The notes: a model not told the origin generated them from the sequence alone. Positions 1 through 64,000 are shown, counted from the first letter of the stretch. The stretch is DNA of 64,000 bases from Halomarina litorea (GCF_024227715.1 NZ_CP100448.1:496001-560000), one strand, 5' to 3'. Numbers and translations are program-made.

Positions 1-256
1 CGGACCCCGAGAAGTTCCCGTTGTAGCGCCCGACGCCCTCCTCGAGTTTCCCGTTGGTGCCGAGTTCGCGCTGGACGAACCGGTGGACGTGGTCGGTCTC
101 GCGCGAGAGGGTGTCCGCGATGGCTTCGAGGTTGGTCAGGCGGGTGAACGCGCCGTCCTTCTGCGCTTGCGCGTCCGGTACGGAGAGTCGCTCGCCGCTG
201 CTTTCGATGTCCGGGACCTCGTCCATGGCCCGGCCGAGGCTCGATTCGTAGTCCAT
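1..256 (-). CDS. Translation initiation factor aIF-2 subunit beta (N-terminal part)
   Basis: The 85 visible residues match the N-terminal half of archaeal IF-2 beta, the subunit that with alpha and gamma delivers initiator tRNA to the small ribosomal subunit. The diagnostic stretch is FVQRELGTNGKLEEGVGRYN, a core sequence of the aIF2-beta/eIF5 domain. The start is the ATG at 256, giving MDYESSLGRAMDEVPD. The C-terminal zinc ribbon lies outside the window. It is divergent from the mptD-like gene at 416. Confidence 0.9.
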   Translation of the reverse strand, partial: MDYESSLGRAMDEVPDIESSGERLSVPDAQAQKDGAFTRLTNLEAIADTLSRETDHVHRFVQRELGTNGKLEEGVGRYNGNFSGS

Positions 257-415
257 AGCGGGTGAAAGGTGATTCGCACCTAAACCCGTTGCGTGATGGA
301 CCGCCACACACCACACGACCGGGAGTGGCGGTCTCACACTGTCTCGCCCGCCTCGGCCCCGACGGGACGCTCGCGGTTTCGCGTCCCTTTAGTCCCGTCG
401 CCGACCACCCCCCAC

Positions 416-751
416 ATGAACCCGACCGACCGGGAGGTCGCCTGCTTCGAGGCCGGGGTGAAGTTCGGCACGCTCTACCACCAGTTCGCCGGCACGCCCG
501 TCAGTCCCGCGAGCGCGCCCAGCCTCGAACGGGCGATGGAGGACGCCATCGAGAACCAGCCGTACTGCGAGGCGGTGTCCGTCGACATCCTCGAGGACGC
601 CCTCGACACCACCCACGGCTACACGGAACTCACGGGCGAGTACATGGAGGTGCGGATGCGCATCGAGTACGACGGCTGTACCGTCCACACCGAGATGGCG
701 ATGGAGGACGGCTATCCCCTGATGCGTGTCGTGGACGTCCACGAGGGCTGA
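416..751 (+). CDS. mptD: Archaeal dihydroneopterin aldolase, MptD family
   Basis: This 111-residue protein resembles archaeal MptD, which cleaves 7,8-dihydroneopterin to 6-hydroxymethyl-dihydropterin on the way to pterin C1 carriers. The family hallmark is the run FGTLYHQFAGTPVSP near residues 19-33, followed by conserved acidic positions (VDILEDALDTTHGY). Length fits the family, which is unrelated to bacterial FolB. The ATG at 416 was chosen because upstream in-frame codons read as non-conserved leader. The next gene starts 56 bp downstream on the same strand, so co-transcription is possible. The name rests on remembered family similarity. Confidence 0.8.
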   Translation: MNPTDREVACFEAGVKFGTLYHQFAGTPVSPASAPSLERAMEDAIENQPYCEAVSVDILEDALDTTHGYTELTGEYMEVRMRIEYDGCTVHTEMAMEDGYPLMRVVDVHEG

Positions 752-807
752 ACCGGCGCGCCGGGACCCCGCGCAACCGCTATCCCCGCCGAGGGCCTCC
801 CGGTCCC

Positions 808-1839
808 ATGGTACTGCACGCGATATCCGACCTCGACGAGGCGTTCGAGGCGACCCGCGACTTCCTCCTGCCGTTCGACGCCCGGACGTGGCTGCGCCTC
901 GCCGTCGTGGTGTTCTTCGTCGGCGGCGCGAGCGCCCAGTTCTCCGGGACGAACTTCCAGTTCTCCGGAGACGACGTGCCGGGCGAGTTCGGCGAATTCG
1001 GCGAGTTCCCCGCCGCCCTCCCCGTCGACCTCCTCACGCTGGCGGTGGCGCTCGTCGCCCTCGGCGTTCTCCTCGCGCTGGGCTTTCTCTATCTGGGGAG
1101 CGTGATGGAGTTCGTGCTGCTCGACGCGGTGCGGCGCGACTCGCCCGAGGTCGCACTTCGCCGGTCGGTCCGGCGGCACGCTCGCCGGGGCCTGCGACTG
1201 TTCGGGTTCCGGGTCGCACTCGGTCTCGCCGTCCTGACGACGGTGGCGCTGCTCGTCGCACCCGTCGTGCTGACGCTGGCTGGCGGCCCGACCGACCCGG
1301 CGTCCGTGGGCATCGTCGTCCTCGTCGTCCCGCTGGTACTGCTCGTCGCGGGCCTCGCGGCCGTCGTCGACGGGTTCACCGCCGCGTTCGTCGCGCCCGT
1401 GATGCTCCTCGAATCGCGGAGGGTCGTCGCCGGGTGGCGGCGCTTCTGGCCGACGCTCCGTCGGGAGTGGAAGCAGTACCTCGCGTACGCGCTGGTCGGC
1501 GTCGCGCTCAACTTCGTGGCGGGTATCGGCCTCGCCGTCGTCGGCACGCTGGTGGCGTTGACGCTCCTCGTCCCGTTCGGACTGGTCGGCGGCCTCGTCG
1601 TCCTCGCCGCCCTCGGGACCGGCGGCCTCTCGGTGCTCGCGGGTGCGGCGCTGGCGGGTATCGGCCTACTGTACGTCGCCTGCCTGCTCGTCGCGCTCGC
1701 GGTGGCCCTCGTGCCCGTGCGGACCTACCTGCGCTACTACTCGCTGTTCGTCCTCGGGGACACGGAGGCGGCGTTCGACCTCGTCCCCGCGGCGCGGGCG
1801 CGGACCCGGCCCGAGACGGCCAGGGACGAGAGCGCCTGA
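808..1839 (+). CDS. Polytopic membrane protein (DUF7544-like)
   Basis: A 343-residue integral membrane protein of unknown function. An N-terminal cytosolic helix (LDEAFEATRDFLLPFD) leads into a first membrane segment near residue 30, then a short extracytosolic loop rich in Phe, Gly and Glu (residues about 45-70). At least five further hydrophobic segments follow, separated by Arg-rich cytosolic loops. No catalytic motif is visible. Proteins of this shape, beginning with a predicted cytosolic helix and a long Ala/Val/Leu multi-span body, are common and uncharacterised in haloarchaea. The DUF number is from memory and tentative. Confidence 0.65.
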   Translation: MVLHAISDLDEAFEATRDFLLPFDARTWLRLAVVVFFVGGASAQFSGTNFQFSGDDVPGEFGEFGEFPAALPVDLLTLAVALVALGVLLALGFLYLGSVMEFVLLDAVRRDSPEVALRRSVRRHARRGLRLFGFRVALGLAVLTTVALLVAPVVLTLAGGPTDPASVGIVVLVVPLVLLVAGLAAVVDGFTAAFVAPVMLLESRRVVAGWRRFWPTLRREWKQYLAYALVGVALNFVAGIGLAVVGTLVALTLLVPFGLVGGLVVLAALGTGGLSVLAGAALAGIGLLYVACLLVALAVALVPVRTYLRYYSLFVLGDTEAAFDLVPAARARTRPETARDESA

Positions 1840-1871
1840 ACTGACCGAACGGTCGCTCTCGGGGGGAATTT

Positions 1872-1899
1872 CACTTTCACTTTCGGGCGGGTATTTATA
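1872..1899 (+). promoter_or_regulatory. Promoter with CACTTTCACTTTCG motif and TATA box
   Basis: A TTTATA box at 1894-1899 lies about 27 bases before the ATG at 1924, which fits a leaderless transcript. Just upstream at 1872-1885 sits the 14-mer CACTTTCACTTTCG. The same 14-mer recurs on the minus strand at 32,245-32,258, again upstream of a small gene, so it may be a shared promoter element. Confidence 0.6.
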
Positions 1900-1923
1900 C
1901 TGACAGCTACCAAACCCGGTGGC

Positions 1924-2418
1924 ATGAGCCAGTCCTCACTCGACGACGACGAACTCTTCGGCGAGGCCGCGACTGAGATTCGCACCGACGTCGAAGACCA
2001 CCTCGCGGCCGCCCGCGCCGAACTCCCCGCACCCGAGGCCGTCTGGGAGGTGGAGTCGGACAACACGCTCGGCGTCCTCAACGCCCTCCGGAGCGCTCTC
2101 GACGTGGGCGAGGCCGAACAGCACCTCCGGGACGCCCGCAAGTGGTACACGATGGGCGTTCGCGCCGACGCCTTCGAGGACGCCGACGACCTGCAGGAGG
2201 AACTGGAGGCCCTCACCGAGGTCATGGAGGACGTCGTCGCCGCCCGCGAACAGGTCGGCGAACTCGCCAGCACCATCCCCGGCCTGCGCGGGACGCTTCA
2301 GGACCTGCAGGAGGCCGCGGACGCCGACGCGGAGGAGGCGGAGGAGGCGGAGGACGACGCCGACGACGCGGAAGCGGAGGAAGACCCCGAGGACGACGAG
2401 GACGAAGACGACGACTAG
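1924..2418 (+). CDS. DUF5790-like conserved haloarchaeal protein
   Basis: A soluble 164-residue acidic protein. Residues 1-125 are predicted mostly helical (MSQSSLDDDELFGEAATEIR, then a heptad-rich part around residues 85-125). Residues 130-164 are an almost pure Glu/Asp/Ala tail, typical of halophilic solubility tails. I recall this as the haloarchaeal DUF5790 family, with no known function. A clear leaderless promoter precedes it. Its stop codon overlaps the stop of the convergent creatininase gene by four bases, so the two transcripts must read into each other. Confidence 0.7.
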   Translation: MSQSSLDDDELFGEAATEIRTDVEDHLAAARAELPAPEAVWEVESDNTLGVLNALRSALDVGEAEQHLRDARKWYTMGVRADAFEDADDLQEELEALTEVMEDVVAAREQVGELASTIPGLRGTLQDLQEAADADAEEAEEAEDDADDAEAEEDPEDDEDEDDD

Positions 2419-3128
2419 CGCCGCGTCTCGACCGCTTCGAGGAGGTCGGCCAGCAACGCCCCCGCCGCCGTCAGCATCGCCTCGCCGTCCTCGGCCGTCC
2501 CCGCCCCCGGGTCGCCGACGACGCCGTTCTCGCTGAACTCGTCCGAGTCGTAGGCGAGGTTCACACCCGACACCCACTCCCCCCAGCGCTCGCTGGCCCC
2601 CTCGCGAGCCTCGTCGATTCGCCCCTCGCGGACGAGGTCCGGCGCGACGTGGCGCAGGAGTGCCGTCTCGCGCGCACCGCCGTGGCCCATCGGCACCTCG
2701 TGTGACACCGAGTCGAACCACGTGAACGGGAGCGTGTAGGCCACCTCGTCGCGCGTCAGGCGGCCACACACCTCCCGAAGTGCGGCGACGTTCCCGCCGT
2801 GGCCGTTCACGACGACGCACCGCTCGACGCCGTGGTGGGCGAGGCTCCCGACCACGTCGGAGACGTACTGTCTGAAGGTGTCCTCGCGGACCCAGAGCGT
2901 CCCCGGGAAGCGGCGGTGTTCCTCCGCGACGCCGACGGGTATCGCGGGAGCGACGAGGAGGTCGCCCCCGTAGGCCCCGGCTCCGGCCTCGGCGACCGCT
3001 TCGGCGGTGTACACGTCCGTCCCGAGGGGGGCGTGCGGGCCGTGCTGTTCGGTACTCCCCACGGGGAGGAGCGCGAGGTCCGCGTCGAGTTCGTCCACGT
3101 CGGTCCACGTGGCGTCGGCGAGGTGCAT
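2415..3128 (-). CDS. Creatininase-family amidohydrolase (possible ArfB-type deformylase)
   Basis: A 237-residue member of the creatininase fold. Metal-binding residues are visible: Glu27 and His29 in GSTEQHG, Asp38 in PLGTDVY, His110 in NGHGGN, and a Glu in GGARETALL. In archaea one branch of the family, ArfB, deformylates an intermediate of riboflavin and F420 synthesis; other branches act on creatinine or mycofactocin precursors. The sequence alone does not separate these, and no F420 or riboflavin genes adjoin it. An ATG start at 3128 gives MHLADATWTD, which matches how family members begin. Confidence 0.8.
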   Translation of the reverse strand: MHLADATWTDVDELDADLALLPVGSTEQHGPHAPLGTDVYTAEAVAEAGAGAYGGDLLVAPAIPVGVAEEHRRFPGTLWVREDTFRQYVSDVVGSLAHHGVERCVVVNGHGGNVAALREVCGRLTRDEVAYTLPFTWFDSVSHEVPMGHGGARETALLRHVAPDLVREGRIDEAREGASERWGEWVSGVNLAYDSDEFSENGVVGDPGAGTAEDGEAMLTAAGALLADLLEAVETRR

Positions 3129-3204
3129 GGGAGAAGGGTCCGCGCTCGCGGACTTGAAGGGTGGGGGCAGGGGGCGGGGCGATGCAGGGCCACCGGTGGC
3201 GACC

Positions 3205-3906
3205 TCAGTCGGCGTACTCGAGGAAGAGGTCGCCGACGAACGCCACGGGTCGGTCGGTGGTGACGATGTCGCCGAACGCGATGCGTTCGGGCGGTCGCAC
3301 GACGCCCCCGAGGTCGGTGCCGTCGAGGGTGGCCGTCGCGTCGCCGACGAGGTACATCCGGTCGGCGGCGGCGAAGTACTCCCGGCCCGTCTCGGTTCGC
3401 CCGCCGACGGGGAGGCCGCCGAGGCCGAGAAGCGCGTTCAGGCTGAACGTCGAGACGGCCCGACCGACACCGCTCCGGGCGATTGCACTCGGCGTCGCGC
3501 GGGCGACGGCCCCGAGCAGTCGGGTCGCGGGCGTCGACTCGAACGCCAGCGAGCAGTCGAGACGGGTCCCGTCCTCGCCGGTCGTCGACAGCGTGAGGCG
3601 CTCGTCGTCGCGTTCGACCGTCACCTCGGCGGCGTGCGTGGCGTCGAAGTCGTGGTACTCGCAGACGGTGTCGATGGCCTCCTCCTCGGAGACGTAGAGC
3701 GTCCGGTCCCCGTCGGGACCGATGACCCACACCTCGGTGTAGCCGCCGTACGGCGTCGGCGTCGACTCGAAGTCGAGCAGCCAGACGCAGTGGCCGCTCT
3801 CGAAACAGACGCCGGGAAGCGAGAGGCCGGTGAACGGTCGGAGACTGGTCGTCCCGGCGGCGGTGCTCGTGGTACCGGCGGTGCTGGCGGTGCTCACGTC
3901 GGTCAT
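3205..3906 (-). CDS. Hypothetical protein
   Basis: A 233-residue soluble protein I do not recognise. The N-terminal 22 residues are Thr/Ala/Ser-rich and probably disordered. The rest alternates strand-like segments (VWLLDFESTPTPYGGYTEVW, LTLSTTGEDGTRLDCSLAF) with a short helix-rich middle part near residues 125-150, ending in DRPVAFVGDLFLEYAD. There is no signal peptide or membrane segment. It is divergent from the gene at 4011, with a 104-bp gap. GC content and codon use match the neighbours, so it is unlikely to be a shadow frame. Confidence 0.6.
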   Translation of the reverse strand: MTDVSTASTAGTTSTAAGTTSLRPFTGLSLPGVCFESGHCVWLLDFESTPTPYGGYTEVWVIGPDGDRTLYVSEEEAIDTVCEYHDFDATHAAEVTVERDDERLTLSTTGEDGTRLDCSLAFESTPATRLLGAVARATPSAIARSGVGRAVSTFSLNALLGLGGLPVGGRTETGREYFAAADRMYLVGDATATLDGTDLGGVVRPPERIAFGDIVTTDRPVAFVGDLFLEYAD

Positions 3907-4010
3907 GCCCGTCCAGAGGGCGCTCCGAGGGGATAAGGGTGTCTGGGTGACAGGCTTCGGCCCGCAGTTGCCGGCCCAAGCCGTATCCCTTCGCCGGGAG
4001 TCCCGACGGT

Positions 4011-4328
4011 ATGAGTGTCGACGACGACGACAGTCGAACGCACGGTATCGACTTCGGTGACCTCGACGAGAAACTGGAGGACCACGACTACCCCGCCGAC
4101 GCCGACGAGATTCGGGAGGCGTACGGCGACGAGGAACTCGGCCTGCCCGACGGGTCGACGACGCTCGGCGAGGTCCTCGAGGGCTACAGCGAGGAGTTCG
4201 AGGACGCCGAGGCGGTCAGACAGGCGGTCCTCACCATGGTCGAGGACGACGCCATCGGGCGCGAGGACTACTCCGACCGGGGGTCCGAAGCCGAGAGCGC
4301 ACAGGAGAGCGAGGACAAGTCGGCCTGA
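4011..4328 (+). CDS. DUF5789-like small acidic protein
   Basis: A 105-residue, very acidic protein. The segment HGIDFGDLDEKLEDHDYPAD followed by LGLPDGSTTLGEVLEGY is what I recall for the haloarchaeal DUF5789 family, related in layout to DUF2795 proteins. The C-terminal 25 residues are a disordered Ser/Glu tail. Function is unknown. It ends five bases before the stop of the convergent minus-strand gene. Confidence 0.65.
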   Translation: MSVDDDDSRTHGIDFGDLDEKLEDHDYPADADEIREAYGDEELGLPDGSTTLGEVLEGYSEEFEDAEAVRQAVLTMVEDDAIGREDYSDRGSEAESAQESEDKSA

Positions 4329-4333
4329 ATCGG

Positions 4334-4516
4334 TCAGTCGGCGTCCCGATAGGTCTCCTCGTGGTGGGCGAGGTAGGTGAAGGAGAGCGCCGCGAACACC
4401 GCCCCGACGAAGTTCTCCAGTCCGAACTGGACACGGTGGCGGCGTAGGTGAGCAGACCGAGCACCCACCCCCACTCCCGGGGGGTGCGGTCGTAGTATGC
4501 CGGTTGTGTCTGCCAT
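4334..4516 (-). pseudogene. Small membrane protein gene with two compensating frameshifts
   Basis: The frame starting at the ATG at 4516, which has a GGAGAGG-like site upstream, gives a 60-residue product whose first few residues and last 30 (FGLENFVGAVFAALSFTYLA) look natural. The middle of that frame is Arg/His-rich junk. The +1 frame over the same middle reads AYYDRTPREWGWVLGLLTYA, a normal amphipathic start and membrane helix. One indel shortly after the start and an opposite one near the TTC-GGA codons would restore a roughly 60-residue, two-helix membrane protein. It could be a decayed gene or a sequence error. Confidence 0.5.
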
Positions 4517-4630
4517 GTCGGTTTCCTCTCCGGCCTACTCGCTCCCTCCGCTACGCTTCGGTCGCTCCTTGAGGCCGGAGGCTCCACCTTGAATTAGGCT
4601 GACGGACCCCGAACTCGACCGCTCCCGTTC

Positions 4631-6550
4631 TCAGTCGTCGGCTTCCGTCCGGGCCTGTCGTCGCTGGGCGCGTTCGATGAACTCCTCGGGGAGTTCGTCT
4701 ATCTCGCCGGCCTGCACGCCCCAGAGGTGGGCGTACAGGTCGTCGTTCTCCAGTAACTCCTCGTGGGTGCCGCGTTCGGCGATGCGGCCGTCCTCGAGGA
4801 CGACGATCTGTTCCGCGTCCTTGATGGTCGAGAGGCGGTGGGCGATGGAGAACGTCGTCCGGTCCTCCGTGAGGCGGTCCAGCGAGCGCTGGATGAGCAT
4901 CTCCGTCTCGGTGTCCACGTCGCTCGTCGCCTCGTCGAGGACGAGGATGTCGGGGTCCTTCAGGATGGCTCGCGCGATACTGATGCGCTGACGTTGCCCG
5001 CCGGAGAGTTTCACGCCGCGTTCCCCGACTTCGGTGTCGTAGCCCTCGGGGAGGTTCTCGATGAACTCGTGGGCCTCGGCGGCCTTGGCGGCCTCGACGA
5101 TGGACTCCTCGTCCGCGTCGAACGTCCCGTAGGCGATGTTCTCGGCGACGGTGCCGTAGAACAGGAAGGTGTCCTGCGAGACGTAGCCGATGCGCCGGCG
5201 CAGACTCGGGATGGTCACGTCCCGGAGGTCCTGACCGTCGATCTCGATGGTCCCCTCGTCCACGTCGTACATCCGGAGGAGGAGCTTCAGGACCGTCGAC
5301 TTGCCCGCGCCCGTCGGTCCGACGAGCGCCAGCGTCTCGCCGCCCTCGACGGTGAACGAGACGTCCTCGACGATGGTCTCGCCCTCGTCGTAGCCGAAGG
5401 TGACGTCGTCGTACACGACGTGCCCCTCGTCGACGACGAGTTCGTCGGCGTCTGGGTCCTCGGTGATGCGCGAGGGTTCGTCCATCAGGCCGAAGATGCG
5501 GGCGCTGGACGCCCGGGCGCGCTGGTACATATTGATTATCTGTCCGAATTGCGCCATCGGCCAGATGAAGCGCTGGGTGTAGAGGATGAACAGGACGAAG
5601 TCGCCCGGCGAGAGTGTCCCCGTGAACGGGCCGAATCCGCCGGGCGTGATGACCCAGAGGCCGCCGACGGTGAACGTGACGACGAACCCGACGCCCGCGA
5701 TGACCCGGAGGCCGGGGAAGAACTTGATGCGCGTCTCGACGGCGTCCCAGTTGGCGTCGAAGTAGTCCTTCGAGACGCCCTCGACGCGGTCGGACTCGAA
5801 GTTCTCCGTGTTCGACGTCTTGATGACCTGGATGCCCCCGAGGTTGTTCTCCAGTCGGGAGTTGACCTTCCCCACCGAGGAGCGCACGTCGGCGTACTTC
5901 GGCTGGATGATCTGGACGAACTTGTACGTGAAGTACATGATGAGCGGCAGGGGGACGAGGGCCACCAGCGCAAGTTGCCAGTTCGTGACGAACAGGATGA
6001 CGGCGATGCCGACGACCATCACCGACAGGCGGAACGCGGAGTTCATCCCGTCGTTGAGGAATCGCTCCAGCCGATTCACGTCGTTCGACAGCACCGACAT
6101 CATCTCGCCGGTCTGTTTCCCGGCGAAGAAGTCCATGTTCAGGCGCTGCATCTTGTCGTAGGTGTCGGTGCGGACGGCGTGCTGGATGTTCTGAGCGAAG
6201 GAGTTCCAGCCCCAGTTGCGACTCCAGTGGAAGGCGGCCCCGCCGAAGAAGGCGAAGGCGATGAGCCCGGATGCGAGCCACAGTTGCCCGGTCTTGGTCG
6301 CTGGCTCCCACACCTCGGGGACCAGCCAGAGGTCGAACGCACGGTTCTCGAGGAAGACGGCGTCGATGGCGAGCGCGAGCAGGAGGGGCGGCAACAGGTC
6401 GAGGACGCGGGCGACGACGCTGGAGAGCAGTCCGACGACGAACGCGAGGCGGTTCTCGCCCCCGTACTCGAAGAACAGGCGCTTCATCGGGTCGTCCGCC
6501 TTCTCCCGTTGTTCCTCGAACGGGTCGTCCTCGTCGGCGGTGATTCCCAT
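4631..6550 (-). CDS. ABC transporter, fused permease and ATPase (exporter type)
   Basis: A 639-residue half-transporter that should act as a homodimer in the cytoplasmic membrane. A cytosolic N-terminus (MGITADEDDPFEEQREKADD) is followed by about six membrane helices up to residue 330. The ATPase shows Walker A GPTGAGKST near residue 407, signature LSGGQRQR near 513, Walker B ILVLDEATS near 535 and the H-loop SIAHRLS near 567. This is the MsbA/lipid and multidrug exporter architecture; the substrate cannot be inferred. The ATG at 6550 was preferred to a start 13 codons upstream because family members begin close to the acidic segment. Confidence 0.9.
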   Translation of the reverse strand: MGITADEDDPFEEQREKADDPMKRLFFEYGGENRLAFVVGLLSSVVARVLDLLPPLLLALAIDAVFLENRAFDLWLVPEVWEPATKTGQLWLASGLIAFAFFGGAAFHWSRNWGWNSFAQNIQHAVRTDTYDKMQRLNMDFFAGKQTGEMMSVLSNDVNRLERFLNDGMNSAFRLSVMVVGIAVILFVTNWQLALVALVPLPLIMYFTYKFVQIIQPKYADVRSSVGKVNSRLENNLGGIQVIKTSNTENFESDRVEGVSKDYFDANWDAVETRIKFFPGLRVIAGVGFVVTFTVGGLWVITPGGFGPFTGTLSPGDFVLFILYTQRFIWPMAQFGQIINMYQRARASSARIFGLMDEPSRITEDPDADELVVDEGHVVYDDVTFGYDEGETIVEDVSFTVEGGETLALVGPTGAGKSTVLKLLLRMYDVDEGTIEIDGQDLRDVTIPSLRRRIGYVSQDTFLFYGTVAENIAYGTFDADEESIVEAAKAAEAHEFIENLPEGYDTEVGERGVKLSGGQRQRISIARAILKDPDILVLDEATSDVDTETEMLIQRSLDRLTEDRTTFSIAHRLSTIKDAEQIVVLEDGRIAERGTHEELLENDDLYAHLWGVQAGEIDELPEEFIERAQRRQARTEADD

Positions 6551-6640
6551 TGCTGTTCCTACAGGTGGCGTTTTGAAAAGGGTTGGCAAAGGGTGTGACC
6601 GTGCCGCACAGCGAGTGTGCGACTGGTGGCGCGGCCCGGT

Positions 6641-7219
6641 TCAGGCCGCGGCGACCCGCACGGGTTCCGGCGGGGCGACCGACCTCACTGTCTCGTTCGT
6701 CGGCCCGAACGCGTCGTCCCCGACGACCACTCGGTCGCCCACCTCGACGCCGTGGTCGGTGGTCCACCCGTAGTTCACCTCGAGGACGTACTGCCCCTCG
6801 CCGGGGTAGCGGAAGTCCTTGCCGTCCGCCCCCTCGGGCGGTTCCGGCGCGTGGTGAATCGAGGTGATGGTCCCGTTCGCGGCGACGTAGACGATGTCGA
6901 TGCCGAAGTCCATGTCGCGCATCACGAAGGTGTGCTCGCCCGGTTCGTCGAACGCGAACCACATCCCCTCGCCTGGCGGGAGGGACGTCGTACTGCTCAG
7001 GCCGGTGTAGCGCTTGCGGAACGTATCTGCGACGCGGGCGTCGACGCTCCCCAGTTCGGTCCCGTCCTCGTCGTACACCGCGACGGTGGTTCGCTCGTAG
7101 TCGTCCGCTGCGGGTGCCGGGAGCGGAATCACGCCCGAGAGGACGAGGGCGACGCCGACCAGAAGGGCAGCGAACACGCCCGCGAGGAGGGTGCCGACGC
7201 GACGGGGACTCGGTGCCAT
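6641..7219 (-). CDS. DUF192 domain protein, membrane-anchored
   Basis: 192 residues. Residues 12-33 form a hydrophobic signal or anchor segment, placing the rest outside the cell. The DUF192 domain follows, with the typical core LSSTTSLPPGEGMWFAFDEP, FVMRDMDFGIDIVYVA and YVLEVNYGWTTDHGV. The function of DUF192 is unknown; these are small beta-rich extracytoplasmic proteins. Start: ATG at 7219; a GTG one codon upstream is equally possible. It sits alone between the ABC exporter and tRNA-Val. Confidence 0.85.
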   Translation of the reverse strand: MAPSPRRVGTLLAGVFAALLVGVALVLSGVIPLPAPAADDYERTTVAVYDEDGTELGSVDARVADTFRKRYTGLSSTTSLPPGEGMWFAFDEPGEHTFVMRDMDFGIDIVYVAANGTITSIHHAPEPPEGADGKDFRYPGEGQYVLEVNYGWTTDHGVEVGDRVVVGDDAFGPTNETVRSVAPPEPVRVAAA

Positions 7220-7356
7220 CACCCGAAGGAGGCGGCGGTCCGGCGTAAGGGTTCTGGGGTCGCCTCGTGGCTGGTACGACGGGAACGCACGCGACGCAGA
7301 ACACCCGAGAGGTGGGTCGCAAGCGTTATTCCGGTGGGTCGGGTTTCACGAACCGA

Positions 7357-7430
7357 GGGCTCGTGGTCTAGTTGGTTATGACGCGGCCTTTACAAGGCCG
7401 AAGTCGGTGGTTCGAATCCGCCCGGGCCCA
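7357..7430 (+). tRNA. tRNA-Val (anticodon TAC)
   Basis: A complete cloverleaf: acceptor GGGCTCG (7357-7363) pairs with CGGGCCC (7423-7429), discriminator A at 7430. The anticodon stem CGGCC/GGCCG encloses loop TTTACAA, giving anticodon TAC for valine. The T arm is GGTGG-TTCGAAT-CCGCC. No CCA is encoded, as is usual in haloarchaea, and no intron is seen. Confidence 0.95.
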
Positions 7431-7514
7431 TGAGCATCCGCGAGCGACAGCGAGCGGTATTCTCCTGATGCCACGGATTCCGAACCCAGAGGACGAGCGG
7501 AGCGAAGTCCTCAC

Positions 7515-7537
7515 GGTTCGAATCCGCCCGGGCCCAT
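7515..7537 (+). repeat. Duplicated tRNA-Val 3' end (attachment-site-like direct repeat)
   Basis: These 23 bases repeat exactly the T-arm and acceptor 3' end of tRNA-Val (7409-7431), with the copies 106 bp apart. The 5' two-thirds of a tRNA are absent here. A duplicated tRNA 3' end is the usual footprint of an integrase attachment site. No integrase gene is present nearby, so the element has gone or was always tiny. Confidence 0.75.
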
Positions 7538-7576
7538 CAGATTTTGTGACGAACCCAACGGTGAGTCACAAATCTG
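7538..7576. repeat. Inverted repeat beside the tRNA fragment
   Basis: CAGATTTTGTGAC at 7538-7550 and GTCACAAATCTG at 7565-7576 can pair with a single bulged base across a 14-base loop. It begins directly after the duplicated tRNA end, so it may be a terminal structure of a lost element or a terminator. Confidence 0.5.
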
Positions 7577-7642
7577 TTCGGGAGGGGGATTCGAACTGAG
7601 GAGAGAAGGAGCGAGTGAGGTCCGCCTCCGACCAGACCACCG

Positions 7643-8596
7643 TCACTCTCGGAGCCAACCGAACATCGCGGAGTCGTTCTCCATGACGGTGGAGAGGTGT
7701 CCGAGGTCGGGGTAGAAGTGCGCCTCGGCGGTCGGAACCGCCTCCATGAGGTACTGACCCATCGCGACCGGGACGTACCGGTCGGCGCGGCCGTACCAGA
7801 GTCCGACCGGGACGTCGAGCGCGAGGTCGAACCCCCAGTCGCTCGCGAACAGTTGCAGGTCCCTGACGAACGCCTCGACGCCGTGATGCCGGCAGGCCGC
7901 CGGTATCGACGCCACGAGCACCCTGCCGATCTCTCCCGACCAACGTTCGCGGTCGTGGGGCGCGGCGGCCGCCGCCCGTCGCTTCACCGTCCGCTCGGGT
8001 GCGTAGCGGGCCGAACGTTCCTCCGCTCCCAGGAACGCCCTGACGACGCCGGGCACGCCCCGAGCGAGGAGGAACAGGAGGCGCTCTGCGGGCCCGACTG
8101 CGGCCATCGGACCGACACCACAGCAGACGGCGACCCGGGGGACTCGCTCCGGCACGAGGGCACCACACGCGAGCGCGTACGGTCCGCCGCCGGAGACGCC
8201 GACCACGGGTGCCTCCTCGACACCGAGGGCGTCCAGCAGCGCGGTCACGTCGGCGGGCCAGTCGGTCAGGGTTCGGTCCGGGTCTGGGTCGGAGACGCCG
8301 ACGCCCGGACGTTCGGGGGCGACGAGTCGGAGGCCGGCCGCCCGTGCCGCCCCGTCGAACACTGCGGCACCTAGCCGACCGCTGGGGACGCCGTGGAAGG
8401 CCAGGACCGGGGTCCCGTCGGGGTCGCCGGTCTCAGCGTACCCGAGCGTGCGTCCGTCCGGGAGCGTCACCGTCTCGGGGTGTTCGAAGCAGTCCCGGGC
8501 GACCGCCAGCGTGCCCCCGGTCGCGTCGCCGAGGAACGGTGGAGTGGCCTCACGCCCCTCTCGCACCCGACGGAACATGTCTGTGATGCTGGTCAT
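7643..8596 (-). CDS. Alpha/beta hydrolase
   Basis: A 317-residue alpha/beta-hydrolase fold enzyme. The nucleophile elbow is GVSGGGPYA with Ser135; the oxyanion region is HGVPSGR near residues 69-75; the acid is probably Asp in WYGRADRYVP and the base His in DLGHLSTV near the C-terminus. The N-terminal 40 residues are an extra helical part. The substrate cannot be told; the GxSxGG elbow and cap region (residues 150-230) suit an esterase or a small-molecule lactonase. It stands as a single gene, divergent from the 8765 gene. Confidence 0.8.
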   Translation of the reverse strand: MTSITDMFRRVREGREATPPFLGDATGGTLAVARDCFEHPETVTLPDGRTLGYAETGDPDGTPVLAFHGVPSGRLGAAVFDGAARAAGLRLVAPERPGVGVSDPDPDRTLTDWPADVTALLDALGVEEAPVVGVSGGGPYALACGALVPERVPRVAVCCGVGPMAAVGPAERLLFLLARGVPGVVRAFLGAEERSARYAPERTVKRRAAAAAPHDRERWSGEIGRVLVASIPAACRHHGVEAFVRDLQLFASDWGFDLALDVPVGLWYGRADRYVPVAMGQYLMEAVPTAEAHFYPDLGHLSTVMENDSAMFGWLRE

Positions 8597-8764
8597 CAGG
8601 AGTCGTGGGGTCGCCGATGTGGTAACTGTTCGCGTGGTAGTCCGGTCGACGATTCGTTCGAGTCCCTTCGACTCGGCGGGCGGTCCCGTGCGCCGGCGCT
8701 CGAACGGACGGACGCGGAACCGTCCGACGGCGGGTTCATCTCCTCGCGCGTCCTACAGAGTGCC

Positions 8765-9178
8765 ATGATCGGCGACAACACTACCCTGAGCGACAGCGTC
8801 GTCGGCACCGCGCGGACGGGACTGGGAGACGCGCTCCGTGCCGTCGTCGCGTTCACGCCCGAGGACTGCACGCCGTTGTACCTCCGGTCGGACCTCCGGG
8901 ACGAGGAACGTGACGTCCGGCCGGATATCGAGCGGTTCGTCGCCATCGAGCGCGGGGTGTTCGCGGAGCGGGACGGGTACGGCGACCTCGCGACGACGTC
9001 CGGAGCGGAACCCGCCATCGGGGAGTACGAGGCGACGATTCGACTGTTCTCCGAGGGGTTCGTCGGGCGGGTCGTCGTGGGCGACCGGGGCGTCCTCCTG
9101 ACGACCGACGAGATGGACATCGACGCCTTCGAGGAGGTGTCGGTGGCGCTCCGGAAGGTGCTCGCGGGTGACGCGTAG
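8765..9178 (+). CDS. Conserved haloarchaeal protein (DUF7522-like)
   Basis: 137 residues, soluble. The visible pattern is a helix (VVGTARTGLGDALRAVVAFT), then the strand-rich segment DCTPLYLRSDLRDEERDVRP and a C-terminal half with GEYEATIRLFSEGFVGRVVV and LLTTDEMDIDAFEEV. Haloarchaea carry several paralogues of this shape; the domain name is tentative. Start is the ATG at 8765. No operon partner is evident. Confidence 0.6.
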   Translation: MIGDNTTLSDSVVGTARTGLGDALRAVVAFTPEDCTPLYLRSDLRDEERDVRPDIERFVAIERGVFAERDGYGDLATTSGAEPAIGEYEATIRLFSEGFVGRVVVGDRGVLLTTDEMDIDAFEEVSVALRKVLAGDA

Positions 9179-9219
9179 TCCAGCGCCGGACGTTCGCGTG
9201 CCACGACAGGCACCAAAGG

Positions 9220-9225
9220 TATTAC
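9220..9225 (+). promoter_or_regulatory. TATA-like box for the 9248 gene
   Basis: TATTAC lies 23-28 bases before the ATG at 9248, the spacing expected for a leaderless haloarchaeal transcript. Confidence 0.45.
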
Positions 9226-9247
9226 ACTAACTCGTGAAAGTCGGTGC

Positions 9248-9769
9248 ATGGTAGACGTAGTCGGCCATCTCGGGATGGCACTCATCTGGTTCGTGCCGGC
9301 GTGGTTCATCATCGACGAACGCAAGACGGCAGCGACGTTCGCCGCCGTGGGCGTCTGGTTCGGGATGTTACCGGACGTCGACCTCGTCCTCAAGGGCATC
9401 CTCCCGACGGTGAAACACCACGGAGTGTTCCACACCGTCCTGATGGCCGGGGTGCTCGCCGCCCTCATCGGTCCCCTGCTGGGTGCGGTCCTGAAGCGGA
9501 CGCTGGGCGGGACGGACTGGTTCTCCGACGATGCCGTCGACCACGCCACTGGGTTCGGCGTCGTGATGGTGTTCGTCGCCGGCGTCGCGCACGTCTTCGC
9601 GGACATGCTCTCCGCGCCGGACATCGCGGACTCGGTCGAACCGCTCTGGCCGCTCTACCAGCAGTCGTTCGGCATCGACGTCGTCTGGTACAACGACCCG
9701 CTGGTCAACTGGGGGCTGTTCCTCACGGGAATCGCGCTCAACGTCGGCCTGTTCCTGTCCCGCCGGTAG
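9248..9769 (+). CDS. Membrane-bound metal-dependent hydrolase-like protein (YdjM family)
   Basis: 173 residues with about four membrane segments. Histidines and acids sit at membrane edges in the pattern of the YdjM/LexA-binding inner-membrane hydrolase family: VVGHLGMAL near the start, MLPDVDLV, KHHGVFHT, DDAVDHATGF and AGVAHVFADML. These residues probably bind a metal at the membrane surface. The natural substrate is unknown for the family. A TATA-like box precedes it at leaderless distance. Confidence 0.7.
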   Translation: MVDVVGHLGMALIWFVPAWFIIDERKTAATFAAVGVWFGMLPDVDLVLKGILPTVKHHGVFHTVLMAGVLAALIGPLLGAVLKRTLGGTDWFSDDAVDHATGFGVVMVFVAGVAHVFADMLSAPDIADSVEPLWPLYQQSFGIDVVWYNDPLVNWGLFLTGIALNVGLFLSRR

Positions 9770-9785
9770 GGACCGTCGTCGGCGT

Positions 9786-10052
9786 TCAGATGCCGCCGAC
9801 GCCCTCGCGGTACTGTCTGACGTACTCCAGCGCGCGGTCGACGTAGTCCGTCGCGCCGTCCTCTTCCTCGCCGAGTTCTCGCAGGATGTTCATGTGTCGG
9901 TCCAGCCGCCCCTGGTCGGGGCCCCGCTCTCGGTCGGCGAGTGTCTCGAGGGCGTCGGCCTGTCCCTCGATGCGGCGTCGGCGGTCACCGTCGGCGTGCG
10001 TCGCTCCCTCGCGGAGAGTCTCGGCGGCGTCCCGGAGTTCCTCGCGGCTCAT
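9786..10052 (-). CDS. Small helical protein, first of a tandem pair
   Basis: 88 residues, predicted all-helical and charged, with the C-terminal signature RALEYVRQYREGV. It resembles its neighbour at 10107 in order and spacing of conserved positions (hydrophobic-x3-LRE, then GA-x3-V-RAL-x2-VR-YRE), so the two are tandem paralogues. I recall similar haloarchaeal proteins under DUF7553, with unknown function. The ATG at 10052 is the only good start. Confidence 0.65.
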   Translation of the reverse strand: MSREELRDAAETLREGATHADGDRRRRIEGQADALETLADRERGPDQGRLDRHMNILRELGEEEDGATDYVDRALEYVRQYREGVGGI

Positions 10053-10106
10053 GGCTCACCGTACAGCGGAGGTGGGCAAAAACGTTCGTGGGGAGGCCGA
10101 CCGCGC

Positions 10107-10364
10107 TTACTCGACCGTCTCGCGGTACTCGCGGACGTGGGCCAGCGCGCGCTCGACGTGCTCTGCGCCGGGTCCCGCCTCGGTGGCGAGCTCCCGGAGG
10201 GCGGCGACGTGGCCGTCGAGCGCCTCCGGCGTCGGCTCGTCCCCGACGCCGAGCTTCGCGAGTTCGATGACCTCGCCGTGGAGCCGTCGCTCGGTCCGCC
10301 CCTCGGTCCAGCCCGCGGCGGTGACGAGTTCCGTACCCGCCGCTTGGAGTGGTGTTCGCTCCAT
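10107..10364 (-). CDS. Small helical protein, second of a tandem pair
   Basis: 85 residues, homologous to the protein at 9786: VAALRELATEAGPGAEHVER followed by ALAHVREYRETVE aligns with the same region of the neighbour. The pair points in the same direction with a 54-bp gap. The ATG at 10364 was preferred to one 27 codons upstream because the upstream extension is basic and unlike the paralogue. Confidence 0.65.
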   Translation of the reverse strand: MERTPLQAAGTELVTAAGWTEGRTERRLHGEVIELAKLGVGDEPTPEALDGHVAALRELATEAGPGAEHVERALAHVREYRETVE

Positions 10365-10824
10365 GAGTGTTCGTGTGGTACTCGGTGACAGTGCAAAAGT
10401 GTTGTGTCGCTTGTTAACCCATGACAATCGTCGCCGGGCGGTCACGTCGTCGGGCCGCGCATCCGGTAGCCGTCGAACTCCCCGCGGTCGATCTCGGCGC
10501 GAATCTCCTGGTGGGTGGTCTCGTCGATACGCACGAGGTGACAGAGCGGGTGGCCCGGCGCGGCGACGGGGTTCTCGAGGACGCCGACGACGAGACCGGT
10601 GAACGGCGCGACGACCCGTTCTTCCTCCTCGTGGAAGTGGTCCGAGACGGTACAGATGGTGTCGCCCTCCTCGACGAGTGGGTACGGCCCCCCGTTCATA
10701 TCGACGAGACCGCCCTTGTCCGCCGGAGCCACGCCTTCTCGCCGTCGCCCTGGACGACCTGCCACCACCCCGGCCACTGGACGGGTCGCCCCGGGAGCAT
10801 CCCGAGCTGTGCGAGGACGCTCTC

Positions 10825-10870
10825 GACGTTGCCGAGCGTACGCTCGGCAGGCAACCAGACGTAGTCCGGT
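10825..10870. repeat. 46-base palindrome-bearing insert in the pseudogene
   Basis: Removing these bases joins LDGV directly to ESVLAQLG, the spacing I remember for intact homologues. The insert holds the perfect 18-base palindrome GCCGAGCGTACGCTCGGC at 10831-10848. Its length, one more than a multiple of three, explains the change back to the first frame. Confidence 0.6.
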
Positions 10871-11403
10871 GACGCCGTCGAGGGCCTTCCGGATGAGCAG
10901 GGCTGGAAGCGGTGGGCCTTGCCCATCTCCACCGTGAGGACCGGGATGCCCGCCGCAGTCGCCGTCCCCCGGAGCGACCCCGGGTCCTCCGTCCCGGAGA
11001 GAATGACGTTCGCGCCGAACGCGCGGGCCAGACGCTCCACCTCCGGGTTCGAGAGGTCCGTCCGCAAGTGGTACATCGTCGTCCGCCCGCGCGTCGAGGT
11101 GTAGAAGTCGAGGCCGTAGTCGCACTGCGAGACGAACGTCTCGTAGATGCGGGCGGCCATCCGCCCCGCCGTCGCCGACCCCTCTCGTCCCGGGAACGCC
11201 CGGTTCGGGTCCTGGTCGTCGATGGGGAGGTACCGTTGCTGGGCGAGAAAGCCCGGGACGGTGAGGACGTGCGGGACGACCAGCGTCCCGCGGACGTCCG
11301 CGGGCGAGTACGCCGTCGCCACCTCCTGACACACCTTCACCCCGTTCAGTTCGTCTCCGTGGATGGTCGCCGAACAGAACAGCGTCGGCCCGTCTTCCTC
11401 CCC

Positions 11404-11461
11404 GTCACCGAATCGCTTCACGATTCGGCTGGCTCGAAAATCGCAACGGCGATTTTCGAAC
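11404..11461. repeat. 58-base double-hairpin insert in the pseudogene
   Basis: Two adjacent hairpins are visible: CCGAATCG/CGATTCGG (11408-11428) and CGAAAATCGC/GCGATTTTCG (11434-11459, approximate). Deleting the insert restores a continuous VTVVNGEEDGPTLF reading. It looks like a miniature REP- or MITE-like element. Confidence 0.6.
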
Positions 11462-11560
11462 GTTGACCACCGTCACCGGAATCTCGACGGGGTCGCCGAG
11501 GTACGTCTCGCCCACCTCGTAGCAGTCGTGGTGTCGTTCGCCCGACGCTCGGCGTGTCAC

Positions 11561-11924
11561 TTCCTGTCAACCCCACCCAAAGAATATTATGGTGCCAGCG
11601 AAAGCAGGTGGTACGACCGCCCGCAACGGGCGGCTGCAGACCGATGACCTCGATTCACGCACCCCGGATGTACGCTGGCGACGCTTCCGCCAGCGGCAGC
11701 ACTGGGGCGGGCGTGACGGGGAAGGTCTGCGACAACGCAGCTCGGTTCACCCCGCTCGCGTAATCCGGACGCGACACCTCGTCCGGCAGTGCGTCGGGTG
11801 GGGGACCGAGCAGGTCTTTCTCCCGACGTTCCGCCGTAGCGACGCACTCGTGTCGCGAACGTGAGCAGGGACGCGTCCGCGTGGAGCGGCCACCGCGCGG
11901 GTTCGACCCCCGGCGGACGCATCC
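11561..11924. other. Gene-free stretch with hairpins
   Basis: No convincing gene. Two strong hairpins are present, CGCCCG-CAA-CGGGCG near 11620 and GCTGGCG/CGCCAGC near 11672-11692. The first 30 bases are AT-richer and include GAATATTAT, which could be the old promoter of the pseudogene. Confidence 0.4.
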
Positions 11925-12191
11925 ATGTCAGTGGAACTCAGGGCCACGTCCGTGGCCGTCAGAGTCTGGGTACCCCGCGGCGCGGCCGGCGACCTCGCTG
12001 GCGGCGCGCGGGACGTCCTCGACGGCGTCGAGAGCGTCGCGGCCGTCGACCGCCTCGAAGTGGTCGGTTTCCGCCCCACGGCGACCGACATCCGCGTCGA
12101 CCTCGAAGCGGAGGTCGCTCTCGCGGCCGGTGCCGACGAGTCGACACTCGAATCGGGCTTCGGCGTCATCGAGGCGAGCATCGACATGTGA
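11925..12191 (+). CDS. Hypothetical small protein
   Basis: 88 residues, not recognised. It alternates predicted strands (VELRATSVAVRVWVPRG, VEVVGFRPTATDIRVDLEAE) with helical stretches, suggesting a small alpha/beta or ferredoxin-like fold. There are no cysteines and no membrane segment. Acidic composition and codon use fit the genome, so it is probably real. The ATG at 11925 is the first in frame. Confidence 0.5.
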   Translation: MSVELRATSVAVRVWVPRGAAGDLAGGARDVLDGVESVAAVDRLEVVGFRPTATDIRVDLEAEVALAAGADESTLESGFGVIEASIDM

Positions 12192-12224
12192 CCGCACGAC
12201 GGGTGGTGACGACCGACCGACCAG

Positions 12225-12280
12225 CGTCCCGGTCCCCGGTGGGACCCCCGAGCGCGTCGGGTTCGACTCCCGACGGGACG
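12225..12280 (+). other. tRNA-like structured sequence lacking one arm
   Basis: CGTCCCG (12225-12231) can pair with CGGGACG (12274-12280). Inside lie the hairpin GGTCCC-CGGT-GGGACC and a T-arm-like TCGGG-TTCGACT-CCCGA. At 56 bases it is too short for a tRNA and no anticodon arm is seen. It may be a tRNA remnant or chance pairing in GC-rich DNA. Confidence 0.3.
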
Positions 12281-12480
12281 CCTTCGACCTGTGACTCTCT
12301 CCCACGGGTAACTGTTTCACCCCACCTCGAACGGTTCGCCGGGCCGCGAGCGACCCGTCCCCGACTCTCGCCGCCCCCGCTCGGCGACTATCTTCGAGTC
12401 GGAAACCGTCCGGAACTATCCGCAACGGTGCAACGATGTCCCGGGTTTACGCGCCGCTCGGGTCTCTCTCGAACTGGACT

Positions 12481-12645
12481 ATGAGCATCCTCGAACGCGT
12501 CAAGTCGGCGGTCGGTGCGGGTAGCGAGACCGAGTTCACGTACAACTGCCGGGACTGCGACGCCACCTTCGAGTCCACCGAGTCCCACATGGGTGAGGTG
12601 GCCTGCCCCTACTGCGAGAGCCGGGACATCCGGCAACTCGTCTGA
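12481..12645 (+). CDS. Small zinc-ribbon protein
   Basis: A 54-residue protein with two CxxC knuckles, YNCRDCDATF and VACPYCESRD, spaced as in FmdB-like or rubredoxin-like single zinc ribbons. A short amphipathic helix (MSILERVKSAVGAG) precedes the ribbon. It is likely a nucleic-acid- or protein-binding adaptor; the exact role is unknown. The ATG at 12481 was chosen over one 15 codons upstream, whose extension is not conserved-looking. Confidence 0.75.
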   Translation: MSILERVKSAVGAGSETEFTYNCRDCDATFESTESHMGEVACPYCESRDIRQLV

Positions 12646-12743
12646 ACCGCCCGCGAACGCCCCTTCTTCCGACGCCCGACGACTCGCCCGCGACCGACGG
12701 GTCGCGCCGAAAACCCCACCTCGACTCCCCGCCAGCGGGAGGT

Positions 12744-13439
12744 ATGGACGACCAGTCCGACCCGCCGGAGTCCGCAAACCCACCCGACGACCCCGGCCGC
12801 GGCGTCCGCCCCGAGGCCCGTCCCATCGAACCGAGCGCCCCCGACGAGTTCGGGTGCACGCAGGTGTGGTGGGGCGACGGTAAGGGCAAGACCACCGCGG
12901 CCCTCGGGATGGCCTTCCGCGCCGCCGGCCACGGCTTTCGCGTCCACCTCCTCCAGTTGATGAAAGGTGGCGCGGCGAGCGTCGAACCCGACCGCGGCGA
13001 GTACAACGCCATCGCCGCCGTCCCCGGAATCTCCTACGAGAACCTCGGACACTACGGCTGGCACGCCCTGAACGACGGGAGCGAGGACCGCGACCACGAG
13101 GCGGAGGCACGAGTTGGGTTCGAGCGCTGTCGGGAACTCGTCGCCGCGGCGGGCGAAGCGGACCTGACCGCCCCGCTCTCCCCCGACGGCCCGCCCGAGG
13201 ACGGGGTCCACATGCTCGTCGTGGACGAACTACTGTACGCCGCCGAACGCGGCCTCGTGGCCCCGGACGCGGTGGTCGACCTCGTGGAGTCGAAACCCGC
13301 ATCCCTCGAACTCGTCCTGACGGGCGGCCACGAGTCACCGGAGTACCTGTTGACGGCCGCCGACCTCGTCACGGAGGTCCGAAAAGTCAAGCATCCCTTC
13401 GACGCCGGGCGACGCGCCCGGAAGGGGACGGAGTTCTGA
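12744..13439 (+). CDS. cobA: Cob(I)yrinic acid a,c-diamide adenosyltransferase
   Basis: A 231-residue CobA/BtuR/CobO-type enzyme that transfers the adenosyl group from ATP to cob(I)alamin precursors. The P-loop GDGKGKTT lies at residues 44-51, followed by [20 protein letters not shown] and the Walker-B-like [25 protein letters not shown] at the end matches the family C-terminus. The first 33 residues are an acidic, Pro-rich extension. It heads the cobalamin gene run that continues to 21,021, interrupted only by one small minus-strand gene. Confidence 0.9.
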
Positions 13440-13445
13440 CCGTGA

Positions 13446-13736
13446 CTACTCTCCCGACCATCCGTCGAGGACGCGCGCAGCGAGGTCACGGGCGGCGGCG
13501 ACGTGGTTGTCCGCCTCGGGGTCACCCGTGCCGTCGACGTGGCTCAGCAGGTCCCGGACCTGCCCGACGCGCTTCTCGACTACCGCGGGCGAGGCGTCCT
13601 CGCGCGCCGCGTCGGCCGCCACCGCTTCCGCCTCGCCGAGCCACCGACTCGCCGACCGCTCGACGGGTCGCTCGGCCGTCGCCGCGAGGTGCTCGTGGAG
13701 TCGTGCGGCGAGGGTCGAGGGGTCCGGGTCGGCCAT
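13446..13736 (-). CDS. Hypothetical helical protein
   Basis: 96 residues, all-helical, soluble, with motifs [20 protein letters not shown] and [20 protein letters not shown] that suggest a four-helix bundle. Function unknown. It lies on the opposite strand inside the cobalamin run, 6 bp after cobA and 49 bp before cbiP, so the operon is not strictly continuous here. Start at the ATG at 13736. Confidence 0.55.
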
Positions 13737-13785
13737 GTCCCGTCTCCACCTCGGAGGAACAAGAGGGCCACGGCGGGGAGTGAGG

Positions 13786-15342
13786 ATGACTCGCACGATA
13801 CTCGTCGCGGGGACGGCGAGCCACGTCGGGAAGTCCACCGTCGTCGCGGGTCTCTGTCGCCTGCTGGCCGACCGCGGGGTGTCGGTCGCTCCGTTCAAGG
13901 CCCAGAACATGAGCAACAACGCCCGGGCGGTGCCCGTCGTCGGGGAGTCCGCCGACACCCGTTCGGGGGACGCCCGTGCCGGCGAGGACGCTCGTTCCAG
14001 CGGGCACGCTCGTGCCAGCGGGCACGCGTACGGCGAAATCGGCGTCTCCCAGTACGTACAGGCCCGCGCCGCCCGCGTCACCGCCACGACGGACTGCAAC
14101 CCGGTCCTCCTGAAACCGAGCGGCGACGGGCGCTCGCAACTGGTGATACACGGCGAGGCCGTCGGGACGTTCCGTGCGGGGGAGTACTTCGACGAGCGCT
14201 GGGGACGGGCGCGCGCCGCCGCCGAACGCTCGTGGGAGCGCCTCGCCGCGGAGTACGACGTGGTCGTCGCCGAGGGCGCGGGGAGCATCGCGGAACCGAA
14301 CCTCCGGCACCGCGACCTCGCGAACGTCGAGACGGCCCGGTTCGCCGACGCCGACATCCTCCTCGTGGGGGACATCGAGCGCGGCGGCGTCTTCGCCGCG
14401 CTCGCGGGCACCCTCGACCTGATGCCCGACGACCTGCGCGAGCGGGTCCGGGGCTGTCTGATTACCAAGTTCCGTGGCGACGAGTCACTGCTCGACCCGG
14501 GCATCGAGATGTTCGAGGCGCGCTACGGCGTCCCCGTCGTCGGCGTCCTCCCGTACGACGACCCCGGCCTGCCCGCCGAGGACAGCGTCTCGCTCCCCGC
14601 CGACGAGCGGACGGTTCTCGGCGCCGACGGGGACCCGACGCCCGCCGACGAGTGCGTCACCGTCGCCGTCCCGCGCCTCCCTCGGGTCTCGAACGTCGCG
14701 GACCTCGACCCACTCACCGAGTGTCCGGGCGTCCGCGTCGAGGTGTTCCCCCCCGCCGACCCGTTCGACCACGCCGACGCCCTCGTCCTGCCGGGGACGA
14801 AGAACACCGTCGACGACCTGCTCGCGCTCCGCGAGGCGAGGTTCGACGACCGACTCGACCGGTTCGACGGGCCCGTCGTCGGCCTCTGCGGGGGCTACCA
14901 GTTGCTCGGCGAACGGCTGTCGAGCGTCGAACGCGAGAGCGCCGACGCCGAGGGTGCCCTGTCCGGCTTCGGTCTCCTCCCCGTCGAGACGCGCTTCTCC
15001 GGCGAGAAGTGCGTCGAACGGGTCGAGCGTGACCTCCGGGGAGTCGGGCCGCTGGCGGGCGCGTCGGGACCCGTCTCGGGCTACGAGATTCACACCGGCC
15101 GGACGACGCTCACCGGCCCCGCGGACCGCCCGTTCGAGGGAGAGGGGGCCGCCGTCGAGGGTGTCCTCGGCACCTACCTCCACGGCCTCTTCGAGAACCC
15201 CGCCCCCCGCGAGGCGTTCCTCGGCGGCCTGTTCGCGCGTGCCGGCCTCGACCGGCCCGCGGGCGGGACGACGGATTCGCCGCACGACCGCGCGGCCGCC
15301 CTCCTCCGGGATCACGCCGACCTCTCCGTCGTCGGATACTAG
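13786..15342 (+). CDS. cbiP: Cobyric acid synthase
   Basis: 518 residues. This glutamine amidotransferase amidates four side chains of adenosylcobyrinate diamide. The N-terminal dethiobiotin-synthetase-like domain has the P-loop [10 protein letters not shown]; the C-terminal class-I glutaminase domain has the nucleophile Cys in [10 protein letters not shown] near residue 368 and the catalytic His in YLHGLFENP near 466. The conserved KAQNMSNN loop is present, but right after it sits an unusual insert of repeated six-residue units (residues about 57-80). A GAGG site precedes the ATG at 13786. Confidence 0.92.
13954..14025 (+). repeat. Four 18-bp tandem units inside cbiP
   Basis: Units start at 13954, 13972, 13990 and 14008 and encode [18 protein letters not shown] and ARASGH. 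The last two differ by one base, so expansion is recent. They fall next to the conserved AQNMSNN loop. Confidence 0.7.
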
Positions 15343-15391
15343 GAGGGCTCCGACCGCTGTCTTCAAGTGGAGTTGCGCTAATCTCGGCCCA

Positions 15392-16030
15392 GTGGCAGTC
15401 TCGTTCGACCTCTTCGGCACGCTCGTCTCGGTTCGCACTCCCGAGGACCCGGCGCGAGCGGTCGCGCGGGAACTCGCGTCGCGGGGGGTCGCGGTCCCCG
15501 ACGACTGGGCGACCGCCTACCGCGAGCGACACGTCGAAGCCCCCCAGGGCGCGGAGGTGCCTCTCCCGGCGCACGTCGCCCGCGCCCTCGCCAGTCGGGA
15601 GGTCGACGCCCCCGGCAACGCGCCCCGCCGGGCCGTCGTCGCCGCGTTCGACCCCGAGGTGACGACCCGTCCCGGCGCGCCCGAGGCCGTCGCGGCGGCC
15701 GCCGACGTCGGCCCCGTCGCCCTCTGTTCGAACTGCAGCGTCCCCGAACTCGCCGCGCGCACGCTCATCCGCTCTGAGGTGGACCGGTCGCTGTTCGACG
15801 CCACCGTCACGAGCGTCGCCTGCGGGTGGCGAAAGCCCTCCGAACAGATGTTCGAGCGAGTCGCCGACGCCCTCGGCGTCCCCCCCGCGCCCCTCGTCCA
15901 CGTGGGCGACGACCCGCGGACCGACGGCGGTATCGAAGCCGTCGGCGGGCGGTTCGTGGACGTCTCGACCGTCTCCCTCGCTGACTTCCCGGACTGGCTG
16001 GCGCGGGAGAACGCGGAGGACCCCGCCTGA
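15392..16030 (+). CDS. HAD-superfamily phosphatase in the cobalamin operon
   Basis: 212 residues with the four HAD motifs: nucleophile FDLFGTLV near the start, LCSNCS (motif II), GWRKPSEQMF with the conserved Lys (motif III) and HVGDDPRTD (motif IV). The start is a GTG at 15392, giving VAVSFDLFGT. It ends one base before cbiB begins. A phosphatase in this position could remove phosphate from adenosylcobalamin-5'-phosphate or alpha-ribazole-5'-phosphate, an otherwise missing step here; that is inference from context. Confidence 0.8.
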   Translation: MAVSFDLFGTLVSVRTPEDPARAVARELASRGVAVPDDWATAYRERHVEAPQGAEVPLPAHVARALASREVDAPGNAPRRAVVAAFDPEVTTRPGAPEAVAAAADVGPVALCSNCSVPELAARTLIRSEVDRSLFDATVTSVACGWRKPSEQMFERVADALGVPPAPLVHVGDDPRTDGGIEAVGGRFVDVSTVSLADFPDWLARENAEDPA

Positions 16031-16031
16031 C

Positions 16032-16943
16032 ATGCTCGCCGCCGGGAGCGTGCTGCTGGCGCTGGCACTCGATACCCTCCTCGCGGAGCCACCGACCCGA
16101 CTCCACCCGGTGGCGTGGTTCGGCCACCTCGTCGCGCCCGTCGACCGCGAGTGGCGCGCCCCCCGACTCGTCGGTGGCCTCGTAGCCCTCGCCCTCCCGC
16201 TTCTCGCGGGCGGTGTCACCTACTGGACCGTCGCGCTGGCGGACCGGGGCTCTCCGCTCACGGGTGCGCTCGCCGCCGGACTCGTCCTGTTCGCGACCAC
16301 GAGTCGCCGGATGTTGCTGGACGCCGCCCGCGAGGTGGTCGCGGGGTCGGCGACGGACCTCCCCGACGCCCGCCGGTCGCTCCTCGCACTCGCGGGCCGG
16401 GACGCGACCGACCTCTCGCCCGGACAGGTCCGGAGCGCGGCCGTCGAGAGCGCCGCCGAGAACCTCGCTGACGGTCTCGTGGCGCCACTGCTCGCCTTCT
16501 GCCTGCTCGCGCCCGTCTCGCTCCCGCTGGGCGCGGCGGCGGCCGCGTGGGTCAAGGCGGTCAACACGCTCGATTCGATGCTCGGCTACCGCTCGAAACC
16601 CGTCGGGACGGCGAGCGCCCGCCTCGACGACGTCGTCATGTGGCTCCCCGCGCGGGCGAGCGCGCTCCTGCTGGCGCTCGCGGCGGGGTCGGGTCGCTCG
16701 GTGAGGGCCGCGAGCGCGTGGCTCGACGGCGTCCCCTCGCCGAACTCCGGATGGCCGATGGGAACGCTCGCGGCCGCGACGGGCGTCAGACTGGAGAAAC
16801 CGGGCGTCTACACGCTCAACCCGGACGCGCCGCTCCCGGAACGGGAACCGGCCGAACGCGGTCTGCGGGTCGTCTCGCTCGCGAGTCTGCTGGCGTTCGC
16901 GCTGGGCGCGGCGTGGCTGGCGCTGGCGGAGGTCGTCGGATGA
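16032..16943 (+). CDS. cbiB: Adenosylcobinamide-phosphate synthase (CbiB)
   Basis: 303 residues, multi-span membrane protein. CbiB joins aminopropanol phosphate to adenosylcobyric acid at the membrane. The family signature DTLLAEPPTRLHPVAWFGHL is at residues 12-31, and VESAAENLADGLVAPL, VNTLDSMLGYRSKPVG and LDDVVMWLPAR are also typical. It overlaps cobS by four bases (ATGA), indicating translational coupling. Confidence 0.92.
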   Translation: MLAAGSVLLALALDTLLAEPPTRLHPVAWFGHLVAPVDREWRAPRLVGGLVALALPLLAGGVTYWTVALADRGSPLTGALAAGLVLFATTSRRMLLDAAREVVAGSATDLPDARRSLLALAGRDATDLSPGQVRSAAVESAAENLADGLVAPLLAFCLLAPVSLPLGAAAAAWVKAVNTLDSMLGYRSKPVGTASARLDDVVMWLPARASALLLALAAGSGRSVRAASAWLDGVPSPNSGWPMGTLAAATGVRLEKPGVYTLNPDAPLPEREPAERGLRVVSLASLLAFALGAAWLALAEVVG

Positions 16944-17758
16944 CCGGGCGGACCGGGGACGAGACGTGGAAGGCGTCCCCCGCCACGGGACACGCCCGAC
17001 GCCTCGGCCTCGCCCTCGCCGGCGCGCTCGGCTTCCTCTCGCGACTCCCGGTCGGGCGCTCGCGCGATGCGTGGGACGCGTTCGGCGCCGCGCCGGTCGC
17101 CTTCCCGCTGGCGGGCTACCTCGTGGGCGCGCTGGTCGCCGTCCCCGTCTCCGTCGGCGCGACGCTCGCGCTCCCGGCCCCGACGCTCGCCCTGCTCTAC
17201 CTCCTCGCGCTGGTCCTCGTCACCGGCGTCAACCACGCCGATGGGGTGGCGGACCTCGGGGACGCCGCCGTCGTCCACGGCGATTCCGAGGAGCGACGGC
17301 GCGTGCTGAAGGACACGACGGTCGGGGTGGGTGCGGTCCTCGCCCTCGGAACGGTCCTCGTCGGTCTCGCGCTGGCGGGCCTCGCGCTGGCGGCGCTCCC
17401 CGCCCTCACGCTCGCGGCCGTCGTCGTGGCGAGCGAGGTGGGCGCGAAGCTCTCGATGGCCGCCATCGCCTGCCTCGGCGAGGCGACCCACGACGGCCTC
17501 GGGGCGGCGTTCACCCGCCGGGCGGACCCCTCACTGCTGCTCGGCCCCGCGGTGGCGGCGCTCCCCGCCTGCCTGCTGGTACTCCCCTCGCCCGCCGCGG
17601 GGGTCGCCGTCGTCGGCGGTCTCGCGGGCGGCCTCGCCGTCCTCTGGTGGGCACGCAGGGCACTGGGCGGGGTGAACGGCGACGTCTTCGGCGCGGCCAA
17701 CGAGGTCGGTCGCGTCTGTGCGCTGCACGCGGGGGTGGTCGCGTGGACGCTCTGGTGA
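16940..17758 (+). CDS. cobS: Adenosylcobinamide-GDP ribazoletransferase (cobalamin synthase)
   Basis: 272 residues with five to six membrane segments. CobS condenses adenosylcobinamide-GDP with alpha-ribazole or its phosphate. The signature GVNHADGVADLGDAAVVHGD with its Asp cluster binds Mg, and FLSRLPVGR near residue 33 is the usual start of the conserved part. The C-terminus GDVFGAANEVGRV is also typical. It overlaps cbiB by 4 bases and cobY by about 16 bases. Confidence 0.92.
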   Translation: MTGRTGDETWKASPATGHARRLGLALAGALGFLSRLPVGRSRDAWDAFGAAPVAFPLAGYLVGALVAVPVSVGATLALPAPTLALLYLLALVLVTGVNHADGVADLGDAAVVHGDSEERRRVLKDTTVGVGAVLALGTVLVGLALAGLALAALPALTLAAVVVASEVGAKLSMAAIACLGEATHDGLGAAFTRRADPSLLLGPAVAALPACLLVLPSPAAGVAVVGGLAGGLAVLWWARRALGGVNGDVFGAANEVGRVCALHAGVVAWTLW

Positions 17759-18324
17759 TGTGCGGCGGGCGCGGGACGCGCCTCTCGCTCGGGACCGAGA
17801 AACCGCTCCTCTCTATCTGCGGGCGGGCGATGGTCGACCGGGTGCTCGACGCTCTCACCGACTCGGACGTCGAAAGGACCGTCGCCGCCGTCTCCCCGAA
17901 CGCCCCCCGGACCGCCGACCACGTCCGTGAGCGCGTCCCGACGGTGGAGACGCCCGGCGAGGGGTACGTCGCGGACCTGACCCACGCACTCGACGCGGGT
18001 GCCGTGACCCGCCCCGCCCTCACCGTCGTCGCGGACCTGCCCCTGCTGGACGGGCCGACCGTCGACGCCGTGCTGGCCGAGTACCGCGAGCGCGCGATGA
18101 CGGGGGAGTGCGCACTCGTCGTCTGCGTCCCCCTCGCGCTGAAGGAGCGACTGGGCGTGAGCGCGGACACCACGTTCGAGCGCGGGGGGCGGGCGCTCGC
18201 TCCGACGGGACTGAACGTCGTCGCCGACGCGGAGGACACCATCGTGACACGAGACACCTACCGACTGGCAGTGAACGTGAACCGACCGAGAGACACCCGC
18301 GTGGCGGAGGCGCTGTGCGACTAG
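17743..18324 (+). CDS. cobY: Adenosylcobinamide-phosphate guanylyltransferase (archaeal CobY)
   Basis: 193 residues. CobY is the archaeal, non-homologous replacement of bacterial CobU guanylyltransferase. The nucleotide-binding loop MCGGRGTRLSLGTEKPLL is intact and VVADLPLLDGPTVD supplies the acidic metal site; GLNVVADAEDTIV is typical of the C-terminal part. The GTG at 17743 is chosen because it keeps the first beta strand (VDALVMCGG) that an ATG at 17758 would lose. Confidence 0.88.
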   Translation: MDALVMCGGRGTRLSLGTEKPLLSICGRAMVDRVLDALTDSDVERTVAAVSPNAPRTADHVRERVPTVETPGEGYVADLTHALDAGAVTRPALTVVADLPLLDGPTVDAVLAEYRERAMTGECALVVCVPLALKERLGVSADTTFERGGRALAPTGLNVVADAEDTIVTRDTYRLAVNVNRPRDTRVAEALCD

Positions 18325-19313
18325 TCCTCGTCGCGGGGACGACCCGTACCGCGGGAATCGAGGGCATCAGCGCCGCGGGCGCACACCCGGACCTGTTGCG
18401 CCACACGCCGAGCGCGGACGCCGAGATACTGACGTACGGCCGGCCGGTGGCCCCGCCCGAGGGCGAGGCCCACCCGACGCCCGTCAGTCCGACGGGGTGC
18501 CCGACGCCCGCCGTCGTCACCCGTGCGGTCCGTGAGGTACTCGGGTTCGACGTCACCGTCCTCGACGCCGGCCTCGGGGCACCGTCGAGCGCACCGACCG
18601 TCGACCTCGGGGCGGTCCCCGGGAACGACGTCCGCGAGGGTCGGACCGTCCCTGACGCGAGGGGGGTGTTCGAGCGTGCCCGGCGACTCGGCGCGTCGCT
18701 CCCGGGGCCCCTCCTCGTTGGCGAGACGGTTCCCGGCGGGACGACGACGGCCCTCGGCGTGCTCCGCGCTCTCGGGTACGACCACTCGGTCTGTTCCTCG
18801 CTCCCCGACAACCCCCTCGACCTGAAGGAGCGAGTGGTCGCCGAGGGCCTCGCCGCCGCCGGCCTCGACGACGGGACCGGGGACCCGATTCGGGCGGTAA
18901 GGGCGGTCGGCGACCCGGTCCTCACCGCCGTCGCCGGACTCGTCGTCGGCGCGAGCGAGGCCGGCACCGAGGTGACCCTCGCCGGTGGGACCCAGCTGGT
19001 CGCGGCGGGCGCGCTGGTCCGCCACTGGAGCGACGCGCCCCTCGACGTCGCCACCACGTCGTTCGTCGCCGACGCCACGCCGGACCTCGCGACCGCCTGC
19101 GCCGACCTCGACCTCTCGCTGACCGTCACCGACCCGGGGTTCACCGACGACCACGTCGCGATGGCGCGCTACCTCGCGGGCGAGGGCAAGGAGGGCGTCG
19201 GGATGGGCGGGGTGCTCGCGCTGGCCGACCGCGAGGATTCGCTTCCCGCGGTCCGCGAGCGCATCGTGACGGTGTACGACCGTCTGCTCGGCGACGAGGG
19301 GGGTGAGCCCTGA
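18315..19313 (+). CDS. Nicotinate-nucleotide-dependent phosphoribosyltransferase, CobT type
   Basis: 332 residues. It belongs to the archaeal CobT-like family (UPF0284/TIGR00303) that activates the lower-ligand base to its alpha-riboside phosphate. Visible family segments are LVAGTTRTAGIEGISAAGA, VGETVPGGTTTALGVLRALG and LAGGTQLVAAGAL, plus the ending GEGKEGVGMGG. The GTG at 18315 overlaps the end of cobY. No dimethylbenzimidazole genes are in the window, so the base must come from elsewhere. Confidence 0.82.
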   Translation: MRLVLVAGTTRTAGIEGISAAGAHPDLLRHTPSADAEILTYGRPVAPPEGEAHPTPVSPTGCPTPAVVTRAVREVLGFDVTVLDAGLGAPSSAPTVDLGAVPGNDVREGRTVPDARGVFERARRLGASLPGPLLVGETVPGGTTTALGVLRALGYDHSVCSSLPDNPLDLKERVVAEGLAAAGLDDGTGDPIRAVRAVGDPVLTAVAGLVVGASEAGTEVTLAGGTQLVAAGALVRHWSDAPLDVATTSFVADATPDLATACADLDLSLTVTDPGFTDDHVAMARYLAGEGKEGVGMGGVLALADREDSLPAVRERIVTVYDRLLGDEGGEP

Positions 19314-20323
19314 TGGACCCGGACAGCGTCGGGTCGGTCGAGCGCGTGCCCCACGGGAGCGACGACGGCGTCGAACTGGACTTCAGCGCCAACTGCAACC
19401 CGATGGTCCCCGAGGGCGCCCGGGCGGTGTTCGCCGACTCGTTCGACGCCTCGCGGTCGTACCCCCGCGACGACTCCCCCGAGTTCCGTCGGGTGGCCGC
19501 CGACTACGTCGGTGGCTCGCCCGGGGACGTCGTCCCGACGGCGGGCGGCCTCGCCGCCATCCGCCTCGCCCTCGGCGTCACCGTCTCGCCGGGCGACTCG
19601 ATACTCGTCCCGGCACCCTCCTTCGGCGAGTACGCCCGCGAGGTCCGTCTGCAGGGCGGCGTCCCCGAGTTCGTCGCCCACGACGCCGTCCGGGACGCCG
19701 ACCCCGCCGACCACGCGATGGTCGTCGTCTGCACGCCGAACAACCCGACGGGGGAACTGCCCTCTCCCGAGGCCCTCGAGGGCCTCCACGAGCGCTGTCT
19801 GGGGGCGGGGACGCCCCTCCTCGCGGACGAGGCGTTCCTCGACTTCACCGACAGGCCCTCCCTCGCGGGCCGCGAGGGCGTCGTCGTCGCCCGCTCGCTC
19901 ACCAAGATGTTCGGCCTTCCCGGCCTGCGGGCGGGGTTCGCGGTGGCGACGGGGCGTCTGGGCGAGCGACTCCGACGGGCGGTCCCGGCGTGGGCGCTCG
20001 GGACCCCCGCCGCGCGGGTCGGGGCGTACTGCATGCGGCAGTCGGGGTTCGTCGAGGCGACCCGCGAGCGAGTCCGCGAGGAACGCCGGTATCTCCGGGC
20101 CGGACTGGAGGAGTACTTCGACGTGGCTCCCTCCGACGCCCCGTTCCTCCTCTGTGACGTGGGCGAGGACCCCTCGGACCTGCTCGCCGCCCTCCGGAAG
20201 CGGGGCATCGCGCTCCGCGACGCGACCACCTTCCGGGGGCTGGACACGCACGTCCGGGTCGCGGTCCGGACCCGGGACGACCACGACCGACTGCTGAGCG
20301 CGCTGGACGAGTGCACCAAATGA
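19313..20323 (+). CDS. cobD: L-threonine-O-3-phosphate decarboxylase (CobD), PLP-dependent
   Basis: 336 residues of the fold-type I aminotransferase superfamily. The PLP-binding lysine is in SLTKMFGLPGLRAGF near residue 195, with CTPNNPTGE and the Asp in LLADEAFLDF also present. CobD and histidinol-phosphate aminotransferase are close relatives; its place between the CobT-type gene and cbiZ, and the FSANCNP motif near the start, argue for CobD, which makes aminopropanol phosphate. It starts on the last base of the preceding stop codon and overlaps cbiZ by four bases. Confidence 0.85.
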   Translation: MDPDSVGSVERVPHGSDDGVELDFSANCNPMVPEGARAVFADSFDASRSYPRDDSPEFRRVAADYVGGSPGDVVPTAGGLAAIRLALGVTVSPGDSILVPAPSFGEYAREVRLQGGVPEFVAHDAVRDADPADHAMVVVCTPNNPTGELPSPEALEGLHERCLGAGTPLLADEAFLDFTDRPSLAGREGVVVARSLTKMFGLPGLRAGFAVATGRLGERLRRAVPAWALGTPAARVGAYCMRQSGFVEATRERVREERRYLRAGLEEYFDVAPSDAPFLLCDVGEDPSDLLAALRKRGIALRDATTFRGLDTHVRVAVRTRDDHDRLLSALDECTK

Positions 20324-21021
20324 CGAACGTGGAGACGGCGGTCCGCGACGGCGTTCTCCGGGTCCGGCGGCCCCACACGCGGTGGCTCTCCTCGGGGTGG
20401 CGCGGCGGCTTCTCGGAGGGTGAGACGGCGTACAACGTCGCCGTCCCGGAGGGGTGGACCGACACCGACCTCGACGGGTACATCAGAGCGCGCCGGGACC
20501 GGGCCGGGTTCGCAGAATCGGGGCCGACGCTCCTCACGGGCGTCGAGATGCGTCACGCCCGCGGCGCGCGCTGTGGCCCGGTGGCGGCGGTGGCCACGGC
20601 GGGCGTCTCGAACCCCGCGGAACTCCCGATGGACCCGGACGGGTCGGCGGACGGGGGCGACGAGTCGTCCCGACCGGGGACCGTCAACGTCCTCCTGTGG
20701 ACGGGACGGGCGCTCACGGACGGGGCGCTCGCGTCCCTCCTCGCCCTCGCCGCGGAGGCGAAGGCGGCGACGCTCCTCGCGCGGGTGGGGGTGCCGGGGA
20801 CGACCAGCGATGCCGCCGTCGTCGGGTGTGAGCGGACCGGCCCGCCCGAGGCGTTCGCCGGGAGCGCGACCGAAGTCGGGGCCTGCGCGCGGGCCTGCGT
20901 CCGCGAGGCGGTCGGCGCGAGTCTCGATGCGCGCTACCCGGAGGGCCAGTGGCCCGAGGGCGTCGAGGACGCAGAGTACGGTGTGGCGACGACGCGGCGG
21001 GCGTCGCTGTTCGAGGTGTAG
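20320..21021 (+). CDS. cbiZ: Adenosylcobinamide amidohydrolase (corrinoid salvage)
   Basis: 233 residues. CbiZ cleaves the aminopropanol arm of salvaged cobinamide to give cobyric acid, letting archaea reuse incomplete corrinoids. Recognisable segments are RWLSSGWRGGF near residue 24, YNVAVPEGW, GPTLLTGVEM, ATAGVSNPAE and NVLLWTGRALTDGAL. The start ATG at 20320 overlaps the cobD stop (ATGA). It is the last gene of the operon. Confidence 0.88.
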   Translation: MTNVETAVRDGVLRVRRPHTRWLSSGWRGGFSEGETAYNVAVPEGWTDTDLDGYIRARRDRAGFAESGPTLLTGVEMRHARGARCGPVAAVATAGVSNPAELPMDPDGSADGGDESSRPGTVNVLLWTGRALTDGALASLLALAAEAKAATLLARVGVPGTTSDAAVVGCERTGPPEAFAGSATEVGACARACVREAVGASLDARYPEGQWPEGVEDAEYGVATTRRASLFEV

Positions 21022-21084
21022 GTTCTCGCTGGAGCGGTCGCTGGTGGCGATAGTACCCGAAAAATCGGTGTTCGCGGTCGGACC

Positions 21085-22692
21085 TTAGAAGTCCATTTCG
21101 CCGAAGTCGTCGCCGCCGCTGTTGTTCAGGCGAGCGGCGACCACGTCGTCGATGCGCAGGAGGAGTTCGACGGCCTCCGTCGCGCTCTCGATGGCCTGTA
21201 GCTTCACGCGCAGGGGTTCGACCACGTGGAGGTCCTCCATGTCACCGACCTCGCCGGTGTAGGCGTCGAGGCCCGCGCTCGTCTCGCCCCGGTCGTGGCG
21301 GGCGCGGAGTTCGATCAGCGTGTCGATGGGGTCGAGGCCCGCGTTCTCCGCGAGGGTGCGGGGAACCACGTCGAGGGCGTCGGCGAACGCCTCGACGGCG
21401 AGTTGCTCGCGGCCGCTCACGCCGTCGGCGAAGTCGCGGATGGCGCGGGCGAGTTCGATTTCGGGCGCGCTCCCGCCGGGGACGACGGTGCCTTCCTGCA
21501 TCGTCACGCGAACGACGCCGAGGGCGTCGGTGAGTGCGCGTTCGACCTCGGTGACGACGTGGTCGGTGCCGCCGCGCAAGAGGATGGAGACGCTCTTGGG
21601 GTTCTCGCACTCCTCGACGAACAGCAGGGTGTCGTCGCCGATACGGCGTTCCTCGACGAGGCCCGCGTGTCCGAGGTGTGCGGACTCGATGTCCGAGAGG
21701 TCACCGACGGACTTCGCGCCGGTCGCCCGGGCGAGGGCGTGCATGTCGCTCTTCTTGACGCGCCGGAGCGCGAGGACGCCCTTCCGGGCGAGGAAGTGGC
21801 GCGCGAGGTCGTCGATGCCCTGCTGGCAGAAGACGACGTTCGCACCCGACTCGACGATGCTGTCGACCACGCCGCGCAGTTCGCCCTCCTCGCGGGCGAT
21901 GAACTCCTCCAACTGGGCGGGCGTCGTGATGGAGAGTTCGGCGTCGGCTTCCAGACCGCGGACCTCGATGGGGGTCTCCAGCAGGAGGACCGAGGCGTCC
22001 TCGACGCGGGTGGGCATGCTCTCGTGGGCGCGTTCCTTGTCGACGACGACGCCCTCGACGAGGCGCGAGTCGGCGACGCTCCCGCCGACTGCCGTCTCGA
22101 TGACGACGTCGTCGAGGTCGATGCCGTCCTCGTCGGCGACGGCCTGCACGGCGCTGACGACGAGGCCTGCCAGGAGGTCCTTGCTGGCCTCGGCTCCCTT
22201 GCCGGTCATCGCGGTCATGGCGATCTTCCGGAGGGTGTCCTCGTCGTCCGCGTCGACCTGCATCGCGAGGGCTTCGAGGACGCTACGCGCCTCGGCGGCC
22301 GCGAAGCGGTAGCCGTTGGCGATGACCGTCGGGTGGATGTCGTCGTCCAGCAGGTCCTCGGCCTTCGCGAGGAGTTCGCCGGCGATGATGACCGCCGTCG
22401 TCGTGCCGTCGCCCGTCTCCTCCTCCTGCGTGGAGGCGACCTCGACGATCATCTGGGCGGCGGGGTGTTCGATGTCCATCTCCTCCAAGATGGTCACGCC
22501 GTCGTTCGTGATGACGACGGTGCCGGAGGGGTCGACGAGCATCTTGTCCATCCCCTTGGGGCCGAGCGTCGTTCGGACGGCCTCCGAGACGGCCTTGCCC
22601 GCCCGGATGAACATCCACTGGGCGTCGCGCCCGCGGGTCCGGCGGCTTCCCTCGCTCAGGATGTACACTGGCTGACCGTAGGTGTAGGACAT
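21085..22692 (-). CDS. Thermosome subunit (group II chaperonin)
   Basis: 535 residues. Group II chaperonin subunits form the double-ring ATP-driven folding machine of archaea. ATP-site motifs are [12 protein letters not shown] and GDGTTTAVI; the helical-protrusion apical domain lies in the middle. The C-terminus ends [13 protein letters not shown] without the long Gly-Met repeat tail seen in many thermosome subunits, which points to a CCT3-like haloarchaeal paralogue. It interrupts the cobalamin genes on the opposite strand. Confidence 0.92.
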
Positions 22693-22852
22693 AATCGAGC
22701 GGCCGTAGGGTGGGAGAGGAGATAAACATAGCTCGACTGATAGTAGTTCGCTCGGCCACCGCGCAGTACCGCGATTCTACCGGTGTCGAATCGACCGGAT
22801 GGCGCGTGCGAGGAAGGCGGGGTGTGGCGCGAGTCACGCTGTTCCTCGCTCG

Positions 22853-23659
22853 CTATCGCTCGTCGACCAGTTCGTACCCGATGTTGTGCTCGCGGAGCCT
22901 GTCGGTGTGCGTCGAGAGCTCACGCGTCGTCACCAGCAGGAGGACCGACAGGCCCCGCGCGGCGGCCTCCTGAACCGCCACGACGGTTCCGAAGCGCACG
23001 TTCGGTTCGACGCCGGCGGCCCGTGCCGCCGCGAGGGCCTCCGTCCCGGCGGCGGCCACGACATCGTGGTCCGCGGCGAGGCCGGCCACCCGGTCGGAGT
23101 CAAGCGCCCGACTCCCGCCGCTGCGCACGTCGGGGAAGACGAGGACCGTCGCGTGGCCCGTCTCGTAATCGAGGAGGCCGGTGAAGTCCGTCACGCCCAC
23201 GTCCTGTCCCTCCTCGGCGTCCGTGATGGCGATGGCCGTCGCACCCCCCGATTCGCCCGGACCGGCGTGGAGGGTGCCGTCGCGCATGGTGAGCGTCACG
23301 CGGTCGCCCTCGCGGACGGAACCGGTGGCGATGGCCGTCTCCACCTCCACCTGCCCGATGACCTCCTGTGCGACGAACTCGGTGTAGCCCTGCAGGTCCT
23401 CCGTACAGGAGATGAGCCAGTCGACGCCCTCCTTGGTCACCTCGTAGCGCCCTCGCCCGTGTTTCTCGACGTGGCCCGCCTCGACCAGTTCGCCGATGTA
23501 GTCGCTGACGGCCTGCGCGGTGACGCCCACGGCGTCCGCTATCTCCTGCTGGCTCACGGCCGGTTGACGGGCGGCGATGGCGACGAGAATCTGGTAGCGC
23601 GAGGCGTCGCGCTTGCTCCGCAGGACGGAGACGTCGCGTTCGCCGAGGCCGTCGGTCAT
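22853..23659 (-). CDS. Winged-helix transcription regulator with C-terminal sensor domain
   Basis: 268 residues. Residues 20-80 form a winged helix: QPAVSQQEIADAVGVTAQAV is the helix-turn-helix and YEVTKEGVDWL the wing. The remainder contains an RNA- or ligand-binding-like strand set (EGDRVTLTMRDGTLHA) and a Rossmann-like end (LAADHDVVAAAGTEALAAAR). I recall haloarchaeal proteins of this layout under DUF7839, ligand unknown. It is divergent from cbiA with a 126-bp gap, so it could regulate cbiA, but this is only proximity. Confidence 0.75.
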   Translation of the reverse strand: MTDGLGERDVSVLRSKRDASRYQILVAIAARQPAVSQQEIADAVGVTAQAVSDYIGELVEAGHVEKHGRGRYEVTKEGVDWLISCTEDLQGYTEFVAQEVIGQVEVETAIATGSVREGDRVTLTMRDGTLHAGPGESGGATAIAITDAEEGQDVGVTDFTGLLDYETGHATVLVFPDVRSGGSRALDSDRVAGLAADHDVVAAAGTEALAAARAAGVEPNVRFGTVVAVQEAAARGLSVLLLVTTRELSTHTDRLREHNIGYELVDER

Positions 23660-23785
23660 ACCCTACCGTCCGGCGCGTGCCGCAAGTAGCTTTCCGACCC
23701 GTCCCACCCCGGTTGTCGACAGCCACAAGCGGGGTTGTGTTCGACCCGGGGGAGGGATGAAGCCCCCTCGCCCCGTTCGGCGGGC

Positions 23786-25090
23786 ATGGACGGCATCGTA
23801 CTCGCGGGGACCGCCTCCGGCGTCGGCAAGACCGTCGCCACCCTCGCGGTCTGTCGGGCGTTCGAGCGGGCGGGCCGTACCGTCGCGACGGCGAAGGCCG
23901 GCCCGGACTTCATCGATCCGAGCCACCACGCCGCCGTCACCGGCCGGCCGAGTCGGACGCTCGACCCGTGGCTCTCGGGCGACGACGGGATGCTCGGGAA
24001 CTACTGGCGGGGGGCGGGCGACGTCTGCCTCGTCGAGGGGATGATGGGGCTGTACGACGGGGACGTCTCGACGGCCCGCGTCGCCGCCACCCTCGACCTG
24101 CCCGTCGTCCTCGTCGTGGACGCGAACACGGGCATGGAGAGCGTCGCGGCGACGGCACTCGGGTTCCGGGAGTACGCCGCCCGGACGCCGTCCGAGGTGG
24201 ACGTCGTCGGCGTCGTCGCGAACCGCGCCCACGGCGGCCGTCACGAGGCGGGCATCCGGGAGGCGCTCCCCGACGGACTCCAGTACTTCGGCCGAATCCC
24301 TCCGCGAGAGGACCTCTCGATACCGGAGCGCCACCTCGGCCTGCACTGGGGCGGGGAGTCCCCGGTTCCGGCCGACGCACTCGACGCGGCCGCCGAACAC
24401 GTCGACGTCGCCGGACTCCGTGAGGTGGCCCGCCCCCCGCCGCGTCCCGGCCCCGACGTCGCCCCGCCCCCATCGTCGGGACCGACCAGAAAGCGGGTCG
24501 CCGTCGCTCGCGACGACGCCTTCCGGTTCGTCTACCCCGCGACTCTGGAGCGACTCCGCGAGCGTGCGACGGTCGTCCCGTTCGCGCCGGCGGACGGGGA
24601 CGACCTCCCCGACTGCGACGGGGTCTACCTCCCCGGCGGCTACCCCGAGAACCACGCGGCGGCGCTCTCGGGGGGTCCGGCACTCGACACGCTGGCCGAC
24701 CGGGCGGCCGACGGCCTGCCCGTCCTCGGGGAGTGCGGGGGGCTGATGGCTCTCGCCGAGTCGCTCGCCGTCGCGGGCGAGACCCACGAGATGGCCGGTG
24801 TCCTCCCCGCGGACGTCGAGATGACCGACCGGCCGCAGGCGCTCGACCACGTCGAACTCCGGGCCCGGTCGGGGGCGCTCACGACCCGTTCCGGGGGGAC
24901 GGTCCGCGGTCACGAGTTCCACTACTCGCGGGCCGCGGTAGCCGGCGACGCTCGGTTCGCGTTCGACGTGGTCCGGGGTCACGGCGTCGACGGCGAACAC
25001 GACGGTCTCACGGAACACCGGACGCTCGGCACGTACGCGCACGTCCACGCCGACAGCGGCGCGTTCGACCGGTTCGTCGACTCGCTCTGA
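23786..25090 (+). CDS. cbiA: Cobyrinate a,c-diamide synthase
   Basis: 434 residues. CbiA amidates the a and c side chains of cobyrinate with glutamine and ATP. The P-loop is GTASGVGKT, followed by KAGPDFIDPSHH and VEGMMGLYDG; the glutaminase Cys is in LGECGGLMAL and the C-terminal RGHEFHYSR carries the conserved His region. It is homologous to cbiP but acts one step earlier. It is separated from the main cobalamin operon by the thermosome and HTH genes and has its own promoter region. Confidence 0.92.
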   Translation: MDGIVLAGTASGVGKTVATLAVCRAFERAGRTVATAKAGPDFIDPSHHAAVTGRPSRTLDPWLSGDDGMLGNYWRGAGDVCLVEGMMGLYDGDVSTARVAATLDLPVVLVVDANTGMESVAATALGFREYAARTPSEVDVVGVVANRAHGGRHEAGIREALPDGLQYFGRIPPREDLSIPERHLGLHWGGESPVPADALDAAAEHVDVAGLREVARPPPRPGPDVAPPPSSGPTRKRVAVARDDAFRFVYPATLERLRERATVVPFAPADGDDLPDCDGVYLPGGYPENHAAALSGGPALDTLADRAADGLPVLGECGGLMALAESLAVAGETHEMAGVLPADVEMTDRPQALDHVELRARSGALTTRSGGTVRGHEFHYSRAAVAGDARFAFDVVRGHGVDGEHDGLTEHRTLGTYAHVHADSGAFDRFVDSL

Positions 25091-25189
25091 GCGTTGCCGG
25101 TGTCGAAACCCACTGGTACCTTTCGCTGCCGTGTACCCCACGGGACACACCGCCGGACGCCTATGTACGAGGCGGCCGTCGTCCCGCGT

Positions 25190-25672
25190 ATGTCACTCGA
25201 AGGTGAGCAGGCGCCCGACTTCACGCTCGAACACACCGGCGGCGACGAGATCACGCTCTCGGACACCCTCGAAGACGGCCCGACGGTCGTCCTCGTCAAC
25301 CGCGGCCACTGGTGTTCGTTCTGCGCCGAACAGCTCCAGACCTTCAGCGAGGTGGAGTACGACCTCTGGTTCAACGACAACGTCGACATCCTACCCGTCG
25401 TCACGGACCCCATCGGGCCGGTCACGGGGATGCGCGACCGCTACGACCTGAACTTCCAGTTGCTCGCCGACCCGGACGGCGAGGTCGCAGAACAGTACAG
25501 CGGGACCGAGGAGACCAGCCACGGCCTGACGGGCATCGCCGCGGTGTACGTCATCGACGAGGACGGCACGGTCCAGTACGAACAGGTCGCGGACCACCCC
25601 GCCGACCGCACGCACGGCAACTGGGTCCGCTACTTCATCCGCAACGATTTCGAGGACCCCTTCTCGGGCTGA
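25190..25672 (+). CDS. Peroxiredoxin-like thioredoxin-fold protein
   Basis: 160 residues with an AhpC/TSA-like thioredoxin fold. The active site is NRGHWCSFCAEQL, a CxxC in place of the single peroxidatic Cys of typical peroxiredoxins, so it may work as a bacterioferritin-comigratory-type peroxidase or a disulfide reductase. GEQAPDFTLEHTGGDE is the family N-terminus and YVIDEDGTVQYEQV the usual later strand. The ATG at 25190 begins right at the domain; a start at 25163 is possible. Confidence 0.85.
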   Translation: MSLEGEQAPDFTLEHTGGDEITLSDTLEDGPTVVLVNRGHWCSFCAEQLQTFSEVEYDLWFNDNVDILPVVTDPIGPVTGMRDRYDLNFQLLADPDGEVAEQYSGTEETSHGLTGIAAVYVIDEDGTVQYEQVADHPADRTHGNWVRYFIRNDFEDPFSG

Positions 25673-25841
25673 GTCGGTACTCCGACGGGGGCACCGCCTC
25701 GAATTGAAACGCCACGCCGAACCGCGCCCCGACCCCGCGTTCCTCGCGATACGGCGTTCGATGGCCTCGGCGGCCGTCGGTTCGGAGCCGTCGGTCGGGT
25801 CCCGCACGCGGGTTCGAGGCAGCGCGGGCGACGTACCGGCG

Positions 25842-26249
25842 TCAGTTCTCGGCGGTCGCCTGCGTCGTCGGCGTCTCCTCGTCGTACTTCTCGCGGAACT
25901 CGCCGATGAGTTGACCTATCATGGCGTACCAGTCGTTGAGCATTCGCTGCATCTCGTCGGCCACGGCGTCCGGTTCGGTCGGCCGGAAGACGTGGTAGTA
26001 GCCGCCCTGCTCGTAGTTGACCTGCTCCTTCTGGACGAAGCCGGCCTGTTTGAGACGCTGGAGCGCGCGGTACGCCGTCGAGCGCTCCCGGTCGACGACC
26101 TCGGCCACCTCGTCCACCGTGAGGGGTCCCTCCGCCTCGACCAGCACGCGGAAACACTCCCGGTCGAGTTCCTTCAGCCCGTGGAAACACTCCAGGAGGC
26201 CCTCGCACTCCATGTCCTGCCGGAGCATCTCGCCCATCGAGTCTACCAT
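25842..26249 (-). CDS. Cysteine-containing HTH regulator of the sulfur module
   Basis: 135 residues. An ArsR/TrmB-like winged helix spans residues 28-95 (LTVDEVAEVVDRERSTAYRA as the recognition part, QVNYEQGGYYHVF as the wing), then a long C-terminal helix for dimerisation. Cys15, Cys21 and Cys32 sit in or just before the first helix, a placement suited to sensing persulfide or redox state; that is inference. It lies 68 bp after the YeeE gene and probably ends the same minus-strand unit or has its own promoter near 26,290. The ATG at 26249 lies inside a 12-mer that recurs at 28,563. Confidence 0.8.
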   Translation of the reverse strand: MVDSMGEMLRQDMECEGLLECFHGLKELDRECFRVLVEAEGPLTVDEVAEVVDRERSTAYRALQRLKQAGFVQKEQVNYEQGGYYHVFRPTEPDAVADEMQRMLNDWYAMIGQLIGEFREKYDEETPTTQATAEN

Positions 26250-26317
26250 TGGTGATCGTTGGCTATCCACCGGTAAAACACTTGTGCGAAACCGGCACAA
26301 CACTGCCCGGCCACCGT

Positions 26318-26839
26318 TCAGTCCGCACCCTGTCCCTCTGGACCCGTCGCGCTCCGATGCGCGCGCCAGTACCCCTGTGCGTACGCGCCGACGAACATCC
26401 CGGCGATGGCCCAGAGGATGGCGACGTTGCCGATGCCGAGGCTGGCGTAGGCCGCACCGGGACAGATACCCGAGATTCCCCAGCCGACGCCGAAGACGAC
26501 GCCCCCGACGAGGACGTCGCGGTCCATCGACTTCAGCCGTCGCTCGTAGGCCTTCCCGGTCAGCGGGGCGCCGTCGAACAGGCGCGGACCGAGGAAGAAG
26601 CCCAGTCCAGCGACGGCGGACGCCCCGCCCATGACGAACAGGAGGCCGAGGTCCTCTAGCTGGAGGAAGTCGAGGACGATCTCCGGGCGGGCCATCCGAC
26701 TGGCCGCGAGACCGAACCCGAACAGCAACCCGCCGACGACGATGAGGGCGTCGCGCGCGAGGGTGCCGCTCCCTCGGTCGTCCGGCTCGCTCCGCTTTCC
26801 GTCGCTCTCTGCCGCCGTTCGCTCACTGCGTTCGCTCAC
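26318..26839 (-). CDS. YeeE/YedE-family transporter half (DUF6691-like)
   Basis: 173 residues, four to five membrane segments. GLLFGFGLAASRMARPEIVL and GVGWGISGICPGAAYASLG are the two family repeats; the Cys in ICPG is the conserved sulfur-handling residue of YeeE/YedE thiosulfate transporters. A basic and acidic N-terminal tail (SERSER type) precedes them. It begins at a GTG that overlaps the stop of the upstream half by four bases, so the two halves are coupled and probably form one transporter. Confidence 0.85.
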   Translation of the reverse strand: MSERSERTAAESDGKRSEPDDRGSGTLARDALIVVGGLLFGFGLAASRMARPEIVLDFLQLEDLGLLFVMGGASAVAGLGFFLGPRLFDGAPLTGKAYERRLKSMDRDVLVGGVVFGVGWGISGICPGAAYASLGIGNVAILWAIAGMFVGAYAQGYWRAHRSATGPEGQGAD

Positions 26840-27318
26840 GGCGACACCCCCAGTGCGGCGACCAGTTGCGCCACGCCGATGGCGACGGCGAGGAACGTCG
26901 CGACGTTCACGATGGACGTCCGCGAGGCCGACCCGACGCCGCAGACGCCGTGGCCGGAGGTACACCCCTTCCCGACGCGCGTCCCGACGCCGACGAGGAC
27001 GCCGCCGGCGAGCAGTCGCCACGGCTGGACGTCGGTGGTCCACCCGAACTCGCCGAACGCCAGCGAGTACATCGCCGCTCCCGCGACGATGCTCAGGGTG
27101 AACAGCACGCGCCAGTCTCGCGAGGCGCGGTAGCGCTGGAAGCGGGGCACCGACGAGGCGTACGACAGCGTCGATTCGAGGAACGTACTCGCGCCCGCCG
27201 AGATGCCCGTCCCGACGTAGATGACGGCGACGCCGAGACCGATGAACAGGCCGCCGAGCAGGTACGGGAGGACCCCGCGCGGGAAGAGGTCCGCGGCGAC
27301 GAGTTGGAGTCCGACCAT
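26836..27318 (-). CDS. YeeE/YedE-family transporter half
   Basis: 160 residues with about four membrane segments. The signatures are GVAVIYVGTGISAGASTFLE near residue 30 and VGTRVGKGCTSGHGVCGVG near 120, the latter with the two conserved cysteines typical of thiosulfate or sulfur-compound channels. It starts one base before the MBL-rhodanese stop codon region (2-bp gap) and overlaps the second half by four bases. Together they should import a reduced sulfur compound across the membrane. Confidence 0.88.
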   Translation of the reverse strand: MVGLQLVAADLFPRGVLPYLLGGLFIGLGVAVIYVGTGISAGASTFLESTLSYASSVPRFQRYRASRDWRVLFTLSIVAGAAMYSLAFGEFGWTTDVQPWRLLAGGVLVGVGTRVGKGCTSGHGVCGVGSASRTSIVNVATFLAVAIGVAQLVAALGVSP

Positions 27319-27319
27319 C

Positions 27320-28516
27320 TCAGTCGCTCGTCATCGCGTCCGAACTCGCGGCGCAGTTGTTCGGCCCGAGTTCGAGTTCGAACGCCCGGTTGTCGCCCAC
27401 CTCCTCCCGGCCGAGGTTCGTCGCGATGATGGTCTCGTAGTTGGCCGGGCGCGGCGGCATGTCCGAGCGGACGAACTCGACGAACTCGTCGCGGTCCATC
27501 GAGAGGACCGACATCGAGGCGTCGAGGTCACCGAGGTGGGCGGCGTAGGTGCCGTCCTCGCGGGGCGTCGCCGCGTCGCCGAAGTGCGCCGGGGCGACGA
27601 GGACGTCCTCGGGGAGCGTGAGGATGCGCTCCTGGAGCGTCTCGTGGAGGCGCGCGGCCGCCTCGGGTGCGCCCTCGTCGCCCTCCTCCAGGTCGGGCCG
27701 GGCGACGCTCTCGGTGAACAGGGTGTCCCCCGTGAGGAGGACCGCGTCGTCCACGAGATAGCTCGTCATCCCGGAGGTGTGGCCGGGGGTGTGGAGCACG
27801 TCGATTTCGACGCTCCCCACGGTCAGCGAATCGCCGTCCTCGACGGCCCGGTATTCGGTGTCGAACTCGACACCGCGGGCGGCGGCCGGTGCGGGGAAGA
27901 CGAGTTCGACCCCCCGTTCGGCGAGTTCGCGGGCGCCGGAGACGTGGTCGGCGTGGACGTGGGTGTCGGCCGCGTAGCGCAGTTCGGCGCCGTACTCCCG
28001 TGCGTCTTCGACGTAGCGGTCGGCGAACGCGCGAAGCGGGTCGACGACGGCCGCCTCGCCGTCGCTGACGACGAGGTAGGCCAGACACCCGCTGGACGGG
28101 CGGCGGTACTGGAGCACTGTCGCGTCCGTGTCGGCGTCGAGTTCTGCCGCCTCGTAGAGGCGCGCCCACCCGTTCATCCCGTCGGCGAGGTTCACCGCGT
28201 CGATGCCCTCCTGTTTCAGGAGGCCGGCGACGAACTCGCTCGACTGCCCCTTCGCGCAGACGACCACGATGGGTTCGCCGTCGGGGGCCTCTGGGACCCG
28301 TTCGAGGAGTTCGTCGGTCGCACCCTCCAGGAACTCGAAGTACGGGACGTTCGCGTCCGTGACGCGCTCGCCGTCGACGTGCCACGTCTCGTACTCGCTC
28401 TCGGCGCGCACGTCGAGGACGGTCACGTCCTGCGCGTCGTCGATACGCCCTTTGAGCGTCTCGGCGTCCATCGAGTCGACGGGGACGCCGGGGTCGGGAA
28501 ACGATTGCTCACTCAT
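27320..28516 (-). CDS. Rhodanese-metallo-beta-lactamase fusion (persulfide dioxygenase-like)
   Basis: 398 residues with rhodanese first, MBL second. The rhodanese domain (about 15-125) has an active-site Cys in VVVCAKGQSSE. The MBL domain (about 140-345) has DTHVHADHVSGARE, HTPGHTSGMTSY and GDTLFTESVARPD, the ETHE1/persulfide dioxygenase or glyoxalase II pattern. The predicted role is to move and oxidise glutathione-free persulfides. The C-terminal tail includes FGPNNCAASS-like residues with a possible extra Cys. The ATG at 28516 is preferred to an adjacent GTG. It heads the minus-strand sulfur transcript. Confidence 0.85.
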   Translation of the reverse strand: MSEQSFPDPGVPVDSMDAETLKGRIDDAQDVTVLDVRAESEYETWHVDGERVTDANVPYFEFLEGATDELLERVPEAPDGEPIVVVCAKGQSSEFVAGLLKQEGIDAVNLADGMNGWARLYEAAELDADTDATVLQYRRPSSGCLAYLVVSDGEAAVVDPLRAFADRYVEDAREYGAELRYAADTHVHADHVSGARELAERGVELVFPAPAAARGVEFDTEYRAVEDGDSLTVGSVEIDVLHTPGHTSGMTSYLVDDAVLLTGDTLFTESVARPDLEEGDEGAPEAAARLHETLQERILTLPEDVLVAPAHFGDAATPREDGTYAAHLGDLDASMSVLSMDRDEFVEFVRSDMPPRPANYETIIATNLGREEVGDNRAFELELGPNNCAASSDAMTSD

Positions 28517-28562
28517 CACCCCTGACTACCGGCTGCCTCCGGAAAAAGGTTTGGACAGTCTT

Positions 28563-28729
28563 TCACCAATGGTACAAGATTATGTGGCGAGAAGTAGGGG
28601 ATGTCGGAGTACTATCGGGAGGAAAGTGCTGATGTGGGGGTGTGCTCCTGTGCGGTCCGGCTCAGCATTGGGACTAACGACCAATACACTTTTCAGTGGT
28701 CGCCCAGTATTGTGGCCCAGAGGCAATAC
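28563..28729. promoter_or_regulatory. Divergent control region of the sulfur module with repeated sites
   Basis: Between the rhodanese-MBL gene and tusA lie TCACCAATGGTA (28563-28574), which also occurs on the minus strand at the start of the HTH gene (26245-26256); ATTGG-N9-CCAAT (28667-28685); and GTATTG-N11-CAATAC (28707-28729). These are candidate operators for the cysteine HTH protein. The last one covers the probable tusA TATA position. Confidence 0.5.
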
Positions 28730-28734
28730 GGAAC

Positions 28735-28992
28735 ATGAGTCAGAAATACACCGTCACCGAGACGCTCGACGCGACGGGGCTGTCGTGTCCCATGCCGGTC
28801 GTAGAGACGAAGCAGGCCATCGACGGCCTCGAACCGGACGGCGTTCTGGAGGTCCGGGCGACCGACTCCGGGAGCGTGAGCGACATCGCCGGGTGGGCCG
28901 AGGGCACGCCCGGCGTCGAACTGCTCGAACAGGAGGAGACGACCGAGGCCGGCGACCAGGTCTACGTCCACTACGTGCGGAAGACCGAGTGA
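28735..28992 (+). CDS. tusA: TusA-family sulfurtransferase
   Basis: 85 residues. TusA proteins carry sulfane sulfur as a persulfide on one Cys. The signature LDATGLSCPMPVVETKQAID is present, with the active Cys at about residue 18 in CPMP. The rest (GVLEVRATDSGSVSDIAGWA) is the typical two-layer fold. It lies 10 bp before the DsrE-like gene and opposite the rhodanese-MBL gene, so sulfur relay between them is likely. Confidence 0.92.
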   Translation: MSQKYTVTETLDATGLSCPMPVVETKQAIDGLEPDGVLEVRATDSGSVSDIAGWAEGTPGVELLEQEETTEAGDQVYVHYVRKTE

Positions 28993-29002
28993 ACCTGAAC
29001 CG

Positions 29003-29593
29003 ATGAGCACGGACACACCGAACACACAGGACGCGAACGAGGATGCCGACCCGGAGACGGTGGCCGCACTCCGCGACCGGGTCGCGGACCTCGAATCACG
29101 GCTGGCGGACGTCGAGTCCGAGACGAGCGAGGACGGCAAGTCGATGGTCATCGTCTCGACGAAGGGGACCCTCGACATGGCCTACCCGCCGCTCATCCTC
29201 GCCTCGACGGCGGCCGCCTTCGACTGGGACGTCACCGTCTTCCACACGTTCTGGGGGCTCGAACTGCTCCACGAGGAGCACTCGGCGGACCTCAAGTTGA
29301 GTTCGGTCGGCAACCCGAACATGCCCGTCCCGAACGCCCTCGCGGCGCTCCCGGGCATGGACGAGGTGACCACGCGGCTGATGCGAAAGCGCATCGCCGA
29401 CAACGAGACGCCGACCATCGAGGAACTCGTCGAGACGTCACTGGAGATGGGCGTCGACCTGCAGGCCTGCCAGATGACCATCGACCTGCTCGATTACGAC
29501 GAGAACGACTTCTACGACGGCGTTACGGTCGGCGTCGGTGCGGCGACGGCGCTCCAGCGCATGGGCGAGGCCGACGTCCAGTTGCTCGTCTAG
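29003..29593 (+). CDS. DsrE/DsrF/DrsH-like protein
   Basis: 196 residues. An N-terminal coiled coil (VAALRDRVADLESRLADVES) precedes a DsrE-like domain: SMVIVSTKGTLDMAYPPLIL, FDWDVTVFHTFWGLELLHEE and MGVDLQACQMTIDLLDYDEN. The Cys in QACQMT matches the sulfur-accepting Cys of DsrE family proteins (DsrE3-type). It probably exchanges sulfur with TusA. Its stop overlaps the stop of the convergent zinc-ribbon gene by two bases. Confidence 0.88.
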   Translation: MSTDTPNTQDANEDADPETVAALRDRVADLESRLADVESETSEDGKSMVIVSTKGTLDMAYPPLILASTAAAFDWDVTVFHTFWGLELLHEEHSADLKLSSVGNPNMPVPNALAALPGMDEVTTRLMRKRIADNETPTIEELVETSLEMGVDLQACQMTIDLLDYDENDFYDGVTVGVGAATALQRMGEADVQLLV

Positions 29594-29736
29594 TAGTAGT
29601 AGAGGTCGATGCTGTGGCCGCAGTCGCAGGCCACCTCGGTCCCGCGCAGGTTCGCTCGTCGCCCGACGGACTCGTCGGGTTCGGCGGAGACGACGCGCCG
29701 ACAGCGCGGACACTCGACGGAGACGCTGAGGGACAT
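29590..29736 (-). CDS. Small double-knuckle zinc protein
   Basis: 48 residues. Two Cys pairs, ECPRCRRVV near residues 8-15 and VACDCGHSID near 36-44, can bind one zinc. It ends in the odd DLYYY. Too short for many gene finders but with clear zinc-ribbon logic and acidic codon use. Convergent with the DsrE-like gene; role unknown. Confidence 0.65.
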   Translation of the reverse strand: MSLSVSVECPRCRRVVSAEPDESVGRRANLRGTEVACDCGHSIDLYYY

Positions 29737-30153
29737 GGCGTGTCTTTCTCTCACAGTACCCATAGTTATGAGAGACGTACCGAGGGAAAACAGTCGTTTC
29801 GTGTGCCACGATGGGGGTGACGCATCGTCGGAGCACGGAGTGACACGACGCGTCCCCAGTCGCCCGCGGGGGGCGAGTAGCGACCCACTACCGGCGACGT
29901 GTCAGGCGCGGGACCGTCGTCGGACAGCCGTCACGCGGACGAAAGACGTGGGAACAGAAGACTCATTATCGGACCGCCACCCCCACTCTGATGGAGGATG
30001 GGAGCCACACGCTCCCCTTTCACTGCGGGTCTTCCCCACCCGCAGCTTCGTGGTTCACTCACGCCGAGCGACCGCCCAGTCCGACGTGGACCACCTCGCC
30101 CGCGCCGCGGCGACGGCGAAGCGGGCCTTCTGCGCTCTCGAGAAGCGCCGGGG
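29737..30153. other. Gene-poor stretch, possible coding remnant at its end
   Basis: No complete gene is evident. The last 70 bases read DVDHLARAAATAKRAFCALE in one frame, ending at a TGA that overlaps the GTG of the 30154 gene, so a small gene with a lost or unrecognised start may end here. A CATAGTTATG segment near 29,760 is AT-rich and may be the promoter of the small zinc protein gene. Confidence 0.35.
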
Positions 30154-30378
30154 GTGAGCGTCGAGCAAGCAGTGTGCGCCGACGGCGTCCCCGAACAGTT
30201 CGCCGCCGACCTCGCGGTCAAGACCGACCACGGCGTCGCCACCCACGAGGTCAGGGCGGACGACGTCCGGGAGGCGTTCGGCGATCTCACCCGGTGGTAC
30301 GCTGCCCGCATCGCGCCCGACGAGGACCCGCGGTCGGTCGTCGAACTCCCCCTGGCGACCGGCGCGCTGGACGACTAG
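30154..30378 (+). CDS. Hypothetical small protein
   Basis: 74 residues from a GTG at 30154: VSVEQAVCADGVPEQFAADL and then VKTDHGVATHEVRADDVREA. It looks like a small alpha/beta protein of haloarchaeal composition with a helix-strand pattern. Not recognised. The start overlaps the end of a preceding short open frame (GTGA), which suggests an old two-gene unit. Confidence 0.5.
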   Translation: MSVEQAVCADGVPEQFAADLAVKTDHGVATHEVRADDVREAFGDLTRWYAARIAPDEDPRSVVELPLATGALDD

Positions 30379-30392
30379 CGCGAGCCCGAAGG

Positions 30393-30400
30393 TTTATTTT
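30393..30400 (+). promoter_or_regulatory. TATA box for the MinD-like gene
   Basis: TTTATTTT lies about 29 bases before the ATG at 30425, correct spacing for a leaderless transcript. Confidence 0.6.
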
Positions 30401-30424
30401 TGAGAAGGTGTCCAGTTCGGACAA

Positions 30425-31192
30425 ATGGTGGAGGCGTTCGCCGTCGCCAGCGGCAAGGGCGGCACCGGCAAGACGACGACCACGCTCGCGCTGGGGATGG
30501 CCCTCGCCCGGGAGTACGACGTGACGGTCGTCGACGCGGACACCGGGATGGCGAACCTGCTCTTTCACACCGGACTCGACGGCGTCGAGACGACGCTCCA
30601 CGACGTCCTCGTCGGCGAGACGCCCGTCTCGGAGGCGGCCTACGACCGCTTCGGGATGCGCGTCGTTCCCTGCGGGACGAGTCTCGCGGCGTTCCGCGAC
30701 GCCGACCCCGGACGGTTGCGGACGGCGGTGGCGGACCTCGCGGCGGACACGGACGTCCTCCTGCTCGACTCCCCGGCGGCGCTCGGGTCGAAGGGGGCCG
30801 TCCTCCCGGTCGTCCTCGCCGACCGGGTCGTCGTCGTCCTCCAGCCGACGGTCCCGTCGCTCTCGGACGGCCTGAAGGTCCAGGAGTACGCCGCGTCCTA
30901 CGGGACGGGCACCGCTGGCGTGCTGTTCAACCGGGTGCGCGACGACGAGGCCGTCGCCCGCATCGCCGAACAGGCCGAGCGCTACTTCGAGGGGCCGATG
31001 CTGGCGCGCGTCCCGGAGAGCGACGCCGCCCGCGCGTCGCGACGCGCGGGCGAACCGCTGCTCGCACACGCACCGGGGAGCGACGCGGCCGAGGCGTACC
31101 GCCGGGCCGCCCGGTCGCTGGACGTGCGCGGGGGGGACGCCGACGACGTGGCCGCCCGCTTCCGGAGCGCGGTCATCCCCGACGCGCCATGA
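30425..31192 (+). CDS. MinD/ParA-family ATPase
   Basis: 255 residues. The deviant Walker A is KGGTGKTT at residues 11-18, with VVDADTGMANL (Walker A') and VLLLDSPAAL (Walker B). Such ATPases position other proteins in the cell; haloarchaea have several MinD paralogues that affect shape and the placement of motility and chemosensory arrays. No amphipathic membrane-targeting tail is obvious at the C-terminus. It overlaps the next gene by four bases (ATGA), so the downstream protein is its likely partner. Confidence 0.88.
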   Translation: MVEAFAVASGKGGTGKTTTTLALGMALAREYDVTVVDADTGMANLLFHTGLDGVETTLHDVLVGETPVSEAAYDRFGMRVVPCGTSLAAFRDADPGRLRTAVADLAADTDVLLLDSPAALGSKGAVLPVVLADRVVVVLQPTVPSLSDGLKVQEYAASYGTGTAGVLFNRVRDDEAVARIAEQAERYFEGPMLARVPESDAARASRRAGEPLLAHAPGSDAAEAYRRAARSLDVRGGDADDVAARFRSAVIPDAP

Positions 31193-31797
31193 GTTCGCCG
31201 TTCCCCGGTCACGCGCTCGACCTCCCGCAGGGGACGCTCGTCCGCTCGCGTGTGGTCTCCGGCGTCGGAACGGTCCTCGCGGACGCTCTCGAACGCGATC
31301 TGACGGGGTACGCCGTGCTCGCGCCACAGTCGTCACTCCTGCTCGACGACGCGGGCCGCGGCGTCGTGACGTTCGAGGCGGGCGTCCCCGTCCTCGCCTA
31401 CCACACCGCGAGCGACGTCGGCGGGGCCGAGGCGCTCGCGGACCTCCCCGCGTCGGGTCCGTGTCGGGCGGCGCTGTACCGCCTCGATACGGCGCACCTC
31501 GAGACGGTCCACGACACGCCCGCCCTGCGGGTGCCGCCGGGGATGCCCGCGGAACGACTCGCGGGCGACCACGAACTCGCGGAGCGGACCCGTGAGCGGG
31601 CCCCCGACGACCGGGGGGACGCCCCGTCGGACGGGCCGGGCGCCGTGGAGGCGTTCCTCGCCGACGAGGAGCGAATCGAGGCCATCCGGGCCGAGGCCCG
31701 CTCGGAGGCCGCGCGCCGGGCCGACGAGTGGGGACTGGACGACCAGTTGGCGGACGAGGGGCGGGAGGTGACGGACGGGGACGAAGAGCTTCGGTGA
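31189..31797 (+). CDS. Partner protein of the MinD-like ATPase
   Basis: 202 residues, soluble. Residues 1-110 hold GTLVRSRVVSGVGTVLADAL, LTGYAVLAPQSSLLLDDAGR and GVVTFEAGVPVLAYHTASDV, a beta-rich layout reminiscent of DUF4388/PATAN-type signalling domains. Residues 120-202 are acidic and helical (EAFLADEERIEAIRAEARSE). Translationally coupled to the MinD-like gene, it may be the cargo or adaptor. The domain comparison is tentative. Confidence 0.65.
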   Translation: MSSPFPGHALDLPQGTLVRSRVVSGVGTVLADALERDLTGYAVLAPQSSLLLDDAGRGVVTFEAGVPVLAYHTASDVGGAEALADLPASGPCRAALYRLDTAHLETVHDTPALRVPPGMPAERLAGDHELAERTRERAPDDRGDAPSDGPGAVEAFLADEERIEAIRAEARSEAARRADEWGLDDQLADEGREVTDGDEELR

Positions 31798-31830
31798 CAG
31801 GTTCTTGTGTCTCCGCGCCAATATCGTGGT

Positions 31831-32007
31831 ATGGTGTACCGTGCTATCCTTCCGGACGGGGACATCGAGTGCGACCAGTACGAACAGGCCGAGTTCGGGG
31901 TCGACCTGTTCTACGAGGGGACGTTCGTCGCGTTCGTCCCGTACACGAACCTCATCGCCATCCTCGACGAGGAGGCGATTCCCGGCGACGACCGGTCTAT
32001 CGCGTAG
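31831..32007 (+). CDS. Hypothetical small protein
   Basis: 58 residues: MVYRAILPDGDIECDQYEQA followed by EFGVDLFYEGTFVAFVPYTN and an acidic end. Probably a small all-beta protein. The ATG at 31831 is preferred to an upstream GTG at 31807. Its last 11 bases overlap the convergent 31997 gene. Confidence 0.6.
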   Translation: MVYRAILPDGDIECDQYEQAEFGVDLFYEGTFVAFVPYTNLIAILDEEAIPGDDRSIA

Positions 32008-32197
32008 GCCCTCCCGCGACGAGGAAGGTCCGACCGCCCTTGTGTTCGAGGTAGACGTCGGTCTCCGCCGCGTCCTCGAGGGTGCGTGCCTCGCGGGCGT
32101 ACTCCGCCACCCGCGTCGCCGGCACGTCGGACACGTCGAGGACGCGTCGCGATTGCGTTCCCTTCCGTTCCCGCATCCGCACGACGTCGATTGCCAT
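31997..32197 (-). CDS. Hypothetical small protein
   Basis: 66 residues with a basic first half (MAIDVVRMRERKGTQSRRVL) and an acidic helical second half ending in VYLEHKGGRTFLVAGG. Not recognised. The ATG at 32197 is preferred to a longer 105-residue frame because the conserved CACTTTCACTTTCG motif at 32245-32258 lies upstream of this start in promoter position. Confidence 0.6.
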   Translation of the reverse strand: MAIDVVRMRERKGTQSRRVLDVSDVPATRVAEYAREARTLEDAAETDVYLEHKGGRTFLVAGGPTR

Positions 32198-32244
32198 GCC
32201 CCTCCTCGCACCGCTCGGGGCTTGAACCTCAGCCGTCCCCGGGG

Positions 32245-32331
32245 CGAAAGTGAAAGTGTGGGATACACTCACGAAACGAAGTACGTGGCCGGCGGCGGTC
32301 GGTCCTTCGTTCACCGAAAGTGAACGTGGGA
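32245..32331 (-). repeat. Two copies of a CACTTTCACTTTCG-type motif
   Basis: On the minus strand CACTTTCACTTTCG (32258-32245) and CACGTTCACTTTCG (32328-32315) are 70 bp apart in the same orientation, each preceded by TCC. The first is identical to the motif before the 1924 gene. They mark either promoters or the edges of a small insertion beside the livM fragment. Confidence 0.5.
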
Positions 32332-32345
32332 GGATGGTGGCTCAT

Positions 32346-32569
32346 CGCGAACAGGCCGAAGTAGAGGACGACGATCCTCGTCTGGACGCGCGGCAGGAGC
32401 GTCACGAGCTCCGCCCCCACGAAGGCGGCCAGCGACCCGTCGACGACCCACCCGTACAGCAGGGGTAGGCCGCGAGGAACGCGATGACCGCGACGTGGAC
32501 GACGTGTTCGCGGAGGTAGCGCCGCCCCCACGGCACGGACTCGGCGGTCACGTCCGCCTCCGAGGGCAT
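32346..32569 (-). pseudogene. N-terminal fragment of a branched-chain amino acid ABC permease (LivM)
   Basis: From the ATG at 32569 the frame reads MPSEADVTAESVPWGRRYLR then EHVVHVAVIAFLAAYP. After one missing C in a C run the next frame continues LLYGWVVDGSLAAFVGAELV and VVLYFGLFAMS. The last segment is the characteristic LivM motif that normally runs on into a long permease. Homology ends abruptly at 32346, so only about the first 75 residues remain. Intact liv genes lie at 62,153-64,000. Confidence 0.75.
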
Positions 32570-32689
32570 GATAGGTGCGCCCCAGTTCTCGGCGTCCGTC
32601 GACCCGCTCTCTTGGACTGCCTGCCCCGGTCCGTTCGTGTCCGGACGCTAACACACCCCTTTTCGACCCCCGGAGTGCTCCCTCGACCC

Positions 32690-34315
32690 ATGCGACGAAC
32701 CCACGAGTACGCGGCGGTCCAGGAGCGCCTCCACCCGGCGATGCGCGAGGCCGAGTCGATGGTCGACGTGCTCTCGACGGCGGCGGCGGAGTGGCCCGAC
32801 CGGCCGTACCTCACCTTCGCGCCGACGGGCGAGACGCTCACCGTCGGCGAACTCGACGCCCGCGCGGAACGCGTGGCGGGCGCACTCGCTGGCCTCGGCG
32901 TCGGACGGGGCGACCGGGTCGGCCTCTACCTCACGAACTCCCCCACCTACGTCGTCGGAATCTTCGCGTGTGCGAAACTCGGCGCGGTGCAGGTCCCGGT
33001 CAACTGGCAGTACCGGGAACGCGAGGTGCGCCACGCCGCCGACACCGCCGGCCTCTCCGTGGTCCTCGCCGACCCGGACCTCGAGTACCTCGCCATCCTC
33101 GGTTCGGTGGCCCCCGACTTCGACGGGCTGGAACACGTCGTGCTGGCCGACGACGCCCCAGACGGGTTCGAGGGCGTCAGTGGAGCCGAGACGCATCTAC
33201 TCTCTGACCTGCCCGAGGCAGCGGTCCCGACCGTCTCGCTCGAGGGCGACGACCCGTTCGCCATCATGTACACGAGTGGGACGACGGGCCTCCCCAAGCC
33301 GGCCCTGCTCACCCACCGGTCGTACCTGCTCGGGGGCAAGAGCTTCCTCGGTGCGCCGTTCCCCGAGGGCGACGTGAACTACAACCCGTTTCCCCTCTTC
33401 CACGGGAACAACCAGTTCTACTCCATGACGGGCCCCCTCCTCGCGGGCACCGAGTGGGTCCTCGCCGAGCGATTCACGACGAGTGCCTTCTGGGACCACG
33501 TCGCCGACAACGGCGTCACCTCGTTCAACGTCCTCGGCGGGACGCCGAAGATGCTCGACTCGGCGTTCGACCCGGAGGAGGTCCCCGACACGGACCTCGA
33601 ACTCGCCATCGGCCCCATCGGCACCGAACTGTGGGAGGCCTTCGAGGAGAAGTTCGGCCTCCGCGTCGTCCAGATATACTCCCAGACGGAGAGTCCGACC
33701 CTGCTGATGAACCACCCCGACCCAGAACAGGTCAGGGTGGGGGCCATCGGGATGCCGATGTTCCCCGATTTGGGCCACGAGGTGACGCTCGTGGACGCGG
33801 GCGGGAACCCTGTCGACCCCGGCGAGGAGGGCGAACTCACCCGCACCGACCCCGGCGCGATGGCGGGCTACTACGAGATGCCCGAGAAGACGGCCGAGAC
33901 GCTCCGCGACGGGCGTATCTTCTCCGGCGACGTGGCCCGCACGGACGAGGATGGCTACTGCTACTACGTCGACCGCAAGAAGTTCATGATACGGCGGTCC
34001 GGCGAGAACATCGCCCCCCGCGAGATAGAGGACGTCGTCGACGAACTGCCGGGCGTCGAGGAGTCGGCGGTGATCCCCGTCCCCGACGAGGTTCGGGGCG
34101 AGGAGATAAAGGCGCTCGTCAAGCGAGTCGACGGGGGCGTGACCGAACGGGACGTCGTCGAACAGGTGGCCGCCCACCTCGCGGCGTACAAGGTGCCGAG
34201 GTACGTCGAGTTCGTCGACTCGTTCCCGAAGACGCCGAGCGAGCGCATCCAGCGGACGAAACTGGCCGAGGCGGAACGCGAACGCGCCGACCACGGCTGG
34301 GACCGGGAGGCCTGA
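32690..34315 (+). CDS. AMP-forming acyl-CoA synthetase
   Basis: 541 residues of the ANL superfamily, activating a carboxylic acid as acyl-AMP and then acyl-CoA. Motifs: P-loop MYTSGTTGLPKPALLTH near residue 195, YSQTESPTLL (A5), FSGDVARTDEDGY (A7), RRSGENIAPREIEDVV (A8) and the catalytic Lys region FPKTPSERIQRTKL (A10). Length and order match medium/long-chain fatty acid or aromatic acid ligases. In haloarchaea such ligases often sit by liv transporters, which fits the adjacent livM remnant. Confidence 0.88.
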   Translation: MRRTHEYAAVQERLHPAMREAESMVDVLSTAAAEWPDRPYLTFAPTGETLTVGELDARAERVAGALAGLGVGRGDRVGLYLTNSPTYVVGIFACAKLGAVQVPVNWQYREREVRHAADTAGLSVVLADPDLEYLAILGSVAPDFDGLEHVVLADDAPDGFEGVSGAETHLLSDLPEAAVPTVSLEGDDPFAIMYTSGTTGLPKPALLTHRSYLLGGKSFLGAPFPEGDVNYNPFPLFHGNNQFYSMTGPLLAGTEWVLAERFTTSAFWDHVADNGVTSFNVLGGTPKMLDSAFDPEEVPDTDLELAIGPIGTELWEAFEEKFGLRVVQIYSQTESPTLLMNHPDPEQVRVGAIGMPMFPDLGHEVTLVDAGGNPVDPGEEGELTRTDPGAMAGYYEMPEKTAETLRDGRIFSGDVARTDEDGYCYYVDRKKFMIRRSGENIAPREIEDVVDELPGVEESAVIPVPDEVRGEEIKALVKRVDGGVTERDVVEQVAAHLAAYKVPRYVEFVDSFPKTPSERIQRTKLAEAERERADHGWDREA

Positions 34316-34328
34316 GCCGGGTCCTCTC

Positions 34329-34817
34329 TCAGCCGTCGCACCCGTCGCGCTCCTCCTCGTCCAGCGACTCCAGCACCTCCGTCACGCGAGAGATGGTCTT
34401 CGCCTGTCCCCGACGGAGGGTCTTCGAGACGGCGGGTTTCGACACCTCGAAGCGGTCGGCGAGGGTGTCGAGGGTCGCCCCGCGGGGACTGTCGAAGTAG
34501 CCCGCGTCGACGGCTTCGAGCGTCTCGCGTTCGCGGTCCGAGAGGTCGCGACAGCCCTCGATGAGCGTCATCGCCGCGCCGACGTTCTGGACGAACCCCT
34601 GCAACTCGGCGAGTTCGACCCGTTCGCGCGAGACGACGCCGTTGTCCCGGTCGAGTTCCGAGAGGGCGATGTCGGCCCACCCCTCGCGGTCCGGCCCCTC
34701 GACGACCATCCGCGTCTCCAGTCGGTCGGCGGTCCGGTCGAACTCCCAGTGGGCCGCCGAGAACGCCACGTCGTGCGCGTCGCTCGCGGCGATGAACGGG
34801 CAGTCGTACTGCTCCAC
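34329..34817 (-). CDS. HTH_10-type regulator with disturbed start
   Basis: 162 residues from a GTG at 34817. The C-terminal HTH is LDTLADRFEVSKPAVSKTLR after the typical LSDRERETLEAVDAGYFDSP, the bacterio-opsin-activator (HTH_10) pattern. The true start may be the ATG at 34863, which gives MSTEH and then meets a TGA; a one-base shift there would fuse it to SSTIALTLDVEQYDCPF in this frame. So either the gene now uses the internal GTG or the start is frameshifted. It is convergent with the acyl-CoA ligase. Confidence 0.7.
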   Translation of the reverse strand: MEQYDCPFIAASDAHDVAFSAAHWEFDRTADRLETRMVVEGPDREGWADIALSELDRDNGVVSRERVELAELQGFVQNVGAAMTLIEGCRDLSDRERETLEAVDAGYFDSPRGATLDTLADRFEVSKPAVSKTLRRGQAKTISRVTEVLESLDEEERDGCDG

Positions 34818-34912
34818 GTCGAGCGTCAGGGCTATCGTGCTCGACTCAGTGCTCCGTTGACATATCCCGAGAGGACGCAAAACCCTTTCGACGCGCAGGT
34901 GTCGGGAAGAAA

Positions 34913-35770
34913 TCAGGCCACCGCCGTCTCGAACAGGCGCGCCTCGCAGGCCGTACACGAGAGCGCCAGCACCTCGTAGCGCGAGCAACAGGACTCCACC
35001 GTCGAGGCGGAGGGGGCGAGGAGGCCGTCGCAGGCGGGACAGGTCGGCAGGAGCGTCCGGACCGACCGGCAGAGCAGGGCGCGTTCGGCGGGCGGGCGAC
35101 GCGCCCACGACTCGTCCCACCCGGGAAGCGTTCGGGCCGCGCCCGCGTCCGCGGCGAGGGCGGCGCGCGACTCCCACTGCGCGATGGAGTCGTCGTCACC
35201 GCTCTCGCCCTCGCCGTCGCTCTCCACCCCGTCTCCGTCCGCCGCCGTCCCCTCGCCAGCGTCGCGTGCCCGCGCCCGCGAGACGACCGCTTCCCCGTAG
35301 TCCTCGAACGCGGCGTCCGGTGCGCCGAGGGCCGCCGCGAGCGACCGGCGGTCGACCGCGTCCGGGGACGGGGTGGCCTCGTCGAGGGCCGCCGCGAACG
35401 CGGGGACGAGGCGCACGTCCTCGGTCTCCGGGTCGTCCTCGATGACACCCATCCCGGAGAGCGCCGTCTCGGGGTCGAAGTCGGGCGTCGCCCGCACCGC
35501 GACGGGCACCTTCCCGAACCACGCGAGCACCCGCCGCGGGAGGTAGCGCTTCGTCAGTTCCGGCGTGCCGGGGACCAGATACCCCCGGAGCCAGATTCCG
35601 GCGAGCGAGGCGACGAGGACGGCGAGTGCGGCCTCCGGCGAGACGAGGGCGACGACGAGAGAGAGTCCGACCGCGAGGGCCACGTTCACCACGGTACACG
35701 GGAGACAGCGGTTCGCCCCCGTGTACTCGGGCCGCCGGAGTCGGTCGAGTGGCCCCCACTGGGCGTTCAT
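34913..35770 (-). CDS. Membrane protein with cysteine pairs
   Basis: 285 residues. Cys17-x2-Cys20-like (NRCLPCTVVN) leads into two membrane helices (residues about 22-60), then RRVLAWFGKVPVAVRATPDF and an acidic spacer with EGESGDDDS. The C-terminal part has LPTCPACDGLL, VESCCSRYEV and LSCTACEARLF, a likely zinc-binding or redox domain in the cytosol. I recall unnamed haloarchaeal proteins of this shape. A GTG three codons upstream is an alternative start. Confidence 0.65.
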   Translation of the reverse strand: MNAQWGPLDRLRRPEYTGANRCLPCTVVNVALAVGLSLVVALVSPEAALAVLVASLAGIWLRGYLVPGTPELTKRYLPRRVLAWFGKVPVAVRATPDFDPETALSGMGVIEDDPETEDVRLVPAFAAALDEATPSPDAVDRRSLAAALGAPDAAFEDYGEAVVSRARARDAGEGTAADGDGVESDGEGESGDDDSIAQWESRAALAADAGAARTLPGWDESWARRPPAERALLCRSVRTLLPTCPACDGLLAPSASTVESCCSRYEVLALSCTACEARLFETAVA

Positions 35771-35944
35771 GCCCTCCACTGCCCGCGGAGGGATATGAGG
35801 CTCACCGTCACACGGGCGACACGTGAGGCTCCCGAGGGCTGTTGGGGTACCGACTCCGCCTCCGGATGTCGTTGTAATTATATCTCACACACACACCCGT
35901 GAAGCACAAGAGTTAGCCGGGCGTCCCGAGTCTGCAAGCTTCAT

Positions 35945-36598
35945 ATGACAACTGTCGCGGGCGTCACCGTCTCTGCGGACTCGTTCGTCCTCGGGGGGAC
36001 TCTGGGGGCAGTCCCCGACGCGGAGTTCAGCTGTGAGCCGACCGTCGCCTCGGGCGACGGCGTCGACATGCCCCTGCTCCGGGCGACTGCCGCCGACCGA
36101 GAGTCGCTGGAGCAGGGTCTCGCGAACGACGAGACGGTCGAGCGCTTCGACCGCCTCGCGGACTTCGACGGCGAGTACCTCTATCGCGTCCAGTGGGACT
36201 CGCGGTTCCACCTCGTCCTCCAGTTGGTCGCGAGCGAGAACGCCACCATCGTCGACGCCGAAGCACGGCAGGGCGAGTGGGCGCTCCGGATGCTCTACCC
36301 CGACCGGGACGCGCTCGCTCGCGCCCACGACGCCTGTCTGGACCACGGTATCGAACTCGAACTCGGCCACGTCAGCACGCTCGACGGCGAGGAGGCCGAG
36401 CGCTTCGGCATCACCGGGCAGCAGCGCGAGGCGCTGCTGGCGGCCTGTGAGCGCGGGTACTTCGACATCCCCCGACAGGTCGGCCTGCGCGACCTCGCCG
36501 AGGACCTCGACATCTCCCATCAGGCGCTCTCCGAACGACTCCGTCGGGGCCACGACGGCCTCATCCGGAAGACGCTCGGCGGCGGGACCTCGCTCTGA
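35945..36598 (+). CDS. Bacterio-opsin-activator-type HTH_10 regulator
   Basis: 217 residues. The N-terminal 150 residues form the usual GAF-like/bat domain with strands such as YLYRVQWDSRFHLVLQLVAS. The C-terminal HTH_10 is ITGQQREALLAACERGYFDI and LAEDLDISHQALSERLRRGH. Ligand and targets unknown. An AT-rich box TAATTATATC (35875-35884) lies about 60 bases upstream, giving a short leader. It is convergent with the CBS gene, 1 bp apart. Confidence 0.85.
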   Translation: MTTVAGVTVSADSFVLGGTLGAVPDAEFSCEPTVASGDGVDMPLLRATAADRESLEQGLANDETVERFDRLADFDGEYLYRVQWDSRFHLVLQLVASENATIVDAEARQGEWALRMLYPDRDALARAHDACLDHGIELELGHVSTLDGEEAERFGITGQQREALLAACERGYFDIPRQVGLRDLAEDLDISHQALSERLRRGHDGLIRKTLGGGTSL

Positions 36599-36599
36599 C

Positions 36600-37736
36600 T
36601 TACAGTTCGTTCAGCTTCCGGAGGAGCTGTCCGCGGTACTCCTCGTCGTTACGCCGGCCCTTCGCTTCGAGGACGTTGCGCTCGAGTTTCTCCAGCGCGA
36701 GCGAGAGGGCCTCTTCCGCGCCGTAGCCCTCGCCGGTGCCGGCCACGTCGTCGACGTCCGACCGGACGCGAATCTGACAGCGCACGAGGCTCGTCCCGCG
36801 GAACTCCTCGTCGTGGCGCTGGAAGCGGACGTGGACGTGGTAGGCGTCGAGCTCCTCGTCCTTGCCGACGACCTCCTCGATGCGCTCGTAGACCGCCTCG
36901 CGGCTCGTCGTCTCCAGGAGGTCCGCGTTCGTTATCTGGACGTCGAGGCGCTCGGCCTCGGTGTAGGTGAGCGCGCGCAGCACGTCCGTCTTGGTGAGGA
37001 CGCCCGCGACCCGCTCTGCGTACTCCGGCGAGACGACGAGGCCGTCGTAGCCCTTCTCCAGCATCGTCGCCACGGCGTCGGCGACGGAAGCGTCCGGTTC
37101 GACCGTCTCCGCCGGGCGGCTCATGTGGTCGTACACCGGCAGGTCGAGCAGGGGCTGGTCCTCGCCGACGCGCTCGCCCTTGTTGGGCTGGTCGCCCTCG
37201 CGGACGACGAACTCCACGATGTCGTCGGTGGTGAGGACGCCCGTGAGCGTGCCGTCCTCCTCGACGACGGGCAGGCGGGAGACGCCGTGTTCGCGCAGGC
37301 GGTTGATGGCCTCGCCGAGTGTGGCGTCCTCGCGGACCGTGACGACCTCGGTGGTCTGGACGTCGCTCACGGTCAGCACGTCGAGGTTCTCGGTGACGGC
37401 GTCGAGGATGCCGTCGGTCGTGACGACGCCCCACACCTCGCCGCCCTCGACGACGGGCGCGAGGGTGGACCCACCCTCGACGAGCAGGCGCGACACCTCG
37501 CGGACGTCTGCGGTGCGGTCGACGCTCGGGACGGCCCGAGCGACGCGTTCGACGGTCGTGTCGTCGTCGTACTGCGAGCGCAGGAGGTCGCCGGGCGTGA
37601 CGACGCCGACGGCGTCGCCGTCCTCGACGACCAGCACGCCGTCCTCGTCGCCGCTCAGCGTCGAGCGGACCTGACCGAGGCGTTCGTCGGGCGTGACGTC
37701 GACGTACTGCCGAGTCGCGATGTTCGAGATGTCCAT
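36600..37736 (-). CDS. Four-CBS protein with ribosome-hibernation-like C-terminal domain
   Basis: 378 residues. Four CBS motifs lie at about 1-60, 62-120, 125-185 and 212-275 (for example GVLVVEDGDAVGVVTPGDLL, VSRLPVVEEDGTLTGVLTTD). Residues 280-370 resemble an HPF/S30AE fold: RLDVQITNADLLETTS, HVHVRFQRHDEEFRG and the ending GAEEALSLALEKLERNVLEA match the alpha-beta order of hibernation factors. It may sense adenine nucleotides through CBS and bind ribosomes; the second part is inference. Confidence 0.8.
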   Translation of the reverse strand: MDISNIATRQYVDVTPDERLGQVRSTLSGDEDGVLVVEDGDAVGVVTPGDLLRSQYDDDTTVERVARAVPSVDRTADVREVSRLLVEGGSTLAPVVEGGEVWGVVTTDGILDAVTENLDVLTVSDVQTTEVVTVREDATLGEAINRLREHGVSRLPVVEEDGTLTGVLTTDDIVEFVVREGDQPNKGERVGEDQPLLDLPVYDHMSRPAETVEPDASVADAVATMLEKGYDGLVVSPEYAERVAGVLTKTDVLRALTYTEAERLDVQITNADLLETTSREAVYERIEEVVGKDEELDAYHVHVRFQRHDEEFRGTSLVRCQIRVRSDVDDVAGTGEGYGAEEALSLALEKLERNVLEAKGRRNDEEYRGQLLRKLNEL

Positions 37737-37799
37737 GCAGGGCGGAACTCGCGCCGACGGATTGTATCCACCCCCTGCCGTGGCAGGCGACGTGCCGTG

Positions 37800-37994
37800 C
37801 TAGTACGGGTCGTCCACGCCGGCCTCGGTCAGGACGGCCCCGTAGGATTCGGGCAACTGGTCGCGCAGGTCGTCGATCTCGCCTCCGCGCACCGCGTCGT
37901 CCACGGTGGCAAAGACGGCGACCGTCGCCGCCTCGCTGCCGTCGCTGTCGTCGAGTCGGTCCGCGACCGCGTCGCGGACCTCGGATTCGTCCAT
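37800..37994 (-). CDS. Short DUF2267-like protein
   Basis: 64 residues, acidic. VRDAVADRLDDSDGSEAATV and GGEIDDLRDQLPESYGAVLT match one half of the DUF2267 repeat, which is normally twice this long. Function unknown. The ATG at 37994 is preferred to an upstream start with a basic extension. Confidence 0.6.
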   Translation of the reverse strand: MDESEVRDAVADRLDDSDGSEAATVAVFATVDDAVRGGEIDDLRDQLPESYGAVLTEAGVDDPY

Positions 37995-38121
37995 GCGTCC
38001 TCTCCCGTCGACCGGCACGGCCGTGCGCGCTGGGATTTCACAGACCGGGCGGCGTGATTCGCGGCCTCGTCGTCGCCCTCCCGCGGGGCGGGCACCGCCG
38101 CTCATTCCTTTGCTCTGAGAC

Positions 38122-38147
38122 TTATAGAATTTAGACAAAGTTTAAGT
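38122..38147 (+). promoter_or_regulatory. Promoter of the chemosensory operon
   Basis: TTATAGA (38122-38128) and TTTAAGT (38141-38147) are TATA candidates, the second 25-31 bases before the ATG at 38172. The sequence between is unusually AT-rich for this genome, and the direct repeat GTCGACTGTCGAC just before the ATG is a possible operator. Confidence 0.5.
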
Positions 38148-38171
38148 TACAATACTGTCGACTGTCGACGT

Positions 38172-40562
38172 ATGTCGAGACCGTTTCGCGCGCTCGTCCC
38201 CGACGCCATTCGGGAGAGCTACGCGCGCAAGTTCGCCGTCATCCTCGCCGTCCTCGGCGTGTCGGTGCTGCTCGCCGGCATCGTCACGACCGGTCAGATG
38301 CAACAGGAACTGAACGACCGGGCCGACCAGCAGTACGCGAGCTTCGCCTCGCAGGAGGCCCAGGCCCTCCAGAGCTGGCACAGCACCAACCGCAATCAGG
38401 TGCGCCGGGCCGCCGAGTCGAACGAACTCAACGCGCCGGACGACGAGGCCAGACAGGACGGCGTCGAGGCGTGGATTCACCGCATGGCGAACGAGACACA
38501 GGCCGTGCGGTACGTGAGCTACGAGTCGGGAACCGTCGTCGCGAGTACGGCCGCCGACCGCGGGGCCGACCTCGAGTCGGTCGACGCCCCGTGGGGGAGC
38601 GAGACGTCGCTTCGCGGCCTCGACGAGGACGAGACGGCACCCGCCGTCCAGCACGACGACATCTTCGTGACGGACGTCTACACCGAGACGGTCGACGGCG
38701 AGTCCGTCCCGGTGGTCTCGTACGCGGTCCCCGTCCCCAGTTTCCGCGGGGCGTACGTCGTCGCCACCTACCGACTCGACCAGTACCTCGGCGCGAACGT
38801 CGTCGGCAAGTACGACGCGAGCGACGTGGCCCTCGTCGACAGCGCCGGACGGGGCGTCTCGACCGCCGGTGCCGGCGTGCAGGACTACTCCGGCGAGACC
38901 CTGACGGCGGCGCGCGACGCCGAGTCCGCCGGGTCGATTCGGGAGGGGAGCGCCCCCGGCCCCTTCGGCGGTCTGCTGTTCGGCGGGTCCGGTGACCTCG
39001 TCGGCCACGCCAGCACGGACGACGGCGCGTTCACCGTCCTCCTGGAGACGCCGATGGCCGTCGCCTACCCCACCGACATCGTCAGCTGGGGGCTGCTCGG
39101 CACGTTCGTGGGCGTCGGTCTCATCGGCGCGTTCGGGACGGCCATCGGGATGAACACCGCCCGTTCCATCGACCGCCTGCGCGGCAAGGCAGAGCGGATG
39201 GAGGCCGGTGACTTCGACGTGGAACTGGAGACCGAGCGCGTGGACAACATCGGCCGCCTCTACGGGGCGTTCGGGTCGATGCGCGACGCGCTCCGCGGAC
39301 AGATCGAACAGACGGAACACGCGCGTGCGGAGACGGAGTCGCTCAACGTCGCCCTCGAACGGCAGGCCGACGAGTACAGCGACGTGATGCAGGCGTGTGC
39401 GGACGGCGACTTCACCCGCCGGATGGACGTCGACGGGGAGAGCGAGGCGATGACCGCCGTCGCCGAGGAGTTCAACGAGATGATGGACGAGATAGAGGCG
39501 ACCGTCGACCGCCTCAAGGCCTTCTCCGACCGGGTGGCGCACTCCACCCAGCAGGTGGCGACCTCCGCGGAGATGATCCGCGAGGAGTCCGCGGAGACGA
39601 CCAACTCCCTCACGGACATCTCGGCGGACGCGAACGCGCAGAACGAGACGCTCCAGACGGCCTCGGACGACATGGTCGGCCACCTGACGACCATCGAGGC
39701 GATGGCCGACTCCTCGAACGAGGTGGCGACTATCTCCCGCGAGACAGCCGAGACGGGCCGCGAGGGGCGACAGGCCGCCGAGCGCGCCATCGAGAGCATG
39801 CGCGAGATCGAGGCGCACTCCGGCGAGACGGTCGCGGAGATGGAGCGCCTCGAAGCGGAGGTCGAACAGGTCGACGAACTCATCGAGTTCATCTCCGACG
39901 TGGCGGAGCAGACGAACATGCTGGCGCTGAACGCCAACATCGAGGCGTCACGCGCCGGCGAGTCCGGCGAGGGGTTCGCGGTGGTCGCGAACGAGATCAA
40001 GTCCCTCGCCAGCGAGACGAAGACGGCCGCGGGCGACATCGAGGAGCGCCTCGAACGCATCCAGGAGCAGACCGAGCGGACGGTCGCGGAGGTCCGCGAG
40101 AACAGCGACCGGGTCTCCGCGAACACCGGGTCCGTCGAGGACGCGGTGGACGCACTGGACGAGATTGCGGGCTACGCACAGGAGACCAACGACGGCGTGC
40201 AGGCCATCTCCGAGTCGACGGAGGAGCAGGCGGCCTCGACGGAACACCTCGTGCGGACGGTCGACGAAGCGGCCGCCATCAGCCAGGAGACGGCCGTCGA
40301 GTCCGAGTTCGTGGCGACGGCCGCCGAGACGCAGACCGAGGCGCTGGAGGAGATGTCCGAGAGCGCCGGCGACCTCGCCGAGAAGGCGACGCGCCTGAGC
40401 GACGCCCTCGACCGCTTCGAGACGGCAGAGAGCGCGTCCGACGAGGGGGACGCCGAACTGGAGGACGCCGACGAGTCGGTCGCCGGGGCCGTCGAGGAGG
40501 CCGACCCCCGCCCCGAGGAGGAACTGGTGCCCGCCGACCGTCCGGGCGGAGGGGACGAGTGA
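38172..40562 (+). CDS. Haloarchaeal transducer (methyl-accepting chemotaxis protein)
   Basis: 796 residues. One membrane helix near 17-40, an extracytosolic double-Cache-like sensor to about 290 (VRYVSYESGTVVASTA, VYTETVDGESVPVVSYAVP), a second helix near 300-320, a HAMP domain and a long signalling coil. The hairpin tip VAEQTNMLALNANIEASRAG is intact. The C-terminus is acidic and disordered. It heads the che operon and overlaps cheW by four bases, so it is the dedicated receptor of this system. The ligand is unknown. Confidence 0.92.
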   Translation: MSRPFRALVPDAIRESYARKFAVILAVLGVSVLLAGIVTTGQMQQELNDRADQQYASFASQEAQALQSWHSTNRNQVRRAAESNELNAPDDEARQDGVEAWIHRMANETQAVRYVSYESGTVVASTAADRGADLESVDAPWGSETSLRGLDEDETAPAVQHDDIFVTDVYTETVDGESVPVVSYAVPVPSFRGAYVVATYRLDQYLGANVVGKYDASDVALVDSAGRGVSTAGAGVQDYSGETLTAARDAESAGSIREGSAPGPFGGLLFGGSGDLVGHASTDDGAFTVLLETPMAVAYPTDIVSWGLLGTFVGVGLIGAFGTAIGMNTARSIDRLRGKAERMEAGDFDVELETERVDNIGRLYGAFGSMRDALRGQIEQTEHARAETESLNVALERQADEYSDVMQACADGDFTRRMDVDGESEAMTAVAEEFNEMMDEIEATVDRLKAFSDRVAHSTQQVATSAEMIREESAETTNSLTDISADANAQNETLQTASDDMVGHLTTIEAMADSSNEVATISRETAETGREGRQAAERAIESMREIEAHSGETVAEMERLEAEVEQVDELIEFISDVAEQTNMLALNANIEASRAGESGEGFAVVANEIKSLASETKTAAGDIEERLERIQEQTERTVAEVRENSDRVSANTGSVEDAVDALDEIAGYAQETNDGVQAISESTEEQAASTEHLVRTVDEAAAISQETAVESEFVATAAETQTEALEEMSESAGDLAEKATRLSDALDRFETAESASDEGDAELEDADESVAGAVEEADPRPEEELVPADRPGGGDE

Positions 40563-41050
40563 CCGAGAGCGCGGTCGGGGGGACGCCCGACGTCGACCCC
40601 GTCGAGGTGCTGGAGGTGGTGGCGTGTCGGGTCGGCGAGTCGTGGTACGGCCTCGAGGTGGGCCGGGTCCGACAGGTCGACGACTGCCCGCCGACCACCC
40701 GCGTCCCGCGGACCGCACCCGCGGTCCGGGGCGTCGCGAGCGTCGCCGGCGAGGTGACGGTCGTCGTCGACGCCCGCGTCGCCCTCGACTCCTCGCCCGA
40801 CGACGGCAGCGACCGACTCGTGGTCCTCGACCGGGGCGACCAGCCCCAGCCGGTCGCCCTCCTGGTCGACGCCGTCGCCGACATCGAGCGCTGTCCCGTC
40901 GAGACGCTCGGTCGTCCCGGTCCCGACGACACGGGGTGGGCGAAGGCGGTGGCCGACCGCGAGTCCGGCCCGCTGACGGTGCTGTCCGTCGAGCGCATCG
41001 CCGAGACGGTATCGACTGCGAACACCCGCGGACACGGAGACTTCAAATGA
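40559..41050 (+). CDS. cheW: CheW coupling protein
   Basis: 163 residues. CheW links receptors to CheA. The fold is seen in VVACRVGESWYGLEVGRVRQ, VRGVASVAGEVTVVVDARVA and RLVVLDRGDQPQPVALLVDA. The GTG at 40559 overlaps the transducer stop. The N-terminal 15 residues are disordered. It overlaps cheY by four bases. Confidence 0.9.
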   Translation: MTESAVGGTPDVDPVEVLEVVACRVGESWYGLEVGRVRQVDDCPPTTRVPRTAPAVRGVASVAGEVTVVVDARVALDSSPDDGSDRLVVLDRGDQPQPVALLVDAVADIERCPVETLGRPGPDDTGWAKAVADRESGPLTVLSVERIAETVSTANTRGHGDFK

Positions 41051-41427
41051 CAGACAGCGATCCCATCGGCATCCTCATCGTCGACGACTCCGACTACATG
41101 CGGAGTCGTCTGAAGAGCGTCCTCGACGAGGACACGTACGTCGTCGTCGACGAGGCACCCAACGGCGCGTGGGCGGTCCAGAAGTACAAGGAACACCGCG
41201 AGGACGTCGACGTCGTCCTCATGGACATCGTGATGCGGAAGGCCAACGGCGTGAAGGCCACCGCCGCCATCAAGCACATCGACCCGGACGCGCGCGTGCT
41301 CATGTGTACGAGCGTCGGCCAGCGCAAGAAGATGAAACTGGCCGCCCGCGCGGGTGCCGACGGCTACGTCACGAAACCGTTCGACGACGAGGACATCGTC
41401 ACGGCCATCGACGGCATCCTCGCATGA
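41047..41427 (+). CDS. cheY: CheY response regulator
   Basis: 126-residue receiver domain. Acid pocket ILIVDDSDYM (Asp13-Asp14), phospho-acceptor Asp60 in VVLMDIVM, Thr/Ser in LMCTSVGQ and Lys in YVTKPFDD are all intact. It should carry the signal to the archaellum through CheF-type adaptors, which are not in the window. A 17-codon open frame overlaps its end before cheA. Confidence 0.93.
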   Translation: MTDSDPIGILIVDDSDYMRSRLKSVLDEDTYVVVDEAPNGAWAVQKYKEHREDVDVVLMDIVMRKANGVKATAAIKHIDPDARVLMCTSVGQRKKMKLAARAGADGYVTKPFDDEDIVTAIDGILA

Positions 41428-41467
41428 CGACCGGCACCCGGACCGACGAGGACGACCCACTCCGACG

Positions 41468-44400
41468 ATGTCGGTGAGCGACGAGTTCGTCCGCGAGAGT
41501 ACCGCGCACCTGCGCGACGTGAGCGACGCGCTGCTCGCCATCGAGCGCGAGGTCGACCCGGAGACGCTGAACGCGGCCTTCCGGGCCGCCCACAGCCTGA
41601 AGGGCAACTGCGCGATGGCGGGGCTGACCGGCGCGAGCACGCTCGCACACGCTGTCGAGGACCTCCTCGCGGCGGTCAGGGTGGGCGAGGTCACGCCCGA
41701 GGCCGACCTCGTGGACGCGGCGCTGGACGCCACCGATGCCATCGAGGCGGTCGTCAGGGCCGCCGGAAACGGCGGTTCGGCCGACGTGGACGCCGAGGCG
41801 GTCGCGGAGGCGCTCCGCGCGTCGCTCGCGACCCGGGCGGTCGACCCGGGTGACGGCGCGTCGTCCGCCGACCCGACTCCCGAGACCCCGCCGTCGGACC
41901 CCGACGACGGCCTCGACGACCCGTCGCTCGACGACGAGGTGCGCTCGGCGCTCGACAGCGTCGCGGAGTACGACGACCTCGACGAGTTGATGGGGACGAT
42001 GGACGACCCGGATACCCTGCCGGACCTCCCGGAGGCGGCGACGCTGGCCAACGACGCATCCGCCCCCGAGGACGGCGAGGACCTCTTCTCGGCGGTGAAG
42101 TCGGAGGTCGAGTCCGAGTCGGCCCCGGCTGACCTCGCGGACCTCCAGCGTGACATCGACGCGGTGTCGTTCGGGGAGTTCGACGAGGACGACGAACTGG
42201 GAATCGCCGACCTCATCGAGGGGTCCGGCCTCGGCGAGGACGACCCGACCGGGACCGCAGCGGACGACGCGGCGGACGACACTCCCGCGTCGGACGAGAC
42301 GGCGAGCGGCGAACTAGAGGGCGAACTGGACGGCGGACCGGACGACCAGTCCGACGCCTTCGACCCGTTCGGGGCGGGGTCCGCGGCGGACCCCGAGCGC
42401 CAGTCGGGCTTCGACGGCTCCGGCCCGTTCGCGCCCCCCGAGGATTCGACGGCGTCCCGCCCGGACCCCGCCGACGCCGACCCGGACGGCTCCGTCGGCT
42501 CCGACGGTTCCGAGGACCCGTTCGCGGCCGTCAAGGCCGAGGTCGAGTCCGAGTCGGTCCCGGCTGACCTCGCGGACCTCCAGCGTGACATCGACGCGGT
42601 GTCGTTCGGGGAGTTCGACGAGGACGACGAACTGGGCATCGCCGACCTCATCGAGGGCTCTGCGGCGGGGACGCCGCCCGGGCCGGACGAGACGGGGACG
42701 GACCCCGCCGGGACGAGCGGGGAGTCCCCGTCGCCGGACCCGCCGGCGGACCCCCTCGATTCGCTCGAACCTGCGGTGGTCCGCGTCCCGCCCGCCCCGT
42801 CGCCACCTGCCCACCCGGACGACCTGACGCCGGCCGTCGTCCGGGCCGTCGACCCGCCCGCCGTCCCCGACGGCGAGGCGTTGCCGGCCATCGTGCCCGC
42901 GACGGCACCCGACCCGCCGGCGGACGCCGTCGCGGGATCGGGTCGTCCCGCCATCGTCCCCGCCCCGGAGGGTGCGACGGACGAGGCCCCCGCCCCGCCC
43001 GCCCCGTCCGACCACCCAGTAGGACTCACCTCGGCGGTTCGCGCGGTCGCGCCCGACCCGCCGGTGGACCCGCCAGCGGACCTGCGTCCCGCCGTCGTGC
43101 CGGCCGTGGACCCGCCGGCGGACCCGGACGACCTCGTCCCGGCGGTCGTCCGCACCGGGAGCGACGACCCGTCGCCGGCGTCCGCGGCGGCAGACCCGAA
43201 CGCCGAGGCCGCCGACGAGGTGGACCCGGAGGTGGCGGCGCTCCTCGACGACTCCTTCGAGGGACTCGACTCCGAGCAGTCCGACCCCGCCCCGGCGGAG
43301 ACCGAGGCGGACGCCGACGCGGTCGGCGCGGACGACGGCATCGACCCGGACGTCGAGGACCTGCTGGACGCGCCGTTCGCCGAGGCGGACGACGAACCGG
43401 TGGGCTTCGAGCGCAACGCGGAGACGGCAGCGTTCGAGGACCGATTCGGCGGGCTCTTCGGCGAGGGTCCGTCGACGCCGACGCGGACGGTCACGACCAT
43501 CGACGACAGTAGCGTCGGGGACACGTTCGCGCCCGACGCGCCGCCGACCCCGGAGCGGTCCGGCGACGCGGTGCAGTCCATCTCCGTCGACGTGGCCGAC
43601 GCCGACGCGTTGCTCTCGCAGGTCGAGGCGCTGACGACGGCGCGCTACCGCCTCGAGTCGTCCCTCGGCGGGACCGTCTCCGAGGAGGCGCTGGAGGCGC
43701 TGACGGCCCTCGGGAGCGTCACGGCCGACCTCCGCGGGACCGTCATGGACGTGCGCCTGATGCCGTTCGAGCGGGCGACGCGGAACCTCCCGCGCCTGGT
43801 GCGCGACATCGCCCGCGCACAGGACAAGCGCGTGACCCTCGACGTGACCGGCCGCGAGGTGGGGCTGGACCGCTCGGTCATCGACCGCATCGGCGACCCG
43901 CTGGTCCACCTCGTGCGCAACGCCGTCGACCACGGCATCGAGGCCCCCGAGGCCCGCGAGGCGGCCGGCAAGCCCACCGAGGGACGCGTCGAGGTACGCG
44001 CCGAACGGATCCGCGACGGCGTCGTCATCGAGGTCAGGGACGACGGCCGCGGCATCGACGCCGAGGCGGTCCGCGAGCAGGCGGTCGAATCCGGCCTGCT
44101 GGACGCCGAGGCGGCCGCCGACCTCCCCGACGAGGAGTGCTTCCCGCTCGTCCTCGAACCGGGGTTCTCGACGGCCGAGGAGGTGACCGACGTGAGCGGC
44201 CGCGGCGTCGGGATGGACGTCGTCGACCGCGTGGCGAGCGACCTCGGCGGGAGCGTCACCGTCGAGAGCACGCCCGGCGCGGGGACGACGGTCCGCCTCC
44301 AGTTGCCCGTCACCGTCGCCGTCGCCGAGGTACTGTTCGTCGGCGTCGGCGACGAGCGCTACGGCATCCCCCTCACGGCCGTCGAGGAGGTCGAGGCGGC

Positions 44401-44740
44401 GGGCGCGAACGCCGTCGAGACGGTCGACGGCGAGGCGACGCTGGCGGTCACGCGGACGGACGAGGACGGCGACCCGGCCGACGGGAGCGTCGAGCGCTAC
44501 CCCCTGGTCCGACTGGCGACCGCACTGGAGACGCCCGGTCCCGCGAGCGAGGGCGGCACCGTCGTCAGACTGCGCCCCGAGACGCGGCGGGTCGCCCTGC
44601 AGTGCGACGAGGTACTGGAGACGCGGGAGGTCGTCGTCCGCCCCTACGAGGGGCTACTCGGCGACGTGACGGGCGTGAGCGGCGCGACGCTCCTCGGCGG
44701 CGGGGAGCTGGTGAACATCATCGACGTAGCAACGATATGA
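41468..44740 (+). CDS. cheA: CheA sensor kinase with very long linker
   Basis: 1,090 residues, far above the usual 630-700. The HPt domain spans 1-110 with phospho-His42 in RAAHSLKGNCAMAG. Residues 110-700 are an acidic, then Pro-rich linker holding a 50-residue duplication (204-253 and 349-398) and short repeats such as VDPEVAALLDDSF and IDPDVEDLLDAPF. No clear P2 domain is seen. Dimerisation, HATPase (HLVRNAVDHGIE, VRDDGRGID, GRGVGMDVV) and CheW-like domains fill 700-1,090. It overlaps cheC by four bases. Confidence 0.92.
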   Translation: MSVSDEFVRESTAHLRDVSDALLAIEREVDPETLNAAFRAAHSLKGNCAMAGLTGASTLAHAVEDLLAAVRVGEVTPEADLVDAALDATDAIEAVVRAAGNGGSADVDAEAVAEALRASLATRAVDPGDGASSADPTPETPPSDPDDGLDDPSLDDEVRSALDSVAEYDDLDELMGTMDDPDTLPDLPEAATLANDASAPEDGEDLFSAVKSEVESESAPADLADLQRDIDAVSFGEFDEDDELGIADLIEGSGLGEDDPTGTAADDAADDTPASDETASGELEGELDGGPDDQSDAFDPFGAGSAADPERQSGFDGSGPFAPPEDSTASRPDPADADPDGSVGSDGSEDPFAAVKAEVESESVPADLADLQRDIDAVSFGEFDEDDELGIADLIEGSAAGTPPGPDETGTDPAGTSGESPSPDPPADPLDSLEPAVVRVPPAPSPPAHPDDLTPAVVRAVDPPAVPDGEALPAIVPATAPDPPADAVAGSGRPAIVPAPEGATDEAPAPPAPSDHPVGLTSAVRAVAPDPPVDPPADLRPAVVPAVDPPADPDDLVPAVVRTGSDDPSPASAAADPNAEAADEVDPEVAALLDDSFEGLDSEQSDPAPAETEADADAVGADDGIDPDVEDLLDAPFAEADDEPVGFERNAETAAFEDRFGGLFGEGPSTPTRTVTTIDDSSVGDTFAPDAPPTPERSGDAVQSISVDVADADALLSQVEALTTARYRLESSLGGTVSEEALEALTALGSVTADLRGTVMDVRLMPFERATRNLPRLVRDIARAQDKRVTLDVTGREVGLDRSVIDRIGDPLVHLVRNAVDHGIEAPEAREAAGKPTEGRVEVRAERIRDGVVIEVRDDGRGIDAEAVREQAVESGLLDAEAAADLPDEECFPLVLEPGFSTAEEVTDVSGRGVGMDVVDRVASDLGGSVTVESTPGAGTTVRLQLPVTVAVAEVLFVGVGDERYGIPLTAVEEVEAAGANAVETVDGEATLAVTRTDEDGDPADGSVERYPLVRLATALETPGPASEGGTVVRLRPETRRVALQCDEVLETREVVVRPYEGLLGDVTGVSGATLLGGGELVNIIDVATI
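42077..42225 (+). repeat. First copy of a 149-bp repeat in the cheA linker
   Basis: Encodes ADLADLQRDIDAVSFGEFDE and DDELGIADLIEGS. The second copy at 42512-42660 is nearly identical over its last 118 bp at the DNA level, including silent sites, which points to recent duplication or gene conversion. Confidence 0.85.
42512..42660 (+). repeat. Second copy of the 149-bp repeat in the cheA linker
   Basis: Offset 435 bp from the first copy, keeping frame. Most differences are in the first 30 bases (FSAVKSEV versus FAAVKAEV). Confidence 0.85.
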
Positions 44741-45411
44741 GCAATACGAGTAAACCGAACGACACCAAGACGAGCGGGCGAGCGGACTCCCCGACCCCGG
44801 CGGAGCGGACCATCGCGGTCGAGTCCCTCGCCGTCATGAACCGACTCGGAGAGATCGGCATCGGCGGCGTCGAGCGTCGTCTCCAGCAACTCCATCCCGA
44901 GGCGACGGTCACGTCGGAGCAGGTCGCCCACGGCTACGCCCGTGCGGACCTGCTGGAGGCGACCTTCGTCGGCGAGGAACGCGTCGGCGTCAGGAGCCGA
45001 CTGCCGGGCGCACCCTTCGGGAGCGCCCTCGTCCTGTTCCCCCTCGCGAGTGCGAACAACGCGGCGCGACTCATGGTACGGGACGTGCTCTCGGAGGGCG
45101 AAGCGCCCAGCCACAAGATGGCCCAGAGCGCCATCACGGAGCTCGGCGGGATGATCGCCAGCGGCTTCCTCGACGCCTGGGCCGACACGTTCGAACAGGA
45201 GATCGACGTGGGCGCGCCCACGCCCATCCAGGACACGGAGGCCGAAATCGTCGGGACGCTCATCGAGGAGGACGAGGACCTCGGTATATACGTCGCCTCG
45301 CGGCTCACCCTCCCGGCGTACGACATCACCGTGCAGGTGTACCTCTTCCCGCGGACGGACATCCTCATCGAGATACTGCGGCGCATCGACGTCGAACGGG
45401 TGGTGCCGTGA
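44737..45411 (+). CDS. cheC: CheC-like protein with altered phosphatase motif
   Basis: 224 residues, one CheC-type module after a disordered 25-residue start. The CheY-P phosphatase motif [DS]-x3-E-x2-N reads SAITELGG here, so the Asn is replaced by Gly and activity is doubtful. The helix motif NRLGEIGIGGVERRLQQL at the start and FPRTDILIEILRRIDV at the end are typical. It overlaps both cheA and the double-CheC gene by four bases. Confidence 0.85.
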   Translation: MSNTSKPNDTKTSGRADSPTPAERTIAVESLAVMNRLGEIGIGGVERRLQQLHPEATVTSEQVAHGYARADLLEATFVGEERVGVRSRLPGAPFGSALVLFPLASANNAARLMVRDVLSEGEAPSHKMAQSAITELGGMIASGFLDAWADTFEQEIDVGAPTPIQDTEAEIVGTLIEEDEDLGIYVASRLTLPAYDITVQVYLFPRTDILIEILRRIDVERVVP

Positions 45412-46697
45412 GGCTCGACGTCGACGCCCTCGGGACGTTCTACGAGATGGCTCGCGAGGGCGCACAGCTGGCGGCCGACCGCCTGACGCCGATGACGGAC
45501 ATCCAGGCGCGGGTGGGCGTCACCCGCCTCGACTTCACGACGGGGGAGGCCATCCGCGCCGAACTCGACGACGACGTCGAGAAGGTGGGCATCCGCGTGG
45601 AGCTGACGGGGGGGATGGACGGCACCGCCCTCCTCCTGTTCGACGAGGCGAGCGCCGAGGCAGTGGCTGGTACCCTCACCGACGGCCTCGACGGGAGCGA
45701 CGAGGCCCTCACGCGCTCGGCCATCGCGGAGGTGAGCCAGATCATGAACAGCGGCTTCGTCGACGGCTGGGCGGACGTCCTCCGGACCGAGATAGACGTC
45801 TCGACGCCGGACCTCGTCGCGGGCACCGAACCCGAGGCGTTCGTCGACCCCGACGACGTGGCGACGGGCGACGACCTCGCGGTCGTGTTCCGCTCGCAGA
45901 TCGAAGCCGTCGGGACGGAGTTCGCCTTCAGACACTACTTCGTCCCCACCGCCGAGTCCATCGAGGCGCTGTTCCAGCGTCGGACCGCGGGCTACGCCCT
46001 GGAGTACGAGAAGCTGGTCGGCTTCGACCGGATGGCCCACCGCGGGGCCGAGACGGTCGCCGAGAACCTGACGAAGATGACGGGCATCGAGATGGACGTC
46101 GACATCCGGCGCATCAACTTCGTCTCGCTGGACGCCATCCCGGAGGACGTTCCCGCCGAACCGCAGGTGAGCGTCGCGTTCAGCTTCGACGGCCTCCCCT
46201 CGGGCTACCTCCTCTTCCTGTTCGGCGAGCGTTCGGCCCGGTCGCTCGTCTCGGCGACCGTCGGCGAGAGCGAACTCGACGAGTCCGGCATCGGCGCGTT
46301 CGGACAGGACGCCGTCCAGGAGCTGTCGAACGTGATGGCCTCGGGCCTGCTCGACGGCTGGGCGAACCTGCTCGATACGACCATCGACCACACCACCCCG
46401 ACGTACGCCCACGACATGGGCGCGGCCGTCGTCGACCCGCTCATCGTCGGCCTGAGCGAGGGCCAGGAGTTCGCGTTCGTCTTCGACACGCGCATCGAGG
46501 CCGTCGACGCCGACATCGAGTTCGACCTCGACATCTTCGCCATCCCGGACGAGGGCGACCTGGAGCGGGCGCTGGAACGCCTCGAGGTCGGACGCGTCGA
46601 CGACACCCCCACGCGCGCCGAGTTCACCGCTGCCGCGGACGGCCCGGACAGCGAGGACCTGCGCGAACTCGCGGAGATGGAGGGGGTGGACCTGTGA
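45408..46697 (+). CDS. Double CheC protein
   Basis: 429 residues, two CheC modules in tandem (about 1-200 and 205-400). The phosphatase motif is SAIAEVSQ in the first half (Asn to Gln) and DAVQELSN in the second, where the canonical [DS]-x3-E-x2-N is intact. So only the C-terminal module looks catalytically competent; the other may be regulatory, for example for CheD binding. The start is a GTG overlapping the preceding stop; the gene overlaps cheD by four bases. Confidence 0.85.
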   Translation: MRLDVDALGTFYEMAREGAQLAADRLTPMTDIQARVGVTRLDFTTGEAIRAELDDDVEKVGIRVELTGGMDGTALLLFDEASAEAVAGTLTDGLDGSDEALTRSAIAEVSQIMNSGFVDGWADVLRTEIDVSTPDLVAGTEPEAFVDPDDVATGDDLAVVFRSQIEAVGTEFAFRHYFVPTAESIEALFQRRTAGYALEYEKLVGFDRMAHRGAETVAENLTKMTGIEMDVDIRRINFVSLDAIPEDVPAEPQVSVAFSFDGLPSGYLLFLFGERSARSLVSATVGESELDESGIGAFGQDAVQELSNVMASGLLDGWANLLDTTIDHTTPTYAHDMGAAVVDPLIVGLSEGQEFAFVFDTRIEAVDADIEFDLDIFAIPDEGDLERALERLEVGRVDDTPTRAEFTAAADGPDSEDLRELAEMEGVDL

Positions 46698-47206
46698 AGA
46701 CCTTCGAGTCCGCGGCCGCGGACGCGCCGACGGCTCCAGACCGGCTTCTCGTCGGCGTCTCCGACTACGTGGTCGCGGAGGACGGCGAGACGCTCGTCGC
46801 CTATGGGCTGGGCGCGTGCGTGGCCGTCGCCCTCTACGACCCCGAGGCGGGCGTCGGCGCGCTGGCGCACACGATGCTCCCCCACCAGCCTGCCGAGGGC
46901 GGGTCGCCGGGGAAGTACGCCGACGAGGCGGTGCGGACGATGCTGCGCGAACTGGTCGCTCGCGGCGGCGACTACGAGGCGGCGGAGGCGTGGCTGGTCG
47001 GCGGGGCCGAGATATTCGCCCTGCCGGACATCGCCGATGGGGCGGGCGAGCGCAACGTCGCGGCCGCCCGCGAGCAGTTGGCCGCCCTCGACGTCGCGCT
47101 CGCCGGGATGGCGGTCGGTGGCTCGCGTGGGCGGACCGTCGAGTTCGACACCGCGACCGGCGAGGTGCGGGTCTCGACGGCCGACGGGCACGAGGAGGTC
47201 CTCTGA
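46694..47206 (+). CDS. cheD: CheD receptor deamidase
   Basis: 170 residues. CheD deamidates receptor glutamines and partners with CheC. The catalytic Cys42 in YGLGACVAVAL and His59 in GALAHTMLPH are in place, and FDTATGEVRVSTADG closes the fold. A GTG start overlaps the double-CheC stop. With no CheB or CheR nearby, CheD-CheC may be the main adaptation branch of this operon. Confidence 0.9.
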   Translation: MKTFESAAADAPTAPDRLLVGVSDYVVAEDGETLVAYGLGACVAVALYDPEAGVGALAHTMLPHQPAEGGSPGKYADEAVRTMLRELVARGGDYEAAEAWLVGGAEIFALPDIADGAGERNVAAAREQLAALDVALAGMAVGGSRGRTVEFDTATGEVRVSTADGHEEVL

Positions 47207-47207
47207 G

Positions 47208-47996
47208 ATGGGTGCCGACGCGACCGGGGAGGGGCGAGAGGAGGACCGACCGGCCCCGCTCGACTCGTCGGACGCGTCCGGGTCGGCCCCGCTCGGCCTC
47301 GTCTACGCCGTCGCGGGGGCGAAAGGCGGCGTCGGCAAGACGACGACGGCGGCCAACCTCGCCGCGATGTTCGGCTCCGGCGAGCGCTCCGTCGTCGTCG
47401 TCGACACCGACCTCGCGACGGCCTCGCTGACCGACCAACTCGACCTCTCGCCCCCGCGCGGTGACACCCTCCACGCGGTGCTGGCGGGCGACGTCGGCGT
47501 CGAGTCGGTGGTCACGAGCCTCGACGGGTTCGACGTGGTGCCGGGCGACGGCTCGGTTGCGGCGTTCGCCGGGGCGGACGTCGAGCGCCTGCGCCCGGCC
47601 GTCGAGACCCTGCGCGAGCGCTACGACGTGGTCGTCCTCGACGTGGGCGCGGGCCTCTCGCACGACACGGCGGTCCCGCTGGGACTCGCCGACCGCGTCC
47701 TCGTCGTGACGACGCCGGCGAACGCCGCCGTCGCCGCCGCCGAGAAGACGCGCGTCCTCGCCGAGCGTCTGGACTGTCGCGTCGAGGGCTGCGTCGTCAC
47801 CTCGGTCCGGGAGCGCGCCGACATCGAACCGGTCCGGTCGGGACTCGACGCGCCCGTCCTCGCAGCCATCCCGCACGACCCCGCCGTCGACCGGAGCCAC
47901 CGCGAGGGCGTTCCGGTGACGCTCACCGCGACGGGGAGCGCCGCCGCGACGGCCTACTGGAACCTCTCGCGTCGCGGGCGCCCCGGCGGCGACTGA
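47208..47996 (+). CDS. MinD/ParA-family ATPase of the che operon
   Basis: 262 residues. After an acidic 30-residue start comes AVAGAKGGVGKTTTAANLAA (deviant Walker A), VVVVDTDLATASL and VVVLDVGAGLS. It is a different paralogue from the one at 30,425. Placed directly after cheD (1-bp gap), it probably positions the chemosensory array, as MinD paralogues do in Haloferax. The C-terminus is basic (LSRRGRPGGD), with no obvious amphipathic helix. Confidence 0.88.
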   Translation: MGADATGEGREEDRPAPLDSSDASGSAPLGLVYAVAGAKGGVGKTTTAANLAAMFGSGERSVVVVDTDLATASLTDQLDLSPPRGDTLHAVLAGDVGVESVVTSLDGFDVVPGDGSVAAFAGADVERLRPAVETLRERYDVVVLDVGAGLSHDTAVPLGLADRVLVVTTPANAAVAAAEKTRVLAERLDCRVEGCVVTSVRERADIEPVRSGLDAPVLAAIPHDPAVDRSHREGVPVTLTATGSAAATAYWNLSRRGRPGGD

Positions 47997-48119
47997 CCGG
48001 CCGTGTAATCGGAACGCCGACTCTCTCGAATTCGGACTGCTCGACCCCCGGCGCAACGGTTTTGCCCGCTCGACATCTATCCTACCTGACACTGCCCGCG
48101 TCCGCGGGTGGAGGCACTC

Positions 48120-49385
48120 ATGAGCGACAAACCACACCAGAACTTGGCTATCATCGGTCACGTCGACCACGGAAAGAGCACGCTCGTCGGGCGACTGCTG
48201 TTCGAGACCGGCAGCGTCCCCGAGCACGTCATCGACCAGTACCGAGAGGAGGCCGCCGAGAAGGGCAAAGGCGGGTTCGAGTTCGCCTACGTCATGGACA
48301 ACCTCGCGGAGGAACGCGAACGCGGGGTGACCATCGACATCGCCCACCAGCGCTTCGACACGGACAAGTACTACTTCACCATCGTGGACACGCCCGGCCA
48401 CCGCGACTTCGTGAAGAACATGATCACCGGGGCGAGTCAGGCCGACCACGCCGTCCTCGTCGTCGCGGCGGACGACGGCGTCGCCCCCCAGACCCGGGAG
48501 CACGTCTTCCTCGCGCGCACGCTGGGCATCGACCGCCTCATCGTCGCCATCAACAAGATGGACCTCGTCGACTACAGCGAGGACGAGTTCAAGGTCGTCA
48601 AGGAGGAGGTCCAGAAGCTCCTCCAGCAGGTCCGCTTCGAGTCCGACGACGCGAGTTTCATCCCGTGTTCGGCCTTCGAGGGCGACAACATCGCCGAGCG
48701 CACGGGCAATATGCCGTGGTACGAGGGGCCCATCATCCTCGAGGCGCTGAACAACCTGCCCGAACCGCAACCCCCCACGGACGCGCCCCTTCGCCTCCCG
48801 ATTCAGGACGTCTACACCATCTCGGGCATCGGGACGGTACCCGTGGGCCGCGTCGAGACGGGGATGCTCAACGTCGGCGACAACGTCTCGTTCCAGCCGT
48901 CGGACGTCTCGGGTGAGGTGAAGACCATCGAGATGCACCACGAGGAGGTGCCCGAGGCAGGCCCCGGCGACAACGTCGGGTTCAACGTCCGCGGCATCGG
49001 CAAGGACGACATCCGCCGCGGCGACGTCTGCGGCCCGGCCGACGACCCGCCGAGCGTCGCCGAGACGTTCCAGGCGCAGATCGTCGTCATGCAGCACCCC
49101 TCGGTCATCACGGCGGGTTACACGCCGGTCATCCACGCGCACACCGCGCAGGTGGCCTGCACGTTCGAGTCACTGGACAAGAAGCTGGACCCCGCCTCGG
49201 GCGAGGTCGCAGAGGAGAACCCGGACTTCATCAAGGCCGGGGACGCCGCCGTCGTCACCCTGCGCCCGCAGAAGCCGCTCAGCATCGAGCCGTCGAGCGA
49301 GATTCCCGAACTCGGGAGCTTCGCCATCCGCGACATGGGCCAGACCATCGCCGCCGGGAAGGTCCTGAGCGTCGACGAACGGTAA
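48120..49385 (+). CDS. Translation elongation factor EF-1 alpha
   Basis: 421 residues. This GTPase brings aminoacyl-tRNA to the ribosome. G1 [10 protein letters not shown]3 DTPGHRDF, G4 NKMD and the switch region [12 protein letters not shown] are intact; domains 2 and 3 follow. Length is standard for haloarchaea. The ATG at 48120 gives [13 protein letters not shown]. The usual downstream rps10 gene is missing here; Mn-catalase follows instead. Confidence 0.96.
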
Positions 49386-49494
49386 GCTGCGCGGAAACTT
49401 CCACTCTTTCGGTGGTCACAAACTACCGGACGACGAGCCGTTGCCTCCGCAAGCGTGCCACCGAAGCACGTGCGTCGTATCGGTCGAAGTACAG

Positions 49495-50304
49495 ATGTTC
49501 TTCCACCAGGACGACCTGCAGTTCGAGGTCGAAGTCGAGGAACCGAACCCGCGCTTCGCGAAGATGCTCCAGCAGGCCATCGGCGGGGCCGAAGGGGAGA
49601 TGCGCGTCGCCCTCCAGTACATGTTCCAGGCGTTCGCCGTCCCGCGCGACCACGAGGAGTACCGGACGCTGCTGATGGAGACGGCCGTCGAGGAACTGGG
49701 CCACATCGAGATGCTGGCCACCGCCGTGACGAAGAATCTGGAGGGTGCCTCGCGCGCACAGCGTGAGGCCGCCCGCGAGGACGCCGTCATCGACGAGATG
49801 ATGGACAGCGGCCAGCCTCGACAGGCGCTCTCGGCGGGCCTGCACGCCATGCCCGTCGACAGCAACGGCGTCCCCTTCACGGGCAACTACGTCGTCGCCA
49901 GCGGCAACCTCGCGGCGGACCTCTACGCGAACGTCATGGCCGAGTCCACCGGTCGGTTGCTCGCCACCCGCCTCTACGAGATGACCGACGACCCCGGCAT
50001 GAAGGACATGCTCTCGTATCTCATCGCGCGCGACACGATGCACCAGAACCAGTGGCACGCGGCCATCGACTCCCTCGGGGAACACCTGCCCGTCCCGGCG
50101 AGCTTCCCACAGGAGAAGGAGAACGGGGACGTCAACTACACGTTCATGTCCACGACGCGCGAGGAACGCGAGGACCCCGAGACGCCGTGGACGAGCGGCG
50201 ACGCCCCCGACGGCAAGGGGGAGTTCTCCTCCGGTCGCCAGCCCGGGTCGGGGTACGCCGACGTCGAGGCGATGGTCGAGGAGATGTACAACGAGGTGAA
50301 CTGA
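49495..50304 (+). CDS. Manganese catalase
   Basis: 269 residues of the non-heme, di-manganese catalase family, decomposing hydrogen peroxide. The helical bundle and its ligands are seen in GGAEGEMRVALQYMFQAF, METAVEELGHIEMLATAV and later LIARDTMHQNQWHAAID. Residues 210-269 form the usual polar C-terminal tail. The ATG at 49495 (MFFHQDDLQFEVEV) matches family starts. Transcribed away from the small membrane protein at 50308. Confidence 0.93.
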   Translation: MFFHQDDLQFEVEVEEPNPRFAKMLQQAIGGAEGEMRVALQYMFQAFAVPRDHEEYRTLLMETAVEELGHIEMLATAVTKNLEGASRAQREAAREDAVIDEMMDSGQPRQALSAGLHAMPVDSNGVPFTGNYVVASGNLAADLYANVMAESTGRLLATRLYEMTDDPGMKDMLSYLIARDTMHQNQWHAAIDSLGEHLPVPASFPQEKENGDVNYTFMSTTREEREDPETPWTSGDAPDGKGEFSSGRQPGSGYADVEAMVEEMYNEVN

Positions 50305-50307
50305 CCC

Positions 50308-50445
50308 TCAGAGCCGTCGCGCCAGCAGGAGGGCGCCGACGACGAGGAGGCCGATGCCCCAGTACAGCGAGTCGCCGGGGAGCCAGACGAGCAGGAGGGT
50401 GACGATGCCGGAGGAGACGAGCGACCAGCCGAGCGTGTCTGCCAT
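50308..50445 (-). CDS. Small two-helix membrane protein
   Basis: 45 residues with two hydrophobic segments, GWSLVSSGIVTLLLVWLPGD and YWGIGLLVVGALLLARRL. A likely membrane peptide of unknown role. It ends 3 bp after the convergent catalase gene. Confidence 0.6.
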   Translation of the reverse strand: MADTLGWSLVSSGIVTLLLVWLPGDSLYWGIGLLVVGALLLARRL

Positions 50446-50562
50446 ACCGGAGAGAGGGCGGCCGGCTACTTCCCCTGTCGGCCTGCGAATCCCCTGCGAC
50501 TGCCGGGGCCTGCACGCGACGGCACCGCACTCAGGTGGCGACCGCGAGTCACGGAGGACGCA

Positions 50563-50703
50563 ATGGTAGAATGCGTGGTCTGCGACAAGGAACTCGACGA
50601 GGCACAGATGGAGAGCGAAGTCGAGCACGAGGGGAACAGCGGGTACGTCTGCTGTCCGACCTGTGAGGACGAGTTCGAGGACTCGCCCGGACAGTACCTC
50701 TGA
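50563..50703 (+). CDS. Small YHS/TRASH-like metal-binding protein
   Basis: 46 residues: MVECVVCDKELDEAQMESEV, then GYVCCPTCEDEFEDSPGQYL. Two Cys pairs and the final DEFEDSPGQYL-type ending match the YHS/TRASH metal-binding pattern. Probably binds zinc or copper. Overlooked easily because of its length; GC and codon use are normal. Confidence 0.7.
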   Translation: MVECVVCDKELDEAQMESEVEHEGNSGYVCCPTCEDEFEDSPGQYL

Positions 50704-50731
50704 GCGGCCCCCCGACGCTTCTCTCGCGGTC

Positions 50732-51898
50732 CTACGGACAGCGCCAGCCCCGGTCGGCGTGATTCAGGCGTTCACAGCCCTCGTCGGTGACGACGACGAG
50801 GTCCTCGATGCGGACGCCGAACGCGCCGGGGAGGTAGACGCCGGGTTCGACGGAGAACACCATCCCCGGTTCGAGCGGCCGGTCGTTCCCGGCGACGATG
50901 TACGGTTCCTCGTGGACGTCGAGGCCGACGCCGTGGCCCGTCCGGTGGATGAACCGGTCGCCGTAGCCCGCCGCCTCGATGACCTCGCGGGCGGCGGCGT
51001 CCACGTCCTCGGCGGGGACGCCCGGCGCGACGGCGTCGACGGCGGCCTGCTGTGCCTCCCGGACGACATCGTGGACCGTCTCGAACTCCTCGGGCGGGTC
51101 GCCCGCGAAGACGAGGGTGCGCGTCTGGTCGCTCGGGTAGCGCGGGCCAGACTGCGTCTGGCCGGACGAGCGAGCGGGTGTCACCCGTGAGCCGACTCGT
51201 GTGCCGAAGTCGAGGACGACGGGGTCGCCCGCCTCGATCTCCCGGTCGCCGTGTGCGTGGTGTGGCTTCGCGCCGTTCTCGCCCGCGCCGACGATGACCT
51301 CGAAGGGAACGCCCTCGCCGCCCGCCTCGCTCAGCCGACGTTCGACGTCCGCGGCGAGTTCGCGTTCGGTCGTCCCGACCACGTCCGGTCCGAGCGCCCG
51401 GAGGTCCTCGACGACGGCGTCGGCCACGCGTCCGGCCCGCCGGAGGGCGTCGAGTTCCGCCGCGTCCTTGTGAACCCTGAGTGGGGCGAGCACCTCGCTC
51501 GCGAGGCCGAACTCGCAGCCGGGACCGGCGGCGGCCCGGAGGTCCTGCGTGAAGCGCGCGTGCATCGTGTCGTCGACGAGCAGTCGGTCGCCGCCGAGGC
51601 CGCGGTCCGCGACCACCTCGGCCAGCAGTTCGCGGGGGTCCTCCTCGTCGGCCCACGTCCGCACGTCGGGGACCCACGACGCCTCCCGGACCTGGTCGCC
51701 GTAGAGTTCCGGGACGAGGAAGATGGGGTCGCCCTCCCACGTGACGAACAACAGGAGGTGACGCTCGCCGGGCGTCTCGGCGAACCCGCTCAGGTAGGTG
51801 AGGTTGTGGCTGGGGAACAGGACGAGGTCGGCGTCGGCCGACCGCAGGCGCTCCTGACAGGCGCGCGTGCGCCTCTCGGCGGGGGTTGGGCTGGACAC
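50732..51898 (-). CDS. M24-family Xaa-Pro aminopeptidase with palindromic insert
   Basis: 388 residues. The creatinase-like N-domain (LVLFPSHNLTYLSGFAETPG) precedes the pita-bread metallopeptidase domain. Metal and catalytic residues are in HHAHGD, VVLDFGTRVG, TGHGVGLDVHE and VFSVEPGVYLPG. Between GTRVG and YPSDQTR lies an extra 16-17 residues (SRVTPARSSGQTQSGPR) carrying a DNA palindrome at 51145-51163. The insert is in frame and close to the metal ligands, so activity may be affected. A GTG start at 51898 is most likely. Confidence 0.85.
   Translation of the reverse strand: MSSPTPAERRTRACQERLRSADADLVLFPSHNLTYLSGFAETPGERHLLLFVTWEGDPIFLVPELYGDQVREASWVPDVRTWADEEDPRELLAEVVADRGLGGDRLLVDDTMHARFTQDLRAAAGPGCEFGLASEVLAPLRVHKDAAELDALRRAGRVADAVVEDLRALGPDVVGTTERELAADVERRLSEAGGEGVPFEVIVGAGENGAKPHHAHGDREIEAGDPVVLDFGTRVGSRVTPARSSGQTQSGPRYPSDQTRTLVFAGDPPEEFETVHDVVREAQQAAVDAVAPGVPAEDVDAAAREVIEAAGYGDRFIHRTGHGVGLDVHEEPYIVAGNDRPLEPGMVFSVEPGVYLPGAFGVRIEDLVVVTDEGCERLNHADRGWRCP
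51145..51163. repeat. Palindrome in the M24 peptidase insert
   Basis: GGCCAGAC-TGC-GTCTGGCC, a perfect 8-bp stem with a 3-base loop, in the middle of an in-frame insertion relative to the expected family sequence. Confidence 0.6.
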
Positions 51899-52107
51899 AC
51901 CGGGGGTTGCCCGCGCCGGGGCTAATAGGCGTCGCCGACCCCCGCTGGCCGCGGGTGGCACGCGCCGCCGATCGACCGGAATCATCCCCGATATATCGGC
52001 TCGAAGATAACGTTCCGGCCGGCTCTATACGGGTTTCGATGGCGCTCCCTGCAGTTCTCAATGTATATTACCGTGGTACTTATTACACGAATCCCCTGTA
52101 GCCGACT

Positions 52108-52398
52108 ATGAACCAGGGGACCGACCAGATATCTCCGAGTGTAGCCGTGATAGAACACGTAGCCGACCACGAGGGGACCGACCCACTCGAACTCTCGCCA
52201 CCGCTCCACGACGTCATCGACCCCGACGCGCTGGACCGTCTCTGTACCGGCACGGACTCCGCCGGCCACGTCGCCTTCTCGTACTGCGGTTATCTGGTTA
52301 CCGTCACCACCGACGGCGACGTCTCCCTCGAGGAACGGGCGCACGTCCCGGCCTCGGGTGCCGACCAGACCCCGGCGGCGAGCGCGGCGTCCGACTGA
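52108..52398 (+). CDS. HalOD1 output-domain protein
   Basis: 96 residues. ISPSVAVIEHVADHEGTDPL, LSPPLHDVIDPDALDRLCTG and FSYCGYLVTVTTDGDVSLEE match the haloarchaeal HalOD1 domain, found alone or on signalling proteins. Function unknown. A TATA-like ACTTATTACA (52078-52087) is placed for leaderless transcription. Confidence 0.85.
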   Translation: MNQGTDQISPSVAVIEHVADHEGTDPLELSPPLHDVIDPDALDRLCTGTDSAGHVAFSYCGYLVTVTTDGDVSLEERAHVPASGADQTPAASAASD

Positions 52399-52528
52399 AC
52401 CCGCGGTCGGCCCCTCCATCTTCCGTCCGTCCACGCCCGAGAGCGGCGGCGCTCGTCTCGCGCGGTGGGTCCGGCTTGACCGTTCCGACCGGGTGAAATC
52501 TATCTGCCCGGGGCGTCACTGTTCTCTC

Positions 52529-52795
52529 ATGGCTCCCGATCAGGCGCTGGAGCGCGCATCCGACGACGTCCCCTCGTGGCTCGACGTGATGGAGGAGGTG
52601 CTCGACTCGAACATCGGCGAGGACGAGGAGATAGCGGCCACCTTCGAGGACCTCACTGTCGACGTCCCCGCCTCGCTCGGCGAGGGGACGGACCACTACT
52701 CGTGGCGCTTCGACGGGTCCGTCACCGTCCGCACCGAGGGGATGCGCGCGACGCTCGTGGAGTGGCTCCGCTACTGGGACGACGGACCCGACTGA
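52529..52795 (+). CDS. Hypothetical small acidic protein
   Basis: 88 residues: LDVMEEVLDSNIGEDEEIAA, then a strand part (VDVPASLGEGTDHYSWRFDG) and a short helix LVEWLRYW. Not recognised; looks like a soluble alpha/beta protein. It precedes thiE by 54 bp. Confidence 0.55.
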   Translation: MAPDQALERASDDVPSWLDVMEEVLDSNIGEDEEIAATFEDLTVDVPASLGEGTDHYSWRFDGSVTVRTEGMRATLVEWLRYWDDGPD

Positions 52796-52849
52796 CGGGC
52801 GACCGACCGCAACGCTCATCGCCCTGCCGACCACCACTCGATACAACTC

Positions 52850-53497
52850 ATGAATCAGCCGGACTACGGGGTGTACCTCGTCACGCAGGAGACGCTCTCC
52901 GCGGGGCGGTCGACGACGGACGTCGTCGGTGCGGCCCTCGCGGGCGGCGTCGACGTCGTCCAGTTGCGCGAGAAGGACGCGACCGCCCGCGAGCGCTACC
53001 AACTGGGTCTCGAACTGCGCGAACTGACCGCCGAGGCGGGCGTCCCCCTCGTCGTGAACGATCGGGTGGACCTCGCGCAGGCCGTCGACGCCGACGGCGT
53101 CCACCTCGGCGAGGAGGACCTCCCTGTCGCAGTCGCCCGCGAGTTGCTCGGCCCCGACGCCATCGTCGGGCGCTCGGTCTCCAGCGTCGACGCCGCCGAG
53201 AACGCCGTCGCGGCGGGCGCGGACCACCTCGGCGTCGGTGCCATCTACGCGACGGGGTCGAAGGACGTGGCCGACGAGGACGCGGAAATCGGTCTCGACG
53301 CGCTCCGGGCCATCGCGGACGCGGTGGACGTCCCCATCGTCGCCATCGGCGGTGTGACCGTCGAGAACGCGCGGGAGGTCGTCGAGGCGGGCGCGGACGG
53401 CGTGGCCGTCATCAGCGCCATCACGGGGGCGGACGACCCGGAGGCGGCGACCCGTGCGCTCGGGCGAGAAGTCCGGGGGGTGGCCGATGTCCAGTGA
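52850..53497 (+). CDS. thiE: Thiamine-phosphate synthase
   Basis: 215 residues, TIM barrel. ThiE joins hydroxymethylpyrimidine diphosphate to thiazole phosphate. Motifs: VVQLREKDATARERYQ, PLVVNDRVDLAQAVDADGVH, IVGRSVSSVD and LGVGAIYATGSKD. It overlaps thiM by 11 bases, so the pair is co-translated for thiamine salvage. Confidence 0.93.
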   Translation: MNQPDYGVYLVTQETLSAGRSTTDVVGAALAGGVDVVQLREKDATARERYQLGLELRELTAEAGVPLVVNDRVDLAQAVDADGVHLGEEDLPVAVARELLGPDAIVGRSVSSVDAAENAVAAGADHLGVGAIYATGSKDVADEDAEIGLDALRAIADAVDVPIVAIGGVTVENAREVVEAGADGVAVISAITGADDPEAATRALGREVRGVADVQ

Positions 53498-54314
53498 CGC
53501 GCCGCTGGACGTGGCCGGGTCGCTGCGGGCGCTGGAGGCGAACAGCCCCCTCGTCCACTCCATCACGAACGACGTGACCGTCAACGAGGTGGCCAACGTC
53601 ACCCTCCTCTGGGGCGGCCTCCCGGTGATGGCCGACGACCGCCGGGAGGTGGCGGAGATGGTCGCCGGGGCGTCGGCGCTCCACCTCAACATGGGCACCG
53701 TGAGCGAGGACGGCGAGGAGACGATGGTCGCGGCGGGGCAGGCCGCCAACGAACGCGGCGTGCCGGTCGTCTTCGACCCCGTCGGGGCGGGCGCGACGCC
53801 CACCCGCGACCGGGTCGCGGCGCGACTCTGCGAGGAGGTCGACCTCGCCGTCGTGAAGGGCAACTACGGCGAGGTGAGCGCCCTCGCCGGGGACGAGGGC
53901 GAGGTGCGGGGCGTGGAGTCGATGGGCGAGTACGCCGACATCGCCGCCTCCGCGCGACGACTGTCCCGCGAGACGGGCGCGGTCGTCGTCGCCTCCGGCG
54001 AGGCGGACGTGGTCGCGGGCGAGGAGGCCGTCTACACCGTCGACGGCGGTGACGGCCTCCTGACGCGGGTCGTCGGGACCGGGTGTCTGCTCGGCGTGAG
54101 TGCCGCCACGTTCTGTGGCGTCACGGACGACCCCCTCCGGGCGAGTCTGGACGCCTGCGTGGCCTTCGGCGTCGCGGCGGAACGCGCCGCCGCCTCGGAC
54201 GTGGCCGGCCCCGCGAGCTTCAAGGTCGCCTTCCTCGACGCGGTGGCCGCCCTCTCGCCCGAGGACCTCCCGGCCCCCGAGGCCCTCGCCGAACGGGTCC
54301 GACGCGCCGACTGA
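53487..54314 (+). CDS. thiM: Hydroxyethylthiazole kinase
   Basis: 275 residues of the ribokinase-like fold. ThiM phosphorylates salvaged thiazole alcohol. Motifs: VHSITNDVTVNEVANVTLLW, PVVFDPVGAGATPTR, VKGNYGEVSAL and the catalytic VVGTGCLLGVSAATF (Cys/Asp region). Placed after thiE with an overlap; the biosynthetic thi genes are elsewhere or absent. Confidence 0.92.
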   Translation: MSSDAPLDVAGSLRALEANSPLVHSITNDVTVNEVANVTLLWGGLPVMADDRREVAEMVAGASALHLNMGTVSEDGEETMVAAGQAANERGVPVVFDPVGAGATPTRDRVAARLCEEVDLAVVKGNYGEVSALAGDEGEVRGVESMGEYADIAASARRLSRETGAVVVASGEADVVAGEEAVYTVDGGDGLLTRVVGTGCLLGVSAATFCGVTDDPLRASLDACVAFGVAAERAAASDVAGPASFKVAFLDAVAALSPEDLPAPEALAERVRRAD

Positions 54315-54377
54315 CCGTCACCTCGCTTCCACAACGGGGGAAAGGATGATTCGCCCGACGCCCCTCCGTCGAAACGA

Positions 54378-55358
54378 ATGAGCACCAACGCGAGCGAGCG
54401 GTGGACGGCGGTCCGGATGCCAGACATGACCGACCGGACGGTGGTCGTGACGGGCGCGAACAGCGGCCTCGGCTTCGAGGCGACGAAGGAACTCGCGCGG
54501 GCGGGTGCACACGTCGTCATGGCCTGTCGGAACCCGGAGCGGGCCGAGGACGCCCGCGAGCGGGCGGAACGCGCCGTCCGCGACGCCTCCCTCGACGTGC
54601 GCGAACTGGACCTCGCGGACCTCTCGTCGGTCCGCGCGTTCGCGGAGGGGTTCGCGGCGGAGTACGACGCCCTCCACGTCCTGATGAACAACGCGGGCGT
54701 GATGGCCCCGCCCCGCCGGGAGACGGCCGACGGCTTCGAACTCCAGTTCGGCGTCAACCACCTCGGGCACTTCGCGCTGACGGGCCTCCTGCTGGACCGC
54801 CTCCGGATGGCCGACGGCGAGACGCGCGTCGTGACGACCAGCAGCGGCGCACACAAGATGGGCGGTATCGACTTCGAGGACCTGCAGAGCGAGCGCTCGT
54901 ACTCGCGGTGGCGGGCCTACGGCCAGTCGAAACTCGCCAACCTCCTGTTCACCTACGAACTCCAGCGCAGACTCGACCGCGCCGTCCGCGAGGACCCGGC
55001 GCTGGCGGGCGAGATGAAGGCCGTCGCGGCCCACCCCGGGTGGGCGGCCACGGAACTCCAGACGTCGGGGCCGACGATGGGCGAGGGCGAGTCCTCGCTT
55101 CGGGGGCGGGCCATGGAGGTGGCCAACCGCCTCGTGGCACAGAGCGCGCGGATGGGGACGTTGCCCCTGCTGTACGCCGCGACGGCCGAGAACGTCGACG
55201 GCAGCGACTACATCGGACCGGGCGGGCCGTTCGAGATGCGCGGCTACCCGGTCCACGTCGCCTCGAACGAACGGTCACACGACCACGCGACGGCGAGGCG
55301 GCTCTGGGCGGTGTCGGAGGAGCTGACGGGCGTGACGTACGACCTCCCGTCGGCGTGA
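54378..55358 (+). CDS. Short-chain dehydrogenase/reductase
   Basis: 326 residues. NAD(P)-binding VVVTGANSGLGFEATKELAR, structural NNAGVM and catalytic Tyr-Lys in YGQSKLANLLF. The layout matches the retinol-dehydrogenase/WWOX-like SDR branch common in haloarchaea. The substrate is unknown. Start: ATG at 54378, with a further ATG at residue 14 possible. Confidence 0.88.
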   Translation: MSTNASERWTAVRMPDMTDRTVVVTGANSGLGFEATKELARAGAHVVMACRNPERAEDARERAERAVRDASLDVRELDLADLSSVRAFAEGFAAEYDALHVLMNNAGVMAPPRRETADGFELQFGVNHLGHFALTGLLLDRLRMADGETRVVTTSSGAHKMGGIDFEDLQSERSYSRWRAYGQSKLANLLFTYELQRRLDRAVREDPALAGEMKAVAAHPGWAATELQTSGPTMGEGESSLRGRAMEVANRLVAQSARMGTLPLLYAATAENVDGSDYIGPGGPFEMRGYPVHVASNERSHDHATARRLWAVSEELTGVTYDLPSA

Positions 55359-55874
55359 AAAGCGGTCGCTCGAAGGTGAGTTGCGACAGGAACACGACGA
55401 GAATCGCGGTCTAAGCTCGGACGGGAAACGTTTTCCTCGGACCTCACGTCCATCTCGGCACCGCACTGCATCGACGTTAGTCGGGCTTGCACCGACGCTT
55501 GCCGGCGTGATACCGGCTTTAGCTGGATTTCAACCAGCGGTTGTCGTTCAGTGTGGCGCTCGGTGTTCCCGAAGTCCGTTTACACGTACTCCGGTACTTG
55601 GTCTTCGCCTCCGACCACCATGGTGGTCGGACACTGGTCCGATGCGGTCTTCCTCCGAGGTCGTGACCTCGGCGCCGTATCAACGACGCTTCGGTTGTGA
55701 CCGCTATCACGACACTGCACGACATACGTACCGCCGTACCGTGCCGCGACGTCCGATTTGCTCCCAGCGATTCCCGCTGGCACTCTCCCGTACGCCTCCG
55801 TCCAGCATAATTCTTTGGTATATGTTACCCCTTACCGCATCCCTGTCGGTCGGACAGTCGCGCGACCCCGACTC
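55359..55874. other. Gene-poor structured stretch with a 21-bp hairpin repeat
   Basis: About 500 bp, less GC-rich than the surroundings, without a convincing gene on either strand. It contains the hairpin series at 55480-55538, the palindromes GACCACCATGGTGGTC (near 55,612) and CCGAGGTCGTGACCTCGG (near 55,655), and GGTATATGTTACC near 55,815. It may be an RNA gene, a decayed mobile element or a structured leader. Confidence 0.45.
55480..55538 (+). repeat. Three 21-bp units, each a 5-bp-stem hairpin
   Basis: GTCGG-N7-CCGAC (55480-55496), GCCGG-N7-CCGGC (55501-55517) and GCTGG-N7-CCAGC (55522-55538), with 4-base spacers. Stems co-vary while the fold is kept. Read as protein the plus strand gives heptapeptides VGLAPTL, AGVIPAL, AGFQPAV. 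Confidence 0.7.
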
Positions 55875-57023
55875 TCACGCCACGTTGCGTTCGACGACGC
55901 CCTCGCCGCGGTCGAACCGGTCGCTCGACAGGGGGACCGGGTCCACGAGCGATATCGCCCCGTCGCAGACGAGTTCGGCGACGAGGCGACCCGTCGCGGG
56001 CGCGTGCTGGAAGCCGTGGCCGGAGAACCCGACGGCGTTCACGAACCCCGGCAGGGATTCCTCGACGACCGGGTGGTGGTCGGGCGTGACGGCATACAGC
56101 CCCGCCCACCCCCGTTTCAACTCGGTGTCTGGGCCGAAGTAGCCCGCCGTCTCCGCCGCGCGTTCGACGGCCGTCGTCGCCCAGTCGAGGTCCATCGACT
56201 TCGTGTACGCGCCGGGGTCCTGTTCGTCGTCGGAGTCCTCGAGATGGCCCCCGACGAGGGCGCTCCCCTCTCGTTCGGGCCGGAAGTAGACGCCCGAGTC
56301 GAGGTCGACGGTCAGCGGGACGGACTCGGGCACGGGCGGGTCCGGGTCGGTGACGAGCACCTGCCGCCGCCGGGGGGAGACGGGCAGGTCGAGACCCGCC
56401 ATCGCGCCCACACGGGCCGCCCACGGCCCCGCCGCGTTCACCACGAAGTCGGCGTCGACGCGCCCGCCGTCCGTCTCGACGCCCACCGCGGCCCCGTCTG
56501 CCAGTCGAACGTCCGTCACCGCCGTCTTCGTCCGCACCTCGACGCCCGCCTCCCGGCAGGCGTCGGCGTACCCCTGCAGGGCGAGATGGGGGTCCGCGAA
56601 GCCGTCCGTCGGGCAGTACGTCGCCGCTCGGTAGCGCCCCGCGTGGAGTTCCGGACAGCGCTCCCGGGCCTCCTCGGGCGTGAGCAGTTCGCTCTCGACG
56701 CCCTGCCCTCGCTGCATGGCGACCTGCTCTTCGAACCCCGCCGCGGTCGACTCCTCGCGCGCGAGGAAGAGGTACCCCGGCCGTCGGTAGGCGATGTCCA
56801 CGCCGAACTCGTTCTCGAAGCGCTCCCACACCTCGACGCTGGCCCGCGAGAGGGCGACGTTCACCGGCGTCGAGAACTGCGAGCGGATACCCCCGACGGA
56901 GCGTTCGGTGCTCCCGTTGCCGAGCGACCCCTGTTCACAGACGGTGACCTCGACGTCCCGCGTTGCGAGTGCGTGGGCGCTGGCGAGGCCGACGATGCCG
57001 CCACCCACCACGACGACGTGCAT
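55875..57023 (-). CDS. FAD-dependent amine/amino-acid oxidase (DadA-like)
   Basis: 382 residues. The FAD Rossmann motif is VVVVGGGIVGLASAHALATR; the substrate part has STERSVGGIRSQFSTPVN and the C-terminal SGHGFQHAPATGRLVAEL. This is the DAO/sarcosine oxidase/DadA superfamily; the substrate could be a D-amino acid, glycine or sarcosine. The ATG at 57023 starts exactly at the Rossmann strand. It shares a divergent promoter region with the 57106 gene. Confidence 0.88.
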   Translation of the reverse strand: MHVVVVGGGIVGLASAHALATRDVEVTVCEQGSLGNGSTERSVGGIRSQFSTPVNVALSRASVEVWERFENEFGVDIAYRRPGYLFLAREESTAAGFEEQVAMQRGQGVESELLTPEEARERCPELHAGRYRAATYCPTDGFADPHLALQGYADACREAGVEVRTKTAVTDVRLADGAAVGVETDGGRVDADFVVNAAGPWAARVGAMAGLDLPVSPRRRQVLVTDPDPPVPESVPLTVDLDSGVYFRPEREGSALVGGHLEDSDDEQDPGAYTKSMDLDWATTAVERAAETAGYFGPDTELKRGWAGLYAVTPDHHPVVEESLPGFVNAVGFSGHGFQHAPATGRLVAELVCDGAISLVDPVPLSSDRFDRGEGVVERNVA

Positions 57024-57071
57024 GCCACGAGATACCGTGACGGGGGAGAAAACCGCTCCGGCGTCGCCGGT

Positions 57072-57079
57072 CATATATA
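57072..57079 (+). promoter_or_regulatory. TATA box for the 57106 gene
   Basis: CATATATA lies 27-34 bases before the ATG at 57106. Being nearly palindromic it might also serve the divergent oxidase gene. Confidence 0.55.
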
Positions 57080-57105
57080 CCCCGAAAACGGAGTGTCAAC
57101 CGAAC

Positions 57106-57807
57106 ATGAGTGATTCCGCAGGCGGCTACCGACGACACAGCGAGACGAGCACCGGGACGGGGAACGTGGGCCGCATCGCCGGCCTCGGGACGGCACTCGT
57201 CGCGCTGAACGTCCTCCTGATGCTGGCGCTGTCGTACACGCCCGTCGTGAGTGTCGGGCGGGCGCTGTTCTCCAGTTTCTTCCTCGGCGTCGCGGCGTTC
57301 GCCGTCTCGGTCGGGGGCGGCTACTGGCTCGCCGACCGGGGCATCCGGCGGGGCACCACGTCGCTCGCCGTCGCGGGCGTGGCGCTCACGCAGGTGGGGT
57401 ACGGCCTGTTCGGCGCGACGGCACTCTCGTTCGCGTCGCCTGCACTCCGGGCACCCGCCCTCGGCATCTCGGCCGTCGTCACCGGTCTCATCACCGCCCT
57501 CGTCACGGTGGTCGTCTACCGGACGGACCGCTCGTTCGTCGGGTGGAGCCGCTACGCGGGCGGCCTGTTCATCGGGGGCATCGCCGTCGGCGCACTCGGC
57601 GTCTTCGTCGCACCCGTCCTCGTGGTCGTCGCCGGCCTCCTGTTCTTCCTCGGGTTCGTCGTCGACCTCGTCTACGAGATATGGGCCATCCGCGAGGGGC
57701 GCTACGGCACCCTCCGGAGCGCGCTCGGCGTCTACATCGCCGTCATGGGCGTGTTCGTCCACGTCCTCCAGTGGGTCCTGCGCCTGCTGGCCGTCCTCGA
57801 CCAGTAG
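57106..57807 (+). CDS. Seven-helix membrane protein
   Basis: 233 residues. After a polar start of 24 residues come about seven hydrophobic segments, for example VALNVLLMLALSYTPVVSVG, LFIGGIAVGALGVFVAPVLV and the last VYIAVMGVFVHVLQWVLRLL. It resembles Bax-inhibitor-1/YccA-like proteins in size and helix count, but I see no firm motif. Function unknown. Confidence 0.65.
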   Translation: MSDSAGGYRRHSETSTGTGNVGRIAGLGTALVALNVLLMLALSYTPVVSVGRALFSSFFLGVAAFAVSVGGGYWLADRGIRRGTTSLAVAGVALTQVGYGLFGATALSFASPALRAPALGISAVVTGLITALVTVVVYRTDRSFVGWSRYAGGLFIGGIAVGALGVFVAPVLVVVAGLLFFLGFVVDLVYEIWAIREGRYGTLRSALGVYIAVMGVFVHVLQWVLRLLAVLDQ

Positions 57808-57847
57808 ACTGGCGTAGCTTCTTGTCGTCGCGCCCGTCCCTGTCGGT

Positions 57848-58813
57848 ATGGTCCGTGTCCTCTCCGACGACGACGTCGCCGCGCTCCTCGACCTCCCGGA
57901 CCTGCTCGACGTCCTCGCTGAGGCCTTCGTCGCGCAGGCGGAGGGCCGGGTCGAACGCCCCGACCGCCCGCACTTCCCGGTCGGCGAGGGCATCGAGAAC
58001 GGCCCGCTCGGGACGGGCCTGACGATGCCGGCGTACATCCACGGTGCACCCTACTACGCCACCAAACTGGCGAGCGTCCACGAGGGCAACGCCGACCGGG
58101 ACCTGCCGACCGTCAACGCCCAGATAGCGCTCACGGACGCCGTGACGGGGCAACCGGTGGCGTACATGGCCGGCACGCGCGTCACGAACGCCCGAACGGG
58201 CTGTATCGGTGGTCTCGCTGTCCGGGCGCTCGCCCCAGACCCCGTGGACCTCGCCGTCGTCGGCGCGGGGACGCAGGCCCGCTGGCAGACCCGCGCCATC
58301 GCGGCCGCGGCCGACGTCGAGCGCGTCAGAGTCTACTCGCCGAGCGACTCGCGCGAGGCGTGTGCGGCCGACCTCCGCGCTGAACTGGACCTCCCCGTCG
58401 AGGCCGTCACCTCCCCGAAAGCGGCGGTCGAGGGGGCCTCGGTGGTGGTGACGGCCACCACGAGTACGGAACCGGTGTTCCCGGGGGACGCCCTCGAACC
58501 GGACGCCCTCGTCGTCGCCGTCGGGGCCTACACCGCGGCGATGCGCGAACTCGACGCGCGGACGATAGAACGGGCCGTCCGCGTCGTCGCGGACGTCCCC
58601 GAGGAGGCCGTCGAGACGGGCGACCTGCGGGAGTCCGGTCTGGCGGTCGCGGACCTCGTCGCACTCGGCGACGTTCTCGCCGGGCGGGTCGAGCGACCGG
58701 AGGGGATCGTCGTCGTCGCCAGCGTCGGATCGGCGGTGCTGGACGCGGCGGCCGCCACGCACCTCTACGAGGCGGCACGCGCGGCCGACCGCGGGACGGA
58801 CTGCCCGCTCTGA
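57848..58813 (+). CDS. Ornithine cyclodeaminase/alanine dehydrogenase-family protein
   Basis: 321 residues. NAD-binding LAVVGAGTQARWQTRAIAAA, and the substrate part APYYATKLASVHEGN with the conserved Lys; DLRESGLAVADLVALGDVLAGR closes the fold. The family includes ornithine cyclodeaminase, archaeal alanine dehydrogenase and ketimine reductase; the sequence does not decide. It lies near the DadA-like oxidase, fitting amino-acid catabolism. Confidence 0.88.
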   Translation: MVRVLSDDDVAALLDLPDLLDVLAEAFVAQAEGRVERPDRPHFPVGEGIENGPLGTGLTMPAYIHGAPYYATKLASVHEGNADRDLPTVNAQIALTDAVTGQPVAYMAGTRVTNARTGCIGGLAVRALAPDPVDLAVVGAGTQARWQTRAIAAAADVERVRVYSPSDSREACAADLRAELDLPVEAVTSPKAAVEGASVVVTATTSTEPVFPGDALEPDALVVAVGAYTAAMRELDARTIERAVRVVADVPEEAVETGDLRESGLAVADLVALGDVLAGRVERPEGIVVVASVGSAVLDAAAATHLYEAARAADRGTDCPL

Positions 58814-59283
58814 GGCGTCGAGTAGGGGTACGGGACGGCCCGCGTCAGCGGGGACCGCCCCTCGTCGCGGGCGCAGGATGAGAGCGTGTCGGGTCGGACA
58901 CTTCAGCCGCGACGTCCGCCCTTACGAACGACCGGATATAAACCGTGGTGCGCTGTGTCGCACGCGTGCACATCCCTCACACCGTGACCGTCACCGACTA
59001 GAGCCGGTTCCACGGGGAGACCCGACTCACGTGGAGCGCGCGGCTATCGTGTCGGGGGCGCTTCAGGTACGGGAGCACACATGAACTCGACGGCACCCCG
59101 CCGTGTCACCGTCGCCTGCCAGGGCGGCGGCAGCCACACCGCGTTCACCGCGGGGGGCCTCGCTCGGGCCGAACAGCGTCGTGACGCTGCCGGGGGCGTA
59201 CGCCCGCATATCGGGCCGTCGGTGTCGGGTGGCAAAAATCGCACGCGCCGAACGCTTAACCCCCGTCGCTCCCACTCCCGCCC
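58814..59283. other. Gene-poor stretch with an orphan promoter and patatin fragment
   Basis: A good TATA box GATATAAA lies at 58935-58942, but no intact gene follows. The only coding remnant is the patatin-like start at 59081. Confidence 0.5.
59081..59164 (+). pseudogene. Patatin-like phospholipase, N-terminal fragment
   Basis: From the ATG at 59081: RRVTVACQGGGSHTAFTAGG. This is the oxyanion-hole start of haloarchaeal patatin-like proteins (normally continuing GVLQGL and the GTSGG nucleophile). After about 28 residues homology stops and the frame turns into Arg-rich nonsense. The catalytic Ser and Asp regions are missing. Confidence 0.65.
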
Positions 59284-60297
59284 ATGACAGGTCACGACGT
59301 GCCGGTGGACCTCGTGTTGATGGTGTCGGACCACGACTCGCTGGACGGCATCGCCGACCAGGCGCAGTTGGCCGAGGAACACGGCTTCGAGCGCGTCTCG
59401 GCGGGCGAGACGACCGGCTGGGACATGGTCTCGACGTTCGCCGTCGTCGGCGAGCGGACCGATTCCATCGGTATCTCGAACGACGTGCTCTCGCCGTTCG
59501 GGCGCGCGCCGACCGTCCTCGCCCAGACGGCGCTCACCATGCACGAGGCCACCGGCGGGCGGTTCCGCCTCGGCCTCGGGACGAGTTCGCCCGCCATCGC
59601 GGAGCGCTGGCACGGCGCGGAGTTCGACCGTCCGCTTCGCCGCCTCCGCGAGACCATCGACATCGTCCGCGAGGTGTACGAGGGGGGACGCGTCGAGTAC
59701 GACGGCGACATCTTCGAGTTGGGCGGCCTCTCCTACGAACGCGACGTGCCCGAGACTCCGCCGCCCATCGACGTGGCCGCCCTCGGCCCGAAGGCCGTCG
59801 AACTCACGGGTCGGTTCGCGGACGGCTGGGTCCCACAGCTGTTCACGCCCGACGGCCTCGGAGACCGGATGGAGGATCTCCACCGTGGGGCGGGCCTCGG
59901 CGACCGCGACCCCGAGGGCCTCCGGGTCGCCCCCCTCGTCCGCTGTTTCGCGAGCGAGGACCGCGACCGGGCACGCGAAACGACGCGCTCGATGGTTGCC
60001 TTCCTGATGGGCGCGTACGGTCCCTTCTACGGGAAGTCCGTCGCACAGCAGGGCTACGAGGACGTCGTCGAGGAGGTCCGCGCGGCGTGGGAAGAGCGGG
60101 ACACGGACGCCATGGCCGCCGCCCTCCCCGACGAGTTGCTCGACGACCTCGCCGCCTGCGGAACGCCCGAGGAGGTCCACGAACAGATAGAACGCTTCGG
60201 CGCGGTCGACGGCGTGGACGCGGTCCGCGTCGGGTTCGTCCGCGGGATGAGCCAGGACGACAAGGAGGCGACGATGCGGGCGGTGACGGGCCACTAA
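59284..60297 (+). CDS. LLM-class F420-dependent reductase (methylene-H4MPT reductase-like)
   Basis: 337 residues, TIM-barrel, luciferase-like. VPVDLVLMVSDHDSLDGIAD, SAGETTGWDMVSTFAVVGER and LGLGTSSPAIAERWHGAEFD are typical of haloarchaeal LLM flavin/F420 enzymes often named 5,10-methylenetetrahydromethanopterin reductase. Haloarchaea use folate-type C1 carriers, so the true substrate may differ. The C-terminal GTPEEVHEQIERF is the usual ending. Confidence 0.85.
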   Translation: MTGHDVPVDLVLMVSDHDSLDGIADQAQLAEEHGFERVSAGETTGWDMVSTFAVVGERTDSIGISNDVLSPFGRAPTVLAQTALTMHEATGGRFRLGLGTSSPAIAERWHGAEFDRPLRRLRETIDIVREVYEGGRVEYDGDIFELGGLSYERDVPETPPPIDVAALGPKAVELTGRFADGWVPQLFTPDGLGDRMEDLHRGAGLGDRDPEGLRVAPLVRCFASEDRDRARETTRSMVAFLMGAYGPFYGKSVAQQGYEDVVEEVRAAWEERDTDAMAAALPDELLDDLAACGTPEEVHEQIERFGAVDGVDAVRVGFVRGMSQDDKEATMRAVTGH

Positions 60298-60486
60298 CCG
60301 GCGCGCGCTCCCTCCCTCGTCGGACCCGACGCTCGCCGGGACGACGGCCACCGCCGGCCTCGGAGTCGGACGACTGATGGCCCGCGAGCGACGACAGCAC
60401 GCCTCGATGGACGTCGCTCCCGAACTGTTCGCGCCCGAAGGTGCCGTTCGCCCGCCGGACGGCGGGGAGTGAGTCGGTCGCTCCGC
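60298..60486. other. Possible C-terminal coding remnant
   Basis: One plus-strand frame reads TLAGTTATAGLGVGRLMARE followed by a short acidic end and a TGA at 60470-60472. It looks like the last membrane helix and tail of a lost protein. No start is available. Confidence 0.35.
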
Positions 60487-61599
60487 CTACGCGAGGGGAA
60501 CCGCACCGACGCTCGCCGAGTCGCTGGCGTTGCCGTCGGTGGAGTTCCCGGCAGTCGCGTTGCCATCGGTCGTGTTACCGTCGGTCGCGTTACCGTTCGT
60601 CCCGTTCCCGCCCGGCACTCCCGTCTCGCCGGTCGTCCCGTCGACTGCGAGGACGACCTCGAAGGGCGTGTCTGCCGGCGCCTGGTCGGGCAGGACGTAG
60701 CCCGCGGCGAACGCCGTGTAGGCCGTCCCGTTCTCGACGGTCACGTCGATGGTGGTGAGCACCTGACCGTCGTTGCCGGGCGTCGCGGGCCGGACGTCGA
60801 GGCTGTAGCTCCCGCCGGGGACCTCGACGTACTCCGTCACGTCACCGAACGCCACGTCGTCGAAGAGCACCGTCGGGCCGTCGCTCCCGTTCGTGCCGTC
60901 GGTGCCGTTGGTGTCGTTCCCGGTGGCGTTGCCCTCGCCGCTCGTGTTGAGCGTCACGTCGACCGGCCCCGCGCCGGGCGAGGCGTGGACGAGTCGTGCC
61001 GCCGCACTCCCGGCGGCCTGCTCGCTCCGGTCCTCGAGGACCCGCACTTCGAACTCCTCGGTCGCGTTCTCGCCTACCTCGCCGAGTGCGGCCGCGGTGT
61101 ACGCGCCCGCCTCCAGCGTCACGTTGTCGTTGAACACTACCGCGCTGCTGTTGTTCGCGACGGAGACGGTCACGTTGTACTCGCCGGGTGCCACCTCCGT
61201 GTAGTTCGTGACGTTCCCGAAGGAGACGTTCTCGGCGAACGGTTCGCCGTTCACCTGCACGTCCACGCTGGGCGCGTCGGGCGAGAGGTGGGCGACGCGG
61301 AGCGAGGCGTTCGCGCTCGCGTTCGACCCGTTGTCTGTGCCGTTATCCGTGCCGTTGTCGCCGGGACCGGCCGTCCCGTCGTCCGTCCCCGTGCCGTCGT
61401 CGGTCCCGTTGCCGGTCCCGCCGTCGGTCGTGGCCGTCGAGTCGACCGTCGTGACGCCGCCCGAGTCGTTCGTGCCGTTCGTCGCGTTGTCGCTCGGACC
61501 GCCACAGCCGGCGACGGCGACCATCGCGGCGACGACCAGGACGAGGAGGACCCGCCTCGCGGAACTATCACCGAAGATAGAATATCTATCTGCTGTCAT
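60487..61599 (-). CDS. DUF4397 lipoprotein, sequon-rich
   Basis: 370 residues. A signal peptide ending in the lipobox AVAGC (Cys near residue 32) anchors it outside the cell. A low-complexity Thr/Gly/Asn/Asp spacer follows, then two DUF4397 domains (LRVAHLSPDAPSVDVQVNGE and ARLVHASPGAGPVDVTLNTS), and a C-terminal repeat of GN-x-T-DG type. I count about 29 N-x-S/T sequons, so heavy N-glycosylation is likely. A cell-surface role is probable. Confidence 0.88.
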   Translation of the reverse strand: MTADRYSIFGDSSARRVLLVLVVAAMVAVAGCGGPSDNATNGTNDSGGVTTVDSTATTDGGTGNGTDDGTGTDDGTAGPGDNGTDNGTDNGSNASANASLRVAHLSPDAPSVDVQVNGEPFAENVSFGNVTNYTEVAPGEYNVTVSVANNSSAVVFNDNVTLEAGAYTAAALGEVGENATEEFEVRVLEDRSEQAAGSAAARLVHASPGAGPVDVTLNTSGEGNATGNDTNGTDGTNGSDGPTVLFDDVAFGDVTEYVEVPGGSYSLDVRPATPGNDGQVLTTIDVTVENGTAYTAFAAGYVLPDQAPADTPFEVVLAVDGTTGETGVPGGNGTNGNATDGNTTDGNATAGNSTDGNASDSASVGAVPLA

Positions 61600-61922
61600 G
61601 CGTCGGGTCCGACGCCACACGCCCACTTGAACGGCGGTGACCGTCGCACCCGGCAACCGGGACTGTTTCGACGCTCCCACCCGCCCTCGCGGTGCTACCT
61701 CCGGGTTAAGACGAGGGAAGGGGACGGTGTATCCCGAGGGGGCCTCCGCCCGTCGCGTCCGCACTGTGACTCACCCCGGACCGGCCGTCGAGGCCGAAAA
61801 CCGGTCGCTGGGGACGGGAACACGGCGTTCGGGAGGTCCACAGGCGCGCTGTACGCCGTGCGTTACTCGTTCTCGTTCGGGAAAGCTCACCGAACGGTGA
61901 CTGTCGGCGACCGTCGGCGGAC
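61600..61922. other. Intergenic region
   Basis: No convincing gene. It should hold the promoter of the DUF4397 gene; AGAATATCTATC near 61,580 overlaps its start codons rather than its promoter. GC-rich throughout, with no repeats seen. Confidence 0.4.
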
Positions 61923-62084
61923 CTACCGCGCCTCGAACGGGAGTTCCACGTCCGGACGCTCGGCGACCATCCACCAGCGCACGTCCGCCTTGGGGTGACG
62001 ACGTTCGTGGTGCCTGTCGAGCACCGCCCGCGAGTCGACGTCCTTCCCACACAGGTTACAGCGGTAGTGGTGTTTCCCAGTCAT
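61923..62084 (-). CDS. Small C2H2 zinc-finger protein
   Basis: 53 residues. YRCNLCGKDVDSRAVLDRHH-type C-x2-C...H-x4-H finger at residues 9-30, followed by a short tail WWMVAERPDVELPFEAR. Such single-finger proteins are common in haloarchaea and affect growth phenotypes through unknown partners. The ATG at 62084 begins MTGKHHYRC; the upstream alternative is unlikely. Confidence 0.8.
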   Translation of the reverse strand: MTGKHHYRCNLCGKDVDSRAVLDRHHERRHPKADVRWWMVAERPDVELPFEAR

Positions 62085-62152
62085 GGATGTACGTAGTACG
62101 TCGGCGGCTATCCACCTCTCGCAGACCGCCACGGGGGCCGACAGGACCGGCC

Positions 62153-62902
62153 CTACTTCCCGAGGTAGAGGTCCCGGATGCGCTCGGAGTCCCGGATGGT
62201 GGCGGCGTCCGCCTCGAAGCGGTTCTCGCCCATGTCGAGGACGTACCCCCGGTCCGCGACGGTGAGGGCGGCCTTCACGTTCTGCTCGACGACGAGGACC
62301 GCCGTGCCCGCCTTCCGGACCCGGTCGACGTGCTCGAACGTGCGCTCGATGAGTTGCGGGGCCAGTCCCGCCGACGGTTCGTCGATGAGCAGGAGGTCCG
62401 GGTCGGGAAGGAGCGCCCGCGCCATCGCGAGCATCTGTCGCTCGCCGCCCGAGAGCGTACTCGCGTCCTGTTCCTGCCGTTCGGCCAGTCGGGGGAAGAG
62501 GTCGAACATGGCCTCGCGGCGCGTCTCGGGATCGTCGGCGTGGATGGTCCCGATGTCGAGGTTCTCCGCGACGGTGAGGTTCGGGAAGACGTTCTCCGTC
62601 TGCGGGACGTAGGCGACGCCGTTGGCGACCATCTGGTTGGCCGCGAGCGCCGAGAGGTCATGCCCGGCGAGTTCGATGGACCCGCTCCAGAGGGGGAGCT
62701 GTTTGAACAGCGCCCGCATGAGCGTGGACTTCCCGGCCCCGTTCGGGCCGAACACCAGCACGATCTCGTCGGGACGCACGTCGAGGTCGACGCCGTAGAG
62801 CACCTGCAGGTCGCCGTAGCCCGTCTCGACGCCCCGCGCCGAGAACAGGGCGTCGTCGTAGTTGGGTATCTCCTCGAGGTCCGCCGAGGGGGTCGAACTC
62901 AT
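62153..62902 (-). CDS. livF: Branched-chain amino acid ABC transporter ATPase LivF
   Basis: 249 residues. Walker A FGPNGAGKSTLM, signature LSGGERQMLAMARAL, Walker B LLLIDEPSAGL and H-loop VVEQNVKAAL. VETGYGDLQVLYGVDLDVRP is the LivF-specific start. It overlaps livG by four bases (ATGA) as the distal gene of the liv operon. Confidence 0.93.
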   Translation of the reverse strand: MSSTPSADLEEIPNYDDALFSARGVETGYGDLQVLYGVDLDVRPDEIVLVFGPNGAGKSTLMRALFKQLPLWSGSIELAGHDLSALAANQMVANGVAYVPQTENVFPNLTVAENLDIGTIHADDPETRREAMFDLFPRLAERQEQDASTLSGGERQMLAMARALLPDPDLLLIDEPSAGLAPQLIERTFEHVDRVRKAGTAVLVVEQNVKAALTVADRGYVLDMGENRFEADAATIRDSERIRDLYLGK

Positions 62903-63729
62903 TCGAACCCCCCGAGGTACGCCTCGACGACCCGTTCGTCCTCCTGTACGACGGAGGGCGGTCCCGTCGCCAGCGTCGCGCCGTTGTGCAATACGACGAC
63001 GCGGTCGCAGTGGTTCATCACGAGGTCCATGTCGTGTTCGATGAGTAGGACGGTGCGGCCCCGGTCGTTGAGTTCGTGGATGCGCTTCAGCAAGTCGTCC
63101 ACGAGCGCCGGGTTGACGCCCGCGACGGGTTCGTCCAGCATCACGAGGTCCGGGTCCATCATCAGCACACGCCCGAGTTCCAGCAGTTTGCGCTGGCCGC
63201 CCGAGAGTCCGCTCGCGTAGTCCTCGGCGAGGTGGTCGAGCGAGAGGAACTCGAGGGTTTCGTCGGCGGTGCGCTGGATTCGCTCCTCCTCCTCGCTCAC
63301 CGTCCCACCTCGGAAGAGCGCTCCCAGCGCGTTCTCGCCGGTCTGGTCCCGCGCGGCGAACGCGAGGTTCTCGCGCACCGTCATCCCCCGAAAAATCTTC
63401 GGCGTCTGGTAGGTTCGTCCCACCCCACGGTCGGCGACGGCGTTCGGCGCGAGGCCCTGTATCTCCTCGCCGTTCAGGACGACGCGCCCCGAATCGGGCG
63501 TGTGGACGCCCGTGATGCAGTCGAACAGCGTAGACTTTCCCGCGCCGTTCGGCCCGATGAGGCCCGTGATGGACCCCCGTTCGACGTCGAACGTCGCGCC
63601 GTCGACGGCGGTGAGGCCGCCGAACGTCTTGACGACGTCCTCGACGGCGAGGAGGGTGTCCCCTGCGTCGCTGGCCGACTCGTCTCCGCTCGTTGTGGAT
63701 TCGCCTCCGGCGTCAGCGTCGGCGCTCAT
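62899..63729 (-). CDS. livG: Branched-chain amino acid ABC transporter ATPase LivG
   Basis: 276 residues with an acidic, Ser-rich N-terminal 25. Walker A GPNGAGKSTLF, signature LSGGQRKLLELGRVLM, Walker B LVMLDEPVAGVNP and H-loop LLIEHDMDLVM. The extended helical insert before the signature is typical of LivG. It overlaps livM and livF by four bases each. Confidence 0.93.
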   Translation of the reverse strand: MSADADAGGESTTSGDESASDAGDTLLAVEDVVKTFGGLTAVDGATFDVERGSITGLIGPNGAGKSTLFDCITGVHTPDSGRVVLNGEEIQGLAPNAVADRGVGRTYQTPKIFRGMTVRENLAFAARDQTGENALGALFRGGTVSEEEERIQRTADETLEFLSLDHLAEDYASGLSGGQRKLLELGRVLMMDPDLVMLDEPVAGVNPALVDDLLKRIHELNDRGRTVLLIEHDMDLVMNHCDRVVVLHNGATLATGPPSVVQEDERVVEAYLGGFE

Positions 63730-64000
63730 TCCTCCTCCCCCATGGCGACGACCTCGTGTTCCTCGCCCAGCAGTCCCTGCGGGCGGTACCGAATGACCAG
63801 TATCAACAGCAGGCCGATGACGGCAAAACGGATGCTGGGGACGAACGAGGGGTGGTCGGGGAGGGGTGCGACGAGACTCTGGAGAATCCCCGCGAGGACG
63901 CCCGGCAGGAGTTCCAGTAGGCCGTCGTAGGCGTTCGTCAGGAACCGGGTCGACTCCCGGAAGAACACGAGCAGGAACGCACCGGCGACGACGCCCTCGT
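63726..64000 (-). CDS. livM: Branched-chain amino acid ABC permease LivM (C-terminal part)
   Basis: The window edge cuts this gene; 90 C-terminal residues are visible. EGVVAGAFLLVFFRESTRFL and SIRFAVIGLLLILVIRYRPQ followed by GLLGEE are the last helices and the family ending. Translationally coupled to livG. The isolated livM N-terminal fragment at 32,346 can be compared with its N-terminus beyond this window. Confidence 0.9.
   Translation of the reverse strand, partial: EGVVAGAFLLVFFRESTRFLTNAYDGLLELLPGVLAGILQSLVAPLPDHPSFVPSIRFAVIGLLLILVIRYRPQGLLGEEHEVVAMGEEE

Follow-up and report, generated by a model that had tools for sequence, protein, structure and literature searches.

An operon of Halomarina litorea and a predicted haloarchaeal chemosensory class without methylation enzymes

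By sequence comparison, the eight-gene chemosensory operon of Halomarina litorea is assigned to a distinct haloarchaeal class common to several genera. With moderate confidence, we read it as a self-contained chemosensory array of this class, in which adaptation would proceed through a CheC-CheD-CheY~P loop rather than by methylation and the target would be something other than the archaellum. What is new is this predicted methylation-free, archaellum-independent haloarchaeal class, the components themselves being known; our search of the open-access literature, with subscription papers outside its reach, found no description of such a methylation-free class.

The operon spans positions 38172-47996 of the window, by which we mean the whole 64,000-nucleotide stretch of DNA analysed. 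All eight genes lie on the plus strand and are confirmed by Pfam, bearing out the order htr-cheW-cheY-cheA-cheC-cheCC-cheD-minD given in a preliminary description of this DNA. The features are as follows.

38172..40562, plus strand: htr, receptor (MCP) with a dCACHE-type ectodomain, an MCP signalling hairpin and the tip IEASRAG (Pfam MCPsignal 1.4e-35, HAMP 1.5e-11)
40559..41050, plus strand: cheW, with a GTG start (Pfam CheW 2.1e-20)
41047..41427, plus strand: cheY (Pfam Response_reg 5.5e-27)
41468..44740, plus strand: cheA (Pfam Hpt, HATPase_c and CheW domains)
44737..45411, plus strand: cheC1, single CheC domain (Pfam CheC 1.2e-6)
45408..46697, plus strand: cheC2, double CheC/CheX (Pfam CheC 1.5e-14, two stretches)
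46694..47206, plus strand: cheD (Pfam CheD 3.4e-22)
47208..47996, plus strand: minD, archaeal MinD-like ATPase of the MinD/ParA type (Pfam; TIGR01969 minD_arch 3.6e-40, below its cut-off)

Four-base overlaps (RTGA), earlier ascribed to nearly all junctions, can be read in the sequence at five of seven (htr/cheW, cheW/cheY, cheA/cheC, cheC/cheCC and cheCC/cheD), and the remaining two are a 40-nt gap between cheY and cheA and a 1-nt gap between cheD and minD. The set has what defines a Che system in general, namely a receptor, a CheW, a CheA with Hpt, HATPase and CheW domains and a phospho-acceptor histidine, and a CheY with its acceptor aspartate. The same operon is found in H. oriensis and H. 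rubra, with minD missing in the former.

Profile searches of the Halomarina genome (3.88 Mb in six contigs, 98.4% complete, not closed) gave no match to CheB, CheR or CheF in the operon or anywhere else, while positive controls including Haloferax volcanii matched; the absence already described for the operon thus holds for the genome. Nor did the whole genome match archaellin (PF01917), ArlD/E (PF04659) or CheF (PF04283). A genome-wide search for CheW domains returned exactly two matches, CheW and the domain within CheA, and because both lie in the operon the genome has neither a further che system nor a CheV. The single MCP of the genome is the operon's own htr, and no second CheA was found, which, within the reach of such searches, rules out the earlier proposal that methylation enzymes are shared with another che cluster. 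This is not how most haloarchaea are equipped: an order-wide sample of 293 genomes has CheW in 231 and CheR in 217. Neither CheR with CheB nor CheF with an archaellum, the two pairs expected of a canonical haloarchaeal chemotaxis system, is present, and an array with no swimming organelle and no methylation enzymes probably controls a non-swimming process and resets in another way.

Relatives show a similar picture. Four of eight Halomarina genomes contain CheW, each exactly twice, and CheB, CheF, archaellin and ArlD/E were found in none of these four (G000, which is the window genome, G003, G005 and G006), nor was CheR in the three of them searched (G000, G003 and G005). A che-less Halomarina genome, G004, has both archaellin and ArlD/E, so the models for these proteins work in the genus. 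Two Halocatena genomes (G232 and G287) have one MCP each and lack CheR, CheB, CheF and archaellin; each gives one weak ArlD/E-like match, which looks like the orphan second match lying apart from the archaellum genes in controls. The G174 genome, which carries the same type of cluster, has archaellins and ArlD/E and lacks CheF, and G006 has additional MCPs with a tip of canonical type.

A scan for double-CheC proteins yielded 32 named loci, which we sorted by their gene maps. Clusters without CheB and CheR are conserved in 16 distinct loci and occur in Halomarina, Halocatena, Haloferax profundi, H. marinum, Salinigranum salinum, Halorussus, Halorubellus (as a second cluster), an uncultured MAG and G174, whereas in the Natrialbaceae and canonical clusters either cheB and cheR are present or the layout is linked to the archaellum. 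In a CheA tree built from the kinase region, which can be aligned with other CheAs, the 20 rows from clusters bearing CheB and CheR group together (99/96), and the 17 rows from clusters lacking them fall on the other side; among these 17, the placement of L069 and L032 is less sure on account of their long branches. The Pfam P3 dimerisation model gave no match in the window CheA. In Haloferax, Halorussus, Salinigranum and Halorubellus the cluster is a second system and one cheB lies elsewhere in the genome, so enzyme sharing is possible there, but not in Halomarina, Halocatena or G174. Residue counts between the groups, given below, were compared by Fisher tests, whose p-values are indicative only, as the sequences are related and independence is overstated.

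The kinase and response regulator also set the class apart. CheA of the window carries the Hpt motif AAHSLKG, with the phospho-acceptor histidine in HSLKG, and a long, acidic linker with the repeated motif LQxDIDAVxFGEFDEDD; it scores 533 against NCBIfam CheA_Halo (cut-off 950), and CheY scores 148.8 against CheY_Halo (cut-off 200). Canonical proteins pass both cut-offs and the class fails both. The phospho-acceptor pocket of CheY is intact (D60, T88 and K110). At the N terminus of helix 4, where a negatively charged patch is the proposed archaeal CheF interface (PMC6718144), the window CheY has R93-K94 in place of the E-E of CheF-coupled CheYs. The residues after SVGQ are EE in canonical clusters (8) and RE in the Natrialbaceae type (12), as against RK, RQ, RA, KK or QE in the class, where all 15 sequences are other than EE.

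For the CheC proteins, the phosphatase asparagine of CheC1 is replaced (ELGG) and domain 1 of CheC2 is degenerate (EVSQ), while domain 2 of CheC2 has an intact phosphatase motif (D...ELSN) whose ExxN is kept in 16 of 16 class members. A CheC phosphatase motif of the active type, CheD and CheY are therefore all present in one system, the gene content expected of a CheC-CheD-CheY~P loop.

An AF2 model of htr (mean pLDDT 61) has MCP/dCACHE (tandem-Cache) sensors as its closest PDB folds. On this fit, taken from a model of low to moderate confidence, the ectodomain probably binds a small extracellular ligand. The receptor tip reads ASR in 14 of 15 class members (IEASR in the window) and in none of 16 others, all of which have AAR or AAH. 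Counting methylation positions from the tip, since a strict regular expression proved too noisy, we find the MH1 E-E pair retained in 7 of 15 class receptors versus 16 of 16 others; the window receptor has E-A, and E/Q pairs persist in some class receptors. Beyond the scope of the preliminary description, which dealt with neither the archaellum nor other MCPs, the class spans genera in which the input differs. An H-NOX (NO/O2 sensor) gene lies directly upstream of htr in Halocatena, Haloferax marinum, Halorussus and Salinigranum, with a truncated globin near htr/H-NOX in four loci, and 26 of 30 H-NOX loci have an htr within the short flanking stretch examined. A rhodopsin gene adjoins htr in G174 and Halorubellus, and no H-NOX was found in the three Halomarina genomes searched, the window genome among them. 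Given these varied neighbors and the dCACHE ectodomain, the class looks like a portable module built on one receptor and with a swappable input, and its repeated pairing with H-NOX points to gas sensing.

In the mechanism that we infer, a ligand on the ectodomain would alter CheA activity through CheW, CheA would phosphorylate CheY, and the intact second domain of CheC2 would dephosphorylate CheY~P. Adaptation through CheD and CheC, put forward earlier as one option, is on sequence grounds the most plausible route where CheB and CheR are absent: CheC loaded with CheY~P, together with CheD, may exert a binding-based feedback on the receptor or CheA, by analogy with Bacillus subtilis, in which CheA is regulated by CheD and the catalysis of CheC counts for less than its binding of CheY~P (PMC3579733). 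CheY~P would act on a target other than CheF and the archaellum. Surface pili or attachment are a first guess at this output, suggested by bacterial precedents and perhaps a one-in-three prospect in our view. MinD, where present, would be an optional positioning factor. The wider proposal, which we put forward tentatively and at slightly under even confidence, is that haloarchaea have a dedicated class unconnected with motility, each array of which would use a single receptor and no methylation, take gases (H-NOX), light (rhodopsin) or extracellular ligands (dCACHE) as its input, control non-archaellar behavior and draw its memory from the CheC-CheD-CheY~P loop alone.

Several other readings were weighed. 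An assembly gap or divergent sequence might have hidden CheB and CheR, as the genome is not closed; yet CheB goes unmatched in four Halomarina, three Halocatena-like genomes and G174, and CheR in three of those Halomarina, two Halocatena and G174. As these models do recover the two proteins in most relatives, an oversight is very improbable. It is also improbable that the array steers unrecognised archaella or that the cells swim by another route, because the archaellin and ArlD/E models that match che-less G004 are silent in the four che-bearing Halomarina and CheY lacks the proposed CheF patch. What speaks for such a reading is the archaellum of G174; together with the canonical-tip MCPs of G006, it leaves archaellar output possible in some members. 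We give a similarly small chance to a decaying remnant, in which the archaellum was lost, then CheB, CheR and CheF, and the rest is on its way out. That account would fit the lack of an archaellum and the finding that, of six further Halomarina genomes with a completeness of 97% or more, three have no CheW, but all eight genes are intact, the catalytic residues of CheA, CheY and CheC2 are retained, and dN/dS is below 1 for every operon gene, in keeping with purifying selection (0.03-0.08 for cheY and 0.11-0.13 for cheC2 among the three closest species, H. oriensis, H. rubra and G006). Moreover, genomes of Haloferax, Halorussus, Salinigranum and Halorubellus maintain a cluster of this class as well as a cheB elsewhere, so archaellum loss is not what gave rise to the class.

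A different possibility is that CheD is still an enzyme, acting a single time on receptor glutamines to deamidate them during maturation, with no adaptation otherwise. The deamidase triad of Thermotoga CheD is Thr21, Cys27 and His44, and we read the corresponding positions from an alignment to that protein (PDB 2F9Z). The window CheD keeps Cys42 and His59, the cysteine is kept in 13 of 16 class members, and a Q-Q pair (ATSTQQVAAS) is present in the receptors of H. oriensis and H. rubra, so that some enzymatic activity is possible. The triad is nevertheless incomplete: the threonine is Ala36 in the window and alanine in 16 of 16 members, compared with serine or threonine in 19 of 20 others, the cysteine is serine in three Halocatena-type members, and the histidine is lost in L069 and L046. 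The broken MH1 pair (E-A) of the window receptor also argues against deamidation, as does the retention of CheD throughout the class, even in members whose CheD is expected to have no catalytic activity. We regard this maturation role as having perhaps a quarter of the weight; with the catalytic threonine lost, and in Halocatena the cysteine as well, CheD would act mainly as a binding regulator within the methylation-free loop that we favor.

The canonical archaellum-coupled system of Halobacterium salinarum and Haloferax volcanii has homologous CheA, CheW, CheY, CheC, double CheC, CheD and Htr proteins; the Halomarina system differs in having one receptor and no CheB, CheR, CheF or archaellum, in CheY and CheA scores below the NCBIfam cut-offs, and in its position on the other side of the CheA tree. 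The Natrialbaceae-type cluster (L048-L059, L067 and L068) has a similar CheC1-CheC2-CheD block, its double CheC 47-57% identical, but, unlike that of Halomarina, has cheB and cheR. A CheC phosphatase, CheD and CheY are common to the Halomarina system and the B. subtilis adaptation loop; that loop, however, runs beside CheB/CheR methylation and CheV, which Halomarina lacks, and the Halomarina CheD has lost its catalytic threonine. Bacterial non-flagellar classes (Tfp and ACF) likewise have a chemosensory array without flagellar output, but the Halomarina operon contains no Tfp or ACF output gene and has a haloarchaeal composition based on CheC and CheD.

In a previous survey, archaeal che genes were strictly accompanied by CheF, with Methanosarcina barkeri as the one che-bearing exception (PMC2666748). 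Halomarina runs against that tie, with a maintained che system that has no CheF, methylation enzymes or archaellum. The cellular role of archaeal CheC and CheD has been described as unresolved (PMC2666748, PMC3579733), and that role would become directly testable in a natural system that has no other recognised adaptation proteins.

The minD gene, which has a deviant Walker A motif (KGGVGKT), had been taken to suggest built-in positioning of the array, a view now weakened. It occurs in three of four Halomarina operons, that of H. oriensis being the exception, and in none of the clusters of this class seen in other genera; we therefore rejected MinD as a core part, and it is not conserved together with its array as a MinD4-type positioning ATPase would be. 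A 'minD' near the Haloferax cluster (L040 and L041) was discarded as a counterpart, being on the opposite strand and only 34-35% identical. MinD4 and MinD2 influence chemosensory array placement in Haloferax volcanii (PMC11588486), and the Halomarina protein resembles them as a MinD-family ATPase but differs in being operon-encoded, short and dispensable. The neighbors of the operon are a CBS-domain protein, BAT/HTH_10 regulators, translation factor EF-1alpha and Mn catalase, none with a link to motility, and EF-1alpha directly follows the operon in each of the four Halomarina genomes with che genes.

H-NOX genes, which encode haem NO/O2-binding proteins, occur in 64 of the 293 genomes sampled across the order, and a receptor gene (htr) lies close to the H-NOX gene in 26 of the 30 loci checked. 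Rhodopsin-family genes likewise stand beside receptors of clusters lacking cheB and cheR, in a genome outside Halomarina (G174) and in Halorubellus salinus. Because such a gene adjoins the receptor, this arrangement suggests a light-sensing version of the cluster.

Sensor genes next to receptor genes of the che class lacking cheB and cheR (fetched loci, L; positions within each locus)
L034 5484-6816: H-NOX gene, immediately upstream
L033 6330-6881: H-NOX gene, immediately upstream
L060 4599-5222: H-NOX gene, immediately upstream
L041 2437-2988: H-NOX gene, immediately upstream; truncated globin gene near
L043 11565-12107: H-NOX gene, immediately upstream; truncated globin gene near
L044 2929-3480: H-NOX gene, immediately upstream; truncated globin gene near
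L045 11678-12877: H-NOX gene, immediately upstream; truncated globin gene near
L032 12766-13485 and L069 3731-4444: rhodopsin-family genes, adjoining (G174 and Halorubellus salinus)

In the window cheA (41468-44740) and in L011, L039, L042, L043, L045 and L046, a conserved motif, LQxDIDAVxFGEFDxxD, is present once or twice in the linker of CheA. The motif, limited to Halomarina and Halorussus-type members, is possibly a docking peptide.

The receptor ectodomains of Halomarina oriensis and Halomarina rubra (L038, L039) contain a Met/His-rich insert (e.g. ENMGGMHGDMAMGEMDMS; alignment columns 230-275) that may bind metal and is missing in the window receptor. Among congeners, G006 has several additional receptors with the canonical tip IEAAR (L153-L156), yet a single CheA and neither CheB nor CheF. 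G004 encodes archaellin and ArlD/E and lacks CheW, receptors and CheF: it has an archaellum without a che system.

In a different haloarchaeal family, archaellin genes have cheA and cheB as neighbours (L035, genome G072); the cheR match there (7757-8026) is limited to a stretch of ≈90 residues, and Pfam did not find CheR in several genomes of that genus. Within the window, a thermosome (Cpn60_TCP1) gene (21085-22692) interrupts a run of cobalamin (cob/cbi) biosynthesis genes (12744-25090).
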